Assembly (NCBI GenBank): GCA_008501825.1
Contig: QQUA01000012.1
Location: 62,001 to 126,000 of the forward strand
Direction of reading: 5' to 3'
From: Planctomycetota bacterium
GTDB lineage: Bacteria; Planctomycetota; UBA1135
DNA: 64,000 nt
This document shows positions 1-64,000 of this stretch, piece by piece. Position 1 is the first letter of the stretch. The number at the start of each line of letters is the position of its first letter. The notes under the pieces were generated by a model. It had not been told where the DNA came from. It worked only from the letters and a program-made list of their open reading frames with translations, and ran no database searches. The position numbers and the translations under genes were made by a program.

Positions 1-2725
<2,725 letters not shown>

Positions 2726-2729
<4 letters not shown>

Positions 2730-5290
2730 ATCCGCGGCGTTGGTTTCTCCGGCTTTATCGCCTTGGAATATTCGTGGCGGCGGTGGCTTTGCTCCATCAG
2801 GCTGGTTCGCTTCAAGGTGATCCAGAGCAAGCCAACGAGCTTTTATCCAAAGTTCGGCCATGGCTTCCGGAAGCGGCTTCCTTGCGAATGCACGATGCCA
2901 AAGCGGGAATTTGGAGAATCTTGAACCGCCGCGGGGATCCACTGGGTTCCGTGATGCAAACGGCTCCCTTTACTAATGATCTAATCGGCTATAGTGGATC
3001 GAATGACGTTTTGATTGTTCAAGATTTGCAAGAAAATATTCTTGGACTTGAGTTATTGCATGGCGGAGATAGCCATGAACACGTGATCGCGGTTCGAAAC
3101 AATGCTGATTTTTGGAGCAGCTTGTCGGAGTGGTCGCCGGGGGGGTCTGCTGGGCTGGAAGTCGATGCCGTGTCCGGGTCCACTTTGACCAGTTTGGCTA
3201 TCGCCGAAGCTGTCGAAACCCGCCTATCCGGCCGGCGTCGTTCCCTCCGTTTTCCGGAGCCGGTTGCGGTGGAAGAGGCTCGTTTTCTTTTTCCGCTCGC
3301 TTTTCGGTTGGAAGGCGAGGAGGAGCGACATCACCTCAAAGTTTTCGACCAAAATGGAGTTCATTTAGGAAATTTGTTGCGCACTTCTCCTTTTGCAGAA
3401 AGCGTTCGCGGGTACGCCGGACCCACTGAAGTATTGCTCGCCTTGAGCCCTGATCTCACTCGACTTGTGGGGATCCGAATGCGCACAAGCTATGACACGC
3501 CTGAATATGTCCAGCGACTTCAAGATCAGCCATCTTTTTGGCAAGACTTGGCCGGAATACCGGTGGAGAAATGGCCGGATTTGGACTACCGAGAGAAGAG
3601 GTTGGAAGGGGTTTCCGGGGCTACTCAAACCAGCTATGCCGTGGTCGAAAGCATTCGGCGCCGTTTGACTTCGCTGAAGAACGAACCCAATGAAACATTT
3701 CAATTTCGCTTTGCTCCAGAGGGAATCCTTTTAGCATTTTTTCTCGCTTCACTTTGGATGAATTTTGGAGCTTGGCGGCGTCATCGAGGCCGGCGTCGAG
3801 TGTGGCAATGGATTTTGATTGCGGGATTGGGTTTATATTTGGGACAGTTCTTGACCTTGGCTTGGATTGCAGGTTGGGCTCGTGAGGGATATTGGCTTTC
3901 GTCCAATGTTTGGATCCCCTTGTTTATGTTGGGCTGCTTGGCGGTTCCTCTTTTCAGTGGAAAATCGCATTATTGTCGCAGTCTCTGCCCTCATGGCGCG
4001 GCTCAAGAGCAGCTCCTCCTAGTCGGAAAATTTCGCCGGCAGATGTCTGCAAGTCTCCGCCGGAAGTTGCGCAGTCTTCCGGCTTTGTTGCTGATCGCAG
4101 CCTGGTTGCTTGCCCTAAAGAAGCCGGGATTCGATCTGACTATGTTGGAAGCTTTTGACGGATGGGTGCTTTGGGTCGGCGCCGGAATTTCCTTTGCTCT
4201 TGCCATCCTTGGGTTGTTGGCCTCTCTCTTTTGGCCCATGGCCTATTGCCGATTTGCCTGTCCGACCGGCGCCCTTCTGAAATTCCTTCAGGGAAGTGGT
4301 CGGCGGGACCACTGGCGTAGGGCGGATAGTTTGGCCTTGGGAGGCATGTTTATAGGCCTGTTTCTCTGGCAGACTCAGTTTTCCATTGGGGAGTCTGGGA
4401 GCGAAGGCGCGAATTCACGGCAGGCTCCGGCCTTCTTGCAAGGGCATGCTTTTGGAACCACTTGGCAAATTAAGTTAAGAGGGGAGGTGGAACACGATCA
4501 AGTTCTCCGAGCCGATCTGCGAAGGGAGGTGGATCGAATTGAAAAGCAATTTTCAAGCTGGCGCCCCAATTCGGAGACTTCGGTATTCAATCGCAGCGAA
4601 AGTACGTTGCCGATCGAAGTGTCGACCGAATTCCTGGAGCTAGTGCAATTTGGTTTGCAGTTAAGCCAATGGACCAATGGAGCTTTCGATCTGACCGTAG
4701 CTCCTTGGGTAGACGCCTGGGGAGCCGGTCCAGCCGGAGAACAAGATTCGCAACCGGCGGTTCAAGAGTTATCTGATTTGCGAGACCGAATCGGATGGCA
4801 AAAATTGAAAGTGGATCCCGAGTTTCGAACCTTGCAGAAATTGCATCCTGAACTGCGCCTGGATCTTGGCGCCTTATTGCAAGGATATGCTGTCGATCGG
4901 ATTGCCGATATTTTGTTGCAATCCGGGGTGGAAGAAGCTTTGATCGAAGTCGGAGGCGAATTGAGAGCCTTGGGAAGTTGGGCTGTAGCGATCGAAGATC
5001 CCCGAAGCCCCGGTCGCTTTCTGTATTCGGGTTCGTTGACCAATGCTTCCCTTGCAACCACCGGTTTATATCGGAATTCCAATCACTTGATCTCCACGAA
5101 AACGGCCAAGCCGGTGGAGGCACCTTGGCTGCTTTGTTCCGTGGAAGCTGTGGCATGTTTGCAGGCAGACGGTTGGGCCACGGCTCTATTTACGAGTTCA
5201 GAAGGTGCGCTGGAGCTGGTGGAGCGGCATGGGTTGAGGGTTTGGTTGTTGGATTCGGAGGGGCTCCTCCATGAAACTGGCACAAACTAA
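2726..5290 (+). CDS. Membrane redox flavoprotein: two FMN-binding domains, CxxxCP polyferredoxin-like core and fused ApbE flavin transferase
   Basis: The chosen start is GTG 2726, which overlaps the previous TGA (GTGA) and gives 854 residues with a signal anchor at 10-25. Two FMN-binding domains follow, each with the covalent-flavinylation motif: SGST at 150-153 (acceptor T153) and SGAT at 297-300 (T300). Membrane helices near 330-350, 358-383, 395-410, 450-465, 483-505 and 535-552 carry two CxxxCP motifs (C417/C421 and C508/C512), as in NosR/NapH-type Fer4_5 proteins. Residues 570-854 are an ApbE (FAD:protein FMN transferase) domain with the metal-site ADGWATAL motif at 814-821. The usual HIIDPRTG segment is degenerate (NHLISTKTAKPV). 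Inference: the protein flavinylates itself and moves electrons across the membrane. Its last five codons and stop lie inside the inverted repeat of the adjacent insertion sequence. Confidence 0.85.
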
Positions 5291-5297
5291 TGGAGGT
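5273..5297 (+). repeat. IS left terminal inverted repeat
   Basis: The 25-bp sequence starts GAAACTGGCACAAACTA and matches the reverse complement of 6387-6411 at 24 positions. It contains the TAA stop codon (5288-5290) of the upstream flavoprotein gene. Confidence 0.9.
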
Positions 5298-5377
5298 AAT
5301 TTTTAAGCCTCCGGCGTAACCAAAGCCGCCTCAAGCCGTCTGCCTAGCCGAACCCTTTTCTTTCGGAGGCACCGGCG

Positions 5378-6397
5378 ATGCCGCGTTTTCAACCCCCGCA
5401 CTGCCCCTGGGACGCCTGTCCCAGCCGCACCGATTCCGTCCCCTTCCGCTTTCAAAAACGAGGCTTCTACTGTGGCCGCCAGCAACGCAGAATCCAGCGC
5501 TTTTGGTGCCACGGCTGCCGCCGTTCCTTCTCGTCGCAAAGCTTCAAGTTCCACTATCGCCTGAAGTACGGCCGGCTCCATCTCGACTTCTGGCCGCTGG
5601 TGGTGAGCAAAGTCACCCTGCGACAAAGCGCTCGCATGCTGGGAGTGGATCGCCGCACCTTGGCTGACCGCCTGTTGCGCATGGGCGAACACGCTCGCCG
5701 CTTCCATCGCTTGCGATTACAGGAGGTGGCCGCTCGAGGCGGGCTACCGGGAGTGTTTCAACTGGATGAGTTGGAAACCTTCGAAACCGACCGCAGACTG
5801 CAGCCGGTGACCGTTCCGGTGCTGATCCACCGTGCCAAGTATTTCGTCGTTCACCTGACCGCCGGCACCTTGCCCTGCCGGGGATCGCTCCCTCCGCGGT
5901 TGAGAAAGAAGAAGGAGGAACGGGAAAAACTGTTCGGCAAGAGACGCTCGCAGTCCCGGCAAGGAGTGGAAGCATGCTTGCAGACTTTGAAGGAGGTCTT
6001 GCCTCCAAGGCAGCCGGCGGTGCTGCAAAGCGATCGCAAGAAGATCTATCCCAGCGTCTTGAAGTCGGTGTTTGGAGCCGCAGGTTTCCAGCACCTGCAG
6101 GAGTGCTCCAAGCGCAAGCGGGATCGGGGTAACCCGCTGTTTCCGATCAACCACACCCTGGCGCAGATGCGGGACAACCTCTCCCGGCTGGTGCGCCGCA
6201 ACTGGGGCCACTCCAAGAAGCGGAGTTGGCTGCGGCTGCACATGTGGCTGTGGCTTTTGTGGCGCAACTACGTGCGGCCGATCACCGCCGAGGGTGAGCC
6301 CCCGACTCCGGGGATGTTGCTGGGGGTGACTTCTCGGCGTTGGACCGCCAGGGAGCTGTTTCGGTGGAGGATCTTTTCTTCCTTCAACCTCCAATAG
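5378..6397 (+). CDS. IS1-like transposase
   Basis: This 339-residue protein starts with a zinc ribbon (CPWDAC at 9-14, C32, CHGC at 44-47) like InsA of IS1, followed by a helix-turn-helix-like segment (residues 75-105). The catalytic domain has D130 (QLDELETF) and D219 (QSDRKKIYP). The region matching the third acidic residue of IS1 transposases (IERHN) reads INHTLAQMRDNL here, with N258 at the Glu position, a substitution I recall in a related group. The ORF fills the element between the inverted repeats and looks intact. It is very arginine rich, as expected for a DNA-binding transposase. Confidence 0.85.
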   Translation: MPRFQPPHCPWDACPSRTDSVPFRFQKRGFYCGRQQRRIQRFWCHGCRRSFSSQSFKFHYRLKYGRLHLDFWPLVVSKVTLRQSARMLGVDRRTLADRLLRMGEHARRFHRLRLQEVAARGGLPGVFQLDELETFETDRRLQPVTVPVLIHRAKYFVVHLTAGTLPCRGSLPPRLRKKKEEREKLFGKRRSQSRQGVEACLQTLKEVLPPRQPAVLQSDRKKIYPSVLKSVFGAAGFQHLQECSKRKRDRGNPLFPINHTLAQMRDNLSRLVRRNWGHSKKRSWLRLHMWLWLLWRNYVRPITAEGEPPTPGMLLGVTSRRWTARELFRWRIFSSFNLQ

Positions 6398-6411
6398 TTT
6401 GTGCCAGTTTC
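6387..6411 (-). repeat. IS right terminal inverted repeat
   Basis: Reverse complement of the left repeat with one mismatch. Position 6411 also supplies the last base of the TAG stop codon of the minus-strand gene ending there. The last codons of the transposase overlap this repeat. Confidence 0.9.
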
Positions 6412-8285
6412 TAGGGGCGGCGAATAAACCGCCCCGCCCAACTCCTCACCTGACTCCCATTAAGCACGTGAAAATGCCGAATCTGTTCCAAGGAGCGGCT
6501 CTGAAAAGTACTCAAAGGCATATGCAAGATGTGGCGCTTCCGCCTTTCCGCTTCCCGGCGCACTTCCTCCGCTGGAGCCTTATCTGCCAAATGGACCACG
6601 AAAGGATCTTCAGACCAGTAAATGGCGGCTAGCAACAAGCGCTCGGACGGAGTTCGAGCTCGTTCGAATCGAGCGTCCTGCCAGATGTCCGGAAAGGGTT
6701 TGGGGGGATAGACCAGCAAATAACCGCCGTAAAAAGAACGAGCCACGCCCGGACCGATCAATCGTTCGTGGAAGTCTGTCGCATAAAAGGCCAAGGTGGA
6801 TTCGTTGTGATGTTCGGCCAGCCAAGTGCTGCGCCAGGGATAGCGAATGCCGAAATCATCTTCCTCAAAAATCACCACCAATGCACCGACACCGCCGGGA
6901 AGCCTCGGTTCTTCTTTGACGAAAACCCTCCGTTCGACCACGTCCCGCATGCTTTCCCGAAAATCGATACCATCCATCAAGGACGTGCTGAAGGGTTCGA
7001 TTTTTCGGTGCTGGACGCTGGCTAAACTAAGGGCGCGGCGGCCGACGTAATCTCGGAATCCTTCAATGACCACGTCTTCCGGCGGCCACGAACATTGCAC
7101 TCGAGGGTCCCAAGCTTGCTGCCATTGCCGTTGTCGGCGCGCATCAGGTGGGCGTTCCAGTTGCAATCGCCCGTACTCAAACTCCGATCCTGGGGTCCGG
7201 TTCCGCAATTCGAAATCAGCGTCGTCGGTGCGCCCGCGATCGGCGTTCATGGCCAGAAGCGGGTGAACCGGCTGCTCCACTTCTTGGCTGCCGTCCAAGT
7301 CCATTCTTCCATTCCACGGATAGGCGTGTGCCATTTCCAGCAAGCACAAGGCGTAATCGTTGCCAACGACTCCGCGAGCGGCGGTCACCAAGGTATAGCT
7401 GTCCGGAAGTAGCAGCTTGCGCCGCACCGTCATCTTGCGAGCGAAGTCCATCAAAACTCGGAGAGCCTGAGGATGGGCACGTTCCAGACTGCCGCCGAAC
7501 TTTTTCTGGTGCAAGGAGCGAGCTTCCAGCAACAGCGACTTCAAGGCTTGCACCGGATCAAAGGGCTCCAAGGAAATGCCGCGCCGGTGTTGCTCATAAG
7601 CTGCAACCAAATACGGCATGTCGCCCATGATGAAGGGCAAGGATCGCGGTAGCGGTTGCAGGATTTCCGTTTGCGTTGCATCCGGGCCGTCGGCATCCCA
7701 AAGTTCACCTTCGCCCTGAGCAAGAAGGCGGCGGATTTCCAACCAATGAGCCATGCCGGTCAGAAACAAGATCGGTCCTTGAATTTCAGCTTCCAATCGT
7801 CTCAAGGAAGCGGCCATGTGCCGTTCCCGGATTTCGTCTTGGCGGTTCCGCGGGTGGGCTGAAAGGGAAGGCAGACAGCTTTGAAGCCAGGCCTCCAGGC
7901 CCAAACTGTGCAAAGCATGAGGGTCCGGCATGCTGATGCCGCGACTGAGGAAATCCCCGATTTCCGCATCCACAAAGAAAACTGGAATTCGTTCACTCTT
8001 GGCAATGCGAAGCGCTTCCACCATGCCGTCTCCGGGATGCACCGGAACGAAAAAGGCCGGGGCATCCGGCTCCAAGATCGGCAGTTGTTCGCGATAAAGG
8101 ACGGCGCTGGCCACCGGCAGGGCATCCACCGCGTTCAGGACGCCCCTTTCCAAGGACGCCGGCAGTTCCACGGCAACGGCGGCAAAGGATTCGCTTAACA
8201 GCCTTCGGTGGGCTTCCATGGCGAAAGCCAGGCGGCCGTGAATCAGGGGGAGCGCGTGAACGTGGCCTTGCTGAAGCAGGCTCAC
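6411..8285 (-). CDS. TraB/ChaN-like conserved protein, operonic with a MoxR ATPase
   Basis: This 624-residue protein has no signal peptide. Its first ~190 residues resemble the TraB/PrgY/ChaN superfamily: a VAVELPASL strand with E40, a conserved RERHMAASL helix (153-161) and a TGMAH motif (176-180) at the positions where TraB-like proteins keep their conserved Glu, Arg and His. The remaining ~430 residues are not recognised. The start overlaps the stop of the MoxR-type ATPase by ATGA, so the two are translationally coupled. MoxR ATPases usually act as chaperones that assemble or activate partner proteins, so this protein is the likely client or partner. Its C-terminus may have been altered by the adjoining insertion sequence, since its stop codon is formed at the IS edge. 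Confidence 0.6.
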   Translation of the reverse strand: MSLLQQGHVHALPLIHGRLAFAMEAHRRLLSESFAAVAVELPASLERGVLNAVDALPVASAVLYREQLPILEPDAPAFFVPVHPGDGMVEALRIAKSERIPVFFVDAEIGDFLSRGISMPDPHALHSLGLEAWLQSCLPSLSAHPRNRQDEIRERHMAASLRRLEAEIQGPILFLTGMAHWLEIRRLLAQGEGELWDADGPDATQTEILQPLPRSLPFIMGDMPYLVAAYEQHRRGISLEPFDPVQALKSLLLEARSLHQKKFGGSLERAHPQALRVLMDFARKMTVRRKLLLPDSYTLVTAARGVVGNDYALCLLEMAHAYPWNGRMDLDGSQEVEQPVHPLLAMNADRGRTDDADFELRNRTPGSEFEYGRLQLERPPDARRQRQWQQAWDPRVQCSWPPEDVVIEGFRDYVGRRALSLASVQHRKIEPFSTSLMDGIDFRESMRDVVERRVFVKEEPRLPGGVGALVVIFEEDDFGIRYPWRSTWLAEHHNESTLAFYATDFHERLIGPGVARSFYGGYLLVYPPKPFPDIWQDARFERARTPSERLLLAAIYWSEDPFVVHLADKAPAEEVRREAERRKRHILHMPLSTFQSRSLEQIRHFHVLNGSQVRSWAGRFIRRP

Positions 8286-9184
8286 GGTTCTTCGTCCACT
8301 TCGTCTTCCAAAGTGCCGAACAGGCTGCCGAAGTCGATCATATTGTCTTGGATCAAGGCTTCCCGGGAGCGGGTTTCCAAATCCTCGGCGCCTTCACCCA
8401 AAACTTGACTCACGGCTTGGTGGAAAGCCTCTTCGATCGGCGTGCCTTTCACTTTTTCCAATTTCAAAGCAAAGCGCATGATATTGATGCCGTCTCGAGT
8501 GCTGTAATCCAGCCGATAACTGTGGCTTTGTTGCAGGAATTCAGCGCACATGCGCAAGAGATCGTCCGGAGCGAAATTCACGTTGTAGCGCAAAATCGCC
8601 ATTTCTTCTTCCAGGTCCGGATAACCCAAGGCGATCAGCGGCTGGATTCGGCTGAGGATATATTCCGGAATCTCATAGGTGCTGGCATCGTCGTTCATGG
8701 TGATGCAACAGCGAAAGTCGGGATGAGCTTTCAAGCGCACTCCGGCTACCAGTGAATCGACGTAGCGGCGGTGATCCAAAAGCGGAGCCAACGAAGCCCA
8801 AGATTTTTCCGGCATACGGTTGGCTTCATCCAAGATGGCCACCCCGCCTTCCACCATGGCCGAGACCAGGGCCGACGCCCGATATCGAATCTCACCGTTG
8901 GCGGCCAAAACCGGACTGACCACCAAATCTTCCGGCCGGGTATCGGCAGTGCATTGCAAGATGTAAACCGGCTTTTCCAATTCCTGGCCGGCAGCTTGGG
9001 CCAAAGTGGTTTTGCCCATGCCCGGCTTGCCAACCAGGCGCGGACAAAGCGGCAAATCATCGGCGGTCACGCTAGTCCAGCAGGCCAAGATTTGCTCCAC
9101 CAATTCCCATTGCCCGATCCATTGAACCGGAGTTTCCACCGGCTCGACCAGGTCGATATGGACGTCACCGAGATCCAGGCTCAT
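8282..9184 (-). CDS. MoxR-family AAA+ ATPase
   Basis: This 300-residue AAA_5/MoxR-type ATPase has Walker A GKPGMGKT (52-59), Walker B VAILDE (115-120) and a sensor-1 ITMND segment. It is preceded by clpS with a 4-nt gap and followed by the TraB-like gene with a 4-nt overlap, so the three genes probably form one transcript. MoxR proteins commonly sit beside VWA-domain or client genes and help them mature. No VWA gene is present here, which makes the TraB-like protein the best partner candidate. Cytoplasmic. Confidence 0.85.
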   Translation of the reverse strand: MSLDLGDVHIDLVEPVETPVQWIGQWELVEQILACWTSVTADDLPLCPRLVGKPGMGKTTLAQAAGQELEKPVYILQCTADTRPEDLVVSPVLAANGEIRYRASALVSAMVEGGVAILDEANRMPEKSWASLAPLLDHRRYVDSLVAGVRLKAHPDFRCCITMNDDASTYEIPEYILSRIQPLIALGYPDLEEEMAILRYNVNFAPDDLLRMCAEFLQQSHSYRLDYSTRDGINIMRFALKLEKVKGTPIEEAFHQAVSQVLGEGAEDLETRSREALIQDNMIDFGSLFGTLEDEVDEEP

Positions 9185-9188
9185 GGCT

Positions 9189-9518
9189 TCAGTCGTCCAC
9201 CCGTTCCAAAATGGCGGTCATCGAGCCGGAGCATTTGAGGATGCGGGGATCGGCGCCGAATTGGTGAATTTGGTCTTGTTTCAGCTCGGCGGTTTCCCGC
9301 GGCCCGGTGTAGACCGCCGCCCGGCCGGTGGCGTCCACTTCGCAGGCAAGCTCGTATCCGGTCGATTCCGGAACTCCGCAGATCTTCCTAAGCATTTCAA
9401 TTACATACTCATAGGAGTGTTCGTCGTCATCCAGCAGGACCACCTGATAACGGGGGGCCAGGTAGGTCCTAGGGATCACCTGGGGTTCGAGCACAGTGCT
9501 TCCGGTCATCCTCGTCAT
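9189..9518 (-). CDS. clpS: ClpS-like adaptor of the Clp protease
   Basis: This 109-residue protein has the ClpS core VVLLDDDEHSYEYVIEML (26-43), aligning with the NDD substrate-binding loop of E. coli ClpS (here D30-D31-D32), and a C-terminal AELKQDQIHQFG helix. ClpS delivers N-degron substrates to ClpAP/ClpCP. The conserved histidine of the E. coli pocket (H66) appears to be replaced (segment LACEVDATGRA), as I recall in planctomycete ClpS homologues, so substrate choice may differ. It is the first clearly recognisable gene of the clpS-moxR-TraB-like operon. The ATG overlaps the stop of a possible tiny upstream ORF. Confidence 0.8.
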   Translation of the reverse strand: MTRMTGSTVLEPQVIPRTYLAPRYQVVLLDDDEHSYEYVIEMLRKICGVPESTGYELACEVDATGRAAVYTGPRETAELKQDQIHQFGADPRILKCSGSMTAILERVDD

Positions 9519-9694
9519 TTTAGGCAGAGCGGAGCCAAGCCGTCACCTGCGGGGGACGGATCCTGCTTTCCACAAAAGAGGCAAGGACGGCTTAAGACCC
9601 AGGCCTTTGCCGCCGTTGAGGAGGCGGTCCGGCGGTCGATGCTGTAAATGGCCAGTGCGGCCATGGCGTCAACCGTGTCAGAAAGCCCCGCCAT
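9515..9694 (-). CDS. Possible small cysteine-containing protein upstream of clpS
   Basis: This 59-residue ORF overlaps the clpS start by ATGA. Its C-terminus has a C38-x2-C41 pair and C57, suggesting a small metal site or redox pair. The start is taken at the first ATG not overlapping the divergent H-NOX gene. No family is recognised, and the overlap could be chance, so the call is tentative. Confidence 0.3.
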   Translation of the reverse strand: MAGLSDTVDAMAALAIYSIDRRTASSTAAKAWVLSRPCLFCGKQDPSPAGDGLAPLCLK

Positions 9695-9718
9695 TAGGAT
9701 TCCAAACTGCCACAACCC

Positions 9719-10309
9719 ATGAGAGGAATCATCCTTATTGAATTCCTGCAGCAGGTCGAAGCCTTGTACGGTCAAGAAACTGCTGACAGCATCATCGAAT
9801 CCGCTCACCTGCCGTCGGAGGGAATCTACAACCCGGCGGACACCTACGATTTCCGGGAGTTGGTGCTCTTGGTCCGGGAGTTGAGCGCTCGAACCGACTT
9901 CACCGTCCAAGAGCTGCAAACTCGGTTCGGAGGACACTTATTTCAGCGCTTTGCCGAAAGCTTTCCTTACTTTCTGGAAGGAGCGGAAAGTGCTCTCCAT
10001 CTGATCGGCGGCATTCAGGACTTCCTGCGCCAGAAGGTGTTGCGTTACTACCCGGACACCGAAATGCCGGATTTCGATTGCAGTTGGAATGCCAGCGGCG
10101 AACTGGAACTCCTGTTTCGTTCTCCCCGGCCGCTGACCGACGTCGTCCACGGTTTGTTGGCGGGTTGCCTAGAACACTTTCAAGAAGAGATTCAAATTCA
10201 ACGGCGACCCATTTTGCGCGGACATCGGGACGGAGTGCTGTTCAGCTTCAAGCCGAAGTCCACTCGACAATCCCTGGCTTTACCTACTCGGCAATCTGAA
10301 AAGCCCTAA
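9719..10309 (+). CDS. Stand-alone H-NOX (heme NO-binding fold) protein, ligand residues altered
   Basis: The N-terminus MRGIILIEFLQQVEALYG, the ESAHLPSEGIYNPADTYDF segment and the YPDTEMPDF loop identify an H-NOX/HNOB fold (PF07700), 196 residues with a short basic tail. Two hallmark features deviate. The YxSxR heme-propionate motif is F133-x-S135-x-R137. The residue 29 positions upstream, where T. tengcongensis H-NOX has its heme ligand His102, is R104; the nearest histidine is H94. The protein may therefore not bind heme in the canonical way. H-NOX proteins normally sense NO or O2 and signal to kinases or cyclases, but none is adjacent here. It is divergent from the clpS operon, and its 3' end overlaps the convergent membrane-protein gene by 26 bp. 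Confidence 0.75.
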   Translation: MRGIILIEFLQQVEALYGQETADSIIESAHLPSEGIYNPADTYDFRELVLLVRELSARTDFTVQELQTRFGGHLFQRFAESFPYFLEGAESALHLIGGIQDFLRQKVLRYYPDTEMPDFDCSWNASGELELLFRSPRPLTDVVHGLLAGCLEHFQEEIQIQRRPILRGHRDGVLFSFKPKSTRQSLALPTRQSEKP

Positions 10310-13300
10310 GCGGGCGGTCGCTGGAAGCGGCTTCCGGTTCTCCGTAGCCGCCGAGTCGGAAGACGTGCTCGCGGTAGTTGAGGACGTCAATTAAAGACAG
10401 GGTTTGAATGGTTCGAAGAGTGACCAACTGTTCGCTGACCCTTCGGGAATAACGAAGGATTTCCGCGAGGGCTTGCTCGCCCCGGCGTCGGGCTTCCTCC
10501 GGTCCATAGTCCGCCCAAATTTGCAAGGCTCGTTTGCTGCCGTGGAAATCTCTTTGGATCGCCCGCCAAGCGAAAGGCCGGGCTTCCGGCTTGGCTTTGT
10601 CGTATTGCTTCCAAAAGCGATTGAACTTCCCGCCGACTCCGAAGCCGGCGAACCGGGGTTCGAAATGCCGCCGGCCTTCGGCTGCTTCCTGACAGGCTTC
10701 ATGCAAAATCTCGCCGCAGGAGAGCAGGCTTCGGATTCCCTTGAAATCGGCTCGGTAGGCCACCGCTGCGGCTCGAATGGACTCGACGGAAAGACTTTCC
10801 TGCGGGCGGCCCAAGATAGTCGCGATGCGCTGTAACAATCCGTCGGCGAAGAGAGATTCCAGCCGCCTCATGTCGGCGCTGGCGGAAGCCCGCTCCTCGG
10901 TCAATCTTTCGTACCAACTCGGTTCCGCATCCAGGAAACGCAGATCCGCCATCACGTCTCGTCCGCTCCAATCGGGATCGGGGGTGCGAGGAATTTGTAC
11001 GCCCAAATATTCCGGATCGAAGCGAGCCCGCAACCACAAGCAAGCTTCCACCACCGGCCCTCGCATGCGATTGATCTTGCGCTGGGCGGCGGCGAAATCG
11101 GCTTGCGCCGCGTCAGTCGGTTTGCCGAAACGTTTGGGTTTGCGAATTTCCTGAACCGCCTTGGCGACCAAGACCACCAGCCTTCCAAACAGGCGCAGGC
11201 CGAAGATGAGGAAGAAAAAGGGCATGAACAAGGCCCGCCCGCCGGCCAGCCAAGATTGATACATCTCATAGGGATTGAGCGTGCGCCGGTCTTTGGGCCG
11301 ATGATGCACCGGAAAGGTTCCGAAGATGGTTCGGAACAACCTTTGCCGATCTTCTTGAACCCGCTGCAGGACGGCTTCGCCGAATTCTTCCGCCACGTCC
11401 TGGTCCCGGACCTTGTCGTCGTCCAAAAAGTGCAACGCCGTAAAAGCGGTGGTCAGATAGTGCGATCTTTCCTCCCGCATCGCTTTTTCGCTGCGGTTTT
11501 CCTCCGGCTCAGGATTTCTTCTTTCCAGCCACGCCTGATAGCGACGCCGGTCGGTTTCCGGCGCTTGGGATAAGGCGTTGAGCGGAATCGCATTGCGATT
11601 GTATTCGACAATCAAACGTGCGGCGGTCTGCGCGATAGCTTTCGAAATCAGGCTGAACCACAAATAGGGACCTTTAAAAGCGCCGCGCTGTTGGTCCAAA
11701 TCCAATAAATTCAGCGCTCGATTTTCCTTTCGATCGATGCGGGAAGAAATGTCACGCAAGTGGCAAAGGGCCAGATTTCCCAATAACTGATCGGTGGTTC
11801 GAGTGTCGGTTTGACACAGCAAGGAGCCTTTTAAGGAATCGCGATAGAGCAGGATGACCCGCTCCATGGCTTCCGTTTCCCGGAGGGCTTCCTCACTTTC
11901 CCGCGCACCCAAAAGCCAGGCTCGAACGCCGGCTTTGAACGGCCTCCGGCGGTCATCCGCTCCGCCGGGTCGGGAGCGATCGACCAGCAGATCTTCCGGT
12001 TCCAAAATCCGGCGATCTAAAATTTCGGTATCCCGTTCCAGATTGCGGCTTTTGATGGCTTCGGTAAATGGTAAATACTGAGCTTCCGCAGTTTGTTCCA
12101 AAAAGGAAGTGGCCTCTTTGGCCATTTTTTTCATCCACCACCCTAAACCGAGAATGATGAAGCAAACGCCTCCGACCAAGATCAAGGTCGGCCCGACATA
12201 TTTGTCCAGGAAGTCGGCGATTTTCTGCATCAGGCCCAGCCCTGAAATCTCCAAAATCAAGTGAGCCAGCAGATAAATTCCGCCAAACAAGGTCAAGCGG
12301 TACGCCGGGCGAAAGGAGCCTTTCACCATGGCGGAACCCACCCGGTCCACGACTTCCGAGGGGGTAATGGTGCCGTACCAATCCAAAATCCAGAACATGC
12401 GACCGTAGTAACGCTGCAAACTGGCTGCGCTGCGACGGGCGGCGGCGGCGACCACCTCGGAAGCCCTCATTCCCGGCGATAATCGCGGCAGGAAGGCTTT
12501 GACCATGGGGAGCCACCGCAGGGGAACTACGTGGAACATGCGCAGAATTTTGGCGGCTTTGCCCACTTGGTCCGGTCCGAGCTGTTCTTCGATCCGGTCC
12601 GGACTGAGGCTTCCCAGGCGCCTTAGGAATTCTTCGGCAGTCCATTCGCTCGGAAGTTTTGGGCCTGCCGACTCGTGGAAATCGGCGTCGCCGAGCAAAG
12701 CGTGGCTGCTACGCAAGCTATGCAGGCGCGCTTTCGACAATTGCTTTCTTTGTTGCGGCGTTCCTTCCTGATAGAGCCGTTGCCAAAGATCGTTCAGTTC
12801 GCTGCGCAAGCGCCACAATCGGCTCTGCCACTCTTCCGCAGCCCGATCGACGCCGGCTCGTTCCCGGCGATTCGGGTACAGGATGATGCTGCTGTTCAGC
12901 AGATTCCCATAGCGGCGAACTATGCGGTCGAGGCCCTTGGCGAGAAAGCCGAAGGCTCGAATCGCTCGAATGACCGGCATCATCAAACGCAGATAACGGG
13001 CGACCCGCGGCAACCGGAACAAACGGGCGGCCCGGCCGGCTCGAGCCGGATCGGCGCCGGCATGATGCAGGAAGAGGTTGAAAGGCAGCGATGGTAAAAA
13101 GTCGACCAGGAAATGGCGTAGAAACCAACTTCGCCGGTGCTCCACCAAAGCTAGTTTGAAACCGAAGTCAATCAAAAAAAGCGTGCAAGCGAAGGTATCG
13201 ACAATGGTGAGAAAAAGACGCCAATTCGGAGATAAGGGGACCGTCATTTCCACGATCAGAATCACCAGGACGACCAAAATCAAAAGGAGAATCATCCGCT

Positions 13301-14048
13301 CCCAATGACCCATCGCCCTGGTTCCGAAACGTGTTTCCAGCTTGGCTTGCAAGCGCCGTTCTTGGCGCTCCGCCCGCAAGCGCCGGAGCTTTCGAGTCAA
13401 TCGATGCGCCCTTGGACCTTCCTTTTCAATGTTTTGCCGGTGCCAGCGCAAGTCGCTTGAAACCACGTCCAGGCACCGGGCGGCTTCTTTCGGCGACATA
13501 TCGTCCAGCGCGGTCAAGCTGGAGTCTGCCCGGTCCATTAATTCCGCCAACCAGAGGTCCCGCAATTCCTCCTCCGGCGGCGAGGCCTTGATGGCCGAAA
13601 GCAAGGCTTCCCGCAGGCGGCGGCGATCTTGGTGGAAGGGGCTTTGCTCTTCCGGTTGCCGCAGATCGCTACGGGTCATCAAGCTGAGGATTTGAAACAG
13701 GGTGGGAGCGTCTTTTTGCTGCTCCGCCTGGATTCCCCGCCGGCGCCAGCGCTTTCCTTCCTCTGCTTGGAGTTCCTTCAAAAAGGCGCCGGTGGCTTGG
13801 GAAGCTTCTTCCAAGCCGTCGTTTTCCAATACGGTTTGCCAGGCGATGGCCTGGGCCTGGACCCGCCGTCCGGCATCTCCGCTTTCCCCCGGCCGCCGGA
13901 ATTTGGCATGAAGAGCTTCCAGCCGCTTTTCGCTGCTTTGCAGCAGATCGACCTGGCTCTCCCAAGGAAGTTCGCCCGCCCGCAGCCGCCTAAGCCTCTG
14001 CTCGAGACGATCGATAGGATTCCGTCGAGTTTGCTGGGCCGGGTCCAC
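10284..14048 (-). CDS. Giant membrane protein with voltage-sensor-like S1-S4 domain
   Basis: 1254 residues. Residues 1-245 are charged, helical and probably cytoplasmic. Residues 251-366 look like an Ion_trans S1-S4 bundle: S1 at 251-270, S2 at 277-302 with acidic D284 and D294, S3 at 308-325, and an S4-like helix with arginines at exactly every third position (R336, R339, R342, R345, R348, R351, R354), then R361 and R364. No channel selectivity-filter motif (TVGYG-like) follows. Further membrane helices lie near 584-604, 617-638 and 938-962, separated by long charged soluble regions. A voltage sensor without a pore would be reminiscent of Hv1 or voltage-sensing phosphatases, but no enzymatic domain is recognised. 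The stop overlaps the convergent H-NOX gene. Function unknown. Confidence 0.6.
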   Translation of the reverse strand: MDPAQQTRRNPIDRLEQRLRRLRAGELPWESQVDLLQSSEKRLEALHAKFRRPGESGDAGRRVQAQAIAWQTVLENDGLEEASQATGAFLKELQAEEGKRWRRRGIQAEQQKDAPTLFQILSLMTRSDLRQPEEQSPFHQDRRRLREALLSAIKASPPEEELRDLWLAELMDRADSSLTALDDMSPKEAARCLDVVSSDLRWHRQNIEKEGPRAHRLTRKLRRLRAERQERRLQAKLETRFGTRAMGHWERMILLLILVVLVILIVEMTVPLSPNWRLFLTIVDTFACTLFLIDFGFKLALVEHRRSWFLRHFLVDFLPSLPFNLFLHHAGADPARAGRAARLFRLPRVARYLRLMMPVIRAIRAFGFLAKGLDRIVRRYGNLLNSSIILYPNRRERAGVDRAAEEWQSRLWRLRSELNDLWQRLYQEGTPQQRKQLSKARLHSLRSSHALLGDADFHESAGPKLPSEWTAEEFLRRLGSLSPDRIEEQLGPDQVGKAAKILRMFHVVPLRWLPMVKAFLPRLSPGMRASEVVAAAARRSAASLQRYYGRMFWILDWYGTITPSEVVDRVGSAMVKGSFRPAYRLTLFGGIYLLAHLILEISGLGLMQKIADFLDKYVGPTLILVGGVCFIILGLGWWMKKMAKEATSFLEQTAEAQYLPFTEAIKSRNLERDTEILDRRILEPEDLLVDRSRPGGADDRRRPFKAGVRAWLLGARESEEALRETEAMERVILLYRDSLKGSLLCQTDTRTTDQLLGNLALCHLRDISSRIDRKENRALNLLDLDQQRGAFKGPYLWFSLISKAIAQTAARLIVEYNRNAIPLNALSQAPETDRRRYQAWLERRNPEPEENRSEKAMREERSHYLTTAFTALHFLDDDKVRDQDVAEEFGEAVLQRVQEDRQRLFRTIFGTFPVHHRPKDRRTLNPYEMYQSWLAGGRALFMPFFFLIFGLRLFGRLVVLVAKAVQEIRKPKRFGKPTDAAQADFAAAQRKINRMRGPVVEACLWLRARFDPEYLGVQIPRTPDPDWSGRDVMADLRFLDAEPSWYERLTEERASASADMRRLESLFADGLLQRIATILGRPQESLSVESIRAAAVAYRADFKGIRSLLSCGEILHEACQEAAEGRRHFEPRFAGFGVGGKFNRFWKQYDKAKPEARPFAWRAIQRDFHGSKRALQIWADYGPEEARRRGEQALAEILRYSRRVSEQLVTLRTIQTLSLIDVLNYREHVFRLGGYGEPEAASSDRPLRAFQIAE

Positions 14049-14179
14049 GTTTGGGGGGCACCGGCCGCGGTCCCTTCCGCCGGCCGGTGGCCTCTATTCT
14101 GCCGTGGCCTTCGCTATGCGTCCGCCCTTGCTTTCTTGCTTCTTTTTTGGCTTACCGGACTTGCTTGAGAGTCGGGGGA

Positions 14180-14209
14180 TAAAAAAGAAGGGCGCCGGTT
14201 AGGCGCCCT
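14180..14209 (-). terminator. Rho-independent terminator of the selenoprotein gene
   Basis: An 8-bp perfect stem (AGGGCGCC/GGCGCCCT, 14189-14196 with 14202-14209) with a 5-nt loop is followed on the minus strand by TTCTTTTTT. It lies 19 bases after the selenoprotein stop codon and is the best-formed terminator in the window. Confidence 0.85.
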
Positions 14210-14227
14210 CCCGGCCGACCCATTCGC

Positions 14228-15328
14228 TTACGGCTTGTCCGCCGGGTGAAGCATGCCCTCCACCAGTTCTTTGGCGACTTCCGTGGCCTTCTCACCGTTG
14301 TGGCCGCGATAGCGGATTTTCCTTTCGGCATCCAGCACCACGATGGTGGGCCAACCTCGAACTTTCCAGTCGTCGGCGATGGCCTTTTTCGAACCTTCCG
14401 GCTGGTTCTGAAAGCTTCTCCAATTCAATTCGTTCTCCTTCACTGCCTTGAGGGCGTTCTCCAAAGGATCGCTGTTCACTCCAATCAAGGCGAAAGGCTT
14501 ATCTTTCATTTCAATCACGAGCGACCGCTCGTGCGGGTACATGGCCCGGCAAGGGCCTCACCAATCGCCCCAAAAATCAAGGAAGACGACTTTGCCATGG
14601 TAGTCGGACAGTTTGAAGGCAACGCCGTCCAAATCGATGCCTTCGATGTCCGGAGCCACTTTGCCCACGGCGAATTCTTCCCGCACCAGGATTTCATCGC
14701 GGATGCTTCGATTGATGCTGCGATCGTTGGCTTTTTCGATCAAAGCCATCATGGCTTTGCGGGCTTCTTGATACTTTGCCGATTGAATGGGTTCGTCCCG
14801 CAAGGTGTCTCCCAAAAGCACGTAAGTCGCCCAAGTTTTTACCTTGATCGACGGCGTTGCCTGCTCCAACTTGGCGGCCAGTTGCGTCGCCTTTTCCTTA
14901 TCCAAGTAATAAACCAGATTCGGAAGCATGGAGGCGAGCTCAACCAACCCGGGACTGGCCAAATGGTTTTGCTCAATTCTTTCCAAGGCGAGGGAGCCTT
15001 CCGGCGCACGCCGTGGTAGCCCGTTTTTCACCAGCCAAACGAGGAACGGCACCGCGTCCTCCGTTTCCGCGAAATCGTCGGCGGCGGAAAGGAAGCGTTT
15101 GTAAAAGGGAGAGTAATCTAAAACCGGCTGGTTCGGAGGCCTTTCACCGGTTTCTTCCGCTTCTTTACTCCAGGCTCGAATTTCTTTGACCCACGCTTGG
15201 TAGGTTTCGGAAGCTTCCTGAACCAGGCGGTCGTACCGGGCTTGGGCCGGCGATACCTCGCTTTTCGGAGGCTCCTGAGCCTGCTGGGGGGTTGCCAAGC
15301 ATGGCAACAAGAGGAGGAGGGCTTTCAT
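14228..15328 (-). CDS. Secreted TlpA/ResA-like thioredoxin-fold selenoprotein (WUGPC active site)
   Basis: Reading through one in-frame TGA (14560-14558) gives a single 366-residue protein. It has a signal peptide (MKALLLLLPCLATPQQA), a helical region (about 25-215) and a C-terminal AhpC/TSA-Redoxin or TlpA-type domain (225-366) with APDIEGIDLDG, VVFLDFWGDW, then U257-G258-P259-C260, and the cis-proline segment GWPTIVVLD. The UGA replaces the first Cys of a WCGPC motif, the classic Cys/Sec exchange site. Downstream codons keep full thioredoxin-fold similarity, so a stop or pseudogene is unlikely. A perfect hairpin with a GGUC loop lies 31 nt after the UGA, fitting a bacterial SECIS. Likely an extracytoplasmic thiol/selenol oxidoreductase. 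It is followed by its own terminator. Conventional gene callers would split it into 14558-15328 and 14228-14542. Confidence 0.85.
14516..14533 (-). other. Putative bacterial SECIS hairpin
   Basis: On the minus strand CACGAGC-GGTC-GCTCGTG forms a perfect 7-bp stem with a GGUC loop inside the coding region. The loop starts 31 nt after the UGA, within the 16-37 nt window known for bacterial SECIS elements. GGUC is also the apical motif of the E. coli fdhF SECIS read by SelB. Confidence 0.75.
14558..14560 (-). other. Predicted selenocysteine UGA codon
   Basis: In-frame TGA between TGG (Trp256) and GGC-CCT-TGC (Gly-Pro-Cys), at the first catalytic position of a thioredoxin active site. A 5-bp GGCCC/GGGCC hairpin starts immediately after it, followed by the SECIS-like hairpin. 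Confidence 0.8.
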
Positions 15329-15353
15329 GAGGCATTCATCCTAAAGAAAGAAA

Positions 15354-16559
15354 TTAGCCGTGGCGATTTCCTTTGAGGTGTCTCAACAGGCTATGGATGC
15401 CGGCCTGCAAGATCGGGTCGGCGCCCTGTTGAAACCGGCGAGCGGCCCGGACTTCGACTTCCGGTTGCACGCCCTGGCCTTCCAGGAGCTTGGTGTGTTT
15501 GCCGAGGGTGGTGGAAGGGAACATGAGGACCGCCTTTCGGCCGACCGGCCGGAAGGTGGCCGGAATGACGGCTCCGGCGGTGGGCTCCCCGACCAGCCAG
15601 CCGATTTGCCGCTGCTGAATCTCATAGGAGAGGACTTCCTTGGCGCTGCGGCTGAATTGGTCGACCAAAGCGATCATCGGCTTGTCCCAAACGTCGCGGC
15701 GGCCATCGAAGACGTTGAGAATCCGGTAGACCTCGGCGGCGCTTCCGCCTCGTCCGCGCAAATCCAGGATCAGGGCATCACATTGGGCAAAGTCTCCGGC
15801 GATCAACTCCCGCAGCAGTTTGGACAGGCCGCTGAAGTGGATGAACCAAAAATGCACGTAACCGAAGCGGTGCCGATCCGTCTCCAATATTTGAACGCTG
15901 GCCCGAGTCGCTTCTACTGCCGAATACCATTTCGGGGCAACCGGGATGTAGAGGAATAGCCCCGGACTGCGTTCCACCAGCATGTACAAGAAACTTTGGC
16001 CCGGACAAAGCACGTCGTGGATCGGAGGATCCGGAAGCCAGGCGTCATCGGAGCGCCAATCGAGCAATGGGCTGTTTTCCGGTGCTTCTCCGTTCAGGCG
16101 GACCACCCGGTCGCCGGTGAGCAAACCGGCTTGCTCCGCCGGGCCTCCTTCCAGAGCCGTGTGGACGAAAAAATCCTCGCCGAGGCGGACCAGTTGAAAG
16201 CCGTAGGTGAGGCGAGCTTCGCCTTGTAATTCGGCCAGCATGGTTTCATAGGTGGCTTCCGAATACAGGGCCAAATGGCTGGCAGGTACGTGGGAAAGGA
16301 ATTCGTGAATGACGCTCCGCTCTTCAGCCAAACTGCGGCTGGCTTGGGCTTGGGGCCGGTACTTTTGAACCAGAGTTTGGAGGTCGTTGCGGCGGAAGTT
16401 CCGGTCGTAGTAATCCTCCTGCAAGACTTCGGAGACTTCCTCGAACAGCTCTCCGGCCTTCTGGCCGGCGGCCGGAGTGGAGAGTCCAGCCAGGATCGAA
16501 GTGGCAAACAGGCCGAAGAGGAAAGCGTGAAACGGAGAACGGGTAGGCACGGATTCCAT
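15354..16559 (-). CDS. Secreted S41-family C-terminal-processing-type protease
   Basis: The ATG at 16559 gives 401 residues with a signal peptide ending near AAG (30-32). A PDZ-like region (117-160; GGPAEQAGLLTGDRVVRLNG) precedes the S41 peptidase domain with ALILDLRGRGGS (262-273) and a probable nucleophile S305 in SRSAKE. The Lys of the Tsp Ser-Lys dyad (usually GKG after GEPT) is not evident: GEPTAGAVIP is found instead, suggesting a tricorn/CtpB-like variant or altered catalysis. Exported, probably trimming or degrading periplasmic proteins. It lies 25 nt upstream of the selenoprotein gene on the same strand, so the two may be co-transcribed. Confidence 0.8.
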   Translation of the reverse strand: MESVPTRSPFHAFLFGLFATSILAGLSTPAAGQKAGELFEEVSEVLQEDYYDRNFRRNDLQTLVQKYRPQAQASRSLAEERSVIHEFLSHVPASHLALYSEATYETMLAELQGEARLTYGFQLVRLGEDFFVHTALEGGPAEQAGLLTGDRVVRLNGEAPENSPLLDWRSDDAWLPDPPIHDVLCPGQSFLYMLVERSPGLFLYIPVAPKWYSAVEATRASVQILETDRHRFGYVHFWFIHFSGLSKLLRELIAGDFAQCDALILDLRGRGGSAAEVYRILNVFDGRRDVWDKPMIALVDQFSRSAKEVLSYEIQQRQIGWLVGEPTAGAVIPATFRPVGRKAVLMFPSTTLGKHTKLLEGQGVQPEVEVRAARRFQQGADPILQAGIHSLLRHLKGNRHG

Positions 16560-16595
16560 TCGAAGACTGCCGGCCGCCGTTGGCAAAGATTCAAG

Positions 16596-16627
16596 GAAGC
16601 CCTCGCCGAAAGATCGGAGAGGGCTTC
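16596..16627 (-). terminator. Terminator-like hairpin after the YugP-type gene
   Basis: GAAGCCCTC (16596-16604) pairs with GAGGGCTTC (16619-16627), and the inner CCGA/TCGG pairs around an AAGA loop, with one mismatch. It lies just downstream of the minus-strand protease stop. The following U-tract is weak. Confidence 0.5.
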
Positions 16628-16649
16628 TAAGTGCTTTGTTTAAGGTTCT

Positions 16650-17360
16650 TTACTCGTTTCGACCGCCGAATAGGCCGAGGGCGTAGGCCCAGTACAGCAG
16701 AGTCAAAAGCGAGGAGACAAAAGCCGCCACGTAGGTCATGCCGGCGGCGTTGAGCACCTTGCGGGCACCGCCTAGTTCATCGGGAGTGAGATATCCACCC
16801 GATTCCAGGGCCACAAGGGCTCGGCGACTGGCGTCGAATTCCACCGGCAGCGTGATCAGGGTGAAGATCGTGGTGGTGGCGAACAGAGCGACTCCCACCC
16901 AGGCCACCGGCGTGCCGATTGCCGACCCGATCGACATCAGGATGAAGGCGGCGATGATGATCAGCATGGAAAGCCCGGAGCCAAAACTGGCCACCGGCAC
17001 CCATGCCGAGCGGAATTTCAGCGGTGCGTAGGCTTGGGCGTGTTGAATGGCGTGGCCCACTTCGTGGGCGGCAACGCCGAAAGCTGCCAGACTACGTCCT
17101 CCGTAAACCGGCTCACTCAAGCGCAGGGTCTTGTTTCGTGGATCGTAGTGGTCGGTCAAATTGCCCCGGACCGGCTGCACTTGAACGTCGTAAATGCCGT
17201 TATCGCGGAGGATGCGCTGGGCAACCTCGGCGCCGCTCATGCCGCGCCGGGTATTCACCTTTTGGTACCTGGCAAAGGTCCCCTTGACCTTGGCGCTGGC
17301 CCACAGGCTCAGAACCATGCCCACGCCGAGGATCATCCAGTAAAGCGGGTCGTAGATCAT
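16650..17360 (-). CDS. YugP-type neutral zinc metallopeptidase, membrane bound
   Basis: 236 residues matching the PF04298 (Zn_peptidase_2/YugP) family in length and layout: an N-terminal membrane helix (7-22), HEVGH at 99-103 as the zinc-binding motif inside AAHEVGHAIQH, and paired membrane helices near 125-165 and 205-230. The family is a conserved inner-membrane protease of poorly known substrate. It is separated from the S41 gene by a hairpin, so the two are probably independent transcripts. Confidence 0.85.
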   Translation of the reverse strand: MIYDPLYWMILGVGMVLSLWASAKVKGTFARYQKVNTRRGMSGAEVAQRILRDNGIYDVQVQPVRGNLTDHYDPRNKTLRLSEPVYGGRSLAAFGVAAHEVGHAIQHAQAYAPLKFRSAWVPVASFGSGLSMLIIIAAFILMSIGSAIGTPVAWVGVALFATTTIFTLITLPVEFDASRRALVALESGGYLTPDELGGARKVLNAAGMTYVAAFVSSLLTLLYWAYALGLFGGRNE

Positions 17361-17574
17361 CTTGGATTCGCAAGGATGTCGGATGCGAGGCCCTCCTTAC
17401 GGCGTCGCTCCGGATTTCTGCACGAAATCTTATTAGGAAAAGGTGCCGGCGTCTTCAAATCCCCGGAACTTCCAGGAAGCCGGGGGGACCGCGGGACCGG
17501 AGCGGGAGGGCGTCCCTCCCCAAAAACCGGTCTTGGTTGCCTATGATCGGTTGGCTCGTTCCGCCACTTACGCC

Positions 17575-18876
17575 ATGACCACCCGCCGCCAATTTCTGGG
17601 AGCCCTGAGCCTGGCCCCGTCCGCCATGGCCGCCCCGCCCAGCCTCCGAGCCGACGCGCCTCTGAACCTTGCCGAGCTGGGTGCGACCGACAAGAGTCCG
17701 CAGGCCTTGGCCGGCGATGAGGATTTCTGGCACCAGATCGGCTTGCAGTTCACCTGCGATCGCAGCATGGTGAATTTGAATAACGGTGGCGTCAGCCCGG
17801 CACCGCTATTCGTCCAGTTGGCCATGAAGAAGCACCTGGACTTTTCCAATCAGGCTCCGCCTTATCACATGTGGAGAATCCTGCAGCCCCACAAGGAAGG
17901 AGTTCGCCAGCGTTTGGCCCACGCTCATGGCGTGGACCCGGAAGAAATTGCCTTAACTCGCAATGCTTCCGAGAGCTTGATGATTTGTCAATTCGGAATG
18001 GATTTGAAGGACGGAGATGAAGTTTTGACCACCAACCAGGATTACCCGCGGATGGTCAATACCTTCAAACAAAGGCAAGCTCGGGAAGGAATCCGCCTCA
18101 AGCAGTTTTCGGTCCCGGTGCCTATCGACGAGACTGAGAAAATCGTCGACCTATTCGAGGCTCAGATTCGTCCGGGAAAAACCAAGATGATCCTGTGCTC
18201 TCATATGATTAATTTGACCGGGCAAATTTTGCCGGTCAAGGAAATCTCCGCCTTGGGTCGAAAGTACGGCATTCCGGTCATTATCGACGGCGCTCATTCC
18301 TTTGCTCATTTCGATTTCAAGTTGGCGGATCTGGAATGCGATTTCTTTGCCACCAGCTTGCACAAATGGCTCTTCGCTCCTCATGGCACCGGTTTGCTGT
18401 ATATGCGCAAGGAACGGATCCCGGAAGTTTGGCCGTTGATGGCGGCGGCGGAAAAACAAAAGAACGACATTCGTAAGTTCGAGGAAATCGGCACCCACCC
18501 TTTGGCCAACTACCTTGCCATTTCCGAAGCGTTGACCTTCCATCAGGGCATCGGCGGCAAGCGGAAGGAAGCCAGATTGATCTACTTGCGGGACTACTGG
18601 GCCAAGGCTTTGTTGCAGGAAGATCGAGTGCGGCTGCACACTAGCTTGAAGCCGGGTTGGGCTTGTGGAATTGCCAACGTTCAAATTGAAGGCCTCCATT
18701 CCGGAAAACTGGCGTCTTGGCTGTGGAAGCACTACCGCATCCTGGTCACCGCCATTCACCACGACGAGTTCCAAGGCCTTCGAATTTCGCCCAGCGTCTA
18801 CACCAAACTCTCGGAATTGGATCGCTTCATCGACGCCGTGCGGGTGGCCATTCGCTCCGGGATCGAAGAAGACTAG
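17575..18876 (+). CDS. Tat-exported class V PLP-dependent aminotransferase (isopenicillin N epimerase-like)
   Basis: The ATG at 17575 gives 433 residues starting with a twin-arginine signal (TTRRQFLGALSLAPSAMA). The fold-type I domain has D238 and H241 (IIDGAHSFAHFD) contacting PLP and the Schiff-base K264 in SLHKWLFAPHGTG. The sequence resembles isopenicillin N epimerase/cysteine desulfurase-like proteins exported by Planctomycetota. The substrate is unknown. An upstream in-frame extension exists but would place the Tat motif internally, so it is rejected. Confidence 0.8.
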   Translation: MTTRRQFLGALSLAPSAMAAPPSLRADAPLNLAELGATDKSPQALAGDEDFWHQIGLQFTCDRSMVNLNNGGVSPAPLFVQLAMKKHLDFSNQAPPYHMWRILQPHKEGVRQRLAHAHGVDPEEIALTRNASESLMICQFGMDLKDGDEVLTTNQDYPRMVNTFKQRQAREGIRLKQFSVPVPIDETEKIVDLFEAQIRPGKTKMILCSHMINLTGQILPVKEISALGRKYGIPVIIDGAHSFAHFDFKLADLECDFFATSLHKWLFAPHGTGLLYMRKERIPEVWPLMAAAEKQKNDIRKFEEIGTHPLANYLAISEALTFHQGIGGKRKEARLIYLRDYWAKALLQEDRVRLHTSLKPGWACGIANVQIEGLHSGKLASWLWKHYRILVTAIHHDEFQGLRISPSVYTKLSELDRFIDAVRVAIRSGIEED

Positions 18877-19026
18877 TCCTAAGTCCTGGCTGTTCCGTCA
18901 ATTGGCTTCGAGTCGAACGAACTCGTGGTTCTGTTTAAGGCATTTCAAGGCGGGACCAAATCTCCTGGATTCGAAATCTGAGATTTTTTGCAACGCCGTG
19001 GCCTGGATCCCGCTTGGAAAAAGGCC

Positions 19027-19992
19027 ATGATTCGAGCCTCGAACCTCAAAATTCAGATCCTTCTTCTTACCGCAGTTCTCCTGTCCGGCACTGGGCTCCA
19101 GGCGATGGCCCAGCAGCATCGAGGAGGCAAGCGATCGTCCGGCTCCTGTGGATGTGGCCGGGTTTCCGCTCTCAGCGTCTCTTCGAGGGATGGATCATGG
19201 CGAAAGCTCCTCACCGTGAAGGAGAAAAGCAAAATTGAAATCGCTGCCGAAGGGAAAGTCTGGCACGACAAAAATCGGATGGCCTCGATCCAGAATTTTT
19301 TCGTGGACCTTGGGAAGGACGTAGTCGGGCAGGTGGTCAGTTATTATTGCCCGCTTTGCGGCGTCGGAGTCGGCTTGCTGGATATGACTCATCCAAATTT
19401 CTTGCACGTGAAGGGATTGGACAAGTTAAGCGACGCCTATGGCGAAGATCCGAGACGCTGGCAACCGGGGCAAAGTTGGGATGGTGATGATCGCACCGGG
19501 TCAAAGAAAGTCGGTGGCCTTCTGCTATCCATGGGAAAACCCGGCGCTCGACGAGGATCTTGCCCGTGTTCGGCCAACAACGTATATCATTTGGTTCGAA
19601 ATGGTCGCCGGCGGTTTGCCGAATACGCCAAGCATCACCGGTTCATTACGCCAGCCCAACTTAGTGCGGGAGTATTCGGTCCGGGAACTTTATACGTCAA
19701 TAGTTGGGATAAGGATTTTTCCGACAACCAAGGGGATTACGGAGTCGCCGCCAGGGTCATCCGAGATTCGGTGGTCGCTCGCGGATTGAACGCTCCTCCT
19801 CCTTCCTCGGCCTCCAGGGAGAATGCCCGACCGTCTCCGCAGCCGGAAAAGAAATCCAAGGCTAGTAAGGGGAAAAAGAAGAATCGAAAAGAGTCGAAAT
19901 CCAAACGGAAAAAGGGCAACAACCGCAAGAAGAACGGGAAGAAAGGAAAAGGCTCCAAAAAGGGAAAGGGGGGGCAGGGGAAGAACCTTTAA
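19027..19992 (+). CDS. Secreted PA-IL (LecA)-like protein with lysine-rich tail
   Basis: The ATG at 19027 gives 321 residues with a signal peptide (MIRASNLKIQILLLTAVLLS). After a short Cys-Gly stretch (C41, C43), residues 58-250 have PA-IL-like features: a KEKSKIEIAAEG strand, VGGLLLSMG (162-170) and GTLYVNSWDKDFSDNQGDYG (220-239), comparable to the calcium/galactose-binding LYxxxND...DNxG region. The middle holds an insertion with C108/C111 (YYCPLCG) and C179/C181. Residues 265-321 are a low-complexity tail dominated by Lys, Gly, Ser and Asn, likely to bind polyanions or the cell surface. Lectin function is inferred, not proven. Confidence 0.6.
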   Translation: MIRASNLKIQILLLTAVLLSGTGLQAMAQQHRGGKRSSGSCGCGRVSALSVSSRDGSWRKLLTVKEKSKIEIAAEGKVWHDKNRMASIQNFFVDLGKDVVGQVVSYYCPLCGVGVGLLDMTHPNFLHVKGLDKLSDAYGEDPRRWQPGQSWDGDDRTGSKKVGGLLLSMGKPGARRGSCPCSANNVYHLVRNGRRRFAEYAKHHRFITPAQLSAGVFGPGTLYVNSWDKDFSDNQGDYGVAARVIRDSVVARGLNAPPPSSASRENARPSPQPEKKSKASKGKKKNRKESKSKRKKGNNRKKNGKKGKGSKKGKGGQGKNL

Positions 19993-19996
19993 GGAT

Positions 19997-20446
19997 TCAA
20001 TCCCGGGCGAACAAGCGAGACGGATCTTTGAAGGATTTGAATTCGAGGGCGTTGCCGCTCGGGTCCATGAAAAAGACCGTGGCCTGTTCGCCGGCTTGTC
20101 CCTGAAAGCGAATGCGGGGGCCGACCAGGAAGTGAACTTGATGTTCCTTTAAACGCTCGACTAGATCGTGCCAGCGAGACCATTCCAAAACCAGGCCGAA
20201 GTGGGGGACCGGGACGGCGTCGCCGTCGACCGGATTCCAAGCCTTCGGTGCCTGTTCCCTGGAGGCGAGGTGAGCCACGATCTGGTGGCCGTGCAAGTCG
20301 AAATCCACCCAACGATCGCTACTGCGCCCTTCCGAGCATCCTAGGACCTTGCCATAAAATTCCCGGGCTTCCTGCAGATCATGAACCGGGAAGGCCAGGT
20401 GAAAAGGCGTTTGGCTCGGGTAGGCTTCGGATTCGGGAGCGCTCAT
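19997..20446 (-). CDS. VOC-superfamily (glyoxalase/dioxygenase-like) protein
   Basis: The ATG at 20446 gives 149 residues. The paired beta-alpha-beta-beta-beta layout is clear: [20 protein letters not shown] at the N-terminus and [17 protein letters not shown] at the C-terminus. H15 of the first segment, H of VPHFGLV and E of ALEFK are the usual metal ligands. The family includes glyoxalase I, extradiol dioxygenases and antibiotic-binding proteins; specificity cannot be told. Convergent with the PA-IL-like gene, with 4 nt between the two genes. Confidence 0.8.
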
Positions 20447-20560
20447 GACTGTGGCCAAGTTCGCGGACGGAGGGGAAGGAAAAGGGAGTTTCTAGAATAG
20501 CCGCAGAAGATGGCTAAGAAAGATTGATCACCGGCGTTTCTGGATGCAGGAACCCGCTTC

Positions 20561-23044
20561 ATGACCAGGACCCCACCCCTCCGCTGGCTGCCACTTTGGT
20601 TATTGGTCGTGGCCGTCTTGATCGGCCTGGTTTGGCTGCCTTGGGGAACGTCGACTGCAGCCGGTTCGGAGGGATCGGATCCATCTGAAGCCCCTTTGGG
20701 GGATATGAGTTTCGCGCCGGAAACGGAAGGCGAGGAAACGGGCCACAGGGACGGTGATGGCCAGGAAAGAGTGGATTTTGAACCGGCCCCTCTTCCTCCA
20801 AAACAAGACGCGGACGAGTTGTCCCAAGAGGAATCCAAGGTATGGATCGGCCTGGTGGATCGGCGCAATCGTCCCGTCTTCCAAAGCGAGGTTTGGCTGG
20901 ACGGCCGAATTCAGGGGCTGACCGATCGGGAGGGGAGGTTCCCCTTTCCAAGTTCCGCGATTCAAGGCGACCGCGTTCATTCCCTGACCTTTCGGGCTCC
21001 CGATTTTTTGATCGAGACTTATCGCTGGCAAGGAGAAGAGCGCTGGTTCACCCTGCGTCCCGGTCGAACCGCCCATTGGCAGGTGCAATGGCAAGACCAG
21101 CTTGACCAAGAGGACGAAAAACCGCTCGGCGATCTCATGCTCGAGCTTCGTTTGGCCGCCGGTGGCGCGGACGGCCATTTGTTTTGGTCCGGTCGTACCG
21201 ACCAGGAAGGGCGAGCGACCATGCCGGCCTTAAGTCAATCGACTTCGGTGCTCATCACCGTCGGCAGCCAAAGCGGCGTTCTTTATCGAGGTCGATCGCC
21301 CATGATTCGGCTCAGCCACGGCGGGCCCGATTGGGAGCCGGCATATCAAGCGCAATTCCCAATTGTTTTGCCGAACACCCAGGGGGACCGGGAATTCGAC
21401 CTTCAAGTGTTCGACCCGGAAGGCCGCCCCTTGGCCGGCGGATTTCTTTTTGGCGAAGGTCCTTTCGAAGATCGCCATCATTTTCCCTTTGATCCGCAAG
21501 GGCAAGCTTCGATCACCGCCTTTTTGCAAGGAGAAGTGCAGATTTACGATCGGCAGCATCGTTGCCTGTGGCGGGGAGCGGTGCCTAGAGATTTGCCTGA
21601 CCGAACTTGGATTTTGCGGTTGCAAGAGGGTTCCGTCAGCGGCTTTCTGCGAACTCCCGCCGGGGAGAGTCCGCAGGATTACGTCGTGACTTTAGCCACC
21701 GGCTACGTATGGCCGGGAAGCCGTGAATTTAAAGATTTGGAATCCTTGCCGCTGCAGCATCCAGGGCCCCAGGCTTGGGTTTCTCCAGGCGAGGACGGGG
21801 CTTTCCATTTGCCCTGGATTTTGGATTCGGATGGAGATTTGGATGGCGAGCTCTTGGTTCGCCATCAAACTTCCGGATTGCTGGTCCAGCAAGCATCACT
21901 GGAAGATTGGAGCGGCGAGGTTTTGGTTCCGGGAATGTGTCAGATCGATTTGACGATCAGCGATTCGATTTGGCAACGAGGGTGGCTGTTCTTTTTTGCC
22001 GCCGGACCGATCCGAAGTTACTCCAAACCGAAAGCGGTTTTTCCCTTGCAAAACGGTCACCTTCAAGCTTGGCTTCCCCGAGGGGAATATCAATTGCAAT
22101 GGCGGGCTTCCGCCAAGAGCCACGGCCTGGATTTAGGCCGACACGAATTTCTTAGCGCATCGACGAAAAAGAAGCTCACTTTCCCGGAAGGAAGGTATTT
22201 CGCCGGAAAGGTGCGAGTGGACGGAATGCCCTTTTCCGGAGCCAAACTTGTCGCGATTCATCCTGACGGCAAGCATGGAAAAATTTCAGCTCAAGCCTGG
22301 AGCGATGCCGAGGGAAGCTACCGATTAGGGCCGGTTCCAGAAGCGGAAAGCTACGAGATCCATCTCAGTTTGAGAGACGTGCCTGGATATTGGATGCCGT
22401 CTCGGGACATGATCATGATTCAAACCCGAGCGAACGAAGCGGAAGTGGATTTTGAAGTGCAAACCGGTCAACTTCGCCTGGAATTGAATCCGGATACGGC
22501 GGATCGTCTCCAATTCCTGGAGCTTTGGAATTTGGATAGTGGGCGGAGTGCGGGGCAACGCTCCTGGCAAGAAATCTCTCTTCTCGGCAACTTTCGCCTG
22601 CCGCCGGGCCGCTATCGCATTCAAGGAAAAGGGCAAGGATTGCGAATTCCGCCCCTTGACTTTTCGATATCCGCGGCAGAAATCAATCATTTAAAGCTCG
22701 TTTCGGAACCGGTTGGATCCTTGTTGCTTAGCCAGGCCGGCATGCCGAAAGGGCTGAGTTACGGTTGGTATCAGGCGGAAATCGAATGGATCCCTGGTGC
22801 CAGCGTGCCCAGCACCGTTTCTCGGAAGCCCTTTGTCCGCCGCCATCAAATTGCCAATGAGTTTTTTCTGCATCCTGGGCTCTGGACCGTGGTGATCCGT
22901 TTCCCGAAAAAGGACCGGGAGTTCCTTTGGCGGGGTGAGGTGGAATTGAGGCCGGGGCAATCCTTATTCCTGAAATGGGATTGGCAAGATGAAGATTTGG
23001 TGGTGGTGGACCGGCGCTACGCTTCCTTCAGTTCGTGGCCATAG
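20561..23044 (+). CDS. Large exported protein with carboxypeptidase-regulatory-like repeats
   Basis: 827 residues with a single N-terminal membrane anchor (LPLWLLVVAVLIGLVWLP) followed by an acidic Ser/Glu linker. The rest is a series of beta-rich modules of the carboxypeptidase-regulatory/CNA-B type, recognised by repeats such as GLVDRRNRPVFQSEVWLDG, DPEGRPLAGGFLFGEG and AGKVRVDGMPFSGAKLVAIH. No catalytic motif is seen. Probably anchored on the outside of the cytoplasmic membrane. The downstream phosphatase starts 65 nt later on the same strand, so they may be co-transcribed. Confidence 0.6.
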   Translation: MTRTPPLRWLPLWLLVVAVLIGLVWLPWGTSTAAGSEGSDPSEAPLGDMSFAPETEGEETGHRDGDGQERVDFEPAPLPPKQDADELSQEESKVWIGLVDRRNRPVFQSEVWLDGRIQGLTDREGRFPFPSSAIQGDRVHSLTFRAPDFLIETYRWQGEERWFTLRPGRTAHWQVQWQDQLDQEDEKPLGDLMLELRLAAGGADGHLFWSGRTDQEGRATMPALSQSTSVLITVGSQSGVLYRGRSPMIRLSHGGPDWEPAYQAQFPIVLPNTQGDREFDLQVFDPEGRPLAGGFLFGEGPFEDRHHFPFDPQGQASITAFLQGEVQIYDRQHRCLWRGAVPRDLPDRTWILRLQEGSVSGFLRTPAGESPQDYVVTLATGYVWPGSREFKDLESLPLQHPGPQAWVSPGEDGAFHLPWILDSDGDLDGELLVRHQTSGLLVQQASLEDWSGEVLVPGMCQIDLTISDSIWQRGWLFFFAAGPIRSYSKPKAVFPLQNGHLQAWLPRGEYQLQWRASAKSHGLDLGRHEFLSASTKKKLTFPEGRYFAGKVRVDGMPFSGAKLVAIHPDGKHGKISAQAWSDAEGSYRLGPVPEAESYEIHLSLRDVPGYWMPSRDMIMIQTRANEAEVDFEVQTGQLRLELNPDTADRLQFLELWNLDSGRSAGQRSWQEISLLGNFRLPPGRYRIQGKGQGLRIPPLDFSISAAEINHLKLVSEPVGSLLLSQAGMPKGLSYGWYQAEIEWIPGASVPSTVSRKPFVRRHQIANEFFLHPGLWTVVIRFPKKDREFLWRGEVELRPGQSLFLKWDWQDEDLVVVDRRYASFSSWP

Positions 23045-23109
23045 AAAATTCCGCTGGAGTCCTGGAAAAGGGCTCCCAGGACTTGGCGATTTCGCCTAGG
23101 TTGAGCGAG

Positions 23110-24813
23110 ATGGAAATTGCCGCCGCCCTCCTGCCTTGGCTTGGACTATCTTTTCCCGGTTTTTGCTGCCTCGATCCGGTTTCCGAGCCTGGAGGCGATC
23201 CGCCTCCGAAGCTGGTGGTGCACATCACCGTGGACCAATTGCGAGGCGATGTTCCCGTTCGAATGCGCCATCGCTTTCCTCCCGGCGGATTTCGCCGGTT
23301 GTTCGATGGCTTGCACTATGCCAATGCTCATTTCCGCCATGCCACCACCTATACCGCAGCCGGTCATGCCACCTTGTTTACCGGCGCCGATCCGCGGCAG
23401 CACGGCTTGGTCGGCAACAACTGGCGCGATCGAAGAACCGGAGAGCGGGTGTATTGCGTGGAAGATCCGAACTATGTTTGGGTCGGGACTTCGACCCGGA
23501 AAGAACATGCTGGAACCAGTCCGGCGAACTTGCTGGTCAATACATATGGAGACGAATTGGTGCTCAGTAACGGGGGGCGTTCCCGAGTCTTCAGCGTCTC
23601 GATCAAAGACCGCGGGGCCATCCTGCCTGCCGGGCGACGCGGAAAGGCGTTTTGGTACGACAGCCAGACCGGTCGCTTTGTTTCCAGCACTTACTATTTT
23701 GAATCCCTTCCCTCTTGGGCAGAGGAGTGGAATCAGGCCGGGAAGGCGGAGGCTTATCGGGACCAGGCATGGGAGTTGAGCAGACCCCGAGCCAGCTACC
23801 TTTGGGGAGAGCAGGACGACCGGGAAGCCGAGCGTCCTTTTCGACACATGGGGAAGACTTTTCCTCACCCTTTGGCCGGGAAAGAACCGCAAGACTTGTT
23901 TGCCGCTCTTCCTTTTTCGCCGATGGGGGATGCCCTGACCTTGGACTTCGCTCGAGAGCTCGTTCGGCGAGAACGATTGGGATCTTCGGATGCTACCGAT
24001 TTGCTGGCGATCAGCCTTTCCGCCACCGACTACATCGGCCATGCCTGGGGCCCGAACAGTTTGGAGGCTGAAGATCAATTGCTGCGATTGGACCGCCAGT
24101 TGGCTGCATTGTTCGATTTCCTCGATCGAGAAATCGGCCTCTCCAGAATTCTCATCGTCCTGTCCGCCGATCACGGCGTGGATGCCTCTCCCGAGTTCCG
24201 CAATCAAAGCGCCGGACGAACCGATTTGGCCGGACGCCACCAGCCGCAGCAGTTTTTGGACGTGGGCAATCAAGCCTTGCGAAAGCATTTTTCTTTGCAA
24301 GCGGAAGAAAACTTGGTGGTCGCATTTTGGAATCCGGGATTGTACTTCGATGAAACACGAATCCGGGCTTTGAAGTTGAATTTAAAAGAAGCGGAGGACG
24401 TGGTAGCGAAAGCGGTCGCCTCCTTGCCGGGAATCGAGGTGGCTTTAAGTCACCACCGACTGCTTGCCGGGGAAGAGCAAACGAATCCAGAAGTTGGCAT
24501 GATGGCCCGATCTTTTCATGCCCGCCGGTCCGGCAACGTATTGCTGATTCAAACGCCGTTTTGGTACCTATATCACCGGCCGCAGCGTTACGCGGCGATG
24601 CACGGTTCCCCTTATCGTTACGACACTCACGTCCCAATTTTTCTGCTGGGCCCTGGCATTGCCTCTCGAACCGTTTATCGGCGCGTAGGCCCGGAGAGTT
24701 TGGCCGCCACTCTTGCCGGCTACTTGGCTTTGCCTTGGCCTTCGGCAGCCGATTCCACTCTCCTCAAGGAGGTGTTTCCTGCCGGAAATCAGAGCTGGCT
24801 TCCTGATCGGTGA
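23110..24813 (+). CDS. PafA-like alkaline phosphatase/phosphodiesterase
   Basis: The ATG at 23110 opens a signal peptide (ALLPWLGLSFPGF) and gives 567 residues. The nucleotide pyrophosphatase/PafA domain has metal-binding D42 in VDQLRGD, the probable nucleophile T82 in TYTAAGHATLFTG, a second metal site in SATDYIGHAWGP and VLSADHGVDA, and a C-terminal AMHGSPYRYDTHVPI with a metal His. Together these match the Thr-nucleophile PafA group that releases phosphate from organic monoesters outside the cell. A GTG start at 23035, overlapping the previous gene, is possible but would put the signal peptide 25 residues in. Confidence 0.85.
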   Translation: MEIAAALLPWLGLSFPGFCCLDPVSEPGGDPPPKLVVHITVDQLRGDVPVRMRHRFPPGGFRRLFDGLHYANAHFRHATTYTAAGHATLFTGADPRQHGLVGNNWRDRRTGERVYCVEDPNYVWVGTSTRKEHAGTSPANLLVNTYGDELVLSNGGRSRVFSVSIKDRGAILPAGRRGKAFWYDSQTGRFVSSTYYFESLPSWAEEWNQAGKAEAYRDQAWELSRPRASYLWGEQDDREAERPFRHMGKTFPHPLAGKEPQDLFAALPFSPMGDALTLDFARELVRRERLGSSDATDLLAISLSATDYIGHAWGPNSLEAEDQLLRLDRQLAALFDFLDREIGLSRILIVLSADHGVDASPEFRNQSAGRTDLAGRHQPQQFLDVGNQALRKHFSLQAEENLVVAFWNPGLYFDETRIRALKLNLKEAEDVVAKAVASLPGIEVALSHHRLLAGEEQTNPEVGMMARSFHARRSGNVLLIQTPFWYLYHRPQRYAAMHGSPYRYDTHVPIFLLGPGIASRTVYRRVGPESLAATLAGYLALPWPSAADSTLLKEVFPAGNQSWLPDR

Positions 24814-24819
24814 TGGGCC

Positions 24820-26463
24820 TTAGTCGGAAGTCGCCGGCTCCGTTGCCGGCGGATTTTGCCATTGGAATGTCGGGCCTTGCTTGGGAAAGTCGCCTTTGGC
24901 GATCATCCGAAGTTGACCCTGTTGGACGAATTGCCCTACCACGTAGTCGTTCGGACCGTGACTCAAATTGTGGATTCCGTCCAGGTAAGCGGGGTCGCTT
25001 GCCGCGTAAACCAGGAGACTTCCACGACCAAAGGGATTGGGGTGACAGGCAATGACCACCAAGTTGTTGCCTGAAAACTGTCGCTTCCCGAAAGCGAGGC
25101 CTTGATCGTCCAGGCGCCAGTTCAACTTTTCAAAAGCCTTTTGCAACAAAGGCTGAGTGTTCGGGCAACCATACAAGAGCAAGTGTCGCTCTCCAGCTTG
25201 AGCTTGATCGAGACTTCCGCTTTCAAGGATTTGCGCTCCATGAGCTTTGAAAAAGCGGGAAGCCATCTGCTTTAAATAGGCATGAGCCGGTTCCGCCACC
25301 GGAGGCAGAACTACGGCCAAAGCCTTGGAGCCGCGGCTTCCGAAAATGGCGCCATTGACCGGGCCCAAGAACTGATCCACTCCCGGCTTTCCAATGGCCT
25401 CGGCCCGGTTCTTAAACAAGGCGATGATTTGAGGAAAGAAATCTTGAATCGATTGAGACCGATCCTTTCGATCCAAAAAAGTTTCCAGCAGGGCGCTCAA
25501 CTCAGGCACCCAGCCGAATCCTCGCATTTGGTCATCCCTCGCCTGCTGCCAAGCTTCGGCTTGGGAAACCTCCCGGCGGAGGTAGCTCACCACCATGGCT
25601 CGAACCAGAGATTCGTAAGCCACGATGCGGCCCGAACCATAGGCCTGGCGCTGAAATGTCGCTTCGTCAGCGGCGAACAATGGATTGGAGTAAAGATCCA
25701 CCGAATCGCCAAATGCGTCGACCAGAGGATTGGCGAAGGCATGGCCCATTTCGTGGGTGAGCAGGGCTTCCAGGCTTTCCCCGGCTACGGGTTTTCCTTG
25801 TGCGTCCATTTGATGAAAACCCAAGATTTGCCAGCTTTCCTGAAGTCGACCCTGGTTTCGCATACTTACCCCGAAGGACATCGGGCCGGTTAAGTAGGTC
25901 GGTACGGCGCGGAAAGACACGGCGTGGGCGCCGCCGAAAGAATTCAGATACCAGCGATCGGGTTGACGATCATGAAACGCTTGATGGCAAGCGGATTCCA
26001 GTGACTGAAAGTGATTTTGTTGTTCATTCCAGAAAGCTTGGAAATCACTCTTTTCAGCAAAATCCTTTAGCTCTTGGAGATACTTGGGCAAATTGCTTCC
26101 TTGCCAGCGTTCATCCAATCCATCGGGCCACGGTTGCAACGGCACTCGCAATCGAAATTGGGAATCCAAATGAAGGGCCAGGCTCATGGGAGCGTCAAAG
26201 GCAATGGAATAATCTTTGCGCAATTCCCGGGTGCTGGCCATAACCGGGTGTTCCGCGAAAGGCTCGAAATGCTTGTCTAAAGCCTTTAAATATTCGTTCC
26301 CCGCCGCTTGCCGGTATTCAGGACTTCCGGACATTCGCTGCACTAAAGCAATAAGTTCCACTCGCGGATCCGTTTGGATTCGAAAGGATTCGGTGGTCGC
26401 CTCCGGCGAGGGTTGGGCTTGCAGATGGAGACCTAGACAGAGGGAAAGGGCGCAAAACAACAT
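24820..26463 (-). CDS. Secreted HExxH metallopeptidase-like protein (DUF4932-like)
   Basis: Starting at the ATG at 26463 gives 547 residues with a signal peptide (LFCALSLCLGLHLQAQ). The motif LLTHEMGHAF carries HEMGH, a zincin HExxH signature, within a region resembling DUF4932. A downstream glutamate or histidine would complete the zinc site. The C-terminal 130 residues (KALAVVLPPVAEPAHAYLKQ onward) form a separate alpha/beta module. The start codon directly abuts a strong hairpin, so the true start may be further downstream. Convergent with the phosphatase, with 6 nt between the genes. Confidence 0.65.
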   Translation of the reverse strand: MLFCALSLCLGLHLQAQPSPEATTESFRIQTDPRVELIALVQRMSGSPEYRQAAGNEYLKALDKHFEPFAEHPVMASTRELRKDYSIAFDAPMSLALHLDSQFRLRVPLQPWPDGLDERWQGSNLPKYLQELKDFAEKSDFQAFWNEQQNHFQSLESACHQAFHDRQPDRWYLNSFGGAHAVSFRAVPTYLTGPMSFGVSMRNQGRLQESWQILGFHQMDAQGKPVAGESLEALLTHEMGHAFANPLVDAFGDSVDLYSNPLFAADEATFQRQAYGSGRIVAYESLVRAMVVSYLRREVSQAEAWQQARDDQMRGFGWVPELSALLETFLDRKDRSQSIQDFFPQIIALFKNRAEAIGKPGVDQFLGPVNGAIFGSRGSKALAVVLPPVAEPAHAYLKQMASRFFKAHGAQILESGSLDQAQAGERHLLLYGCPNTQPLLQKAFEKLNWRLDDQGLAFGKRQFSGNNLVVIACHPNPFGRGSLLVYAASDPAYLDGIHNLSHGPNDYVVGQFVQQGQLRMIAKGDFPKQGPTFQWQNPPATEPATSD

Positions 26464-26487
26464 GGCCCCAGAGTACGCTCTGGGGCC
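26464..26487 (-). terminator. 10-bp perfect hairpin between the molybdenum-enzyme operon and the metallopeptidase gene
   Basis: GGCCCCAGAG (26464-26473) pairs perfectly with CTCTGGGGCC (26478-26487) around a 4-nt loop. On the minus strand it is followed directly by ATGTTGTTTTG, which is both the U-rich tract and the putative start codon of the next gene. It probably terminates or attenuates the upstream operon. Confidence 0.6.
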
Positions 26488-26516
26488 TGGCTTGGAAGCT
26501 GGAACCGGAAACTGGG

Positions 26517-26780
26517 TCAGGCTGGATCCAGCGGACGCTGTTCGTGGCAGCTTCGAGACGCTTGGCATCCGCCTGGAGAAGTTCCTTGACCGTCCGGGCC
26601 GACCGGGTCTTCGGTCAAGGCGCACCAGTAACAGAGGGTCGGGCTGTCGGCGATCATGCCCGGAGGCTGTTGCTGGTCTTCTAGGCGGTAGTACTGGGTC
26701 TTGGTGCGCAGGTGAGCGCAGGCTCGAACGAAGCGGGGGCGGCGTTCGTCGGGGTGCAGGGTTTCCTTGCCTTGGCTCAT
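26517..26780 (-). CDS. Small conserved-looking protein at the end of the aldehyde oxidoreductase operon
   Basis: 87 residues whose ATG overlaps the stop of the PaoB-like gene (ATGA). It is rich in Cys and aromatic residues (RFVRACAHLRTKTQYYRL, then LCYWCALTEDPVGPDGQG), with a CxxC pair that could bind a metal. No family was recognised. The overlap and placement suggest a role with the molybdenum enzyme, but this is only context. Confidence 0.55.
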   Translation of the reverse strand: MSQGKETLHPDERRPRFVRACAHLRTKTQYYRLEDQQQPPGMIADSPTLCYWCALTEDPVGPDGQGTSPGGCQASRSCHEQRPLDPA

Positions 26781-27748
26781 GATTCTTCCTCCATGCCGGC
26801 GGCTTTGCGTAAGGCGCTACGAACGGCGGATCGAAGCAATGGAATCCGCCAGGCGTTATCGGGAAGCGGGGTGGCGTGAACCACGGCCAGATCCTGCAAG
26901 TCTTTCATCCCTTTGTCGCTGGGATTATCCAGCCAAGCTCGAATCATCGGCCAAGCTTTGAATTCCAGCGGAATGGAAGCCACTCCGCCGAGGAACATGC
27001 GCGGCTGCGAACCGTTTAGATTCACTGCCGCCATGGCCAAAGGCCAGTCGTAACTTTGCTTGTGCCGAACTTCGTGATGGGCGGAGCGAGCTCCCAATTC
27101 GGAATTGGGAATGCGCAAGCTGTGAATCAGATCGCCTGCTTGCAAGGTTGTTTCCACCATCGGATCTTCGGAAGCCGGAGTGAACAAATCCAGCAAAGGC
27201 ATTATCCGGGAAGCTTGCTCGCCTTGAACTTGTACGGTGGCGTTCATGCAAAGCAAAGCCGGAGCCACGTTGGAAGGGTGCACCACCGCGCATCCTTCGT
27301 TGTCGAACAAGGCGTGATTTTCATGCCGCCCGATTTGGGCGTAACACAAGCGCCCGCCGGTCTTCATGCAGTTGTAATGGCGGCTACGGAAGTACCAGCA
27401 ACGAGGCCTTTGCACCAAATTGCCGGCCAAGGTGGCCATTTCCCGAATTTGCGGGGTGGCGGTTTCCTTGCAGGCTTGGGCTAGGGCCGGCGCCTGGCTT
27501 TGCACCAAAGGATGGCGGGCGAGGTCGGCCAAAGTGGCGCCGGCGCCGATTTCCAACGATTCTCCGGTTTGGCGAACCTGATCGTCGGCGATGGCGTGCA
27601 AGGCCACTACCCGGGCCGGGCGCTCCAAGCCTTCTTTCATCAAGTCCAACAAATCCACTCCGCCGGCCTTGGCTTTGCTTTCGCCTTCCCGGCAAAGTTT
27701 GGCCGCTTGTCGGAGGTCGCTCGGCTTCAGGTATTCGAAGCGTCTCAT
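26777..27748 (-). CDS. PaoB-like FAD/[4Fe-4S] subunit of a molybdenum aldehyde oxidoreductase
   Basis: The ATG at 27748 overlaps the stop of the fused large subunit (ATGA) and gives 323 residues. An FAD_binding_5 domain with AGGVDLLDLMKEG (28-40) and TLAGNL (106-111) is followed by a cysteine insertion, C117 (RPRCWYF), C127, C135 and C153. This matches the extra [4Fe-4S] site of E. coli PaoB (YagS) and 4-hydroxybenzoyl-CoA reductase beta subunits. It passes electrons from Moco/2Fe-2S centres to FAD. A longer frame upstream only overlaps the neighbouring gene and is rejected. Confidence 0.85.
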   Translation of the reverse strand: MRRFEYLKPSDLRQAAKLCREGESKAKAGGVDLLDLMKEGLERPARVVALHAIADDQVRQTGESLEIGAGATLADLARHPLVQSQAPALAQACKETATPQIREMATLAGNLVQRPRCWYFRSRHYNCMKTGGRLCYAQIGRHENHALFDNEGCAVVHPSNVAPALLCMNATVQVQGEQASRIMPLLDLFTPASEDPMVETTLQAGDLIHSLRIPNSELGARSAHHEVRHKQSYDWPLAMAAVNLNGSQPRMFLGGVASIPLEFKAWPMIRAWLDNPSDKGMKDLQDLAVVHATPLPDNAWRIPLLRSAVRSALRKAAGMEEES

Positions 27749-30357
27749 GCTTGTTCCTCCAGAGCTTCCAGAATTCGGCGGGGCGTGATCGGCAGCGTGC
27801 GGACCCGGGCACCGGTGGCGTTGGCGATCGCATTTCCGATCGCCGCCGCCGTTGGGATGGTTGGCGGCTCTCCCAAACTTCGAACTCCTCCGCCGTCTTT
27901 TTGCGGCCAGAGAATGGTTTCGATCGGCGGAACTTCCAAGGCACCGGCAATCTTGTAGTGCTCGTGGTCGGCGTTCAATTGCACGCCAAGGCTGGTATCC
28001 AGCACTTTGTCTTCGAACAGGGCATAAGAAATGCCTTGAATGACGCCGCCGGTGACTTGGTTTTCGGCGGTCAATCGGTTGACCACCAAACCGCAAGCCT
28101 GCAACGCCACGATGCGTTCGAGTTGGACCAGGCCGGTTGCAGTATCCACAACCAACTCCACTAACTGCATGCCTTCGCTGGAACCCTCGCCCCAATAGTC
28201 TTGGTTGCGACTGCCTTCCGCGGCAATGCCTTCCTCCGAAACTTGGGACGCCATCCGGGTCCAGTAGGAAGCTTCTTGCGGACGGCTTCCAAGTCGTTGT
28301 TCCAACTTGGCCAGCAATTTGGCGGCGGCGTCCCGTACTCCCATGGCGGTGGCTCGGGCGGTTGCACTGCCGCCACTGGCCGGTCCGAAGGGGAAGCTTG
28401 AACGTGCCAAGTGGACCACGACCTGCTGGCGATCGATGCCTAGAGCGTCGGCGGCAAGGTCGGCCAAAACCGTGTGCTGTCCTTGGCCGATGTCCTGGGT
28501 GCCGCTGTAGAGGTGAACCTTGCCGTCGTTCTTGTACACCAAGCGGACGTCGCAACGACCTTGACGGTTGCCCCAATCGCAGACCGCCATGCCGAAGCCG
28601 CGGCGGAACCGACCTTTTTGACTGCCGGAAGCTTGTCGCCGGTGCCAACCAATAGCTTTGGCTCCTTCCGGGTACATTTCTTGGCGAACCCTACTGGGAT
28701 CGTTCTTCTGCCGGATCGCCAGAGGATCCTTGCCCAAGGCTTCGGCGATTTCGTCGATCATCGAATCGACCCCGAAGATGCCCTGCGGGTGGCCGGGAGC
28801 TCGGAAGGCTCGGGAGGCGCCCACCGCCAGCGGCAAGTTGATGTGGTCGGTGGAAACCACGCCGAAGTTGTAGCGGGAAGGATTGGTCACTCCGCCGCCG
28901 CCGCTGATGCCGGTTACTCCGGCGGTGCGGACCCAACCACCGAGCAACTTGCCGTCCTTGTCGGCACCGATCTTCATCCATTGAAGGGAGCCGGGCCGAT
29001 TGCCGGCATCCAGGTGTTCCGCTTCCCGATCGTTGAACACTCGAACCGGGCGCTTGTGGCGACCGGCGAGGGTCGCGGCCAGTAAGCCTTCCCGGCCGGC
29101 ACCGAACTTGGATCCGAAACCGCCGCCGACGTATTCGCAACGGATTTCGATTTCCGAACGCTTGCGGCCGAGGCCGCGGGCGATCCCTTCCGTACAAGTA
29201 AAAGTGCCTTGTGTGCTGACCCAAGCCACCGGCGGTTCCTGGGTGGGATCGACGGTGGCGCCGTGGGGCTCCAGCGGTACGTGGTCTTGGATTTGAGTCT
29301 GGTAAGTGGCTTCCACCACCACCGCGGCGTCCTTCAAGGCTTCCGCCGCTCTCTTCCCTCGGGCGTCCTTGGATTGCTCTTCCTCGGTGAGGGACAAGTC
29401 GCCGTGCTTGTCTTGATAGAGGGTTTGGGGGTCGCTTTCGATGACCTCCGGTTCCCAAACCAAGCGCAGGGCTGCCAGAGCATCGCGGACCGCGGCCGGC
29501 GATTCGGCGCAGATGTGGCCGGCCGGGGCTCCGGAATAGTTGTATTCCCTGCCGGTCTGGACCTGGATCTCGACGACGCCAGGAAGTCGTTGGGCCGCCT
29601 CGACATCGGCGGAAACCAAGGTGGCCAAGCCATAGGGACACTGGATGTGGCGCGCGAAAAGCATTCCGGGGAGATTCACGTCGGCACCGTAAACCGCTTC
29701 TCCAGAAAGCTTTACCGGCCCGTCTAGGCGGCCGTGTTGGTTTTCCAAGCAGGCTTTGGCGTTCCGCTTCGGGTGACCGGCCTCCGGATTGCCGCCGGCC
29801 AAGCGCTCGTTGGCCTCGAACAATTTGCTGTAGGTGCCACAGCGACACAAATTGCCGCTGACTGCTTCCTTCAAGGCCTCGGCATCGGCATTCGGATTCT
29901 GCCGGCGGGCCGCTTCCAGGCTGACCACGATACCGGGAATGCAATAGCCGCATTGCACCGCATCGTGTTTGGCCATGGCGGCCATCACCGGGCCGGGTTT
30001 GGCCGCGGTGCCCAGGCCTTCGACCGTGGTGATTTCTTTGCCGACGGCGTCCACGGCCAGAGACAGGCAGGAGCTGATCGGCTTGCCGTCGACCATCACC
30101 GTGCACGCTCCGCAAGCGCCGCGGCCGCAGACTTCCTTGGTTCCGGTAAGACCCACCTGCCAGCGCAGGGCTTCGAGCAAGGTGGTGCGAGGTTCGACCT
30201 TCAGTTTGGCCGTTTGGCCGTTGATCCGAAGTTCAATTTCCTGGGCGTCGGGCCCCAGGACTTCAGGACCTCGAGGTCCCGGTGTTTTGGCCAGCAGGGG
30301 CGAGGCCGCGGCAGCCGCGGCGGAGCCCGCCAGAAATCCTCGGCGGCTTAGGCTCAT
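27745..30357 (-). CDS. Tat-exported fused [2Fe-2S] (PaoA-like) and molybdopterin (PaoC-like) subunits of aldehyde oxidoreductase
   Basis: The ATG at 30357 gives 870 residues with a Tat signal (SLSRRGFLAGSAAAA). Residues 40-185 are the two [2Fe-2S] domains: C77, C82, C85, C97 (plant type), then C136, C139, C171, C173. From about 195 onward lies the xanthine dehydrogenase/aldehyde oxidase Moco domain, including the CEYVGGGFGSKFG loop, SRAFRAPGHPQG and the C-terminal LGEPPTIPTAAAIGNAI, whose Glu is the catalytic base of the family. In E. coli PaoABC these parts are separate proteins; here PaoA and PaoC are one chain. Exported, substrate unknown, probably aldehydes or N-heterocycles. Confidence 0.85.
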   Translation of the reverse strand: MSLSRRGFLAGSAAAAAASPLLAKTPGPRGPEVLGPDAQEIELRINGQTAKLKVEPRTTLLEALRWQVGLTGTKEVCGRGACGACTVMVDGKPISSCLSLAVDAVGKEITTVEGLGTAAKPGPVMAAMAKHDAVQCGYCIPGIVVSLEAARRQNPNADAEALKEAVSGNLCRCGTYSKLFEANERLAGGNPEAGHPKRNAKACLENQHGRLDGPVKLSGEAVYGADVNLPGMLFARHIQCPYGLATLVSADVEAAQRLPGVVEIQVQTGREYNYSGAPAGHICAESPAAVRDALAALRLVWEPEVIESDPQTLYQDKHGDLSLTEEEQSKDARGKRAAEALKDAAVVVEATYQTQIQDHVPLEPHGATVDPTQEPPVAWVSTQGTFTCTEGIARGLGRKRSEIEIRCEYVGGGFGSKFGAGREGLLAATLAGRHKRPVRVFNDREAEHLDAGNRPGSLQWMKIGADKDGKLLGGWVRTAGVTGISGGGGVTNPSRYNFGVVSTDHINLPLAVGASRAFRAPGHPQGIFGVDSMIDEIAEALGKDPLAIRQKNDPSRVRQEMYPEGAKAIGWHRRQASGSQKGRFRRGFGMAVCDWGNRQGRCDVRLVYKNDGKVHLYSGTQDIGQGQHTVLADLAADALGIDRQQVVVHLARSSFPFGPASGGSATARATAMGVRDAAAKLLAKLEQRLGSRPQEASYWTRMASQVSEEGIAAEGSRNQDYWGEGSSEGMQLVELVVDTATGLVQLERIVALQACGLVVNRLTAENQVTGGVIQGISYALFEDKVLDTSLGVQLNADHEHYKIAGALEVPPIETILWPQKDGGGVRSLGEPPTIPTAAAIGNAIANATGARVRTLPITPRRILEALEEQA

Positions 30358-30479
30358 TTTGGGGGTCTCAGGGAGCAGGGAGGGAATCCTTCCAGCCGAC
30401 TTGCGGCGCCGGCCAGCATACCAAGGGTTACGGAGAAGCCCTCGAATTGCTTGGCTTCCCCAGCCTTTAGCATGGAAGC

Positions 30480-31847
30480 ATGAAGTTCGTCCGTTGGTGG
30501 CTGTTCTCGATGGCCGTTGTCCTTTGCTTGATGAGTACTGCTTTGCCGGCATCCGGGCAGCAATGGGATACCGAGGAGTTGTCTTCCGCCCGACAATACA
30601 TCGCGGCGGCGAGTGTCGGCGACTTGGCCATGTTTGCAGGCGGTTATGACCCTGCCCTGATTGCCACGGATACGGTGGACGTCTACGACGTGGTTTCGCA
30701 GCAATGGAGCTTGGCTCAGTTGTCGGTGGCGCGCCATAGTTGCGCCGCGGCCACCGTGGGCGACCAGGTCTTGTTTGCAGGAGGGGTGGAGTTGAACGGT
30801 CCTTTTACCGGCCAACAATCGGACGTGGTTGACCTTTATGATCATGGATCGGGTACCTGGAGCACGATGCAATTGGCGCAACCCCGCACCGTGGGTGCGG
30901 TGGCAACCCTAGGTTCCCGCGCCTTTTTTGCCGGAGGTCAAACGGCCACGGGTTTTTCGGATGTGGTGGAAATCTATGATGAGACCACGGGTCAATGGAG
31001 TTCTGAATCTTTGTCCATGGCCCGCAGTTCTTTGACTGCGGTTTCAGCCGGCAGCTTCGTTTTCTTCGCTGGCGGCAGCGATGGCCAACCATACGGCGAA
31101 ACTGCCTTGGTCGACGTCTTCGATACTGCCAGCGGCATTTGGAAAACCGCCCAGCTGTCCGAACCCAGGGCTTTCTTGGCGGCCACCGCCGTGGGGGATT
31201 TAGTCCTGTTTGCTGGAGGATGGAGTTTGGCGGCTGGATATTCCAAGACCGTGGACATCCTGGATCTTCAAACCGGGCGCTGGAAAGTGTCGGAATTGTC
31301 CACCGCCAGGGCCAATATTGGCGCCATTACTGTTGGAGATTACGCAGTCTTCGCCGGCGGAAACGGCTTGGATTCGGTGGACATCTTCGATTCCAACACC
31401 GGTGGCTGGTGTACGGCCAAACTATCCGTGCCTCGCTACGAGGTTTCCGCTTGCAATGTGCAAGGTCAAGCCTTCTTTGCCGGCGGCATGACCACCCGAG
31501 TGGATATTTACCAGCCCTTTCTGGGAAGCCCGAATCTTTCGGTCCAAAACCTGATTGCAGGGGGGCAAGTTACTTTGGTCATGCAAGGAGCGACTCCGAA
31601 TGGATTGGTCGGTTTTCTTTATTCTTTGACCGGCCCCGGACCGTCCCAGATGTTTTCCAACTGCGGATGGATGGAAGTTTCTCTCAGTCAACCGGTTTAC
31701 ATTCTGCCCGATCAGGCCGACGCTGCCGGAACGGCGGTGGAACAGGGATACGTAGTTTCCGGAACTTCAGGTTGGCCGATCTGGTTGCAAGGGTTTGATG
31801 TCACTACCTGCCAACTCAGCAATTGCTTGAGCGAAGTCATCCGCTAG
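30480..31847 (+). CDS. Secreted kelch-repeat beta-propeller protein
   Basis: 455 residues with a signal peptide (WWLFSMAVVLCLMSTALPASG). Residues 27-345 contain about six kelch-type repeats of roughly 50 residues, each with FAGG followed by a VDVYD/VDIFD strand and an aromatic QW or GTW turn (for example VDVYDVVSQQWSLAQLSVAR). The C-terminal 100 residues form a module seen in many planctomycete secreted proteins (LIAGGQVTLVMQGATPNG, then GYVVSGTSGWPIWLQGFDV). Likely a surface or extracellular binding protein. Divergent from the aldehyde oxidoreductase operon. Confidence 0.75.
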   Translation: MKFVRWWLFSMAVVLCLMSTALPASGQQWDTEELSSARQYIAAASVGDLAMFAGGYDPALIATDTVDVYDVVSQQWSLAQLSVARHSCAAATVGDQVLFAGGVELNGPFTGQQSDVVDLYDHGSGTWSTMQLAQPRTVGAVATLGSRAFFAGGQTATGFSDVVEIYDETTGQWSSESLSMARSSLTAVSAGSFVFFAGGSDGQPYGETALVDVFDTASGIWKTAQLSEPRAFLAATAVGDLVLFAGGWSLAAGYSKTVDILDLQTGRWKVSELSTARANIGAITVGDYAVFAGGNGLDSVDIFDSNTGGWCTAKLSVPRYEVSACNVQGQAFFAGGMTTRVDIYQPFLGSPNLSVQNLIAGGQVTLVMQGATPNGLVGFLYSLTGPGPSQMFSNCGWMEVSLSQPVYILPDQADAAGTAVEQGYVVSGTSGWPIWLQGFDVTTCQLSNCLSEVIR

Positions 31848-31864
31848 GAGCCGTTTCGGTGGAC

Positions 31865-32488
31865 TTATGGGGCAACGGCACCGCGAAAAAGAATTTGGCG
31901 GACGGCTTGGACCGGGTCGTTCGCCTGGCAAATGGCGGAAGAAGCGGCCACGCCTACCTGCGGTGGGATCATCCAAACGTTTTCCGGAGTAATGCCGCCG
32001 ATGGCCATTAAGGGAAGTCGGGCGATCGCCATGGCCGCGGCCAAATATTCCGGACCCAAGCCTCGGCTATAGCCTTTGGTTTGAGTGGCAAAGACCGGAC
32101 CGAAGCCGGCGTATTGGACCCCAAATTCCACCGCTTCGTCTACTTGTTCCAAGTCGTGGGTGCTGAGACCGAGGAGGCAGTCAGGACCGACGATTTTGCG
32201 AGCGTCTTCCGGGTGCATGTCGTCCTGGCCCAAGTGCAAACCGTCGGCTTTCAGGGCGGCGGCCACTTCGACGTTGTCATTGACGATCAATAAGGCCCCG
32301 GCCCGTTGACAGACTTCCTGAACTTGACCGGCCCACTCCACCAGTTCGCCGGAAGTCATTTCCTTTTCCCGAACTTGGATCGCGTCGACTCCGGCACGAA
32401 TCACGGTTTCCGTCAAAGCCAGAGGGTCGTGGTTTCGGCACAAGCTTCGACTCAGGAGAAAGCAAAGGCGGATTTGAGGCGCTCGCAC
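31865..32488 (-). CDS. thiE: Thiamine-phosphate synthase
   Basis: 207 residues from a GTG start. The TIM-barrel signature motifs are present: AIQVREKEM (substrate/pyrophosphate binding), LIVNDNVEVAAALKADGLHLGQDDM, YAGFGPVFATQTKG and LPLMAIGGITPENV. The enzyme joins HMP-PP and thiazole phosphate to give thiamine phosphate in the cytoplasm. No other thi gene and no TPP riboswitch-like sequence is visible next to it. Convergent with the kelch gene, with 17 nt between the two genes. Confidence 0.9.
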   Translation of the reverse strand: MRAPQIRLCFLLSRSLCRNHDPLALTETVIRAGVDAIQVREKEMTSGELVEWAGQVQEVCQRAGALLIVNDNVEVAAALKADGLHLGQDDMHPEDARKIVGPDCLLGLSTHDLEQVDEAVEFGVQYAGFGPVFATQTKGYSRGLGPEYLAAAMAIARLPLMAIGGITPENVWMIPPQVGVAASSAICQANDPVQAVRQILFRGAVAP

Positions 32489-32598
32489 CGTTGCAGCCTA
32501 ACTTGCCGAGTGGAGTGGGGTGAAACCGATTCGGAAGGTATTTTCGGATTTGGGGACGGATTCTTGCTACCCTGGCTGATGGCTTGAATTCTGTAGAG

Positions 32599-34263
32599 AT
32601 GAAATTTTCCTTTCACCCTACCTTTCGTAACGGCCTCCTGGTTTGCCTTTCACTTTTGGTCGTGGGACCGGCTCCTGGTCAGCGCATCGGCGGAGAATGG
32701 GCGCTCAAGTATCAAATTTTTGGTGAACAGGAGCTCGGATTTTTCGGGGACGATGTGGCAGGCCCAGGGGATCTGGATGGGGACGGCTTTTCTGATTTCA
32801 TTGTTGGCGCCCCCATTGAGTCTTTCGACAATGGAGCGATATACGCCTACTCTGGAAAATCGGGCAATCTACTTTGGGAATGGACTATAGGGGGATGGAC
32901 TGGATTCGCAGTTTCCGGCGCTGGAGATGTTAATGGAGACGGAGCCCCCGATGTAGTTGTGGGATCCCCGAATTTAAACACAGTAACAATTCTCTTGAAT
33001 GACGGGACCGTTTGGTGGACTAAGAGTAATGGATTTGCTCAACTTGGGAGAGCTGTGGCTAGCCTTGGAGATGTCAACCTGGATGGGTTTGATGATGTTA
33101 TAGTTGGAGCAGATCGTACAAACCCTCAAGGAATGAATGATGCTGGCTCCGTTTTCGTCTACTCTGGATTAGATGGAACAAGGCTTTTCCGATTCAATGG
33201 CGCCTTTCCAGGTGATCGTTTTGGGCTTTCGGTTGCCGGAGCTGGTGACACAAACGCGGATGGATGCCCTGATATCTTAGTAGGCACAATCTTTGCCGAT
33301 CGGGGAGGTTTTTCTAAGGTGGGGGTTGCATACTTATATTCGGGAAATGATGGCACGCTCTTGTATGAGTACGAAGGCCTGCTTTCCGATGGCTTCCTAC
33401 TCGGTGGCGCTCTTTCCGGAGCTGGAGATCTCAACAAAGATGGCTACGATGATTTCCTAATTAGTGCGCCCGGTGCGGATCATAGTTTTATTGACGCCGG
33501 CACGGTTTTCGTTTACTCCGGGCAAGACGGGAATGTTATGTTTCAAGTTAGCGGCACCTATAACGGAGATTTTTTTGGTGAAGATATCGATAGCTTAACT
33601 GATTCTGATTTTGATGGTATCCCAGAAATCGTGATCTCCTCTCTTCGCTTCCCGGTAGATCTCGGAAGATTTGAAGTTCGATCTGGCGCGGATGGCCGTT
33701 TGCTGGATACTATTGTTGGTACTGAATTAAACGCAGGTTTGGGAAGACACATTGCAACAGTCGGAGACATCGAAGGAAACGGACTTGATGCAGTCATTGC
33801 AGGCCTGCGGGCCATGGACAATGGTGGCATCGACAGCGCCGGAGCGGTTCAAGTCTTTTCTCCCAATCCCTTCATTTTCGCGGACGCTACCGAACTCTCC
33901 GCTTCGTCCGGAGTTCCCGTTCAAGTCCTGATGTCTTTCCCGGAAAGTGAAGCGAATGCCAAGTACGCTCTGCTCCTATCCGGAGCCGGCACCGGCCCGA
34001 CCACCATCGCCGGCCTGGAAGTTCCTCTAGGTCAAAGCTTGTTGCTCAGCCAAATGCTCACCGGCTGGGCACCGTTCAATCTGCACGGTGCCTTCGGCAC
34101 TTTGGATGCTAACGCCCAAGCCACCGCCACCCTGGACAGCGATCCGACCTTGGCCGGCCTGGTCGGCACCACCTTCTACATGGCAGCGGTCACTTACGAC
34201 TCTAGCCCCGCCCTCGCCGGCCGCCGCACTTCCATCGCCTGGCCCATTAGAATTACCCTCTGA
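32599..34263 (+). CDS. Secreted FG-GAP (integrin-alpha-like) propeller protein, copy 1
   Basis: The ATG at 32599 gives 554 residues with a signal peptide ending near VGPAPGQ. Seven or so FG-GAP blades of about 60 residues each carry GDLDGDGFSDFIVGAP-type calcium loops (DxDxDG). The last ~125 residues (from ADATELSASSG) are a C-terminal module shared with the next gene. The propeller part is noticeably more A+T rich than the C-terminal part and the neighbouring genes. Exported; likely binds ligand or surface via calcium-stabilised blades. Confidence 0.8.
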   Translation: MKFSFHPTFRNGLLVCLSLLVVGPAPGQRIGGEWALKYQIFGEQELGFFGDDVAGPGDLDGDGFSDFIVGAPIESFDNGAIYAYSGKSGNLLWEWTIGGWTGFAVSGAGDVNGDGAPDVVVGSPNLNTVTILLNDGTVWWTKSNGFAQLGRAVASLGDVNLDGFDDVIVGADRTNPQGMNDAGSVFVYSGLDGTRLFRFNGAFPGDRFGLSVAGAGDTNADGCPDILVGTIFADRGGFSKVGVAYLYSGNDGTLLYEYEGLLSDGFLLGGALSGAGDLNKDGYDDFLISAPGADHSFIDAGTVFVYSGQDGNVMFQVSGTYNGDFFGEDIDSLTDSDFDGIPEIVISSLRFPVDLGRFEVRSGADGRLLDTIVGTELNAGLGRHIATVGDIEGNGLDAVIAGLRAMDNGGIDSAGAVQVFSPNPFIFADATELSASSGVPVQVLMSFPESEANAKYALLLSGAGTGPTTIAGLEVPLGQSLLLSQMLTGWAPFNLHGAFGTLDANAQATATLDSDPTLAGLVGTTFYMAAVTYDSSPALAGRRTSIAWPIRITL

Positions 34264-34265
34264 TC

Positions 34266-35951
34266 ATGAAACCCACTTTCATTCTTACTCTCCTTGTTTT
34301 CGTCACCCCTACGATGTTTGCCCAAAGAATCGGCGGAGAATGGGCTCTCATGCACCGTGTCTATGGCGAACAAGAAATTGGTTGGTTTGGAGCTTCCGTT
34401 GCCGGGCCAGGAGATCTTGATGGGGACGGAGTCCCCGATTTCGTTGTAGGGGCACCAACCGAAGATTCTTATGATGGGACGGTTTATGCTTTTTCAGGAA
34501 AAACTGGCGCAATGCTTTGGGAATGGACTTTCGGCACGGGGCAAACTGGTTGGTCCGTTGATGGGGCAGGGGACGTGAATGGAGACGGTCGCCCTGATGT
34601 TATTGTTGGAGCCCCAGATAGCGCGAAAGTTGCTGTACTACTTCATGATGGAACACTTTGGTGGAGCAAGGATACGCGGTTCTCCTGGTTTGGAGGTTCT
34701 GTGGCAGGTCTAGGCGATATCGATCTGGATGGATTTGATGACGTCGCCGTGGGAGCGCATTCAACCAATCCACAGGGCAAACAAGATGCCGGATCGTTGT
34801 TCGTGTATTCCGGATTGGATGGAACCCGCATATACCGATTTAATGGCTTTTTCGCCGGCGATAGATTTGGAAGTCCTGTTGCAGGAGCAGGAGACGTTGA
34901 TGCGGATGGCCATCCGGACATCCTTGTGGGGGCTCCCTCGGCCCATCGTGCAGGATTTATTAAAGTCGGCGAGGCTTACGTGTTTTCCGGAAAGGATGGT
35001 TCGCTCTTGCATGAATTTACCGGCCAATTCTCGGACGAATTCGAGTTTGGTGTTCCTCTTTCCGGAGTTGGAGATATCAATCTAGATGGGCACGATGATT
35101 TTATGATCAGTGCAACTCGTGCAGATTACGGGGAAATTGATTCGGGCTCTGTATTCTTGTACTCAGGAAAGGACGGCAGTCTTATTTTCCGGATCGATGG
35201 TGCTTATCGTGGTGGCCACTTTGGGTCTAGCATGGATTGGGTTAGGGATCTCAATTTCGACAACATCCAAGATTTGGTTTTGGGTTCAACGGAATCTCCC
35301 GTTGACCTTGGAAGAGTCGAAATTCGATCGGGGCTCGATGGCAGTCTAATCCATACTCTAATCGGGATAGAGGTTAATGCGGGTTTTGGTCAAGCTGTTG
35401 CCAACTTAGGTGACATCGAAGGAAACGGACTTGATGCCATCATTGCCGGCCTTAGGGCCATGGAAAATGGTGATATTGATACTGCCGGTGCCGTGGAAAT
35501 CTATTCTCCCAATCCATTTCTCTTCGCCGACGCCACCGAACTTTCCGTTTCGTCAGGACAATCCATTCAAATCCAGATGTCTTTCCCCGATAGCGAAGCG
35601 AATACCAAGTACGCCTTGCTCCTTTCCGGAGCCGGAACTGGCCCGACCACCATCGCCGGCCTGGAAGTTCCTCTAGGCCAAAACCTGCTGCTCAGCCAAA
35701 TGCTCACGGGCTGGGCACCGTTCAATCTGCACGGCGCCTTCGGCACCCTGGACGTTAACGCCCAAGCCACCGCAACCTTGGACAGCGATCCGACCATGGC
35801 CGGCCTGGTCGGCAACACCTTCTACATGGCGGCGGTCACCTACGATATCCCCCCGTCCATCGCCAGTGGCAGCAACTCATATACCGGTATTGGAACTGCC
35901 CTCGCCGGGCGCCGCACCTCCATCGCCTGGCCCATCCGGATCACTCAGTAA
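34266..35951 (+). CDS. Secreted FG-GAP propeller protein, copy 2 (tandem paralogue)
   Basis: 561 residues, starting 3 nt after copy 1, with a signal peptide (FILTLLVFVTPTMFAQ). The blade order and the start RIGGEWAL match copy 1, and the C-terminal module is nearly identical at the DNA level, except for a 15-residue insertion (IASGSNSYTGIGTAL region) before the last strand. The N-terminal propeller has diverged much more. A tandem duplication with homogenised 3' ends is the simplest reading. Confidence 0.8.
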   Translation: MKPTFILTLLVFVTPTMFAQRIGGEWALMHRVYGEQEIGWFGASVAGPGDLDGDGVPDFVVGAPTEDSYDGTVYAFSGKTGAMLWEWTFGTGQTGWSVDGAGDVNGDGRPDVIVGAPDSAKVAVLLHDGTLWWSKDTRFSWFGGSVAGLGDIDLDGFDDVAVGAHSTNPQGKQDAGSLFVYSGLDGTRIYRFNGFFAGDRFGSPVAGAGDVDADGHPDILVGAPSAHRAGFIKVGEAYVFSGKDGSLLHEFTGQFSDEFEFGVPLSGVGDINLDGHDDFMISATRADYGEIDSGSVFLYSGKDGSLIFRIDGAYRGGHFGSSMDWVRDLNFDNIQDLVLGSTESPVDLGRVEIRSGLDGSLIHTLIGIEVNAGFGQAVANLGDIEGNGLDAIIAGLRAMENGDIDTAGAVEIYSPNPFLFADATELSVSSGQSIQIQMSFPDSEANTKYALLLSGAGTGPTTIAGLEVPLGQNLLLSQMLTGWAPFNLHGAFGTLDVNAQATATLDSDPTMAGLVGNTFYMAAVTYDIPPSIASGSNSYTGIGTALAGRRTSIAWPIRITQ

Positions 35952-35978
35952 GTCTCCAAGCCCGAGCCCGAGAGCGGA

Positions 35979-36020
35979 AAAAAGAAAAAAGCACACTCCA
36001 CTTCGAATTGAGGAGCGTGC
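35979..36020 (-). terminator. Terminator of the small zinc-ribbon gene
   Basis: GCACACTCC (35991-35999) pairs with GGAGCGTGC (36012-36020) with one A-C mismatch. On the minus strand it is followed by TTTTTTCTTTTTT. The 35952-36197 spacer holds this hairpin and no convincing ORF. Confidence 0.65.
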
Positions 36021-36197
36021 CGTGAAGCCCAGGGGGTCAGGATGAGGGCTTGGATTGATATGCCACTTGGGGAAACTTTAAGAGGGGAGGGGAGAGAGGG
36101 CCCGAGCTCCCCGACCCTGGCGCGGGGAGGCTGGACCAACCGATGGTTTGAGCAAGATTTGGGGTTTTGGGAAGGGATTGCCAGGGAGACGAAAGAC

Positions 36198-36401
36198 TCA
36201 AGACACGTTCTTTTGGCCTCGACGAGAGGCCTTTTCCGCCTGCAGTGCGGTCAAAAACCGGGTCCTGTCCTTCTTGGAGAAAAGGTGCACCTTCGAACCG
36301 CATTCCACACAGTAGGAGGCGGCAAGGTTCTGGAGGAAGCGCACGTACTCGTCACAGCGTGGACAGTACTTGGTTTCCTCGTAGTAGTTGCTTCCGATCA
36401 T
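36198..36401 (-). CDS. Small zinc-ribbon protein
   Basis: 67 residues from the ATG at 36401. Two CxxC pairs (YCPRCDEYVRF and YCVECGSKVHLF) spaced about 16 residues apart form a typical zinc ribbon, followed by a basic helix (KKDRTRFLTALQAEKASRR). It resembles small ribosome- or RNA-associated ribbons in Planctomycetota, but no named family is certain. Confidence 0.65.
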   Translation of the reverse strand: MIGSNYYEETKYCPRCDEYVRFLQNLAASYCVECGSKVHLFSKKDRTRFLTALQAEKASRRGQKNVS

Positions 36402-36630
36402 GGATGTTCCGGGCACCTGAACATTGAAGGAGCAAGGGGCAGACTTTCTCTTGGCAAAGTTCGGGCCGAAAAATCCTTAGAATCTTGGGATAACTCCCTA
36501 AGTTATTAAAAATAATGAACTTAAGGAAATTTATTAAGCTTAGGTGAAGTGCTTTGTTTGCCAGGCTAACGGTGTCAAGTGCCCACTTAGTAAAAAAATT
36601 AAGACTTCTCGTGGTCTCGAAAAATAGACT
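36402..36630. other. A+T-rich intergenic region with imperfect palindrome
   Basis: This spacer between the zinc-ribbon gene and queG is strikingly A+T rich in 36470-36630. It holds an imperfect hairpin at 36497-36526 (CCTAAGTTATTA against TAAT-g-AACTTA-a-GG) and four CTTAG/CTTAAG-type half-sites around it. It may be a promoter or operator region for the minus-strand zinc-ribbon gene. No coding potential is seen. Confidence 0.4.
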
Positions 36631-37776
36631 TTATCGGTCCAGGGCGAGGTCGATTTCCCGGATCACTTCAGGATCCGATTCGGTTTTTCGAGCCGATTGC
36701 AATGGGGTCATGGAGCCCAATTCCGCCAAAGCCCAAGCGGCATGGCAGCGGACCAGGGGTTCGGCGTGGTGTAGGGCTTTGCGCAAGGCCCCTTCCCCGC
36801 ACTGCAGGTTGCCAAGGACGATGCAAGCATTGCGGAGAAAGCCGGCCCAGCCTGGTCGCTGCATGGGGCTACCTCGGAATAACCGGCGGAAATCCGCCTT
36901 GGAAAGGCTGAGGACTTCCTCAAGCGTTAGATGAAGGGCGGCATGTTGCCCCCAAAGTTGGCTTTGATCCTCGGATTTGGAGCCGAAGGGACAAACCTCC
37001 AGGCATAGATCGCAGCCGAAAACCCAATCGCCAAAAGCCCGGCGATGCTCCCTCGGGATGCTGCCCCGGTGTTCGATACTTAGGTAAGAGAGGCAGCGGC
37101 GGGCGTCCAAGAGATAAGGCTGGGGGAAGGCGCCGGTCGGACAGATCTCCAAGCAGGCATCACAAGTTCCACAATCAACGGACGTTGCGCTTGCCCTCCA
37201 AGTTTGCCAGCGGGCATCGACCAAGACTTCACCCAAGAGCTGCCAGGGCCCCAAGCGGGGATGGATCAGCAAAGTGTTCTTGCCGCGAAAGCCCAAGCCT
37301 CCGGAAACGGCCCATTCGCGCTCCAAGATCGGGCCGGCATCGGTGACGGCGCGGAATTGGGTCACCAAGCCTCCGGCTCGCATCCGCTTGCCGAGCCGCT
37401 GTAAACGTTTGCCTAGTAGGTTGTGATAGTCCCTGCCGGCGGCGTAGCGGGCCACCCGGCCGCCATTTCGGAAACTGACGGAGCCTCGGGCATAGGGCAG
37501 GGCAAAGAGCAATATGGTGCCCGCCCAAGGCTTCCAGGCCTTTGGGTCGACCAGAGCCTCTTTCGCCCGGTCGAGGTAATCCATGCCGCCGGCATAGCCC
37601 CGATCCAACCACTCCGTCAAACGTCTTTGGGTCTCGGGCTTTAAGGCTTCGGCGGGAAGTCCTGCCCGGAGTTCCAGTCCCACTTCCGCCGCCATAGCCT
37701 GCACTGCGTCAGGCAGGGGGGGCCGAGTTCCATCCCCAATTTCGGGGAAAGGGGCCTCCGGGTCGATTTCGGGCAT
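36631..37776 (-). CDS. queG: Epoxyqueuosine reductase
   Basis: 381 residues. The DUF1730 N-terminal cobalamin-binding region (LLFALPYARGSVSF, GRVARYAAGRDYHNLLGKRL) leads to two [4Fe-4S] motifs (CGTCDACLEICPTGAF and CDLCLEVCPFG) and a C-terminal HEAT-like helical region. QueG performs the last step of queuosine synthesis in tRNA, reducing epoxyqueuosine using cobalamin. Length and order agree with the family. Divergent from the sigma factor gene. Confidence 0.92.
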   Translation of the reverse strand: MPEIDPEAPFPEIGDGTRPPLPDAVQAMAAEVGLELRAGLPAEALKPETQRRLTEWLDRGYAGGMDYLDRAKEALVDPKAWKPWAGTILLFALPYARGSVSFRNGGRVARYAAGRDYHNLLGKRLQRLGKRMRAGGLVTQFRAVTDAGPILEREWAVSGGLGFRGKNTLLIHPRLGPWQLLGEVLVDARWQTWRASATSVDCGTCDACLEICPTGAFPQPYLLDARRCLSYLSIEHRGSIPREHRRAFGDWVFGCDLCLEVCPFGSKSEDQSQLWGQHAALHLTLEEVLSLSKADFRRLFRGSPMQRPGWAGFLRNACIVLGNLQCGEGALRKALHHAEPLVRCHAAWALAELGSMTPLQSARKTESDPEVIREIDLALDR

Positions 37777-37879
37777 TATGAATCCCTTTCGCGGGAGTGA
37801 ACAGGTCCTAGAGCCTTTATCACAAAGCCGGGTTTGTCCGGTATCCTTAAGGCCCCGGCGCCTTCTAGTTTGGACGATG

Positions 37880-37904
37880 GAAATTCGTCCAGGTAACGAA
37901 TTTC
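37880..37904. promoter_or_regulatory. Perfect 9-bp inverted repeat upstream of the sigma factor gene
   Basis: GAAATTCGT, 7-nt spacer, ACGAATTTC, centred about 70 bp before the sigma-factor ATG and about 115 bp before the queG start. A dyad of this kind in a divergent promoter region is a plausible operator. Confidence 0.5.
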
Positions 37905-37959
37905 AACCATGATTTTTCGTTAACCGCCTACTGGAACGCGATTAGGATGAAATGCTCCC

Positions 37960-38904
37960 ATGTCCGTCACCCTACTCAAGTCGGATAACCTCGACAGCTT
38001 CGCCGAAAGGCTTGAAGCTTTCGCCGAGCGGTATGCCGTGGAGTTCACTGAGGAGAGTGGCAGCGACAGATTGTTGAAACACGCCCGCCGCTTTCGGGAA
38101 GCCCCCACCCATTCGGAAAGGGACGCGGTTTCTACCGCTTTGATGGAGGCTTACAAAGCTTCCGGTTCCAAAGAAGCCTTCGCGCTTCTCTACGAATTGA
38201 ATCATGAGGACTTCCTTAAGCTCATCTACCATCATCTAAGGCGAGCTTTCTACAACGTCGACGCTGCTGACATCCTGCAGGAAGTTTTCTTCAACGTTTA
38301 CCGCTATCCCTTCAAGTTCAAGCCGGAGCGCGCCACCGCTTTCCGCAATTGGACCCATTCCATCATCCGCAACACGGTGCTGAAGCACAGTCGCCGTGCC
38401 CAGCGGGATCACGTCCTTTCGATCGGAGCTCGCGATCGAAACGATGAAGATTCGCTGATCCTGGAACCGGCGGATGAACGCGCTTCCTCTCCCCTGGACA
38501 CCACGGCGGAAAGAGAAGCGGCGGAATGTCTAAGCCAGGCTTGGATGTTGTATTTGCACGTTTACCTTGGAGCATACCGGTGCTTGACCCCACGGGAGAA
38601 GCGAGTGCTTTACCTGGTGGAAGTCGAAGGCCTTCCGTATCGGGAAGCTGCCAAGAAGGTGGAAGTGCGAGTGGAAAACCTGAAAATGATGGTTTTCCGG
38701 GCTCGGCGAAAAATTCACAGCATCATGAAACGCAAGTTCCAAACTTGCCAAAGTGCCAGTGATCGCCGGGATTTAGATCGTGCTCAAGAGTTGGAAGAAG
38801 GCACTGAAGACCTGCTTCTCGGCAAAGGCCGGGGTTTATCTGGATCGGGAATGACCGATAAGGGCTCTGCAAGCTCCCGTTCCCTCGTAGAGGGAGAAGG
38901 ATAA
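37960..38904 (+). CDS. ECF-type sigma-70 factor
   Basis: 314 residues, longer than typical ECF factors because of a 75-residue N-terminal and a ~55-residue C-terminal extension. Region 2 spans about 85-130 (DILQEVFFNVYRYPF, core-binding and -10 recognition) and region 4 about 205-250 (LTPREKRVLYLVEVEGLPYREAAKKV, helix-turn-helix). It is followed directly, ATAAATG, by a zinc-finger anti-sigma gene. The C-terminal tail may mediate control by that partner. The dyad upstream could allow autoregulation. Confidence 0.85.
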   Translation: MSVTLLKSDNLDSFAERLEAFAERYAVEFTEESGSDRLLKHARRFREAPTHSERDAVSTALMEAYKASGSKEAFALLYELNHEDFLKLIYHHLRRAFYNVDAADILQEVFFNVYRYPFKFKPERATAFRNWTHSIIRNTVLKHSRRAQRDHVLSIGARDRNDEDSLILEPADERASSPLDTTAEREAAECLSQAWMLYLHVYLGAYRCLTPREKRVLYLVEVEGLPYREAAKKVEVRVENLKMMVFRARRKIHSIMKRKFQTCQSASDRRDLDRAQELEEGTEDLLLGKGRGLSGSGMTDKGSASSRSLVEGEG

Positions 38905-39918
38905 ATGTTTGAGCACTCCGATTTTCTCGATGCCATCCGCAACGTGCGGTCGTCTTCACGATTGCTTTGTTCCGGATTCCAGCGGGATTTAAGCGCTCTG
39001 TTGGACGGCGAATTAGCCGATAAACACGCGCAGCGGGCCTTGGCCCACTTGGAGAGCTGTCATCATTGCGCCGAGTTTTTCCAGGCCATTCGCTTGCAGG
39101 CTTTGGCGCATAAAGATTTAGCTGTTCCTGGAAGTTTGGCTCGCCGCCTGCGCCGGATGCGGGGCGAAGATCTCTTCGAGGGCATGACCGACTCGGAAAT
39201 CCTGCGGCGCCTGGCTGCAGCTTTCTATCAACTTGGAAAAGCTTATGTTCTTTTGGCTACTGATGGAGAGTATTTGCTCCACGTTGCCGAAGAACCCGTG
39301 GAAATCGACCACTTCGAAAAGACGGAAGTGGCCGAAGCTGCAGAAGCCGCCCGGGAAAGTGGAGTTTATCGGGTCTCCGTCGAAGACCTGAAGGAAAACG
39401 CCCACACCCATCTAATTCGTGGCCGGAAGTTGTTGGATGAAGCCTTGAGTTTGAAGCCGCGCTTTGCCGAGGCCAGACTCTACCTGGGTTTTGTTTGCCA
39501 GGTGCAAGGCGATCACCAACAAGCCGCCGAGGCATATCGTGAGGTGTTTTTGCGTACTGACCGCTTGCGCAATCGTGCTCACGCCGCCATTCAACTCGGC
39601 CTGATTTACGCCGGCCAAAACGACCACCGCCGAGCTTTGCGCATGTTTCGGTGGGTGGTCGCCAGCGGGCTCGTGGCACGTTGCCCCGAGTTCGCCTTCG
39701 TCCTGCATAACATCCTTGTAGAGCATGTAAATCTTGGGAATGCAAGAGCTGCGGGAGAAATGCTCCGCCGGCTGCGCGCCGATTACCCCGAATTGTGGGA
39801 ATCGGTCTGCCAGTGGATGCACCGCTCCCCGGATTTTCTTTCTCGAGTGCAGGGTGACGCCGATTGTCGCCGCGAATTCGAAGCGGTGGAACCGGCATTT
39901 TTCGCGGCATCCGCATGA
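38905..39918 (+). CDS. Zinc-finger anti-sigma factor with TPR-like repeats, soluble
   Basis: 337 residues. An N-terminal anti-sigma ZAS domain has H48-x3-C52-x2-C55, and C22 sits in a preceding helix. The rest is helical with TPR-like repeats (LLDEALSLKPRFAEARLYLGFVC at about 175-200, then HAAIQLGLIYAGQNDHRRAL). No membrane helix is present, unlike most ECF anti-sigmas, so signal input is probably cytoplasmic via the TPRs. Starts immediately after the sigma gene, implying co-expression. Confidence 0.8.
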   Translation: MFEHSDFLDAIRNVRSSSRLLCSGFQRDLSALLDGELADKHAQRALAHLESCHHCAEFFQAIRLQALAHKDLAVPGSLARRLRRMRGEDLFEGMTDSEILRRLAAAFYQLGKAYVLLATDGEYLLHVAEEPVEIDHFEKTEVAEAAEAARESGVYRVSVEDLKENAHTHLIRGRKLLDEALSLKPRFAEARLYLGFVCQVQGDHQQAAEAYREVFLRTDRLRNRAHAAIQLGLIYAGQNDHRRALRMFRWVVASGLVARCPEFAFVLHNILVEHVNLGNARAAGEMLRRLRADYPELWESVCQWMHRSPDFLSRVQGDADCRREFEAVEPAFFAASA

Positions 39919-39937
39919 TTCATAGTGCATGATTCAT
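39913..39937 (+). repeat. Direct repeat of 11 bp overlapping the anti-sigma stop codon
   Basis: GCATGATTCAT occurs twice, 14 bp start to start, across and just after the anti-sigma TGA. A third related ATGATCC follows. It may be a regulatory site or tandem duplication scar. Confidence 0.4.
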
Positions 39938-39977
39938 TCGGAATGATCCGTTCTGGATGGAACGATCGAGGTTAGTG

Positions 39978-40628
39978 ATGTTGCGCGCCTTAAACCCTGC
40001 CCCCTGGACACGAGCCAGCCTCGCGGCTGTTGGGCTCGGGATGAGCCTTTGGGTGGGATCAGTGGTTTTCGCCGGGGATAATCTCGGCAAAACCGATCGC
40101 GGGGACGACCCCTTGGTGGGAAGTCTTCCGTGCATGGTGGATCCCCAACTCATGGATAAATTCCATGATGCCTTTGGTTTACCCGGCCTTCCTTCCGAGG
40201 ACATTCTCGATCAGCGACCCACCCTGGGTCTTACCGGACTTCCGGGCCTGTCAGGCCTTTCCGGTTTAGAAGGAATTCCTAAGGGACAAGTCGATTGGTT
40301 TGAAGATTGGAACGTGGTCGGTCTGGTGCAAGAAGGTCAAGCTTACCTTGACCGAGGCGCCGCTTTGACCGGAGACATAACGCTTTGGCAATGGTTGCCC
40401 GACGGCTATTTGGGTGGAGATCTCACCATCCAAGGGACCATGGGCAAATCTCATTTCCCGATTCTGGCCAATGCCCAGCCGCTTAACTTGGCGGACTTGG
40501 CGGCCCTTCCGGAAGGAAGTCAAAGCTTGTTTACTTTCAAGCCCGGACCCGGAAACGGAGCCTTGGGCAGTCTGGCCGTGGAAGTCATGGTGACGTCTTC
40601 CTCGGTCCTGGTGACTTTCTTGCCCTGA
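39978..40628 (+). CDS. Exported hypothetical protein with Gly-Leu-Pro-rich stretch
   Basis: The ATG at 39978 is preceded by GAGG with 6-nt spacing and gives 216 residues with a signal peptide (AAVGLGMSLWVGSVVFA). Residues around 75-110 are a low-complexity GLPGLSGLSGLEGIP stretch, and the rest is probably beta-rich. No family was recognised. Its TGA stop overlaps the apparent CTG start of pdxA. Confidence 0.6.
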   Translation: MLRALNPAPWTRASLAAVGLGMSLWVGSVVFAGDNLGKTDRGDDPLVGSLPCMVDPQLMDKFHDAFGLPGLPSEDILDQRPTLGLTGLPGLSGLSGLEGIPKGQVDWFEDWNVVGLVQEGQAYLDRGAALTGDITLWQWLPDGYLGGDLTIQGTMGKSHFPILANAQPLNLADLAALPEGSQSLFTFKPGPGNGALGSLAVEVMVTSSSVLVTFLP

Positions 40629-41680
40629 CCCAAGAACTTCCCAGAGTCGTCGTTCCCCAAGGGGATCTCGGCGGCATCGGACCTGAAATCGCGCTGGCTG
40701 TCTTCGGGCGGCCAGCGACTCGCCGTTTATGCCGGCCGCTTTTGATCGGGCACCGGCAGCGATTGCAGGCATTAGCCGGCGCCATGGCTCTTGATTTGGA
40801 GCTGCGACCGGTGGCCGATGCGGCGGAAGGATTCGCTCTCGAACCCGACCGGGGCTTGGCGATTTTGGAGCTGGAGAGCCCGATACCGACCGAGCCACCG
40901 GGGCAACCTCAAGCTTCTTTTGGCTTTGCCGCGGTTGAAGGCGTTTTGAGGGCGGGAAGCTTGTGTTTGGAAGGCGGTGCCGACTGCATGGTGACTCCTC
41001 CGATTCACAAGGAAAGCATGCACCTGGCCGGTTACCCCTATGAAGGACAAACCCAGATCCTCGGGGAGTTATGCCGATCCCGTCGTTACGGCATGTTGGC
41101 TTGCGCCGGCAAACTGAAAGTTCTGCCGGCCACCCGGCACATGGCTTTGCGACAAGTTTTGCAACAGTTGGACGTCCAAGGACTGGCTAAGCAAATTCGC
41201 ATTGCCCACGAAGGCGCTCGCCAGGTGCTGGGATTAACGAATCCGCGAATCGTTCTTTCGGCCTTGAATCCCCACGCCGGAGAAGCCGGCGCTTTTGGCG
41301 ATGAGGAAGAAAAAATCTTGCAGCCGGCAATGGAAATGGCCGCCGACCAATGGGGATTTGAAACCAGCGGGCCGGCGGTTCCCGACGTAGTTTTTCGGCA
41401 AGGAGCCGAAGGTCGTTGGGACGTCGTCATTGCCCTTTATCACGATCAAGCTTTCCTGCCTTTGAAAATGCTGGATTGGAAGAGCGGCTATACCGTGTTC
41501 GTCGGTGGGCCGATTCTTCGAGTGAGTCCAACCCATGGGGCGGCTTACGACATCGCCGGACGTGGCTTGGCCGACGCTCGGCCACTGGAAAACGCCTTGC
41601 ACCAAGGGCTGGAACTCAGCCGCCATTGCGCCTGGCTTCAAAGGCCGGATCCAGAAACGGCGGGGACCTCTCCCGCTTAG
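40625..41680 (+). CDS. pdxA: 4-hydroxythreonine-4-phosphate dehydrogenase, apparent CTG start
   Basis: 351 residues when read from CTG 40625, which overlaps the upstream stop as CTGA. The N-terminal PdxA motif RVVVPQGDLGGIGPEIAL (compare RVVITPGEPAGIGPDL in E. coli) lies before the first conventional start codon in frame (TTG 40742), and no ATG, GTG or TTG precedes it. Later motifs agree with the family: TPPIHKESMHLAGYPYEGQT, LNPHAGEAGAFGDEE and IALYHDQAFLPLKML (metal-binding His/Asp). The enzyme acts in the DXP-dependent PLP pathway with PdxJ, which is also in this window. Confidence 0.85.
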   Translation: MTQELPRVVVPQGDLGGIGPEIALAVFGRPATRRLCRPLLIGHRQRLQALAGAMALDLELRPVADAAEGFALEPDRGLAILELESPIPTEPPGQPQASFGFAAVEGVLRAGSLCLEGGADCMVTPPIHKESMHLAGYPYEGQTQILGELCRSRRYGMLACAGKLKVLPATRHMALRQVLQQLDVQGLAKQIRIAHEGARQVLGLTNPRIVLSALNPHAGEAGAFGDEEEKILQPAMEMAADQWGFETSGPAVPDVVFRQGAEGRWDVVIALYHDQAFLPLKMLDWKSGYTVFVGGPILRVSPTHGAAYDIAGRGLADARPLENALHQGLELSRHCAWLQRPDPETAGTSPA

Positions 41681-41697
41681 CAGCAGAGAAAGGTCCC
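41663..41697. terminator. Terminator-like hairpin between pdxA and glnA
   Basis: GGGACC-TCTC (41663-41672) pairs with GAGA-aa-GGTCCC (41686-41697) and spans the pdxA stop codon. It lies between convergent pdxA and glnA. No clear U-tract. Confidence 0.35.
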
Positions 41698-41736
41698 GGG
41701 TGGAGTGGTTGGCCGCTTCCCGGCCTAGGTCAGGCT

Positions 41737-43080
41737 TTAGAAAGCCGTCAGGTATTGATCCAACTCCCAAGGATGGACGTGGCCGATGTACTGCTGCCAC
41801 TCTTTGCGTTTGGTCGCAATGAAGGCTTGGAAAATGTGCGGCCCAATGGCTTCTTTCATGACCGAGTCTTTTTCCAGAACGTCCACCGCTTCGCCCAAAT
41901 TGGCCGGCAAACTGCGAATCTTCAGGCGGCTTCTTTCCCGGGCGCTCATGGTGTACACGTTGCCGGAAACCGCCGGCGGCGGATCCAATTTTCGCTTGAT
42001 GCCATCCAAACCGGCGGCCAGCATGGCGGCGAAAGCGAGATAGGGGTTGCAAGACGGATCGGGCATGCGCATTTCGCATCGTGTACCGATGCCGCGCCGG
42101 GCAGGCACCCGAATCAACGGAGAACGGTTGCGCATCGACCAAGCCAAGTGGGTGGGAGCTTCGTAGCCCGGAACCAAACGCTTGAAGCTATTCACCAGCG
42201 GGTTGGTGATGGCGACGATGGCGCGGGCATGTTCCAGTAGGCCGCCGATGTACCAGCGCATGGTTTGCGAGATGCCGTCGTCTTCCGCTTCCGGATCGTA
42301 GAAAGCGTTGGTCTCGTCGTGGAACAGCGATTGATGCACGTGCATTCCCGAACCGTTTTGTTTGAAAATCGGTTTGGGCATGAAGGTGGCGTGCAAACCC
42401 ATGTCCCGAGCCACCCGGCGAACGACGAACCGGAAGGTGGCTAGGTTGTCGGCGGTCTTCACCGCCGGGCCGTATTTGAAATCGATTTCGTGCTGGCCCG
42501 GAGCGACCTCATGGTGGGCGGCTTCGATTTCAAAGCCCAAGGCTTCCAAAGCCAAAACGATTTCACGCCGGCAATCTTCGCCCAAGTCCAGAGGAGCTAG
42601 GTCAAAGTAACCTGCGGAATCGTGAGTTTCGGTGGTGGCGCCGCCGTCGGCGGTGCGCCGGAACAGGAAGAACTCCGCTTCCGGACCGGCCATCAATTCG
42701 AAACCCATGGATTTGGCATCGGCACAAACCCGCTTCAAGGTTTGCCGCGGGCAACCCTCGAAGGGAGTGCCATCGGGATTGTGGATATCGCAGATCAGGT
42801 GAGCGACCGGATTGTCGGTTTGCTCCCGTTGACCGACGTGGCTCCACGGATCGATTTGGAGGGAATCCAAATCGGGCTTGAGGAGCATGTCGGACTCCTC
42901 GATCCGGGTGAATCCTTCGATGGAGGAGCCATCGAACAGGATTTCCCCATCCAGGGCCTTCTCGAACTGGCTGGAGGGAACCTCCACGTTCTTGTTGTGG
43001 CCGGTGATGTCGGTGAACTGCAGCCTCAAAAACCGGACGTTGGCGTCTCGGAGGCGCTCGCGGATCTCCTCGCGGTCCAT
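41737..43080 (-). CDS. glnA: Type I glutamine synthetase
   Basis: The ATG at 43080 gives 447 residues. The class I glutamine synthetase motifs are present: FDGSSIEGF, AGPEAEFFLF, HHEVAPGQHEIDF (metal-binding His/Glu), NGSGMHVHQSLF, and an LVPGYEAPTHLAWSMRNRSP nucleotide/glutamate-binding region. The length fits the short GSI-alpha form (about 445 residues), which is usually controlled by feedback and not adenylylation. The TTG-started extension to 43155 lacks family support. Confidence 0.92.
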   Translation of the reverse strand: MDREEIRERLRDANVRFLRLQFTDITGHNKNVEVPSSQFEKALDGEILFDGSSIEGFTRIEESDMLLKPDLDSLQIDPWSHVGQREQTDNPVAHLICDIHNPDGTPFEGCPRQTLKRVCADAKSMGFELMAGPEAEFFLFRRTADGGATTETHDSAGYFDLAPLDLGEDCRREIVLALEALGFEIEAAHHEVAPGQHEIDFKYGPAVKTADNLATFRFVVRRVARDMGLHATFMPKPIFKQNGSGMHVHQSLFHDETNAFYDPEAEDDGISQTMRWYIGGLLEHARAIVAITNPLVNSFKRLVPGYEAPTHLAWSMRNRSPLIRVPARRGIGTRCEMRMPDPSCNPYLAFAAMLAAGLDGIKRKLDPPPAVSGNVYTMSARERSRLKIRSLPANLGEAVDVLEKDSVMKEAIGPHIFQAFIATKRKEWQQYIGHVHPWELDQYLTAF

Positions 43081-43261
43081 GGTGAGCTCGGGGTTGAGGG
43101 GCGAGAAGGTCTCGCCCGGATCCGGAAAGCCTAGGAGGCCATAAGTCGCTGTCAATGAAAAAATGCGTTTTTTGCAAATTTAGGTCGTCAATTGCCGTTG
43201 ATTCACGCCGATGGTTCAGTTGGTGACTGTGGAATATTGCAAATGATGCAGGAAAGTGGGG

Positions 43262-45016
43262 TCAGTCCTGCTTGCGAAGCTTCTCCCGATCGACCCACTT
43301 CACGCTCCCCGGTGCAAAGGTCAGCTTCTCCGGCGGAATCGAGTCGCCAGCGTGGTCGGCATAGCCCAATTCCTTCAGGGCCGGGTCCAATTCAGGGGCT
43401 CCGCTGTTCAGACTGGGCGCCGGGATCTCCTTCCGGATCAACCAACCGGAACTCTGCATGCGGTCGTTGTATTCCCTCAATTCCGGAGCGGTGGCGGCCA
43501 AATTGGTGGTTTCGCCCGGGTCCTGGCCCAGATCGAACAGCCAATAGCGTCCGCTTTTGTCGCCAAAGGGGTCGGTTTGAATGAATTTCCAACCCGGTTC
43601 CCGCCAAGAACGAAGAGCTCCGGCCATGCCCGACCGGGGGCTGCCCGGCGACTCGGTTTCGGAAAAGGCGGGGCGATCCCCGCCGGCCTTGCTTGGGTCC
43701 AGCAGCATCGGCAGCAAGCTTTCCCCGTCCAGGGGTAGGGCTTCCGCCGGCCACTCCAACTCAGCCAAATCCAACAGGGTGGGGGCGACGTCGATCAAAC
43801 GAACTTGCTGATCGAAGCTGCCTGAAACCAGCGGCTGATTCGCCTGTGCCATGCCCGGGCTCCAGGAAAACTGCAACGGGACTTTGAGCAACTCGTCGTA
43901 CAAGCTGTGGCCGTGACCTAAATCGCCGTGCTCCAGGAATTCCTCGCCGTGGTCGGCCACGATCACGACAAACACGTCGTCTCGCTCCCGGTGGAGTTTC
44001 TCGACGAAGCGGCCGACCCGATCGTCCAAATAGGCGACCTCTTCGAGATAGGCCAAACGCATATGCTCGACGTCTTCTTCGCTGAATTCCAAATCACCCA
44101 GGCGGAACTGGCCCTCGGTGGCGCCGTCCAAGTGGGCGTCACTTTGAGTGTGATCGAAAGTGCCGTCATAAGGTGCGATCGGGTCATAAGGGTAGTGGGC
44201 GTCATTGAAGTGCAAATACAAGAAAAATGGATCGCTTTGGTCGGCCAGCCAACCTTCCGCCACTTCCAAGACTTGATCGGCGTCGTAGGTGGTTTCCTCC
44301 ACGAATTTGAAGAATCCTTGATGAAAACCGTAAGCTGGTTTGATGTTTGGATTGGTGGATACAGCCGCCGTTTTATAGCCGGCGGCGGCAAAGGCTTCGG
44401 CCAGGGTGCGCTGCTCGCCCTCCAGGGTGTCGTACCAGCGGAATCGGGGGCGACCGATGGCCAGGTGACGGCTGGGATTCAAGCCGGTCAGCAAACTTCC
44501 GACCGAAGGTTTGGTCCAGGAAGCTTGGGAAATGGCTTGTCGATAACTGGCTCCTTGCGCCGCCAATTGGTCCATTCTCGGCGTGGCCGGGAGGGGATTT
44601 CCTCCCCATCCCATGGCGTCCAAGCGAACGGTATCCAAAAGAATGAAAACGACGCTGGGCTTGCCGGCGGCATCCGGGCGGACCATCGGCGCCACGATTT
44701 GAGGCAAGAGGGCCACCACCAGGGCTAGGGCGGCGACCAACGGGTGACCGACCCGCTCGACCACCCAAACCAGTGGATGGAGAGGCCGGAGCCGGCTTTT
44801 CTTGGCGAAGAAATAGACCGCCACCACCACCGCGGCGGCGACTCCCGCTTGAATCAACCGCCGGCGGCCGGGATCTTCCGCCCAGACCAACCAGAAAAGT
44901 TGACCGTCACCATAATCCCCCCAGCGTCCGGCAAGAAATTGGCTGAAAGCGCGATAGGCGCCGACCAATCCGGAGGCGGAAGCTAAAGCGAAGACGAGGA
45001 ACAGCAAGCCGCGCAT
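43262..45016 (-). CDS. Membrane-anchored sulfatase-fold hydrolase, Thr at the nucleophile position
   Basis: 584 residues with N-terminal membrane helices (2-24, 50-72 and around 90-108). The alkaline phosphatase/sulfatase fold has metal-binding FILLDTVRLDAMG, VVIVADHGEEFLEHGDLGHGH, and SWTKPSVGSLLTG where sulfatases carry Cys-x-Pro-Ser. Here Thr takes the place of Cys/Ser, so formylglycine cannot form; Thr nucleophiles occur in phosphoethanolamine and phosphoglycerol transferases. It may transfer or hydrolyse phosphate-linked groups outside the membrane. Upstream of glnA on the same strand, with a 181-nt gap containing no gene. Confidence 0.8.
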   Translation of the reverse strand: MRGLLFLVFALASASGLVGAYRAFSQFLAGRWGDYGDGQLFWLVWAEDPGRRRLIQAGVAAAVVVAVYFFAKKSRLRPLHPLVWVVERVGHPLVAALALVVALLPQIVAPMVRPDAAGKPSVVFILLDTVRLDAMGWGGNPLPATPRMDQLAAQGASYRQAISQASWTKPSVGSLLTGLNPSRHLAIGRPRFRWYDTLEGEQRTLAEAFAAAGYKTAAVSTNPNIKPAYGFHQGFFKFVEETTYDADQVLEVAEGWLADQSDPFFLYLHFNDAHYPYDPIAPYDGTFDHTQSDAHLDGATEGQFRLGDLEFSEEDVEHMRLAYLEEVAYLDDRVGRFVEKLHRERDDVFVVIVADHGEEFLEHGDLGHGHSLYDELLKVPLQFSWSPGMAQANQPLVSGSFDQQVRLIDVAPTLLDLAELEWPAEALPLDGESLLPMLLDPSKAGGDRPAFSETESPGSPRSGMAGALRSWREPGWKFIQTDPFGDKSGRYWLFDLGQDPGETTNLAATAPELREYNDRMQSSGWLIRKEIPAPSLNSGAPELDPALKELGYADHAGDSIPPEKLTFAPGSVKWVDREKLRKQD

Positions 45017-45218
45017 GAGCCTGGGAGTATAGCTTGTGCCCTCGCCGGAACCGCCTTAGTCTTAAAGGGTCCCCATCCCCGAGTTTCCGGCTAGGGTGCT
45101 GGACGTACCGAGCTTTGAGGCCCATTGTCGGCCCCCCATTTTGAGGCGGCTTGGTCGTTTGCCGGCGAATCGAAGAAGGCATCCCAAGCGCGAATTTGGT
45201 TTGAACAAAACCTCCCCC

Positions 45219-45225
45219 AAGGAGG
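45219..45225 (+). promoter_or_regulatory. Shine-Dalgarno site that decides a TTG start
   Basis: AAGGAGG, 8 nt before TTG 45234. It is one of the few full consensus ribosome-binding sites in the window and overrides the upstream in-frame GTG 45096. Confidence 0.7.
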
Positions 45226-45233
45226 AAAGATCC

Positions 45234-46448
45234 TTGGCTTCTCCTCGTTTGCAGGAGGGGCCGGTAAAGGAGTGGGCCCAGGATCCCCGACGCCGAATTG
45301 AGCGGCCGGAACGACCGGCGGACCTGGATGAGTATTTGCCCCATTGTCCCTGGCCGGAAGACCGGGGCGGGGTGGCTTACCGGCCGATCGATGAGGAGCA
45401 CGCTTGGGCCTACAACCGGCTTTACAACAAGGTCTTTGAACAGCGCCGGCCGCTGGAACATTGTCTGTGGAAATTTTGGCAAGCTCCGGCGGGGCCGCCG
45501 GTGGGTTTCGTGGCTCTGGAGCAAGACACCAGCCGAGTGCTTTGCGCCAATCCTGCGATCCGTAAGGATCTTCGCATTCAAGGGGAGGACAAGCAGGCCA
45601 TTTTGGTTTGCGAAAGCGCTACCGATCCGGAAGCCCGAGGCGGAGGACGGCTCTATTTTCATACCACTTTGGGAACCGGCCGCCTCGGTGCGGATATGCG
45701 CGGCGTCATGGCCTATGGCGGCCGTTCCACCGACGAAGCCATCAAGATTGGTTGGCGCTGGTTTCGTTATCGGGTTCCGTTTGAATTGCAGGTTTGGGAA
45801 AAACGACTTTCTTTGAAACCCGCCCTGCGTTCCCGTTTCGGCGCTTTGGGCTCGGCGATTGCGGCCCCGTTGGATCGGCTGCGGCCTGCAAAATCTCCCA
45901 CGCAAAGGTCAGGTTTCGAATTTCAGATCGGGACCGAGTTCGGTCCTGAATTCGACGAAATGTGGGAGCGTTATCGGGATCTTTATCCGTTGGTTTTAAG
46001 ACGCGATCAGGCGGTTTTGCATTGGCGCTACCAACAATGTCCGGTGTACCGCCATCAATTTCTTTTGGCCCGCCGCCAAGGAGAAGCGGTCGGTTACTTG
46101 GTTTGGCGGAATTGGATTCGAGACGGAGTGGCTTTGGCCACCGTCATGGACCTTTGGGACGGAAGAGATCCGAAGATAGCTGCCTTCCTGCTGACCTCTT
46201 TGGAAAGCGTGGCTTCCGATCAAGGTTGCGAATTTCTTCAATTCGCGGTGATGCCGGAAAGCGCCGGTGAAGCCGCCCTTCAACAAATCCCGGGCTTCGA
46301 GCCTTCCGACCGGGAACCGCCGGATCGGATCATCACCACCCCGCTTCCCATTCTGGATCCCAGTGATCGCGAATACGAGCGCATGCGATTGGTGATCGAC
46401 GGCCGCAATTGGTATTACACTCCGGGCGACTGTGATTTCTTGGATTGA
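45234..46448 (+). CDS. GNAT-superfamily acyltransferase-like protein
   Basis: 404 residues from the TTG supported by a perfect ribosome-binding site. It contains two GNAT-like halves: residues 50-200 (YRPIDEEHAWAYNRLYNKVF, then MRGVMAYGGRSTDEAI) and 230-380 with the VLHWRYQQCPVYRHQFLLARR strand-turn pattern and VMDLWDG, as in acyltransferases found near polysaccharide genes. No confident substrate; the closest known functions are acyl transfer to sugars or peptides. Transcribed away from the sulfatase-fold gene. Confidence 0.55.
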   Translation: MASPRLQEGPVKEWAQDPRRRIERPERPADLDEYLPHCPWPEDRGGVAYRPIDEEHAWAYNRLYNKVFEQRRPLEHCLWKFWQAPAGPPVGFVALEQDTSRVLCANPAIRKDLRIQGEDKQAILVCESATDPEARGGGRLYFHTTLGTGRLGADMRGVMAYGGRSTDEAIKIGWRWFRYRVPFELQVWEKRLSLKPALRSRFGALGSAIAAPLDRLRPAKSPTQRSGFEFQIGTEFGPEFDEMWERYRDLYPLVLRRDQAVLHWRYQQCPVYRHQFLLARRQGEAVGYLVWRNWIRDGVALATVMDLWDGRDPKIAAFLLTSLESVASDQGCEFLQFAVMPESAGEAALQQIPGFEPSDREPPDRIITTPLPILDPSDREYERMRLVIDGRNWYYTPGDCDFLD

Positions 46449-46478
46449 AACCTTCGCCTGATCTAACCGGCGGGGAGC

Positions 46479-47246
46479 CTAGAAATCGCGGCGATGAAAT
46501 TGCCGAAGCGCCAGGCCCAAAAACACGAGGCTAGTTACGACAAAGGCAAGTGCTGGTTCCCAGGGGAACTTGCCTTGAATCAGCGGCATCAATTCCTCGA
46601 GGTCGACCAAGGCGAATAAAGTGTAGTCTCCAACGATCTTCACCAAATAAAGGGCGAACTGTAACAGCATGAGACCGACCAAGAGCACTCCGGCCCGAAG
46701 TTGGTGATCGAACAAGGTCGACAACCAGACAGTTGCCGAGAACAGCATCGTCAGAAATAGCGACATGTACGCGGAACCCAACATGACGCCGCGCAGGGGG
46801 ATGTTCGGTTCGTCGATCCAAGGTCCCATGAGCCAACCGCCCCAGGAGCTCAAGAAAACCGGAATGGTCAACAAGGCGACGCCGACCGCCCAACGGGTCA
46901 TCAAGATGCGAGTGCGGCTGATCGGGCGGGAAAGCAAAAATTCGGCGGTCCCGTTGTCCACCTCTCGGGCAATGAGGCCGCTTCCCATCAAAGCGGCGGC
47001 GGTCAAGCCGAACAAACTGTTGCCTTTGAAGAACTGCTGGACGCAGAAATAGGGCCAATAGCCGACGTCCTCCATCGCCGTGATCAATTTACGCATGGCG
47101 TCGAAAGGAACCATCTTGGCGATGGCCGGTAAGTTGTCTCGGAAATCCGGCCAGTAAAGAACCGCGGCGATCAGAGCGCCCTGCATCAGCAGGTAATACC
47201 CGACGGCGATATAAAGGTTTTCCCGCAGCATCTGGCGAATCAGCAC
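46479..47246 (-). CDS. ABC-2-type transporter permease
   Basis: 255 residues from GTG 47246 (overlapping the ATPase stop by 7 nt), with six predicted membrane helices and the EVDNGTAEFLLSRPISRTRI segment typical of ABC-2 permeases. It pairs with the adjacent ATP-binding protein. Exported substrate unknown. Confidence 0.8.
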   Translation of the reverse strand: MLIRQMLRENLYIAVGYYLLMQGALIAAVLYWPDFRDNLPAIAKMVPFDAMRKLITAMEDVGYWPYFCVQQFFKGNSLFGLTAAALMGSGLIAREVDNGTAEFLLSRPISRTRILMTRWAVGVALLTIPVFLSSWGGWLMGPWIDEPNIPLRGVMLGSAYMSLFLTMLFSATVWLSTLFDHQLRAGVLLVGLMLLQFALYLVKIVGDYTLFALVDLEELMPLIQGKFPWEPALAFVVTSLVFLGLALRQFHRRDF

Positions 47247-48142
47247 GGCTTCGCCTCCCGGTTTGCGGATTCGGGGCGGTAAAGAGCGTCAAAAACATCT
47301 TCAAGAGTTCCGCTGGCGTCGCGAATGCCGGCCAGGGGAAGCGATTGCAAAGCGGCCAGAGCTTGTTCCAGGGAATCGGAAAATTCCAGTTTCCAATGAT
47401 TGGCGGCCCCTTCCCAGTGCCATTTGGGTCCTTGGGGAAGCTGTGCCAAATCCATCGGCCGTCGAAAATAAAGATGCAAGCGCCGGCTGGCTCTGGTGAG
47501 CAATTCGGACAGGCTTCCGACTTCCAACAAGGTGCCGCTGCGCAGGAACCCGACCCGGTGGCAAATTCGTTCCACGCTGGCCAAGTCGTGACTGGAAAAG
47601 AAAATGGTGGTTCCTTGCGCAGCCCGCTCGCGCAGGAGTTCTTCGACTTGGCGGCGAACTTCCGGATCCAATCCTTCCATGGGCTCATCCAGAAGCAAGA
47701 CCGGTGCCTGGACTGCCAAAGCCTGGCTGAGAATTAGTTTTCTCTTCATGCCGTGGCTTAAGCGGCCGCATTTTCGTTCCGGCGGTAATTGGAACAACTC
47801 CAGCAAGCGATCCGGTTCCATGGTGAAACCGCGGCGATGAAAGGCCACCGCGAAAGCGAGCAAGTCTTTCACCTTCATACGGTGATAAAGAGCCGTTTCG
47901 CTGGGAGCATAAGCCACCGTTCGGCGGATATCCAAACTCTGTTTTTGAACGTCCAAACCCGCGACTTCGGCCCGGCCGCTGTCCGGCCGAACCACGCCGA
48001 TCAGGCATTTCAAGAAAGTGGTTTTGCCGGCGCCGTTGGGGCCGACGAAGCCGAAGATTTCGCCGGCCTCCACGGCCAGGCTGACCTCCTGAAGGACCGG
48101 TTGACCCTGAAAGGCTTTGCTTAAATCCCAGCTTTGGATCAA
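47240..48142 (-). CDS. ABC transporter ATP-binding protein
   Basis: 300 residues from a TTG start. Walker A GPNGAGKTT, Walker B VLLLDEPMEGLDPE and H-loop SSHDLASVERI are all present. The signature reads LSHGMKRKL, a tolerated variant of LSGGQ seen in ABC-2 exporters. Translationally coupled to the permease; the methyltransferase and clpB genes precede it on the same strand. Confidence 0.88.
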   Translation of the reverse strand: MIQSWDLSKAFQGQPVLQEVSLAVEAGEIFGFVGPNGAGKTTFLKCLIGVVRPDSGRAEVAGLDVQKQSLDIRRTVAYAPSETALYHRMKVKDLLAFAVAFHRRGFTMEPDRLLELFQLPPERKCGRLSHGMKRKLILSQALAVQAPVLLLDEPMEGLDPEVRRQVEELLRERAAQGTTIFFSSHDLASVERICHRVGFLRSGTLLEVGSLSELLTRASRRLHLYFRRPMDLAQLPQGPKWHWEGAANHWKLEFSDSLEQALAALQSLPLAGIRDASGTLEDVFDALYRPESANREAKPC

Positions 48143-48167
48143 GGCGCTTGATGGGGTTTGATTGGTT

Positions 48168-49004
48168 TCAAGGTTCGATCGGCTTCCGGCCTTCGGCCCA
48201 GCAGATGGGATACCACAAAGCGGCGTCCGGCCGGGTTCCCCATTGTTTCAACTCGGAGATGGTTTGCTCAAAGAAGCTTGCGGAAACTCCCTGATCCAAC
48301 AGGTCCTGCTTCGCGGAAACCAGCACTCCGGCGAAATTGTTCACCACGTCGGGAAAAATCGGGTCGCCGCTGCAAGCGCCGAAGAACAGGAAATCATTGT
48401 GCAAGGCTTCCGCCCCGGCTTGATGGAGAAGCTGCACCAAACGGCGGCCGACGAAAGGATCCATGCCGCGCTTGGGGTACAGTGCTACGTAACGTTGCCA
48501 AAGGTCCATGACCTTGGGGACGTCCGGCCACATGCGCAAGACTTGATGATCGTCGTCTTGGAGCACCAGGCGTCCTCCCGGTTTGGCCGCCTCCCACATG
48601 ATTTCTACCGCCGCCATTGGGTCGGTTAAATGTTCCAGCAGAAAGCGGGCATGAACCAGATCGAATTGTTGCCATTCCCCGGCTTCTAATGGGGGCTGCA
48701 AAGCGTTTCCCTGGCGCAGTTCCAGGTTTTGCAGCCTGGGGCGGTCGGTGGCCAGGCGTTGGCGGGCTTCTTGCAGTTGTTCCCGGCTTTGCTCAATACC
48801 GAGCACGGAACCCGCAGCTTGCAACACCGTCGCCATGGCGGCGCTCAATTGGGCCAGGCCGCAACCTAAATCCAACACCTTTTCATGGCCCTGCAAATTC
48901 AATTTGGCCAAAGCGGGCTGATTGATGAAGGCGTTCATGCGGCTCAACCGTTCCTGTTCTTGAGGATCGGTGCCGTGGACATAGCGAGGTTCGCCGTCGG
49001 CCAT
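48168..49004 (-). CDS. Class I SAM-dependent methyltransferase
   Basis: 278 residues. Motif I VLDLGCGLAQLSAAMA, motif II VLGIEQSREQL, an acidic QFDLVHARFLLEHL motif IV and GGRLVLQDDDHQVL (post-IV) follow the standard class I order. Substrate unknown. It lies between clpB and the ABC genes on the same strand. Confidence 0.8.
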   Translation of the reverse strand: MADGEPRYVHGTDPQEQERLSRMNAFINQPALAKLNLQGHEKVLDLGCGLAQLSAAMATVLQAAGSVLGIEQSREQLQEARQRLATDRPRLQNLELRQGNALQPPLEAGEWQQFDLVHARFLLEHLTDPMAAVEIMWEAAKPGGRLVLQDDDHQVLRMWPDVPKVMDLWQRYVALYPKRGMDPFVGRRLVQLLHQAGAEALHNDFLFFGACSGDPIFPDVVNNFAGVLVSAKQDLLDQGVSASFFEQTISELKQWGTRPDAALWYPICWAEGRKPIEP

Positions 49005-49108
49005 GGTTCAGAATTGTTTCAAACCGGGTGCAAGCTGCCCAGGAGAAAATGAGGCCGCCGGCGACCTGGTTTTACGGCCGCCGGCTGCCGAATGGTTTCC
49101 AATACCGA

Positions 49109-51739
49109 TCAACCTTTGACGGTTTCGGAACTGTTTCGAGTTTGCAGCAGCAATTCGTCTCCGCGAGCCGAAACTTGGATGGTGGAGCCACCTTCCACGG
49201 TGCCCTCCAAAATCATTTTCGACAGCGGGCTGAGAAGATGCCTTTCAATCACTCGACGTAACGGCCGGGCGCCGAAATCCCGGTCGTATCCTCTTTCCGC
49301 AAACCAGCGCCGGCCGCTTTGATCAACTTCCAAGCCGAGCTGGGAGGACTCCATCACGCGCTTGGCGACTCGGTTGAGCTGCAAGTCGACGATGCGCAGC
49401 AGGACGTCCTTTTCCAGTGGATGGAAAACCACGATTTCGTCCAGCCGGTTGATGAATTCGGGCGGGAAGTGATCCTTCAACGAAGCCAGGAAACGGGCGT
49501 CGTATTCCGGACCTTCGGTGCTTTCTTCCAGTTCCCGTTCGAAGCCTAGAGGACTTCCCATTCGGCCTCCCAAGTTGGAAGTCAGAATCAGAAGCGTATT
49601 GCGGAAGTCCACGGTGCGGCCTTGGCCATCGGTCAAGCGGCCGTCGTCCAAAACTTGCAGCAAGGTGTTGAACACGTCCGGATGGGCTTTCTCCACCTCG
49701 TCCAGCAGCAGAACCGAGTAAGGGTGACGGCGAACCATTTCGGTCAGTTGTCCACCTTCATCGTGGCCGACGTATCCGGGAGGCGCCCCGACCAAGCGGG
49801 AAACGGTGTGCTTCTCCTGGTACTCCGACATGTCCAAACGCAGCAGGGCTTTCGGATCTCCGAACATTTCGGTGGCCAAAGCCTTGCACAACTCGGTTTT
49901 ACCGACTCCAGTGGGACCGAGAAAGATAAACGAGCCCAGCGGCCGGTTTTCGTCTTGCAATCCAGCTCGAGCCCGGCGCACGGTTTCGGCCACGGTTTGC
50001 AGGGCTTGATCTTGGCCAACGACGTATTGCAACAAGCGCGTTTCCAAGTTGAGCAGCTTTTTGCGTTCGGTTTCCACCAAGCGGTCGACCGGGATTCCAG
50101 TCCAAGCGGCGACGACTTGAGCGATCTCCTCGGAGCCGACCAACTCCAACAAAAGCGGACGCTCGCCTTGGACTTCCCGCAGGCGTTGCTCCAATTGCTC
50201 GATTTGGTGATTCTTGGCCGGAATTTCGCCGTGACGGATCCGGGCGACTTCGTCAAATTTCCCGTCCCGTTCCATGACCTGTTCCTGCTGGCGCAAATCT
50301 TCGATGGCCGCCTTTTGAGCGTGGATTTGATCGATGATTTGTTTCTCGTTTTGCCAGCGGGCACGAATGGTTTTGGCCTGCTCCTCGAGGCCGGCCAGTT
50401 CTTCGTCCAGTTGGTGAATCTTGGGACGAACCCCCGGACCGCCTTCCGCTTCCAAGCCGGCTTTTTCAATTTGCCGGCGACGAATGCTCCGCTCCAGAAC
50501 GTCCAGCTCGCTAGGCATCGAATCCAAATCCAAACGCAAGCGGGAACCGGCTTCGTCCATGGCGTCGATGGCCTTGTCCGGCAAGAAGCGATCCGAAATG
50601 TAGCGGTTGGTCAGTTTCGAAGCCGCGACCAGAGCCGCGTCACTGATTTTGACTCCATGATGAACTTCGTAGCGTTCCCGCAAGCCCCGGAGGATGGCGA
50701 TGGTTTCCGGTTCGGACGGCTGCTCGATTTTGACCGGTTGAAAGCGTCGTTCTAAAGCCGCGTCCTTCTCTAAGTGCTTGCGGTATTCGTCGAGGGTGGT
50801 GGCACCGATGCAGCGCAACTCTCCTCGAGCCAGGGCCGGCTTCAGCAAATTGGCGGCGTCAACCGCTCCTTCGGCGGCACCGGCACCGACCATGTTGTGG
50901 AGTTCGTCAATGAAAAGAATGATCTCCCCGGCGGCTTCACGAACTTCGTAGATCAAGGCCTTCAGCCTCTCTTCGAATTCGCCGCGGAACTTGGTGCCGG
51001 CCAGGAGCGAACCCAGGTCGAGAGAAAGCAAGCGCTTTCCTTTCAATGGGCCGGGGACGTCGCCCTCGACGATGCGCTGGGCCAGACCTTCTACGGCGGC
51101 GGTTTTGCCGACGCCGGGTTCACCGACCAGGACCGGATTGTTTTTGGTGCGCCGGGCCAGGATCTGCATGACTCGCCGGATTTCCTGATCGCGGCCGATG
51201 ACCGGATCCAATTCGCCCTGGCGGGCTCGCTCGGTGAGATCGGTGGTGAATTTCTGCAGGGCGTCGTCTTTAGACTCTGGATTGTCGTCGACCACTCGAC
51301 GACCTCCCCGGAGATCGTGCAGGCCTTCCCGAATGGCCTCCGGCGTGGCTCCGGAAGTTCGTAAGCCTTCGCCCAGGGGACCGTCGCTGGCGGCAATGGC
51401 GATCAGGAGATGCTCGGTGCTGAGAAATTCATCAGCCAGGTCTTGGCGCACGACGTCGGCGGCGTCGAGCAGGTTGGCGGTGCTTTGTTCCATCGCCACC
51501 TGGCCCCCGTCGACTCGCGGCAGCTTGTCCAACTCCTGCTCGGCAATCTTGATCGCCAAAGTCGGCGCTACCCCGGTCTTGGTAAGCAAGGCCGGAACCA
51601 AGCCTTCTTCCTGCTCCACCAAAGCCAAAAGTAGGTGGGCGGGATGAATGGCGCGGTGGTGCAACTCCCGGGTCTTCTGCTCCGAGGCTTGCACGGCCTG
51701 CTGAGTTTTTTGAGTCCATCGGTCAGGTCGCAAGTTCAT
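49109..51739 (-). CDS. clpB: ClpB disaggregase
   Basis: 876 residues, the normal length for ClpB. An N-terminal Clp_N domain (1-150), AAA-1 with GEPGVGKT and [10 protein letters not shown], a coiled-coil middle domain (about 410-540) with the family pattern, AAA-2 with GPTGVGKT and [15 protein letters not shown], and a C-terminal D2-small domain ([11 protein letters not shown]). It reactivates aggregated proteins with DnaK/DnaJ. The ATG is preceded by AAGGGGG. Long gap to the divergent DUF456 gene. Confidence 0.95.
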
Positions 51740-51883
51740 TCCCCCTTAATTCGAGTCCTTTTTCCGTCGGATTGGCAGTGGGAATGGAGCAAGAGGCGTG
51801 CCAAACCCGAAACCCCGGCCCTGTGGGGGATTTTTGGCTCAGGGCTGCCATAAAGGCAGTCTTTCTCGCTTCCGATCTCCCTC

Positions 51884-52399
51884 ATGAGTGCCTTTCTTCT
51901 CGTTCTTGCCAAACTGGGATTGAGTTTCCTGGGCTTCGTTGGGATGGCTTTGGTTCCCTTCGGCTTGCCGGGAAACTGGTTGGTGGCCCTCGCCGCTTTG
52001 GCTTCTCCCTGGTTGGGATACGGCTGGACTCCCTTTCTTTGGATTTTGGCGGCTGCAATTCTGGCCGAGATCTTGGAGTTTTACCTATCTCTTTACATGG
52101 CAAAGCGAAAGGGCGCTTCAAAGGCTGGAATGTGGGGCGCCTTTTTAGGAAGTTTGGTCGGAGCGGTTTTGGGAACTCCGGTATTTCCGGTCCTCGGAAC
52201 CCTGATGGGCGCCGGATTGGGTGCCTTCCTCGGCGCGGTTGGATTCGAAATCGCCTTCGCCCGGAAAGGATTGGAGGAGAGCATGGGGGCCGGAACCGGC
52301 GCTTTTTGGGGCGTCATGCTGGCGCGAGCCGCCAAAATCGCTCTCGGCATGGTCCAGTTTGGATATTGGCTGTGGATTTTATGGTTGCCCGCAACCTGA
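51884..52399 (+). CDS. DUF456-family membrane protein
   Basis: 171 residues with about five hydrophobic helices and Gly-rich turns (VGMALVPFGLPGNWLVAL, GAFLGSLVGAVLGTPVFPVLGTLMGAGLGAFLGA), which match DUF456. No known function. Encoded divergently from clpB. Confidence 0.75.
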   Translation: MSAFLLVLAKLGLSFLGFVGMALVPFGLPGNWLVALAALASPWLGYGWTPFLWILAAAILAEILEFYLSLYMAKRKGASKAGMWGAFLGSLVGAVLGTPVFPVLGTLMGAGLGAFLGAVGFEIAFARKGLEESMGAGTGAFWGVMLARAAKIALGMVQFGYWLWILWLPAT

Positions 52400-52530
52400 C
52401 TGCCGGCTTGGGACTGGCGGAAGCTCAAGAAAAGCCGATGAAGGGGGACGTCGGTCCGTATGGTCCGCGCCGCCCTACAATGGGCGTTGGGTCTTGACGT
52501 CCCGCATCCACTCGTGAAACGAGTCCCAAA

Positions 52531-53325
52531 ATGTTGAAAAGTAGTCTTCTTGTCGCGGGCGCCCTGGTGCTCGCTCCCGTTCTCACAGCCCAGGAGTCCG
52601 AGCAGAAGGCTCCCGCTGGGATCTCCGAAGTCGCCCAAAAAATCGCTGCCGTCGTCGATGCACCTTTTGAGTGCAGCTTCACGATGAACGCAAACAACGA
52701 GGAAGAAGGCGAAACGATCCAGGCCAACGGCGCCGTGGTTTGGGGAACCGGCGGCAAATTCCGCTTCAAGGTTCACGCCACGACTTCGAAAAAAGACAGC
52801 GAAGTCAAAGGGGAGCAAAAATTCCAACTGGTTTCTGACGGCACCACCCTTTACATGTTCATCGACGGTGATCAGCCGGTGACTCCCGCCGGGGATACCA
52901 AGATGTGCATGAAGCTGCCGATGCAGATGATCACCCAAGGGGGTGGAGCCATGATGGGCGGCCCGCAGGTTCCTCAGTCTAAGAAAGAATTGGAAAACAT
53001 GCTCGGCTTGGTGGAATATCACTTGGTCAACAAAACCGATGCCATGTACTCCTATCAGATCAAGAACATGCCGGCTGGCATGATGATGGATGCTCCGGAA
53101 GACCTGAAGGTCATGCTGGATCTGGAAGCCAAGTCTTTCTTCCCCAAGGGTCTGAACGTGACCGCCAAGGGAATGAGCATGGCCCTGAACGCCACCGGAA
53201 TCAAGTTTCCCAAAGAGTTCAAGGAAGACACCTTTAAGTTCGTGCCTCCGGAAGGCGTCGCGGTTCAGGACCTGAGCGCCATGATGGGCGGCATGGTTCC
53301 GCCGGAAGACGATTCCGAGTTCTAA
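52531..53325 (+). CDS. LolA-like outer-membrane lipoprotein carrier-like protein, copy 1
   Basis: 264 residues with a signal peptide (LLVAGALVLAPVLTAQ). The fold is beta-rich with a Met-rich central loop (GGGAMMGGPQVPQ) and LolA-like strands (NGAVVWGTGGKFRFKVHA, FQLVSDGTTLYMFIDGD, LDLEAKSFFPKGLNVTAKG). Such LolA-like proteins in Planctomycetota are of unknown role. The next gene encodes a related protein. Confidence 0.6.
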   Translation: MLKSSLLVAGALVLAPVLTAQESEQKAPAGISEVAQKIAAVVDAPFECSFTMNANNEEEGETIQANGAVVWGTGGKFRFKVHATTSKKDSEVKGEQKFQLVSDGTTLYMFIDGDQPVTPAGDTKMCMKLPMQMITQGGGAMMGGPQVPQSKKELENMLGLVEYHLVNKTDAMYSYQIKNMPAGMMMDAPEDLKVMLDLEAKSFFPKGLNVTAKGMSMALNATGIKFPKEFKEDTFKFVPPEGVAVQDLSAMMGGMVPPEDDSEF

Positions 53326-53359
53326 GGGTTTTTCCTTTCAACGACGACCCCATGAAGCC

Positions 53360-53396
53360 GGCGCCCTTCCTCCCGTTTCCCTGGAGGAGGGGCGCC
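53360..53396. other. Strong hairpin between the two LolA-like genes
   Basis: A 14-bp stem (53360-53373 with 53383-53396, starting GGCGCCCTTCCTCC) with one U-G pair and a 9-nt loop. There is no U-tract, so it may be a processing or attenuation element and not a terminator. Confidence 0.6.
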
Positions 53397-53426
53397 TGAC
53401 CGTTCTACCTCACTGCAGATCACGCC

Positions 53427-54203
53427 ATGAAACGCTTCTTGTTCCCCTTGTTCTTTTTCAGTCTGTTTTGCGCCTCTTCCGGGCTCGCTCAGGAGCGGCC
53501 TTCGGCTTGGTTGGCCAGAATGGGCCGCCACGTAGGCAAACCGATGGAGGTGCGCATCAAAACCGAGATGACCATGGGCACGATTTGGGCTCAATCGGAA
53601 ACCGAGGTCGTGTTTTTGGACAAAAGCCATTTCAAGAGCGAGTCCGAGGTTCAGCGCAAAGTCCAAGGGCAAAAGGAGCCGGTCATAGCGAAGATGAAAG
53701 AAGTGGCCGACGGCACCAAGTTGTGGCAAGAAGTGTCCACCAATTTGATGAAAGTGGCCAACGTGCGCCACGTTCCCTTGAGTTTCTTGGAGCAACAAGT
53801 CGGGCAGCAAAACGCGCAAGTGGCGGCGGGGGATCAATATCACCCCATTCGCAAGGTTCAGGAGTTGATTTCGAATGCCAAATTCGAAACCGCCGACCGC
53901 AAGGGAGACGAAGTTCACCTGGTCGGCACCTTTACCGAGGAAGGGGCTCGACGGATGAACGCCACCATGCCGGCCTTGGTTCCGGAGAAGCTGACTTTGA
54001 TCCTGGATGCGACTTCCCTGTTGCCGATCAGCTTGCACGTGGACGGCCAAGGCGGGGCTTTTATTCACAATGAATACACCGCCAAATTCCTGAACCCGAG
54101 CAAGCTGGATAAAAAGGCTTTCGCTTATCAGCCTCCTGAAGGAGCTCAAGTCACGGATATGACCAAAGCTTCGGGTGGGCCGCAGCCGCCGGCCGGCGGT
54201 TGA
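53427..54203 (+). CDS. LolA-like protein, copy 2
   Basis: 258 residues with a signal peptide (FLFPLFFFSLFCASSGLAQ). Same strand order as copy 1, with MTMGTIWAQSETEVVFLDK, ADGTKLWQEVSTNLMKV and LTLILDATSLLPISLHVDG. The paralogues are clearly divergent, sharing mainly the C-terminal PPEGAQVTD/PPEGVAVQD segment. Confidence 0.6.
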   Translation: MKRFLFPLFFFSLFCASSGLAQERPSAWLARMGRHVGKPMEVRIKTEMTMGTIWAQSETEVVFLDKSHFKSESEVQRKVQGQKEPVIAKMKEVADGTKLWQEVSTNLMKVANVRHVPLSFLEQQVGQQNAQVAAGDQYHPIRKVQELISNAKFETADRKGDEVHLVGTFTEEGARRMNATMPALVPEKLTLILDATSLLPISLHVDGQGGAFIHNEYTAKFLNPSKLDKKAFAYQPPEGAQVTDMTKASGGPQPPAGG

Positions 54204-54215
54204 TCTGCTCGAAGT

Positions 54216-54256
54216 TCGAGCCGGGACTTTTCCTTACTTGGAAAGTTCCGGCTCGA
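54216..54256. terminator. Bidirectional terminator-like hairpin between convergent genes
   Basis: TCGAGCCGG (54216-54224) pairs with CCGGCTCGA (54248-54256), and ACTTTTCC with GGAAAGT, with one mismatch and one bulge. It includes the glycosyltransferase stop codon and follows the LolA-like stop. Confidence 0.6.
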
Positions 54257-55331
54257 CGTATTGCCAAATTTTGCGAGCGCCGTCTCGCCAGCGGAAGCCG
54301 GCAGCTCGAATCTTGCCTTTGGAACTTAATTCCTGGCGCAAGGGTTTATCGTGAGCCAGCCGCAAGATTTGCCGGGCAATATCGGCGTGGTCGTATGGGT
54401 CGCAATAAAGCGCGGCGTTGCCGCAGACCTCGGGAAGAGAGCTGGTGTGGCTGGAGATCACCGGGCAACCCAAGGCCATGGCTTCCAGTGGGGGCAAGCC
54501 GAAACCCTCGTAAAAAGACGGAAAGATGAAGCCGAGGGCGTTTTCATAGAGGGCCCTTAACTCTCCATCGCTGACTCGTCCGACGTGGATGGAGCCCGGC
54601 GGCAAAGTCGTTTGGGTGGATTGTTCGAACACGGTCGGATTCATACCTCCGGCGATGACGAACGGTATATCGCCCAAATCGCCGATTTCCAAAGCTTTGG
54701 GCACGGCGGCGAAATTCTTGTTGGGATTCATGCTGGAGACCGCCAGCAGGTAGCTGCCCGGTTCAATTTCATGCCGTTGAAGAATTTCCGGTTCCGATTC
54801 GATATCCAAAATGTGCTCGTGGCCGGTAGAAATGACAACGATCTTTTCTTCCGGGATTCCGAGCCAGCGCACGATTTCTTTTTTCGAATGCTCGGAAATG
54901 GTGAAAACCCACCGAGCGCGTTTCGCGGCCCTCGGAAGGATCCACTGATAAAGCCGCACAAGTTTCTTGGAGAATATTTCCGGCTTGGCGAAGGTTTGCA
55001 GGTCGTGAATCGCCACGGCCATCGGCCCGCCCATTACCGGCGCGGTGTTTTTCAGATTCAGCAAAAATCCCTTGGCTCGGAAAGGCAATAAACTCTGTTC
55101 CCAAAGATGAGAACCCACCGGGCCTCGAATCCAGCGTTCCAAGTGATCGTATTGCGGCGCATCCTTAGGCTTCGCTGGCAAGAGCAATCGGATCTTGCGG
55201 CGGTTGCGATCAATTTCTCCTTCCGCCAACATGCGGTCGAACTCTTGAATGATCTGCCGGCCCATTCTTTGCAAACCGGTGATCGGTTCCAGCAGGAAGC
55301 GCGCGTTAACGTAAAGAATTTCGGGCTTCAT
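54234..55331 (-). CDS. Family 4 glycosyltransferase (GT-B)
   Basis: 365 residues. N-terminal LLEPITGLQRMGRQII and AVAIHDLQTF, a nucleotide-sugar-binding C-terminal half with LAVSSMNPNKNF, GVGRVSDGEL-like HVGRVSDGELRALYENAL and the E-x7-E motif FPSFYEGFGLPPLEAMALG. It transfers a sugar in cell-surface glycan synthesis. The ATG overlaps the TGA of the upstream small membrane protein. Confidence 0.85.
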   Translation of the reverse strand: MKPEILYVNARFLLEPITGLQRMGRQIIQEFDRMLAEGEIDRNRRKIRLLLPAKPKDAPQYDHLERWIRGPVGSHLWEQSLLPFRAKGFLLNLKNTAPVMGGPMAVAIHDLQTFAKPEIFSKKLVRLYQWILPRAAKRARWVFTISEHSKKEIVRWLGIPEEKIVVISTGHEHILDIESEPEILQRHEIEPGSYLLAVSSMNPNKNFAAVPKALEIGDLGDIPFVIAGGMNPTVFEQSTQTTLPPGSIHVGRVSDGELRALYENALGFIFPSFYEGFGLPPLEAMALGCPVISSHTSSLPEVCGNAALYCDPYDHADIARQILRLAHDKPLRQELSSKGKIRAAGFRWRDGARKIWQYVEPELSK

Positions 55332-55567
55332 CCGAGGATTTTGAACACGATCAAGAGCCAGAGGGGAAGAACGGCCATGGTGATTGCGACCGAAGCATAG
55401 CTGAACGGGGCCCAGCGATCACCCAATCCGCGGCGGGCGGCTTTCAAGTAAAACAGCAGCGACACCAGACAGGCCGGAGCCAAGACTAAGCTGAAGGCAA
55501 ATACCCGCATCCGGAAGCCCCATTGTTCTCGCAGATTTCGGGCTTCGCCCGGTGCCGGGGTTTCCAT
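55328..55567 (-). CDS. Small membrane protein between pdxJ and the glycosyltransferase
   Basis: 79 residues, two predicted membrane helices (VFAFSLVLAPACLVSLLFYL and AITMAVLPLWLLIVFKIL). Starts 3 nt after the pdxJ stop and overlaps the glycosyltransferase start by ATGA, so it is part of the operon. No family recognised. Confidence 0.65.
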   Translation of the reverse strand: METPAPGEARNLREQWGFRMRVFAFSLVLAPACLVSLLFYLKAARRGLGDRWAPFSYASVAITMAVLPLWLLIVFKILG

Positions 55568-55570
55568 CAA

Positions 55571-56326
55571 TCAAACTTTTCGGTTTGGGTCGCAGATTTC
55601 AGGGGGCGCCGCCGCCAGGATGCGGTCCTGCATTTCCCGAACCGCTTGATCCAGGCCGACCAACACCGCTCTGGAAACGATGGCATGGCCGATATTCAGT
55701 TCTTCCAAAAACGGAAGCTGGGCAATGGGGAAAATGTTTTCGTAATCCAAACCGTGCCCGGCATTGATTCGCAAACCAAGCTCGTGGCCGTATCGGGCGG
55801 CGGTCTCCAGGCGCTGCCGTTCCTGTTCTCGGGCGCTTTCCTCCCTGGCGTTGGCATAAGCGCCAGTGTGAAGCTCCACGTAATCAGCACCGCAAGCCGC
55901 GGCTCCTTCCAAGGCTTGCGGCATCGGATCGATGAACAAGCTGACTCGGATGCCCTTCTTTTGCAAGCGAGGAACCGCAGTCTTCAAAGCCTCGGCAGCG
56001 GCCACCACGTCCAATCCGCCTTCAGTCGTCAGTTCCTGTCGCTTTTCCGGGACGAAACAAACCTGATCGGGCACGACGGTCTCGGCAATGGCCAGCATTT
56101 CCTCCGTCACCGCCGATTCCATATTCAGCAAAGTTTTGACCGTTTCCCGCAGCAGGCGGAGGTCTCGATCCTGAATGTGGCGGCGGTCTTCCCGGAGGTG
56201 AACCGTGATGCCATTGGCTCCGGCCAGCTCACAAAGGGCGGCGGCGGTCACCGGATCCGGCTCCGCCGCCCGGCGCGCTTGGCGGACGGTGGCGACGTGA
56301 TCAATGTTGACGTGAAGACGGGGCAT
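55571..56326 (-). CDS. pdxJ: Pyridoxine 5'-phosphate synthase
   Basis: The ATG at 56326 gives 251 residues starting [18 protein letters not shown], the PdxJ hallmark. Further motifs: [36 protein letters not shown] and [14 protein letters not shown]. It condenses 1-deoxyxylulose-5-phosphate with the product of the PdxA step. First gene of a pdxJ-small membrane protein-glycosyltransferase operon; divergent from rsmD. Confidence 0.93.
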
Positions 56327-56418
56327 CGCCGGCATTGTCCCTCAACCCTCTCGCCGAAGCCAGACCTCAGGGAAAGGTTGGCAAGCTTGCCCCTCGGCGG
56401 CGAGAATATGCGGCGAAG

Positions 56419-57024
56419 ATGTTGCGCATCACCGCCGGCGAACACCGCGGTCGCCGTTTGCAAGTGCCGTCGGTGACCTCCACTCGTCCTCTGGTCGAGC
56501 GAGCTCGCCAGGCGGTGATGGATCACCTCCGAGATCTGCTGCCGGACGCGGTCGTTTGGGACGTCTATGCCGGAAGCGGCATCCTAGGATTCGAAGCCCT
56601 TTCCCGAGGTGCCGGACAAGTTTGCGCGGTGGAAAGGCATCCGCGGGCGACGGCTTTGCTGGCCCGCAACGCCGCTTTGCTCGGCTACCAAGAGCGCCAT
56701 CAGATTCACCGCTTGGATGCCCGCCGTTTCTTGGATTTGCAGCCGCCGGCCCCGACCCCGAGGGTGTTGTTCTACGATCCGCCCTATGCCGCCTTTCGGG
56801 GACCGGGGCGGGAGGCGGTTTGGCGTCTTTTCTGCCGTTTGGCGGAGAGACTGGAAATCGGTGGCTGTGCGGTGGTGCATACTCCGAAAGGCCTGTTGCA
56901 GGTAGAAGAAATGGCGGCTTTACCCGGTTTGGTGCGACGTGACTATGGCTCCACCAGCTTGTACTGGTGGCATCGCCCTTTGGAAAGGAGTCCCGGGGTT
57001 CACCCCGAAGGAGAATCGGCATGA
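56419..57024 (+). CDS. rsmD: 16S rRNA guanine-N2-methyltransferase
   Basis: The ATG at 56419 gives 201 residues beginning MLRITAGEHRGRRLQVP, the RsmD N-terminus. Motif I WDVYAGSGILGFEALSRGA and the catalytic FYDPPYAAF (DPPY) follow. It methylates G966 of 16S rRNA. The TGA stop overlaps the nagA ATG. A TTG extension to 56335 would overlap pdxJ and is not supported. Confidence 0.9.
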   Translation: MLRITAGEHRGRRLQVPSVTSTRPLVERARQAVMDHLRDLLPDAVVWDVYAGSGILGFEALSRGAGQVCAVERHPRATALLARNAALLGYQERHQIHRLDARRFLDLQPPAPTPRVLFYDPPYAAFRGPGREAVWRLFCRLAERLEIGGCAVVHTPKGLLQVEEMAALPGLVRRDYGSTSLYWWHRPLERSPGVHPEGESA

Positions 57025-58202
57025 CCCAAAGCCTTGGCGTCCGCGGTCGTTTTTGGGACGGACGGGAATTCCGTTCCGGCTGGCTTCATTGGCGGGAGGG
57101 GCGGGTGGCGGAAAGCGGCTTCGGTGAACCCCCGGGCGAGTTCCGCGGGCAACTGCAGGACCTTGGGGATTGTCGCCTGGTTCCCGGTCTGGTGGACACG
57201 TTGGTCCATGGCTTCGCCGGGGTGGACGCCGGTGAAGAACCGGACTTGGAGGCTTTGCAACATTTCAGTTTCGAGCTGGCCCGCAGCGGCGTGACCACGG
57301 CTCTTGCCGGTTTTTATCCCACCCCGCTTACCCGCCTTCGCAGAGTGGTTCCGGTTTGGAATCGATTTCGGGAAACCGTCGACCGCGGCTTTCGGGGTTG
57401 TCGCATTCCCGGCTGGCATATGGAAGGCCCCTTCATCCACCCGGAGATGCGGGGAGCGTTGCCCTTTCAGGCCATCACCCCACCTTCTCGCCAGGCGGCG
57501 GAAGCCTTGGTGCAAGCTTGTGGAGGTTGGTTGCGGTTGAGTACCTTCGCTCCGGAACTGGAAGGCATGGAAGAGGCGGCGGCGGTCCTTTTCCAACATC
57601 AAGTGGTTCCGTCGATCGGCCATTCGAAAGCCGGCTTCGACCATTGCCGGCGTTTGGCCGCCGGAGGTCCGGTGGCGCAAACCCATTTGGGCAATCGCAT
57701 CCTTCCCTTGGCGGCTCGGGAACCGGGCCCGCAAGGATTTGCCATGGCCGGGGGAACCCAATGGGTCGGAGTCATCCCGGACGGCGTCCACGTTCGAACC
57801 GAAACCTTGAAACTCTGGTCCGATCATCCGGTTCTCGGCCCTCGTTTGATGTATCAAAGTGATGCCCTTTCCCACGCCGGCCTCCCGGCGCAAAAATTTC
57901 TGGCCGGCGGCCAGTGGTTACACCGGGATGGAGCCGTGGCTCGAGATGCGGACGGCGGTTTGGGCGGTGGTTTGGATTCCCTTTGGACCAGTTTGTCCTG
58001 GCGCTTGAGCGAGGGTTCGCTGAGCTGGAGCCAGGTGCTTCAAGGGGCTTGTTTTACGCCGGGAAATTTGGTCGGGGACTGCGGAACTTTGGAAGTCGGC
58101 ATGCCGGCGGATTTCCTTGCCGTGGAGGATGACTTAAGCTTGGCCGGAGTTTGGCTCGGCGGGCGTCCGGTTCCCCGAGCCGGCGGCCCGGCTCGGGCTT
58201 AA
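57021..58202 (+). CDS. nagA: N-acetylglucosamine-6-phosphate deacetylase
   Basis: The ATG at 57021 overlaps the rsmD stop and gives 393 residues. Amidohydrolase motifs: DTLVHGFAGVDAGE, HMEGPFIHPEMRGA (metal-binding E135), SIGHSKAG (H201), AQTHLGNR (H222) and YQSDALSHAG (catalytic D281). It acts in amino-sugar recycling, producing glucosamine-6-phosphate. The role of this housekeeping enzyme in an operon with RNA-ligation genes is unclear. Confidence 0.85.
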   Translation: MTQSLGVRGRFWDGREFRSGWLHWREGRVAESGFGEPPGEFRGQLQDLGDCRLVPGLVDTLVHGFAGVDAGEEPDLEALQHFSFELARSGVTTALAGFYPTPLTRLRRVVPVWNRFRETVDRGFRGCRIPGWHMEGPFIHPEMRGALPFQAITPPSRQAAEALVQACGGWLRLSTFAPELEGMEEAAAVLFQHQVVPSIGHSKAGFDHCRRLAAGGPVAQTHLGNRILPLAAREPGPQGFAMAGGTQWVGVIPDGVHVRTETLKLWSDHPVLGPRLMYQSDALSHAGLPAQKFLAGGQWLHRDGAVARDADGGLGGGLDSLWTSLSWRLSEGSLSWSQVLQGACFTPGNLVGDCGTLEVGMPADFLAVEDDLSLAGVWLGGRPVPRAGGPARA

Positions 58203-58232
58203 TGCAACCGGTTCTTCAACTTCCTGTTCACC

Positions 58233-58670
58233 ATGGTTTGGCGATTCATCGACCATACCGCCGACGTTCTGATCGAAGTCCAAGGCCAAGATTGGCCCCA
58301 CTTGTTGCGAGAAGCGGTGGACGCATTTCGCGCCTACCTGACTGGAACTGATTCGCTGGCGGATGAGGCCAAAGAGTCGAAAGACGATCGTTTGGTCGAA
58401 TTGGAAATTACCGGCGAGGAAGTCGCCGATTTGTGGGTCCGTTGGTGGCGGGCTTTGCTGCGCTTGTGGACGGTGGAGGAAGTTTATCCGCTCGGGGTCA
58501 TGGAACTGTCCTGTACCGATCATCGTTTGCAGGCCAAAGTGGCCACGCGAAGCCTTGAGCATTTGGATTGGGAATTGTGCGAAGATGTCAAAGCCGTCAC
58601 TTGGCATCAAGCTGAGGTTCAGCAACAATCGGACGGCTTTTGGCGCGGTACCATCGTCCTAGACCTTTAA
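58233..58670 (+). CDS. Archease
   Basis: 145 residues with the archease/MTH1598 fold signature FIDHTADVLIEVQG at the start and LELDL-like strands, ending with KAVTWHQAEVQQQSDG and a C-terminal acidic IVLDL (metal-binding Asp). Archease activates the RtcB RNA ligase, whose gene follows 4 nt later. Confidence 0.9.
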   Translation: MVWRFIDHTADVLIEVQGQDWPHLLREAVDAFRAYLTGTDSLADEAKESKDDRLVELEITGEEVADLWVRWWRALLRLWTVEEVYPLGVMELSCTDHRLQAKVATRSLEHLDWELCEDVKAVTWHQAEVQQQSDGFWRGTIVLDL

Positions 58671-58674
58671 AACC

Positions 58675-60108
58675 ATGTCTGAATACCATCGCATCCATGA
58701 TCATTTGTGGGAACTGCCGGCTCGCGGACCGATGCGGGTACCGGGGCGAGTTTACGCTTCCGCCGAACTCATGCGGGAACTGCGGGACGACCCTTGTTTA
58801 GAGCAAGTCCGCAACGTTGCTTGCCTTCCCGGTATCGTCGGCTACTCCATGGCCATGCCGGACATCCATTGGGGCTATGGTTTTCCCATCGGCGGAGTCG
58901 CGGCTTTCGATCCCAAAGATGCCGGAGTCATTTCGCCTGGGGGAGTGGGTTTCGACATCAATTGCGGCGTTCGCTTGCTTCGTGTTCGAGGGGTAAAAGA
59001 AAAGCGCATGCGGCGCAAGGGGCCGGAATTGGCCCAGGCTTTGCTCGAAGCAGTGCCTGCTGGAGTCGGTCGCGGCGGAGCTTTGAAGCTGACTCCGGAG
59101 GATTTGGACCAAGTGGCACTCAAGGGTGCCGCTTGGATGGTGGAAAACGGATTCGGCCGGCCCCAAGACCTGGATCATTGTGAAGAAGGCGGGCAGGCTT
59201 CCTGGGCCCAACCGAAAAACGTGTCCAGCGACGCCAAGAAACGTGCGCGCAATCAACTGGGAACTCTCGGCTCCGGCAACCACTTTTTGGAAGTGCAGGT
59301 GGTGGATGAGATTCACGACCCTGAGGGCGCGGAGCATCTGCAATTAGAGGAAGGTAGTCTCACGGTTTTGATTCATACCGGTTCCCGGGGCTTTGGCCAT
59401 CAAATCTGTGACGATTACCTCGACGTGATGATCCGGGCGTCCAAAGACTATGGTTTGGAATTGCCGGACAAGCAGCTTTGTGCCGCTCCTTTTGAAAGCG
59501 GACCCGGCCAAGATTACTTCCAAAGCATGGGCGCCGGCATGAACTTCGCGTTCGCCAACCGGCAGTTGATCACGCATCGGGTGCGGGAAGTACTGCAAGA
59601 GTTTTTCGGACCGGAATGCGATGCCGATTTGATTTACGATGTTTGTCACAACATCGCCAAAAAGGAAGAGCATTACGTCGGAGAAAGCAAAAAGGAAGTC
59701 GTGGTGCACCGCAAAGGAGCCACCCGAGCCTTTGGGCCGGGCCACCCCTTGGTGCCGCCGGCTTATCGCCAGATCGGTCAACCGGTTTTAGTTCCGGGAG
59801 ACATGGGTAGGTACTCCTACTTGTTGTTGGGCCAGGAAGGGGCCGAGCGGCATACCTTTGCTTCTTGCTGCCATGGAGCCGGCCGGCGCTTGAGTCGTAC
59901 ACAAGCCCGCAAGCGTTCTCAGGGAAGAAACATTCAAAAAGAATTGGCTTCGCAAGGCATTTGCCTGCAAGCCTTCGGGCGGCGCACGGTGGGGGAGGAG
60001 ATCAGCGAGGCTTACAAAGACGTTGCCGACGTAGTGGCTTCGGTCGCCGCCGCCGGTTTGGCTCGAATCGTCGCTCGCCTGCGCCCGGCCGTCGTCGTCA
60101 AGGGCTAG
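58675..60108 (+). CDS. rtcB: RNA-splicing ligase RtcB
   Basis: 477 residues. The RtcB motifs are all present: GGVGFDINCGVRLLR (Mn-binding, with the DxNCG core), LGTLGSGNHFLEVQ, LIHTGSRGFGHQI, DVCHNIAKKE and SCCHGAGRRLSR, whose His is guanylylated. RtcB joins 2',3'-cyclic-phosphate RNA ends to 5'-OH ends. Coupled with archease upstream. Its 3' end overlaps the convergent DUF1080 gene by 11 bp. Confidence 0.95.
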   Translation: MSEYHRIHDHLWELPARGPMRVPGRVYASAELMRELRDDPCLEQVRNVACLPGIVGYSMAMPDIHWGYGFPIGGVAAFDPKDAGVISPGGVGFDINCGVRLLRVRGVKEKRMRRKGPELAQALLEAVPAGVGRGGALKLTPEDLDQVALKGAAWMVENGFGRPQDLDHCEEGGQASWAQPKNVSSDAKKRARNQLGTLGSGNHFLEVQVVDEIHDPEGAEHLQLEEGSLTVLIHTGSRGFGHQICDDYLDVMIRASKDYGLELPDKQLCAAPFESGPGQDYFQSMGAGMNFAFANRQLITHRVREVLQEFFGPECDADLIYDVCHNIAKKEEHYVGESKKEVVVHRKGATRAFGPGHPLVPPAYRQIGQPVLVPGDMGRYSYLLLGQEGAERHTFASCCHGAGRRLSRTQARKRSQGRNIQKELASQGICLQAFGRRTVGEEISEAYKDVADVVASVAAAGLARIVARLRPAVVVKG

Positions 60109-60766
60109 TTCTTCCAAGCGAACCAAGCGGCCGCCAGCGAATCGAAGCCAGGGAAGTACTGGTGGCGAAGCTGGCGATGCCCAGCGGGCGACTCAAGGAG
60201 ACTTCGGGTCGCAAACTCAACCGGCGCCCGCTCAAGTCCTGATCCAGAAAAGCTTCGTCGTCCAACCAAACTTGGATTCGATGGCGCCGGACTTGGATTC
60301 GGATTCGGTAGTCCTTTCCGGTTTCGAATCGTCGATAGCGCACGCTTTCATTGGCGGAGGCGTCTTCTCCGTCCAGGCAGGAAAGACCGCAGGTGGCGCC
60401 TCCCCATCCGCCCAGGATCAAAGTCAGGAATTCTTCTCCCACCGGAAAGGTCAAACCGCAGAAGAAATCGCTGCCGTCCAGGCGCGCGGCCACCAATTCA
60501 AGTTCGTAATCGAGCCGGAACGGGGGTTCACCTTGCCATGTAATTCCGGTTAGAGGGAAGCCGAAAGGAAGCAGCAGCCGGCCGTTTTCAATTCGGACTT
60601 CCGCTTCCCCTCCAAAAGCGGTGGCTTGCCAGGGTGCCAATTGTTTGCCGTCGAAAAGCTCCTGCCAGGGCGGATGGCTTTCGAATGCTTGGGGATCTGC
60701 TTGAACGCAAGCCAAGGTGATGAAAACCGAGGCGATCCACGCCATGAAAAAACTTCGACCGATCAT
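60098..60766 (-). CDS. Secreted DUF1080 (3-keto-disaccharide hydrolase-like) protein
   Basis: The ATG at 60766 overlaps the PadR stop (ATGA) and gives 222 residues with a signal peptide (FFMAWIASVFITLACVQA). The concanavalin-like DUF1080 fold shows WQELFDGKQLAPWQ at the N-terminus, EVRIENGRLLLPFG and GIASFATSTSLASIRWRPL at the end. The domain is abundant in Planctomycetota and has been linked to 3-keto-disaccharide hydrolysis. Confidence 0.75.
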   Translation of the reverse strand: MIGRSFFMAWIASVFITLACVQADPQAFESHPPWQELFDGKQLAPWQATAFGGEAEVRIENGRLLLPFGFPLTGITWQGEPPFRLDYELELVAARLDGSDFFCGLTFPVGEEFLTLILGGWGGATCGLSCLDGEDASANESVRYRRFETGKDYRIRIQVRRHRIQVWLDDEAFLDQDLSGRRLSLRPEVSLSRPLGIASFATSTSLASIRWRPLGSLGRTSP

Positions 60767-61335
60767 GGTGCCGGTTCCTGAAGTCGTTGCAGGACGGATT
60801 CCACCTGATCCAGCCATTGTCTTTCCTGGCGGAATTGCTGCAGACAAAGTTCGACCATGAGCGATGCCGGACATGGCTCCCCTTGGCTGGCCTTCAGAAT
60901 TTCCCGCAAAGAGACTTCTTCCTTGGCGATTTCTTGGCTCAAGAATTGGCGGCGTTCTTGGACCATGGACCGCCGTGCCGACCGCGGAAGTTGATGGGCC
61001 AAAGCCAGCCAAGTGATGAAAGGAGTTGGGATGCGCTTTCGGGCCCAATGGCGAAACGACAAGGCTTCGACTAGCACTCGTTTTCCCGCCTCGGTAACCG
61101 CATAGACTTGGCGAGCCGGGCCTTCTCCGCCGCTTTCGGCCTGGCCGGACAACCATCCGAGGCGTTCTCCCTTGCGCAGGGAGTAATAGACCTGAGGCCG
61201 GGATAAAGCCGCCCAATCTTCGACTTCACAGCGTTGCAACTCTTGGTTGAGCGCGTAACCGTGACTGGGGCGGTCGGTCAGGAAACTGAGCACCACCAAG
61301 TCGCAAGCGGTCGCTTCGGAAGACTCCGGCGTCAT
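60763..61335 (-). CDS. PadR-family transcriptional regulator
   Basis: The ATG at 61335 gives 190 residues. N-terminal winged helix with LVVLSFLTDRPSHGYALNQEL and LSRPQVYYSLRKGERLGWL, C-terminal helical domain with the usual PadR acidic helix pattern. It overlaps both its neighbours by ATGA, so it is probably co-transcribed with the DUF1080 gene and the HHH gene. It may respond to a small ligand. Confidence 0.85.
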   Translation of the reverse strand: MTPESSEATACDLVVLSFLTDRPSHGYALNQELQRCEVEDWAALSRPQVYYSLRKGERLGWLSGQAESGGEGPARQVYAVTEAGKRVLVEALSFRHWARKRIPTPFITWLALAHQLPRSARRSMVQERRQFLSQEIAKEEVSLREILKASQGEPCPASLMVELCLQQFRQERQWLDQVESVLQRLQEPAP

Positions 61336-61619
61336 GCTTGGTTGGCTTTCCGGCGCCGGCTCCACCACCACCATTGGCGCGCCTCTTCCGGTAACTCGGG
61401 ATCTTCCGCTTGAGCGATGGCGGCGGCGAATACGTCCCGGCAGCAAATGTCGATTCGCTCCCGACGCTGCTGGCAAAGGCGCTTGAACAGCCGGTCGGCG
61501 TCCTGACCGATCAAAGCCTTCACTTCGAAGATGCCCAATTCATGGAACGCCGCCTCGATGGCAGGACCGACGGAAACCAGATCTTGCAGGCGGCGGGATT
61601 CGGGTTTGGCGACAGGCAT
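61332..61619 (-). CDS. Helix-hairpin-helix protein of the Cdd1/pathogenicity-locus family
   Basis: 95 residues; the pattern LQDLVSVGPAIEAAFHELGI, VKALIGQDADRLFKRLCQQ and RIDICCRDVFAAAI resembles the PF11731 family of HHH-type small proteins. Overlaps the PadR start by ATGA. Confidence 0.65.
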   Translation of the reverse strand: MPVAKPESRRLQDLVSVGPAIEAAFHELGIFEVKALIGQDADRLFKRLCQQRRERIDICCRDVFAAAIAQAEDPELPEEARQWWWWSRRRKANQA

Positions 61620-61724
61620 GGTGGCTGACTTGAAGCGGGAGGTCAGGATCGCTAGTCTAAACGAGACTAGAAGAGGATTAAACCCAAGTCTCCCTCATCT
61701 CCATCTGGCCTTACTCGGCTCCAC

Positions 61725-62135
61725 ATGAAGAAACTCACCCCCGTCCTTTTGGTGGAAGACATCGAGAGTTGTCTTCCGTTCTGGCTGGAAAAGCTCAAAT
61801 TTCAAATGATTCTCCAAGTGCCTCAGGAGGATCGCCTGGGTTTCGTCAGCCTGCAGCGAGGCGGGGTCGAAATCATGCTCCAGAGTCGGGCTTCGGTAGC
61901 TGCTGACGTGCCGGCCATGGCGGAAGGGGAATTCCTGACCTCCGGCTGCGGCTTATTCGTCGAGGTGGAGGAGAGCTTGGAGCACTATCTTCCCGATTTA
62001 CAAGGAGTTGAGGTCGTCTTTCCGAGACGGCAGACGTTCTACGGGGCCGATGAAATCGGTATTCGATGCCCTGGCGGCATAGTTTTGGTGCTGGCTCATA
62101 TGAGCGAAGAAGCTGCTGCCTCCGAGGCGGGATAG
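61725..62135 (+). CDS. VOC-superfamily (glyoxalase-like) protein
   Basis: 136 residues with KKLTPVLLVEDIESCLPFWLEKL at the start and IRCPGGIVLVLAHMSEE at the end, giving the VOC beta-alpha-beta layout. Metal ligands cannot be assigned confidently; the final Glu of the family is not obvious. Divergent from the HHH-PadR-DUF1080 operon. Confidence 0.7.
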   Translation: MKKLTPVLLVEDIESCLPFWLEKLKFQMILQVPQEDRLGFVSLQRGGVEIMLQSRASVAADVPAMAEGEFLTSGCGLFVEVEESLEHYLPDLQGVEVVFPRRQTFYGADEIGIRCPGGIVLVLAHMSEEAAASEAG

Positions 62136-62168
62136 GCTCCCCCTAGGCTCAAGGCCGGCCAAAAAAGA

Positions 62169-62208
62169 TGGAGCCTCTGGCGCAATCCCCATGGCGCCAA
62201 AGGCTCCA
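62169..62208 (+). terminator. Terminator-like hairpin after the VOC gene
   Basis: A GGAGCC/GGCTCC outer stem flanked by T-A, and a TGGCGC/GCGCCA inner stem with a 2-nt internal loop, followed by AATCCCCTTGTTTGTC. An A-tract at 62161-62166 would also support termination from the opposite strand. Confidence 0.55.
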
Positions 62209-62405
62209 ATCCCCTTGTTTGTCTTTGTCCCCTGGAGGAAATTCGGAATGAGAATTTCCTTCCATTGGTTACCCAACGGTGTATTGCCAGGTGGGCCGCC
62301 GGATATCAGCCTTTTTTTGACAAACTTTTTGGCGAAAAATCCAGAAAAAGTGTTTCCCCCGGGGCCGGCCTGATTTCAACCGGGCCGCTGGAATCCGATA
62401 AAAAA

Positions 62406-62433
62406 GCCCCACCGCTTCCCCTAGCGATGGGGC
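62406..62433. terminator. Second terminator-like hairpin in the noncoding stretch
   Basis: A 10-bp stem with one mismatch and an 8-nt loop, preceded by AAAAAA and followed by CTTTC, the pattern of a bidirectional terminator. No gene ends directly before it on either strand. Confidence 0.5.
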
Positions 62434-62801
62434 CTTTCAATTCCCCTCTTGAAAATTCATCCCCAATGATCAGGAATCCCATGCGAAAGATTCCCGTCAT
62501 CATCTCTTGCTTAAAAAGAAGTGTTCGAAAGATGAAAAATCTGACAGTTTTTTTAGGAAATTCTCCAGATTTGGCAAATTTCCGAAAAAGCTGTCTGGGA
62601 GGCGGTCAGCCTCCCATCTAAAGAACGCGATTTCCCCCTTCCATCCCACATTTTTTTCTGCTTACTTTTCTTGACTCTGGCGATGAACAGGCTGGTTCGC
62701 TTGTAATCTTTTGGGGGTCTTCATTTTTCGACCTACTAAGATGAGAACTGACCCCTGCATCCCCAATTCTCAGGGCTTTCTCCCTCCACAGCACTCGACC
62801 C

Positions 62802-64000
62802 ATGCGGACCCTTCGACCTGGGCTTGTCCCTTTGCTTCTCCTGCTTTTCTCCGGTTTTTGCCTAGCTCAGGCCCCGGAAGATCCCGGCCCCTTTCCCGCC
62901 GGTTGGCGGGACGTTGGCTTTCAAGATCAGCAATTCGGCCGAGGGTGGGTGACCGGCCGGGTGTTCTATCCAGCCACCGTGGCCGGTGAAAACGTGCCGG
63001 CGGACCCGACTTCCGGTCCTTTCCCTTTGGTCGCTTTTCAACATGGCTGGTTGGGCAGTCCGGACAGCTACGATTTGCTCTGCCAACACTTGGCATCCTG
63101 GGGCTTCGTCGTCGCTTCCATCGGAACCGAAACCGGTCTGTTCGGCACCATGAAGCGGGAAGCCTTGGACAGCCAAGCCTTGTTGCACTGGACCGACGGC
63201 GAATCCCAAAACCCGGCCTCTTGGCTGGCCGGCATGTGCTGGGATGGTGATTGGGCTGCCAGCGGACATTCCATGGGCGGTGGCGCTTTGATGTATTTGG
63301 TGGGATATGAACCGAGGGTCCGGACCTTCGTGGCTTTGCAGCCTTACTCAGGCACCAGCCTTGGGGGCTCCGCCGAGGGTTACCAAAACCTCCGCCAATT
63401 CACCGGCAGGGCTTACTACATCGCCGGCGAGATCGACGGCACGGTTCCTCCCGACACCATGGTTTACGACTATTTCCAAAACGCCTATGTGGCGGAACGG
63501 AATCTCTTCTACATGGTGGAAGGAATGGGGCATTTGGGGCCGATCGACGATCCCCCCGATAACGAACCTTTGCCCGGGCCCGAGCAACATCGCTTGCACC
63601 GGCGCCTTTTGGCCGGACTTTTACGAGCGGAAATGAAAGGGGAAGAAGATTTGTTCGCCGTGATGCTGGGAGAAGGCGTGAGTCAAGAACCCTTGGTTTA
63701 CCAATCCGATTGCGAGCAGCCTCCTCTTTGGTTGGAAGTGGAATCCAACGGAGATTTGCAGGTGGGTTTGGCCGGAGCCGGGGACGACACCCTGATGTTG
63801 GCTTGGTCGCTGATTGCCGATCAACAGCAAACCCAATATGGCTTGCTGGGTTTGGACCTAAGCGGGGGAGCGGTTTTCTTGCAAACCCCGGCCGGAAAGA
63901 CTCGGGTGGCCGATGCCAGCTTGATGGTGCAAGCCGGTTGGGCCGGCCAGTGGTTGTACCTGCAAGGGCTGGCGGTGGGACCGCAACGGGGGCAGCTCAG
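62802..64000 (+). CDS. Secreted alpha/beta hydrolase (PETase/dienelactone hydrolase-like), 3' partial
   Basis: The ATG at 62802 starts a signal peptide (VPLLLLLFSGFCLAQ). About 400 residues lie in the window. The nucleophile elbow reads SGHSMGGGALMYL, the catalytic Asp is likely in IAGEIDGTVPPDT and His in EGMGHLGP, matching the serine-hydrolase triad and the GHSMGGG elbow of polyester-hydrolase-type enzymes. A C-terminal beta-module (from about 300) resembles the planctomycete secretion modules of the kelch and FG-GAP proteins. The gene runs off the right edge. Confidence 0.8.
   Translation, partial: MRTLRPGLVPLLLLLFSGFCLAQAPEDPGPFPAGWRDVGFQDQQFGRGWVTGRVFYPATVAGENVPADPTSGPFPLVAFQHGWLGSPDSYDLLCQHLASWGFVVASIGTETGLFGTMKREALDSQALLHWTDGESQNPASWLAGMCWDGDWAASGHSMGGGALMYLVGYEPRVRTFVALQPYSGTSLGGSAEGYQNLRQFTGRAYYIAGEIDGTVPPDTMVYDYFQNAYVAERNLFYMVEGMGHLGPIDDPPDNEPLPGPEQHRLHRRLLAGLLRAEMKGEEDLFAVMLGEGVSQEPLVYQSDCEQPPLWLEVESNGDLQVGLAGAGDDTLMLAWSLIADQQQTQYGLLGLDLSGGAVFLQTPAGKTRVADASLMVQAGWAGQWLYLQGLAVGPQRGQL

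Follow-up and report, generated by a model that had tools for sequence, protein, structure and literature searches.

The stretch of DNA analysed here (64,000 nt, hereafter the window) corresponds to C18:62001-126000 of a draft genome of 5.72 Mb in 26 contigs, estimated to be 84% complete. On its minus strand, from 15328 to 14228, translation gives a single frame of 366 residues when one TGA is counted as a residue, while the ordinary code splits the same region into two ORFs of 256 and 104 aa. The initial annotation had located the gene at 14228-15328 and had expected standard annotation to miss or split it; the unbroken full-length frame and the two ordinary-code ORFs agree with this, the strand, which had been omitted, being minus. 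The 366-residue protein displays near-full-length homology to proteins in other genomes. The features of the locus are as follows:

14228..15328, minus strand: predicted selenoprotein gene, 366 residues plus TAA (start ATG at 15328; stop TAA at 14230-14228)
15263..15328, minus strand: hydrophobic N-terminus, probable export signal, about residues 1-22 (sequence and hydropathy)
14669..15262, minus strand: predicted N-terminal alpha-helical domain, about residues 23-220 (AlphaFold model, block mean pLDDT 54-94 for residues 21-220)
14252..14668, minus strand: TlpA/ResA-like thioredoxin-fold domain, about residues 221-359 (PF00578 at 221-340, PF08534 at 221-349; PDB 2lrn match to residue 358)
14558..14560, minus strand: in-frame UGA, predicted selenocysteine (Sec) 257 of W-U-G-P-C (TGA in 112/126 aligned rows)
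14516..14533, minus strand: putative SECIS hairpin, 7-bp CACGAGC/GCTCGTG stem with GGUC loop (loop 31 nt after the UGA)
14186..14212, minus strand: terminator-like hairpin, 11 pairs, 5-nt loop, T-rich tail (consensus match only)

The last of these, a stem at 14212-14186 that matches the consensus only, is in line with the terminator earlier proposed after the full frame. Upstream on the same strand (window 15354-17360) occur a PDZ/S41 peptidase-like gene and a Zn_peptidase_2 gene that are not common to the relatives. When the ORFs of 34 related loci, with flanks of mostly 1.5 kb, were compared to those of window positions 5001-25000, matches were found over the gene itself only; since no neighbour gene is common to the window and the 34 relatives, genomic context is uninformative on function. 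A flanking ORF shared by 7 of the 34 relatives (L041, L049, L051, L052 and three more) is absent beside the window gene.

Residues 221-349 of the product match the Pfam families AhpC-TSA (best), Redoxin and Thioredoxin_8, and its solved relatives in the PDB are thiol-disulfide interchange proteins, ResA and TlpA, as anticipated by the initial annotation, which had described a TlpA-like fold. A WCxxC-type motif with a Pro-containing strand further on is typical of TlpA/ResA-like oxidoreductases; here WUGPC is followed by GWPT, whose Pro we take to be the cis-Pro of the thioredoxin fold. The best NCBIfam model was that of ResA (NF002854), with 63.1 bits where 170 are required; NF041054 (WAxxUGC_long) scored 30.9 bits against a cut-off of 300, and none of the 14 models listed reached its cut-off. 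The long helical N-terminal domain also claimed earlier is found in an AlphaFold model built from a two-sequence alignment, in which nine helices occur and residues 27-220 are predicted to be helical. The thioredoxin domain is poor in this model (block pLDDT about 29-51), and a Foldseek search of the model against the PDB gave 0 matches at E <= 0.001; because of the poor two-sequence model and the Foldseek result, the N-terminal fold is described here as helical only. According to hydropathy, the relatives displayed also have a hydrophobic N-terminus.

Only one TGA lies in the frame, at residue 257, in the context DFWGDW-U-GPC, where it stands for the first Cys of the W-C-G-P-C thioredoxin motif. 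A profile alignment combined the 30 top-ranking loci of the order with L026, 40 stretches chosen from lower ranks, 14 phylum-search loci (some of them genes already included), 20 further picked stretches and the hits of the genome itself. Among its 126 rows, the residue-257 column contains TGA in 112, a Cys codon in 13 and GTG in 1. Two of the TGA rows (L020 and L024) are other proteins of the same genome and were excluded from the family counts, leaving 110, and among the 13 Cys rows, eight (L022, L023, L027-L032) represent remote thioredoxin-like proteins. A domain tree of 116 sequences, 13 of them with Cys, had very low support at some nodes. One family member (L130 346-357, genome G437) carries TGA at both motif positions, as U-R-T-U.

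The sequence that follows the UGA is homologous in 34/34 relatives compared, with 69-82% identity over 99-106 residues in the six displayed, and the N-terminal part is less conserved (37-51% in the same six). Over the 30 codons downstream of the UGA, the mean change amounts to 17.1 identical, 9.5 synonymous and 3.5 non-synonymous codons. This is the pattern of bacterial selenoproteins, in which homology continues beyond an in-frame UGA that replaces a redox-active Cys. The initial annotation had reported a single TGA at the first Cys of WCGPC with the fold unbroken after it, had called for homologues to be aligned at residue 257 and had named unrelated sequence after the UGA as evidence to the contrary; the frame translation, the column counts and the 34 relatives all agree with its reading. 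Across the 64-kb window, 48 TGA codons are flanked by at least 80 open codons on either side, and our scan found a UxxC/CxxU neighbour together with a SECIS-like hairpin only at 14560. Another window TGA, at 52495 on the plus strand, lies between open stretches of 303 and 275 codons and has a short hairpin; it is followed by a sub-threshold DUF5065 match alone, and the region possibly represents two consecutive frames.

The putative SECIS hairpin is composed of CACGAGC (14533-14527), the loop GGTC (14526-14523) and GCTCGTG (14522-14516), its stem starting 24 nt and its loop 31 nt after the UGA. A perfect 7-bp stem with a GGUC loop had been placed 31 nt downstream in the initial annotation; the hairpin stands, and so does the distance for the loop, but not for the stem. 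Limits for bacterial SECIS elements, as given in the accessible text of a 2026 catalogue (PMC13188914), are a loop of 3-9 nt located 16-37 nt after the UGA, a stem of 4-16 bp, a G in the first two loop positions and an energy of at most -7.5 kcal/mol. With a loop of 4, a stem of 7, GG and 31 nt, the window hairpin falls within these published limits, as had been supposed. A 66-nt region containing this and a second hairpin folds at -25.1 kcal/mol (z -2.59), 5 of 200 shuffles being equal or better. The SECIS of E. coli fdhF likewise has a GGUC loop and a short stem after the UGA, but its loop is located 18 nt after the UGA, compared to 31 in the window, and its stem is different.

In order to count the hairpin across homologues, the 110 family TGA rows were reduced to 100 distinct sequences over 75 nt. 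The GGTC loop is found in 97 of these and all 7 pairs in 87, with 10 more in which the outermost pair alone is lost without compensation; L100, L127 and L133 (3/100) have no hairpin of the window type. The codons in the hairpin are nearly frozen (Arg CGG 97/97, Ser TCG 97/97, Leu CTC 91/92, His CAC 98%, Glu GAG 94%). For comparison, at five well-conserved positions outside it with four or six synonymous codons (Pro +21, Ala +23, Leu +24, Gly +26 and Ser +29), the commonest codon accounts for 38-56%. Uniform usage is also seen at some two-fold residues elsewhere (for instance Cys TGC 99%, Phe TTC 95%), so that codon bias may explain part of the freezing. None of the 13 Cys rows has a GGTC loop at the hairpin position or an intact 7-pair hairpin, 2 to 6 pairs being formed (6 in L117). 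The exact pattern of UGA, spacing and hairpin occurs in 91/154 genomes of the order, as compared to 0/154 in a backwards control. Taken as evidence on the RNA, these patterns argue that the downstream hairpin is under selection as such.

In six rows from one family of genomes, pair 6 has changed from G-C to A-U by means of CTC to TTC (Leu to Phe) and a silent GAG to GAA; L076 has a G-U intermediate at this pair, and pair 1 has become A-U in L062. Both-sided pair changes amount to 8, the shuffle mean being 0.57 and the maximum 4 in 2000, a test that overstates their independence because the rows are related by descent; six of the eight are the single pair-6 change in one family and one lies in the hairpin-less L133. 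An interpretation in which the protein gives way to the RNA at this point, Leu being exchanged for Phe to keep the pair, was rejected: in L076 (p 1617) the Phe codon coexists with a G-U pair, which indicates that the silent Glu change may be the second step.

The genome also encodes the full Sec set expected of a selenoprotein producer, all four components that the initial annotation had proposed to look for being present. SelB is found above cut-off on contig C17, and SelA (C22:462182-463549, 434 bits), SelD (C22:461191-462114, 314.6 bits) and tRNA-Sec (C22:460788-460880, 74.2 bits, anticodon tca, in agreement with ARAGORN) are encoded consecutively on one strand of C22 within 2.8 kb (L137 5785-8550). 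The selD gene itself has one in-frame TGA (ACSG-U-AAK), which we take to be the usual Sec place of SelD. In the order, SelB occurs above cut-off in 139/154 genomes and in 52/53 of those with at least 90% completeness and at most 5% contamination. The 15 genomes with no SelB match, 13 of which have a match to the protein, are mostly poor drafts, one being 90% complete.

Two explanations would dispense with selenocysteine. The UGA could be a mutated or miscalled Cys codon in a frame that is dead or ordinary, a single substitution being enough to turn TGC or TGT into TGA and Cys homologues being known; however, 110 family rows, drawn from many assemblies, have TGA at this position and the change downstream is mostly silent. 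A pseudogene or sequencing error was therefore rejected, as far as sequence can do so, given that TGA recurs across homologues with a conserved hairpin, and we give it next to no weight. Genome-wide reassignment of UGA to Trp, Gly or Cys would read the frame alike and would accommodate the in-frame TGA of several other genes of the genome, but TGA also terminates many family frames in relatives, the hairpin after the UGA is conserved, and SelA, SelB, tRNA-Sec and a SelD with U in ACSGUAAK are all present. On these grounds recoding was rejected as well, as exceedingly improbable. Decoding of the UGA as Sec is as certain as sequence allows.

Two others accept Sec and differ on what it serves. 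Selenium is well suited to peroxide reduction, and the best Pfam model is AhpC-TSA, both of which would suit a protein acting mainly as a thiol peroxidase or other redox enzyme and not as a disulfide reductase; on the other side, the motif W-[CU]-G-P-C is that of TlpA/ResA and not the TxxC/U of peroxiredoxins, and ResA/TlpA/DsbE-like proteins rank at the top in NCBIfam and the PDB, which makes this reading unlikely. Less likely still is a selenium switch, with a truncated 256-residue helical protein made at low selenium and the full enzyme when selenium is plentiful: read-through is seldom complete in known systems and the helical domain could be stable alone, but the N-terminal part is the less conserved one (37-51% against 69-82% in the six relatives displayed). 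In our assessment, an exported TlpA/ResA-like oxidoreductase is the best candidate function, and we consider, with high though not full confidence, that the gene product is a single exported TlpA/ResA-like thiol-disulfide oxidoreductase containing selenocysteine. What appears as a stop-broken gene very probably yields one whole exported redox protein with selenium at its predicted active site.

For such an oxidoreductase, established knowledge suggests that SelB on the hairpin would deliver Sec-tRNA to the UGA and that the chain would be exported out of the cytoplasm. By analogy with the thioredoxin mechanism, Sec257 would attack a disulfide or other oxidised group of an extracytoplasmic substrate and Cys260 would resolve the mixed selenosulfide, while the helical N-terminal domain probably positions the enzyme or binds the substrate. 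As to the direction of the reaction, reduction is a guess, made because Sec occupies the attacking position of W-U-G-P-C.

The same genome contains six further redox genes in which an in-frame TGA is accompanied by a hairpin passing a loose scan: L136 on C6 (RTWUGPC), L140 on C1 (FRHUGGC), L141 on C15 (ASTURPC), L150 on C15 (TPGUTRQ, of peroxiredoxin type), L151 on C15 (YATUPTC, SelL-related) and L152 on C19 (SYTUPPF). The candidate selenoprotein genes of the genome, SelD included, number 8, and PF00578 has 22 matches, 7 with TGA, one of these below cut-off. Hairpin spacing varies among the UGA genes of the genome; in that of C1 a distance of 40 nt separates the UGA from the GGUC loop, past the usual 37. 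The UGA gene of L152 (C19:59000-60800) is deiodinase-like (PF00837 92.5 bits; NF038285 185.5 bits, below the cut-off of 250), with EF-hand matches preceding the deiodinase-like part and a hairpin CAGCC-GGTC-GGCTG whose loop is located 21 nt after the UGA.

Matches to the protein at E <= 1e-20 were found in 131/154 genomes of the order, with up to five per genome, and every order match among the matches listed contains at least one internal TGA; the class search covered 154 genomes, with the same handles as the order search. A draw across the phylum gave matches in 103/392 genomes, with at least six stop-free rows among the matches listed; in the six listed, the U position is occupied by Cys in five and by Val in one (L118). 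The 383-residue protein of L026 and that of L043 (genome G092, same order) agree at both ends. In each of L068, L076, L077, L080, L083 and L084, two neighbouring TGA family rows occur, which suggests local duplication. As judged from these searches, the family has a wide distribution in both the order and the phylum (Planctomycetota) and is no rarity of this genome.

The window protein resembles the extracytoplasmic oxidoreductases TlpA, ResA and DsbE in its thioredoxin fold, its W-x-x-C type of motif and its best NCBIfam and PDB matches, but differs by having Sec in place of the first Cys and a helical N-terminal domain of about 200 residues, and it scores far below the cut-off of the ResA model (63.1 vs 170). 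NF041054, the "ResA-like WAxxUGC motif-containing protein", is also ResA-like with a U in its motif name, its motif being UGC where that of the window protein is UGPC. The accessible text of the 2026 catalogue lists predicted UxxC selenoproteins named "thiol-disulfide isomerase-like" (cd02966), "redoxin family" (PF08534) and "Prx-like" (PF00578) (PMC13188914), which have the same motif and fold class; the window family was compared with their descriptions alone, and words starting with Planctomyc- are absent from the main text. As far as the accessible parts of these papers go, UxxC proteins of the thioredoxin fold class also occur in an earlier catalogue (PMC9312934), many UxxC Trx-like and Prx-like selenoproteins were found in Global Ocean Sampling data (PMC2398784), and among three algal planctomycetes selenoproteins were reported in two, with Sec machinery in Gemmata and Isosphaera (PMC4807772). 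The words Planctomyc-, TlpA, redoxin and thioredoxin are absent from the deep-Sep paper (PMC12013277). No description of the family was found in the literature searched, a body that excludes supplements and most subscription journals, and the motif letters UGPC returned unrelated titles only, among the matches listed. The selenoprotein had been called unusual in the initial annotation, a view that cannot be kept for a widespread family of a known kind: Sec UxxC redoxins were already known, and the window family is new at most as a family of that kind.

Since the ordinary code lists the gene as two ORFs, a family present in 131/154 genomes of the order could be missed or split. The frozen hairpin offers a natural test of SECIS constraint on the codons that it overlaps. 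With two heme-copper oxidase matches and several candidate Sec redox genes in its genome, the bacterium also adds a case that runs against the statement, in the accessible text of the 2026 catalogue, that aerobic bacteria rarely retain selenoproteins (PMC13188914); many Sec users had already been found among aerobes in a 2016 survey, according to its accessible part (PMC5029168). Finally, we put forward a broader proposal, to which we assign an even chance: exported Sec thiol oxidoreductases, phylum-wide, often in multiple copies and without an NCBIfam model, may run much of the extracytoplasmic thiol chemistry of oxygen-respiring Planctomycetota, and may have spread by duplication as a coding block with a near letter-identical SECIS, so that protein and RNA signal would evolve as a unit.
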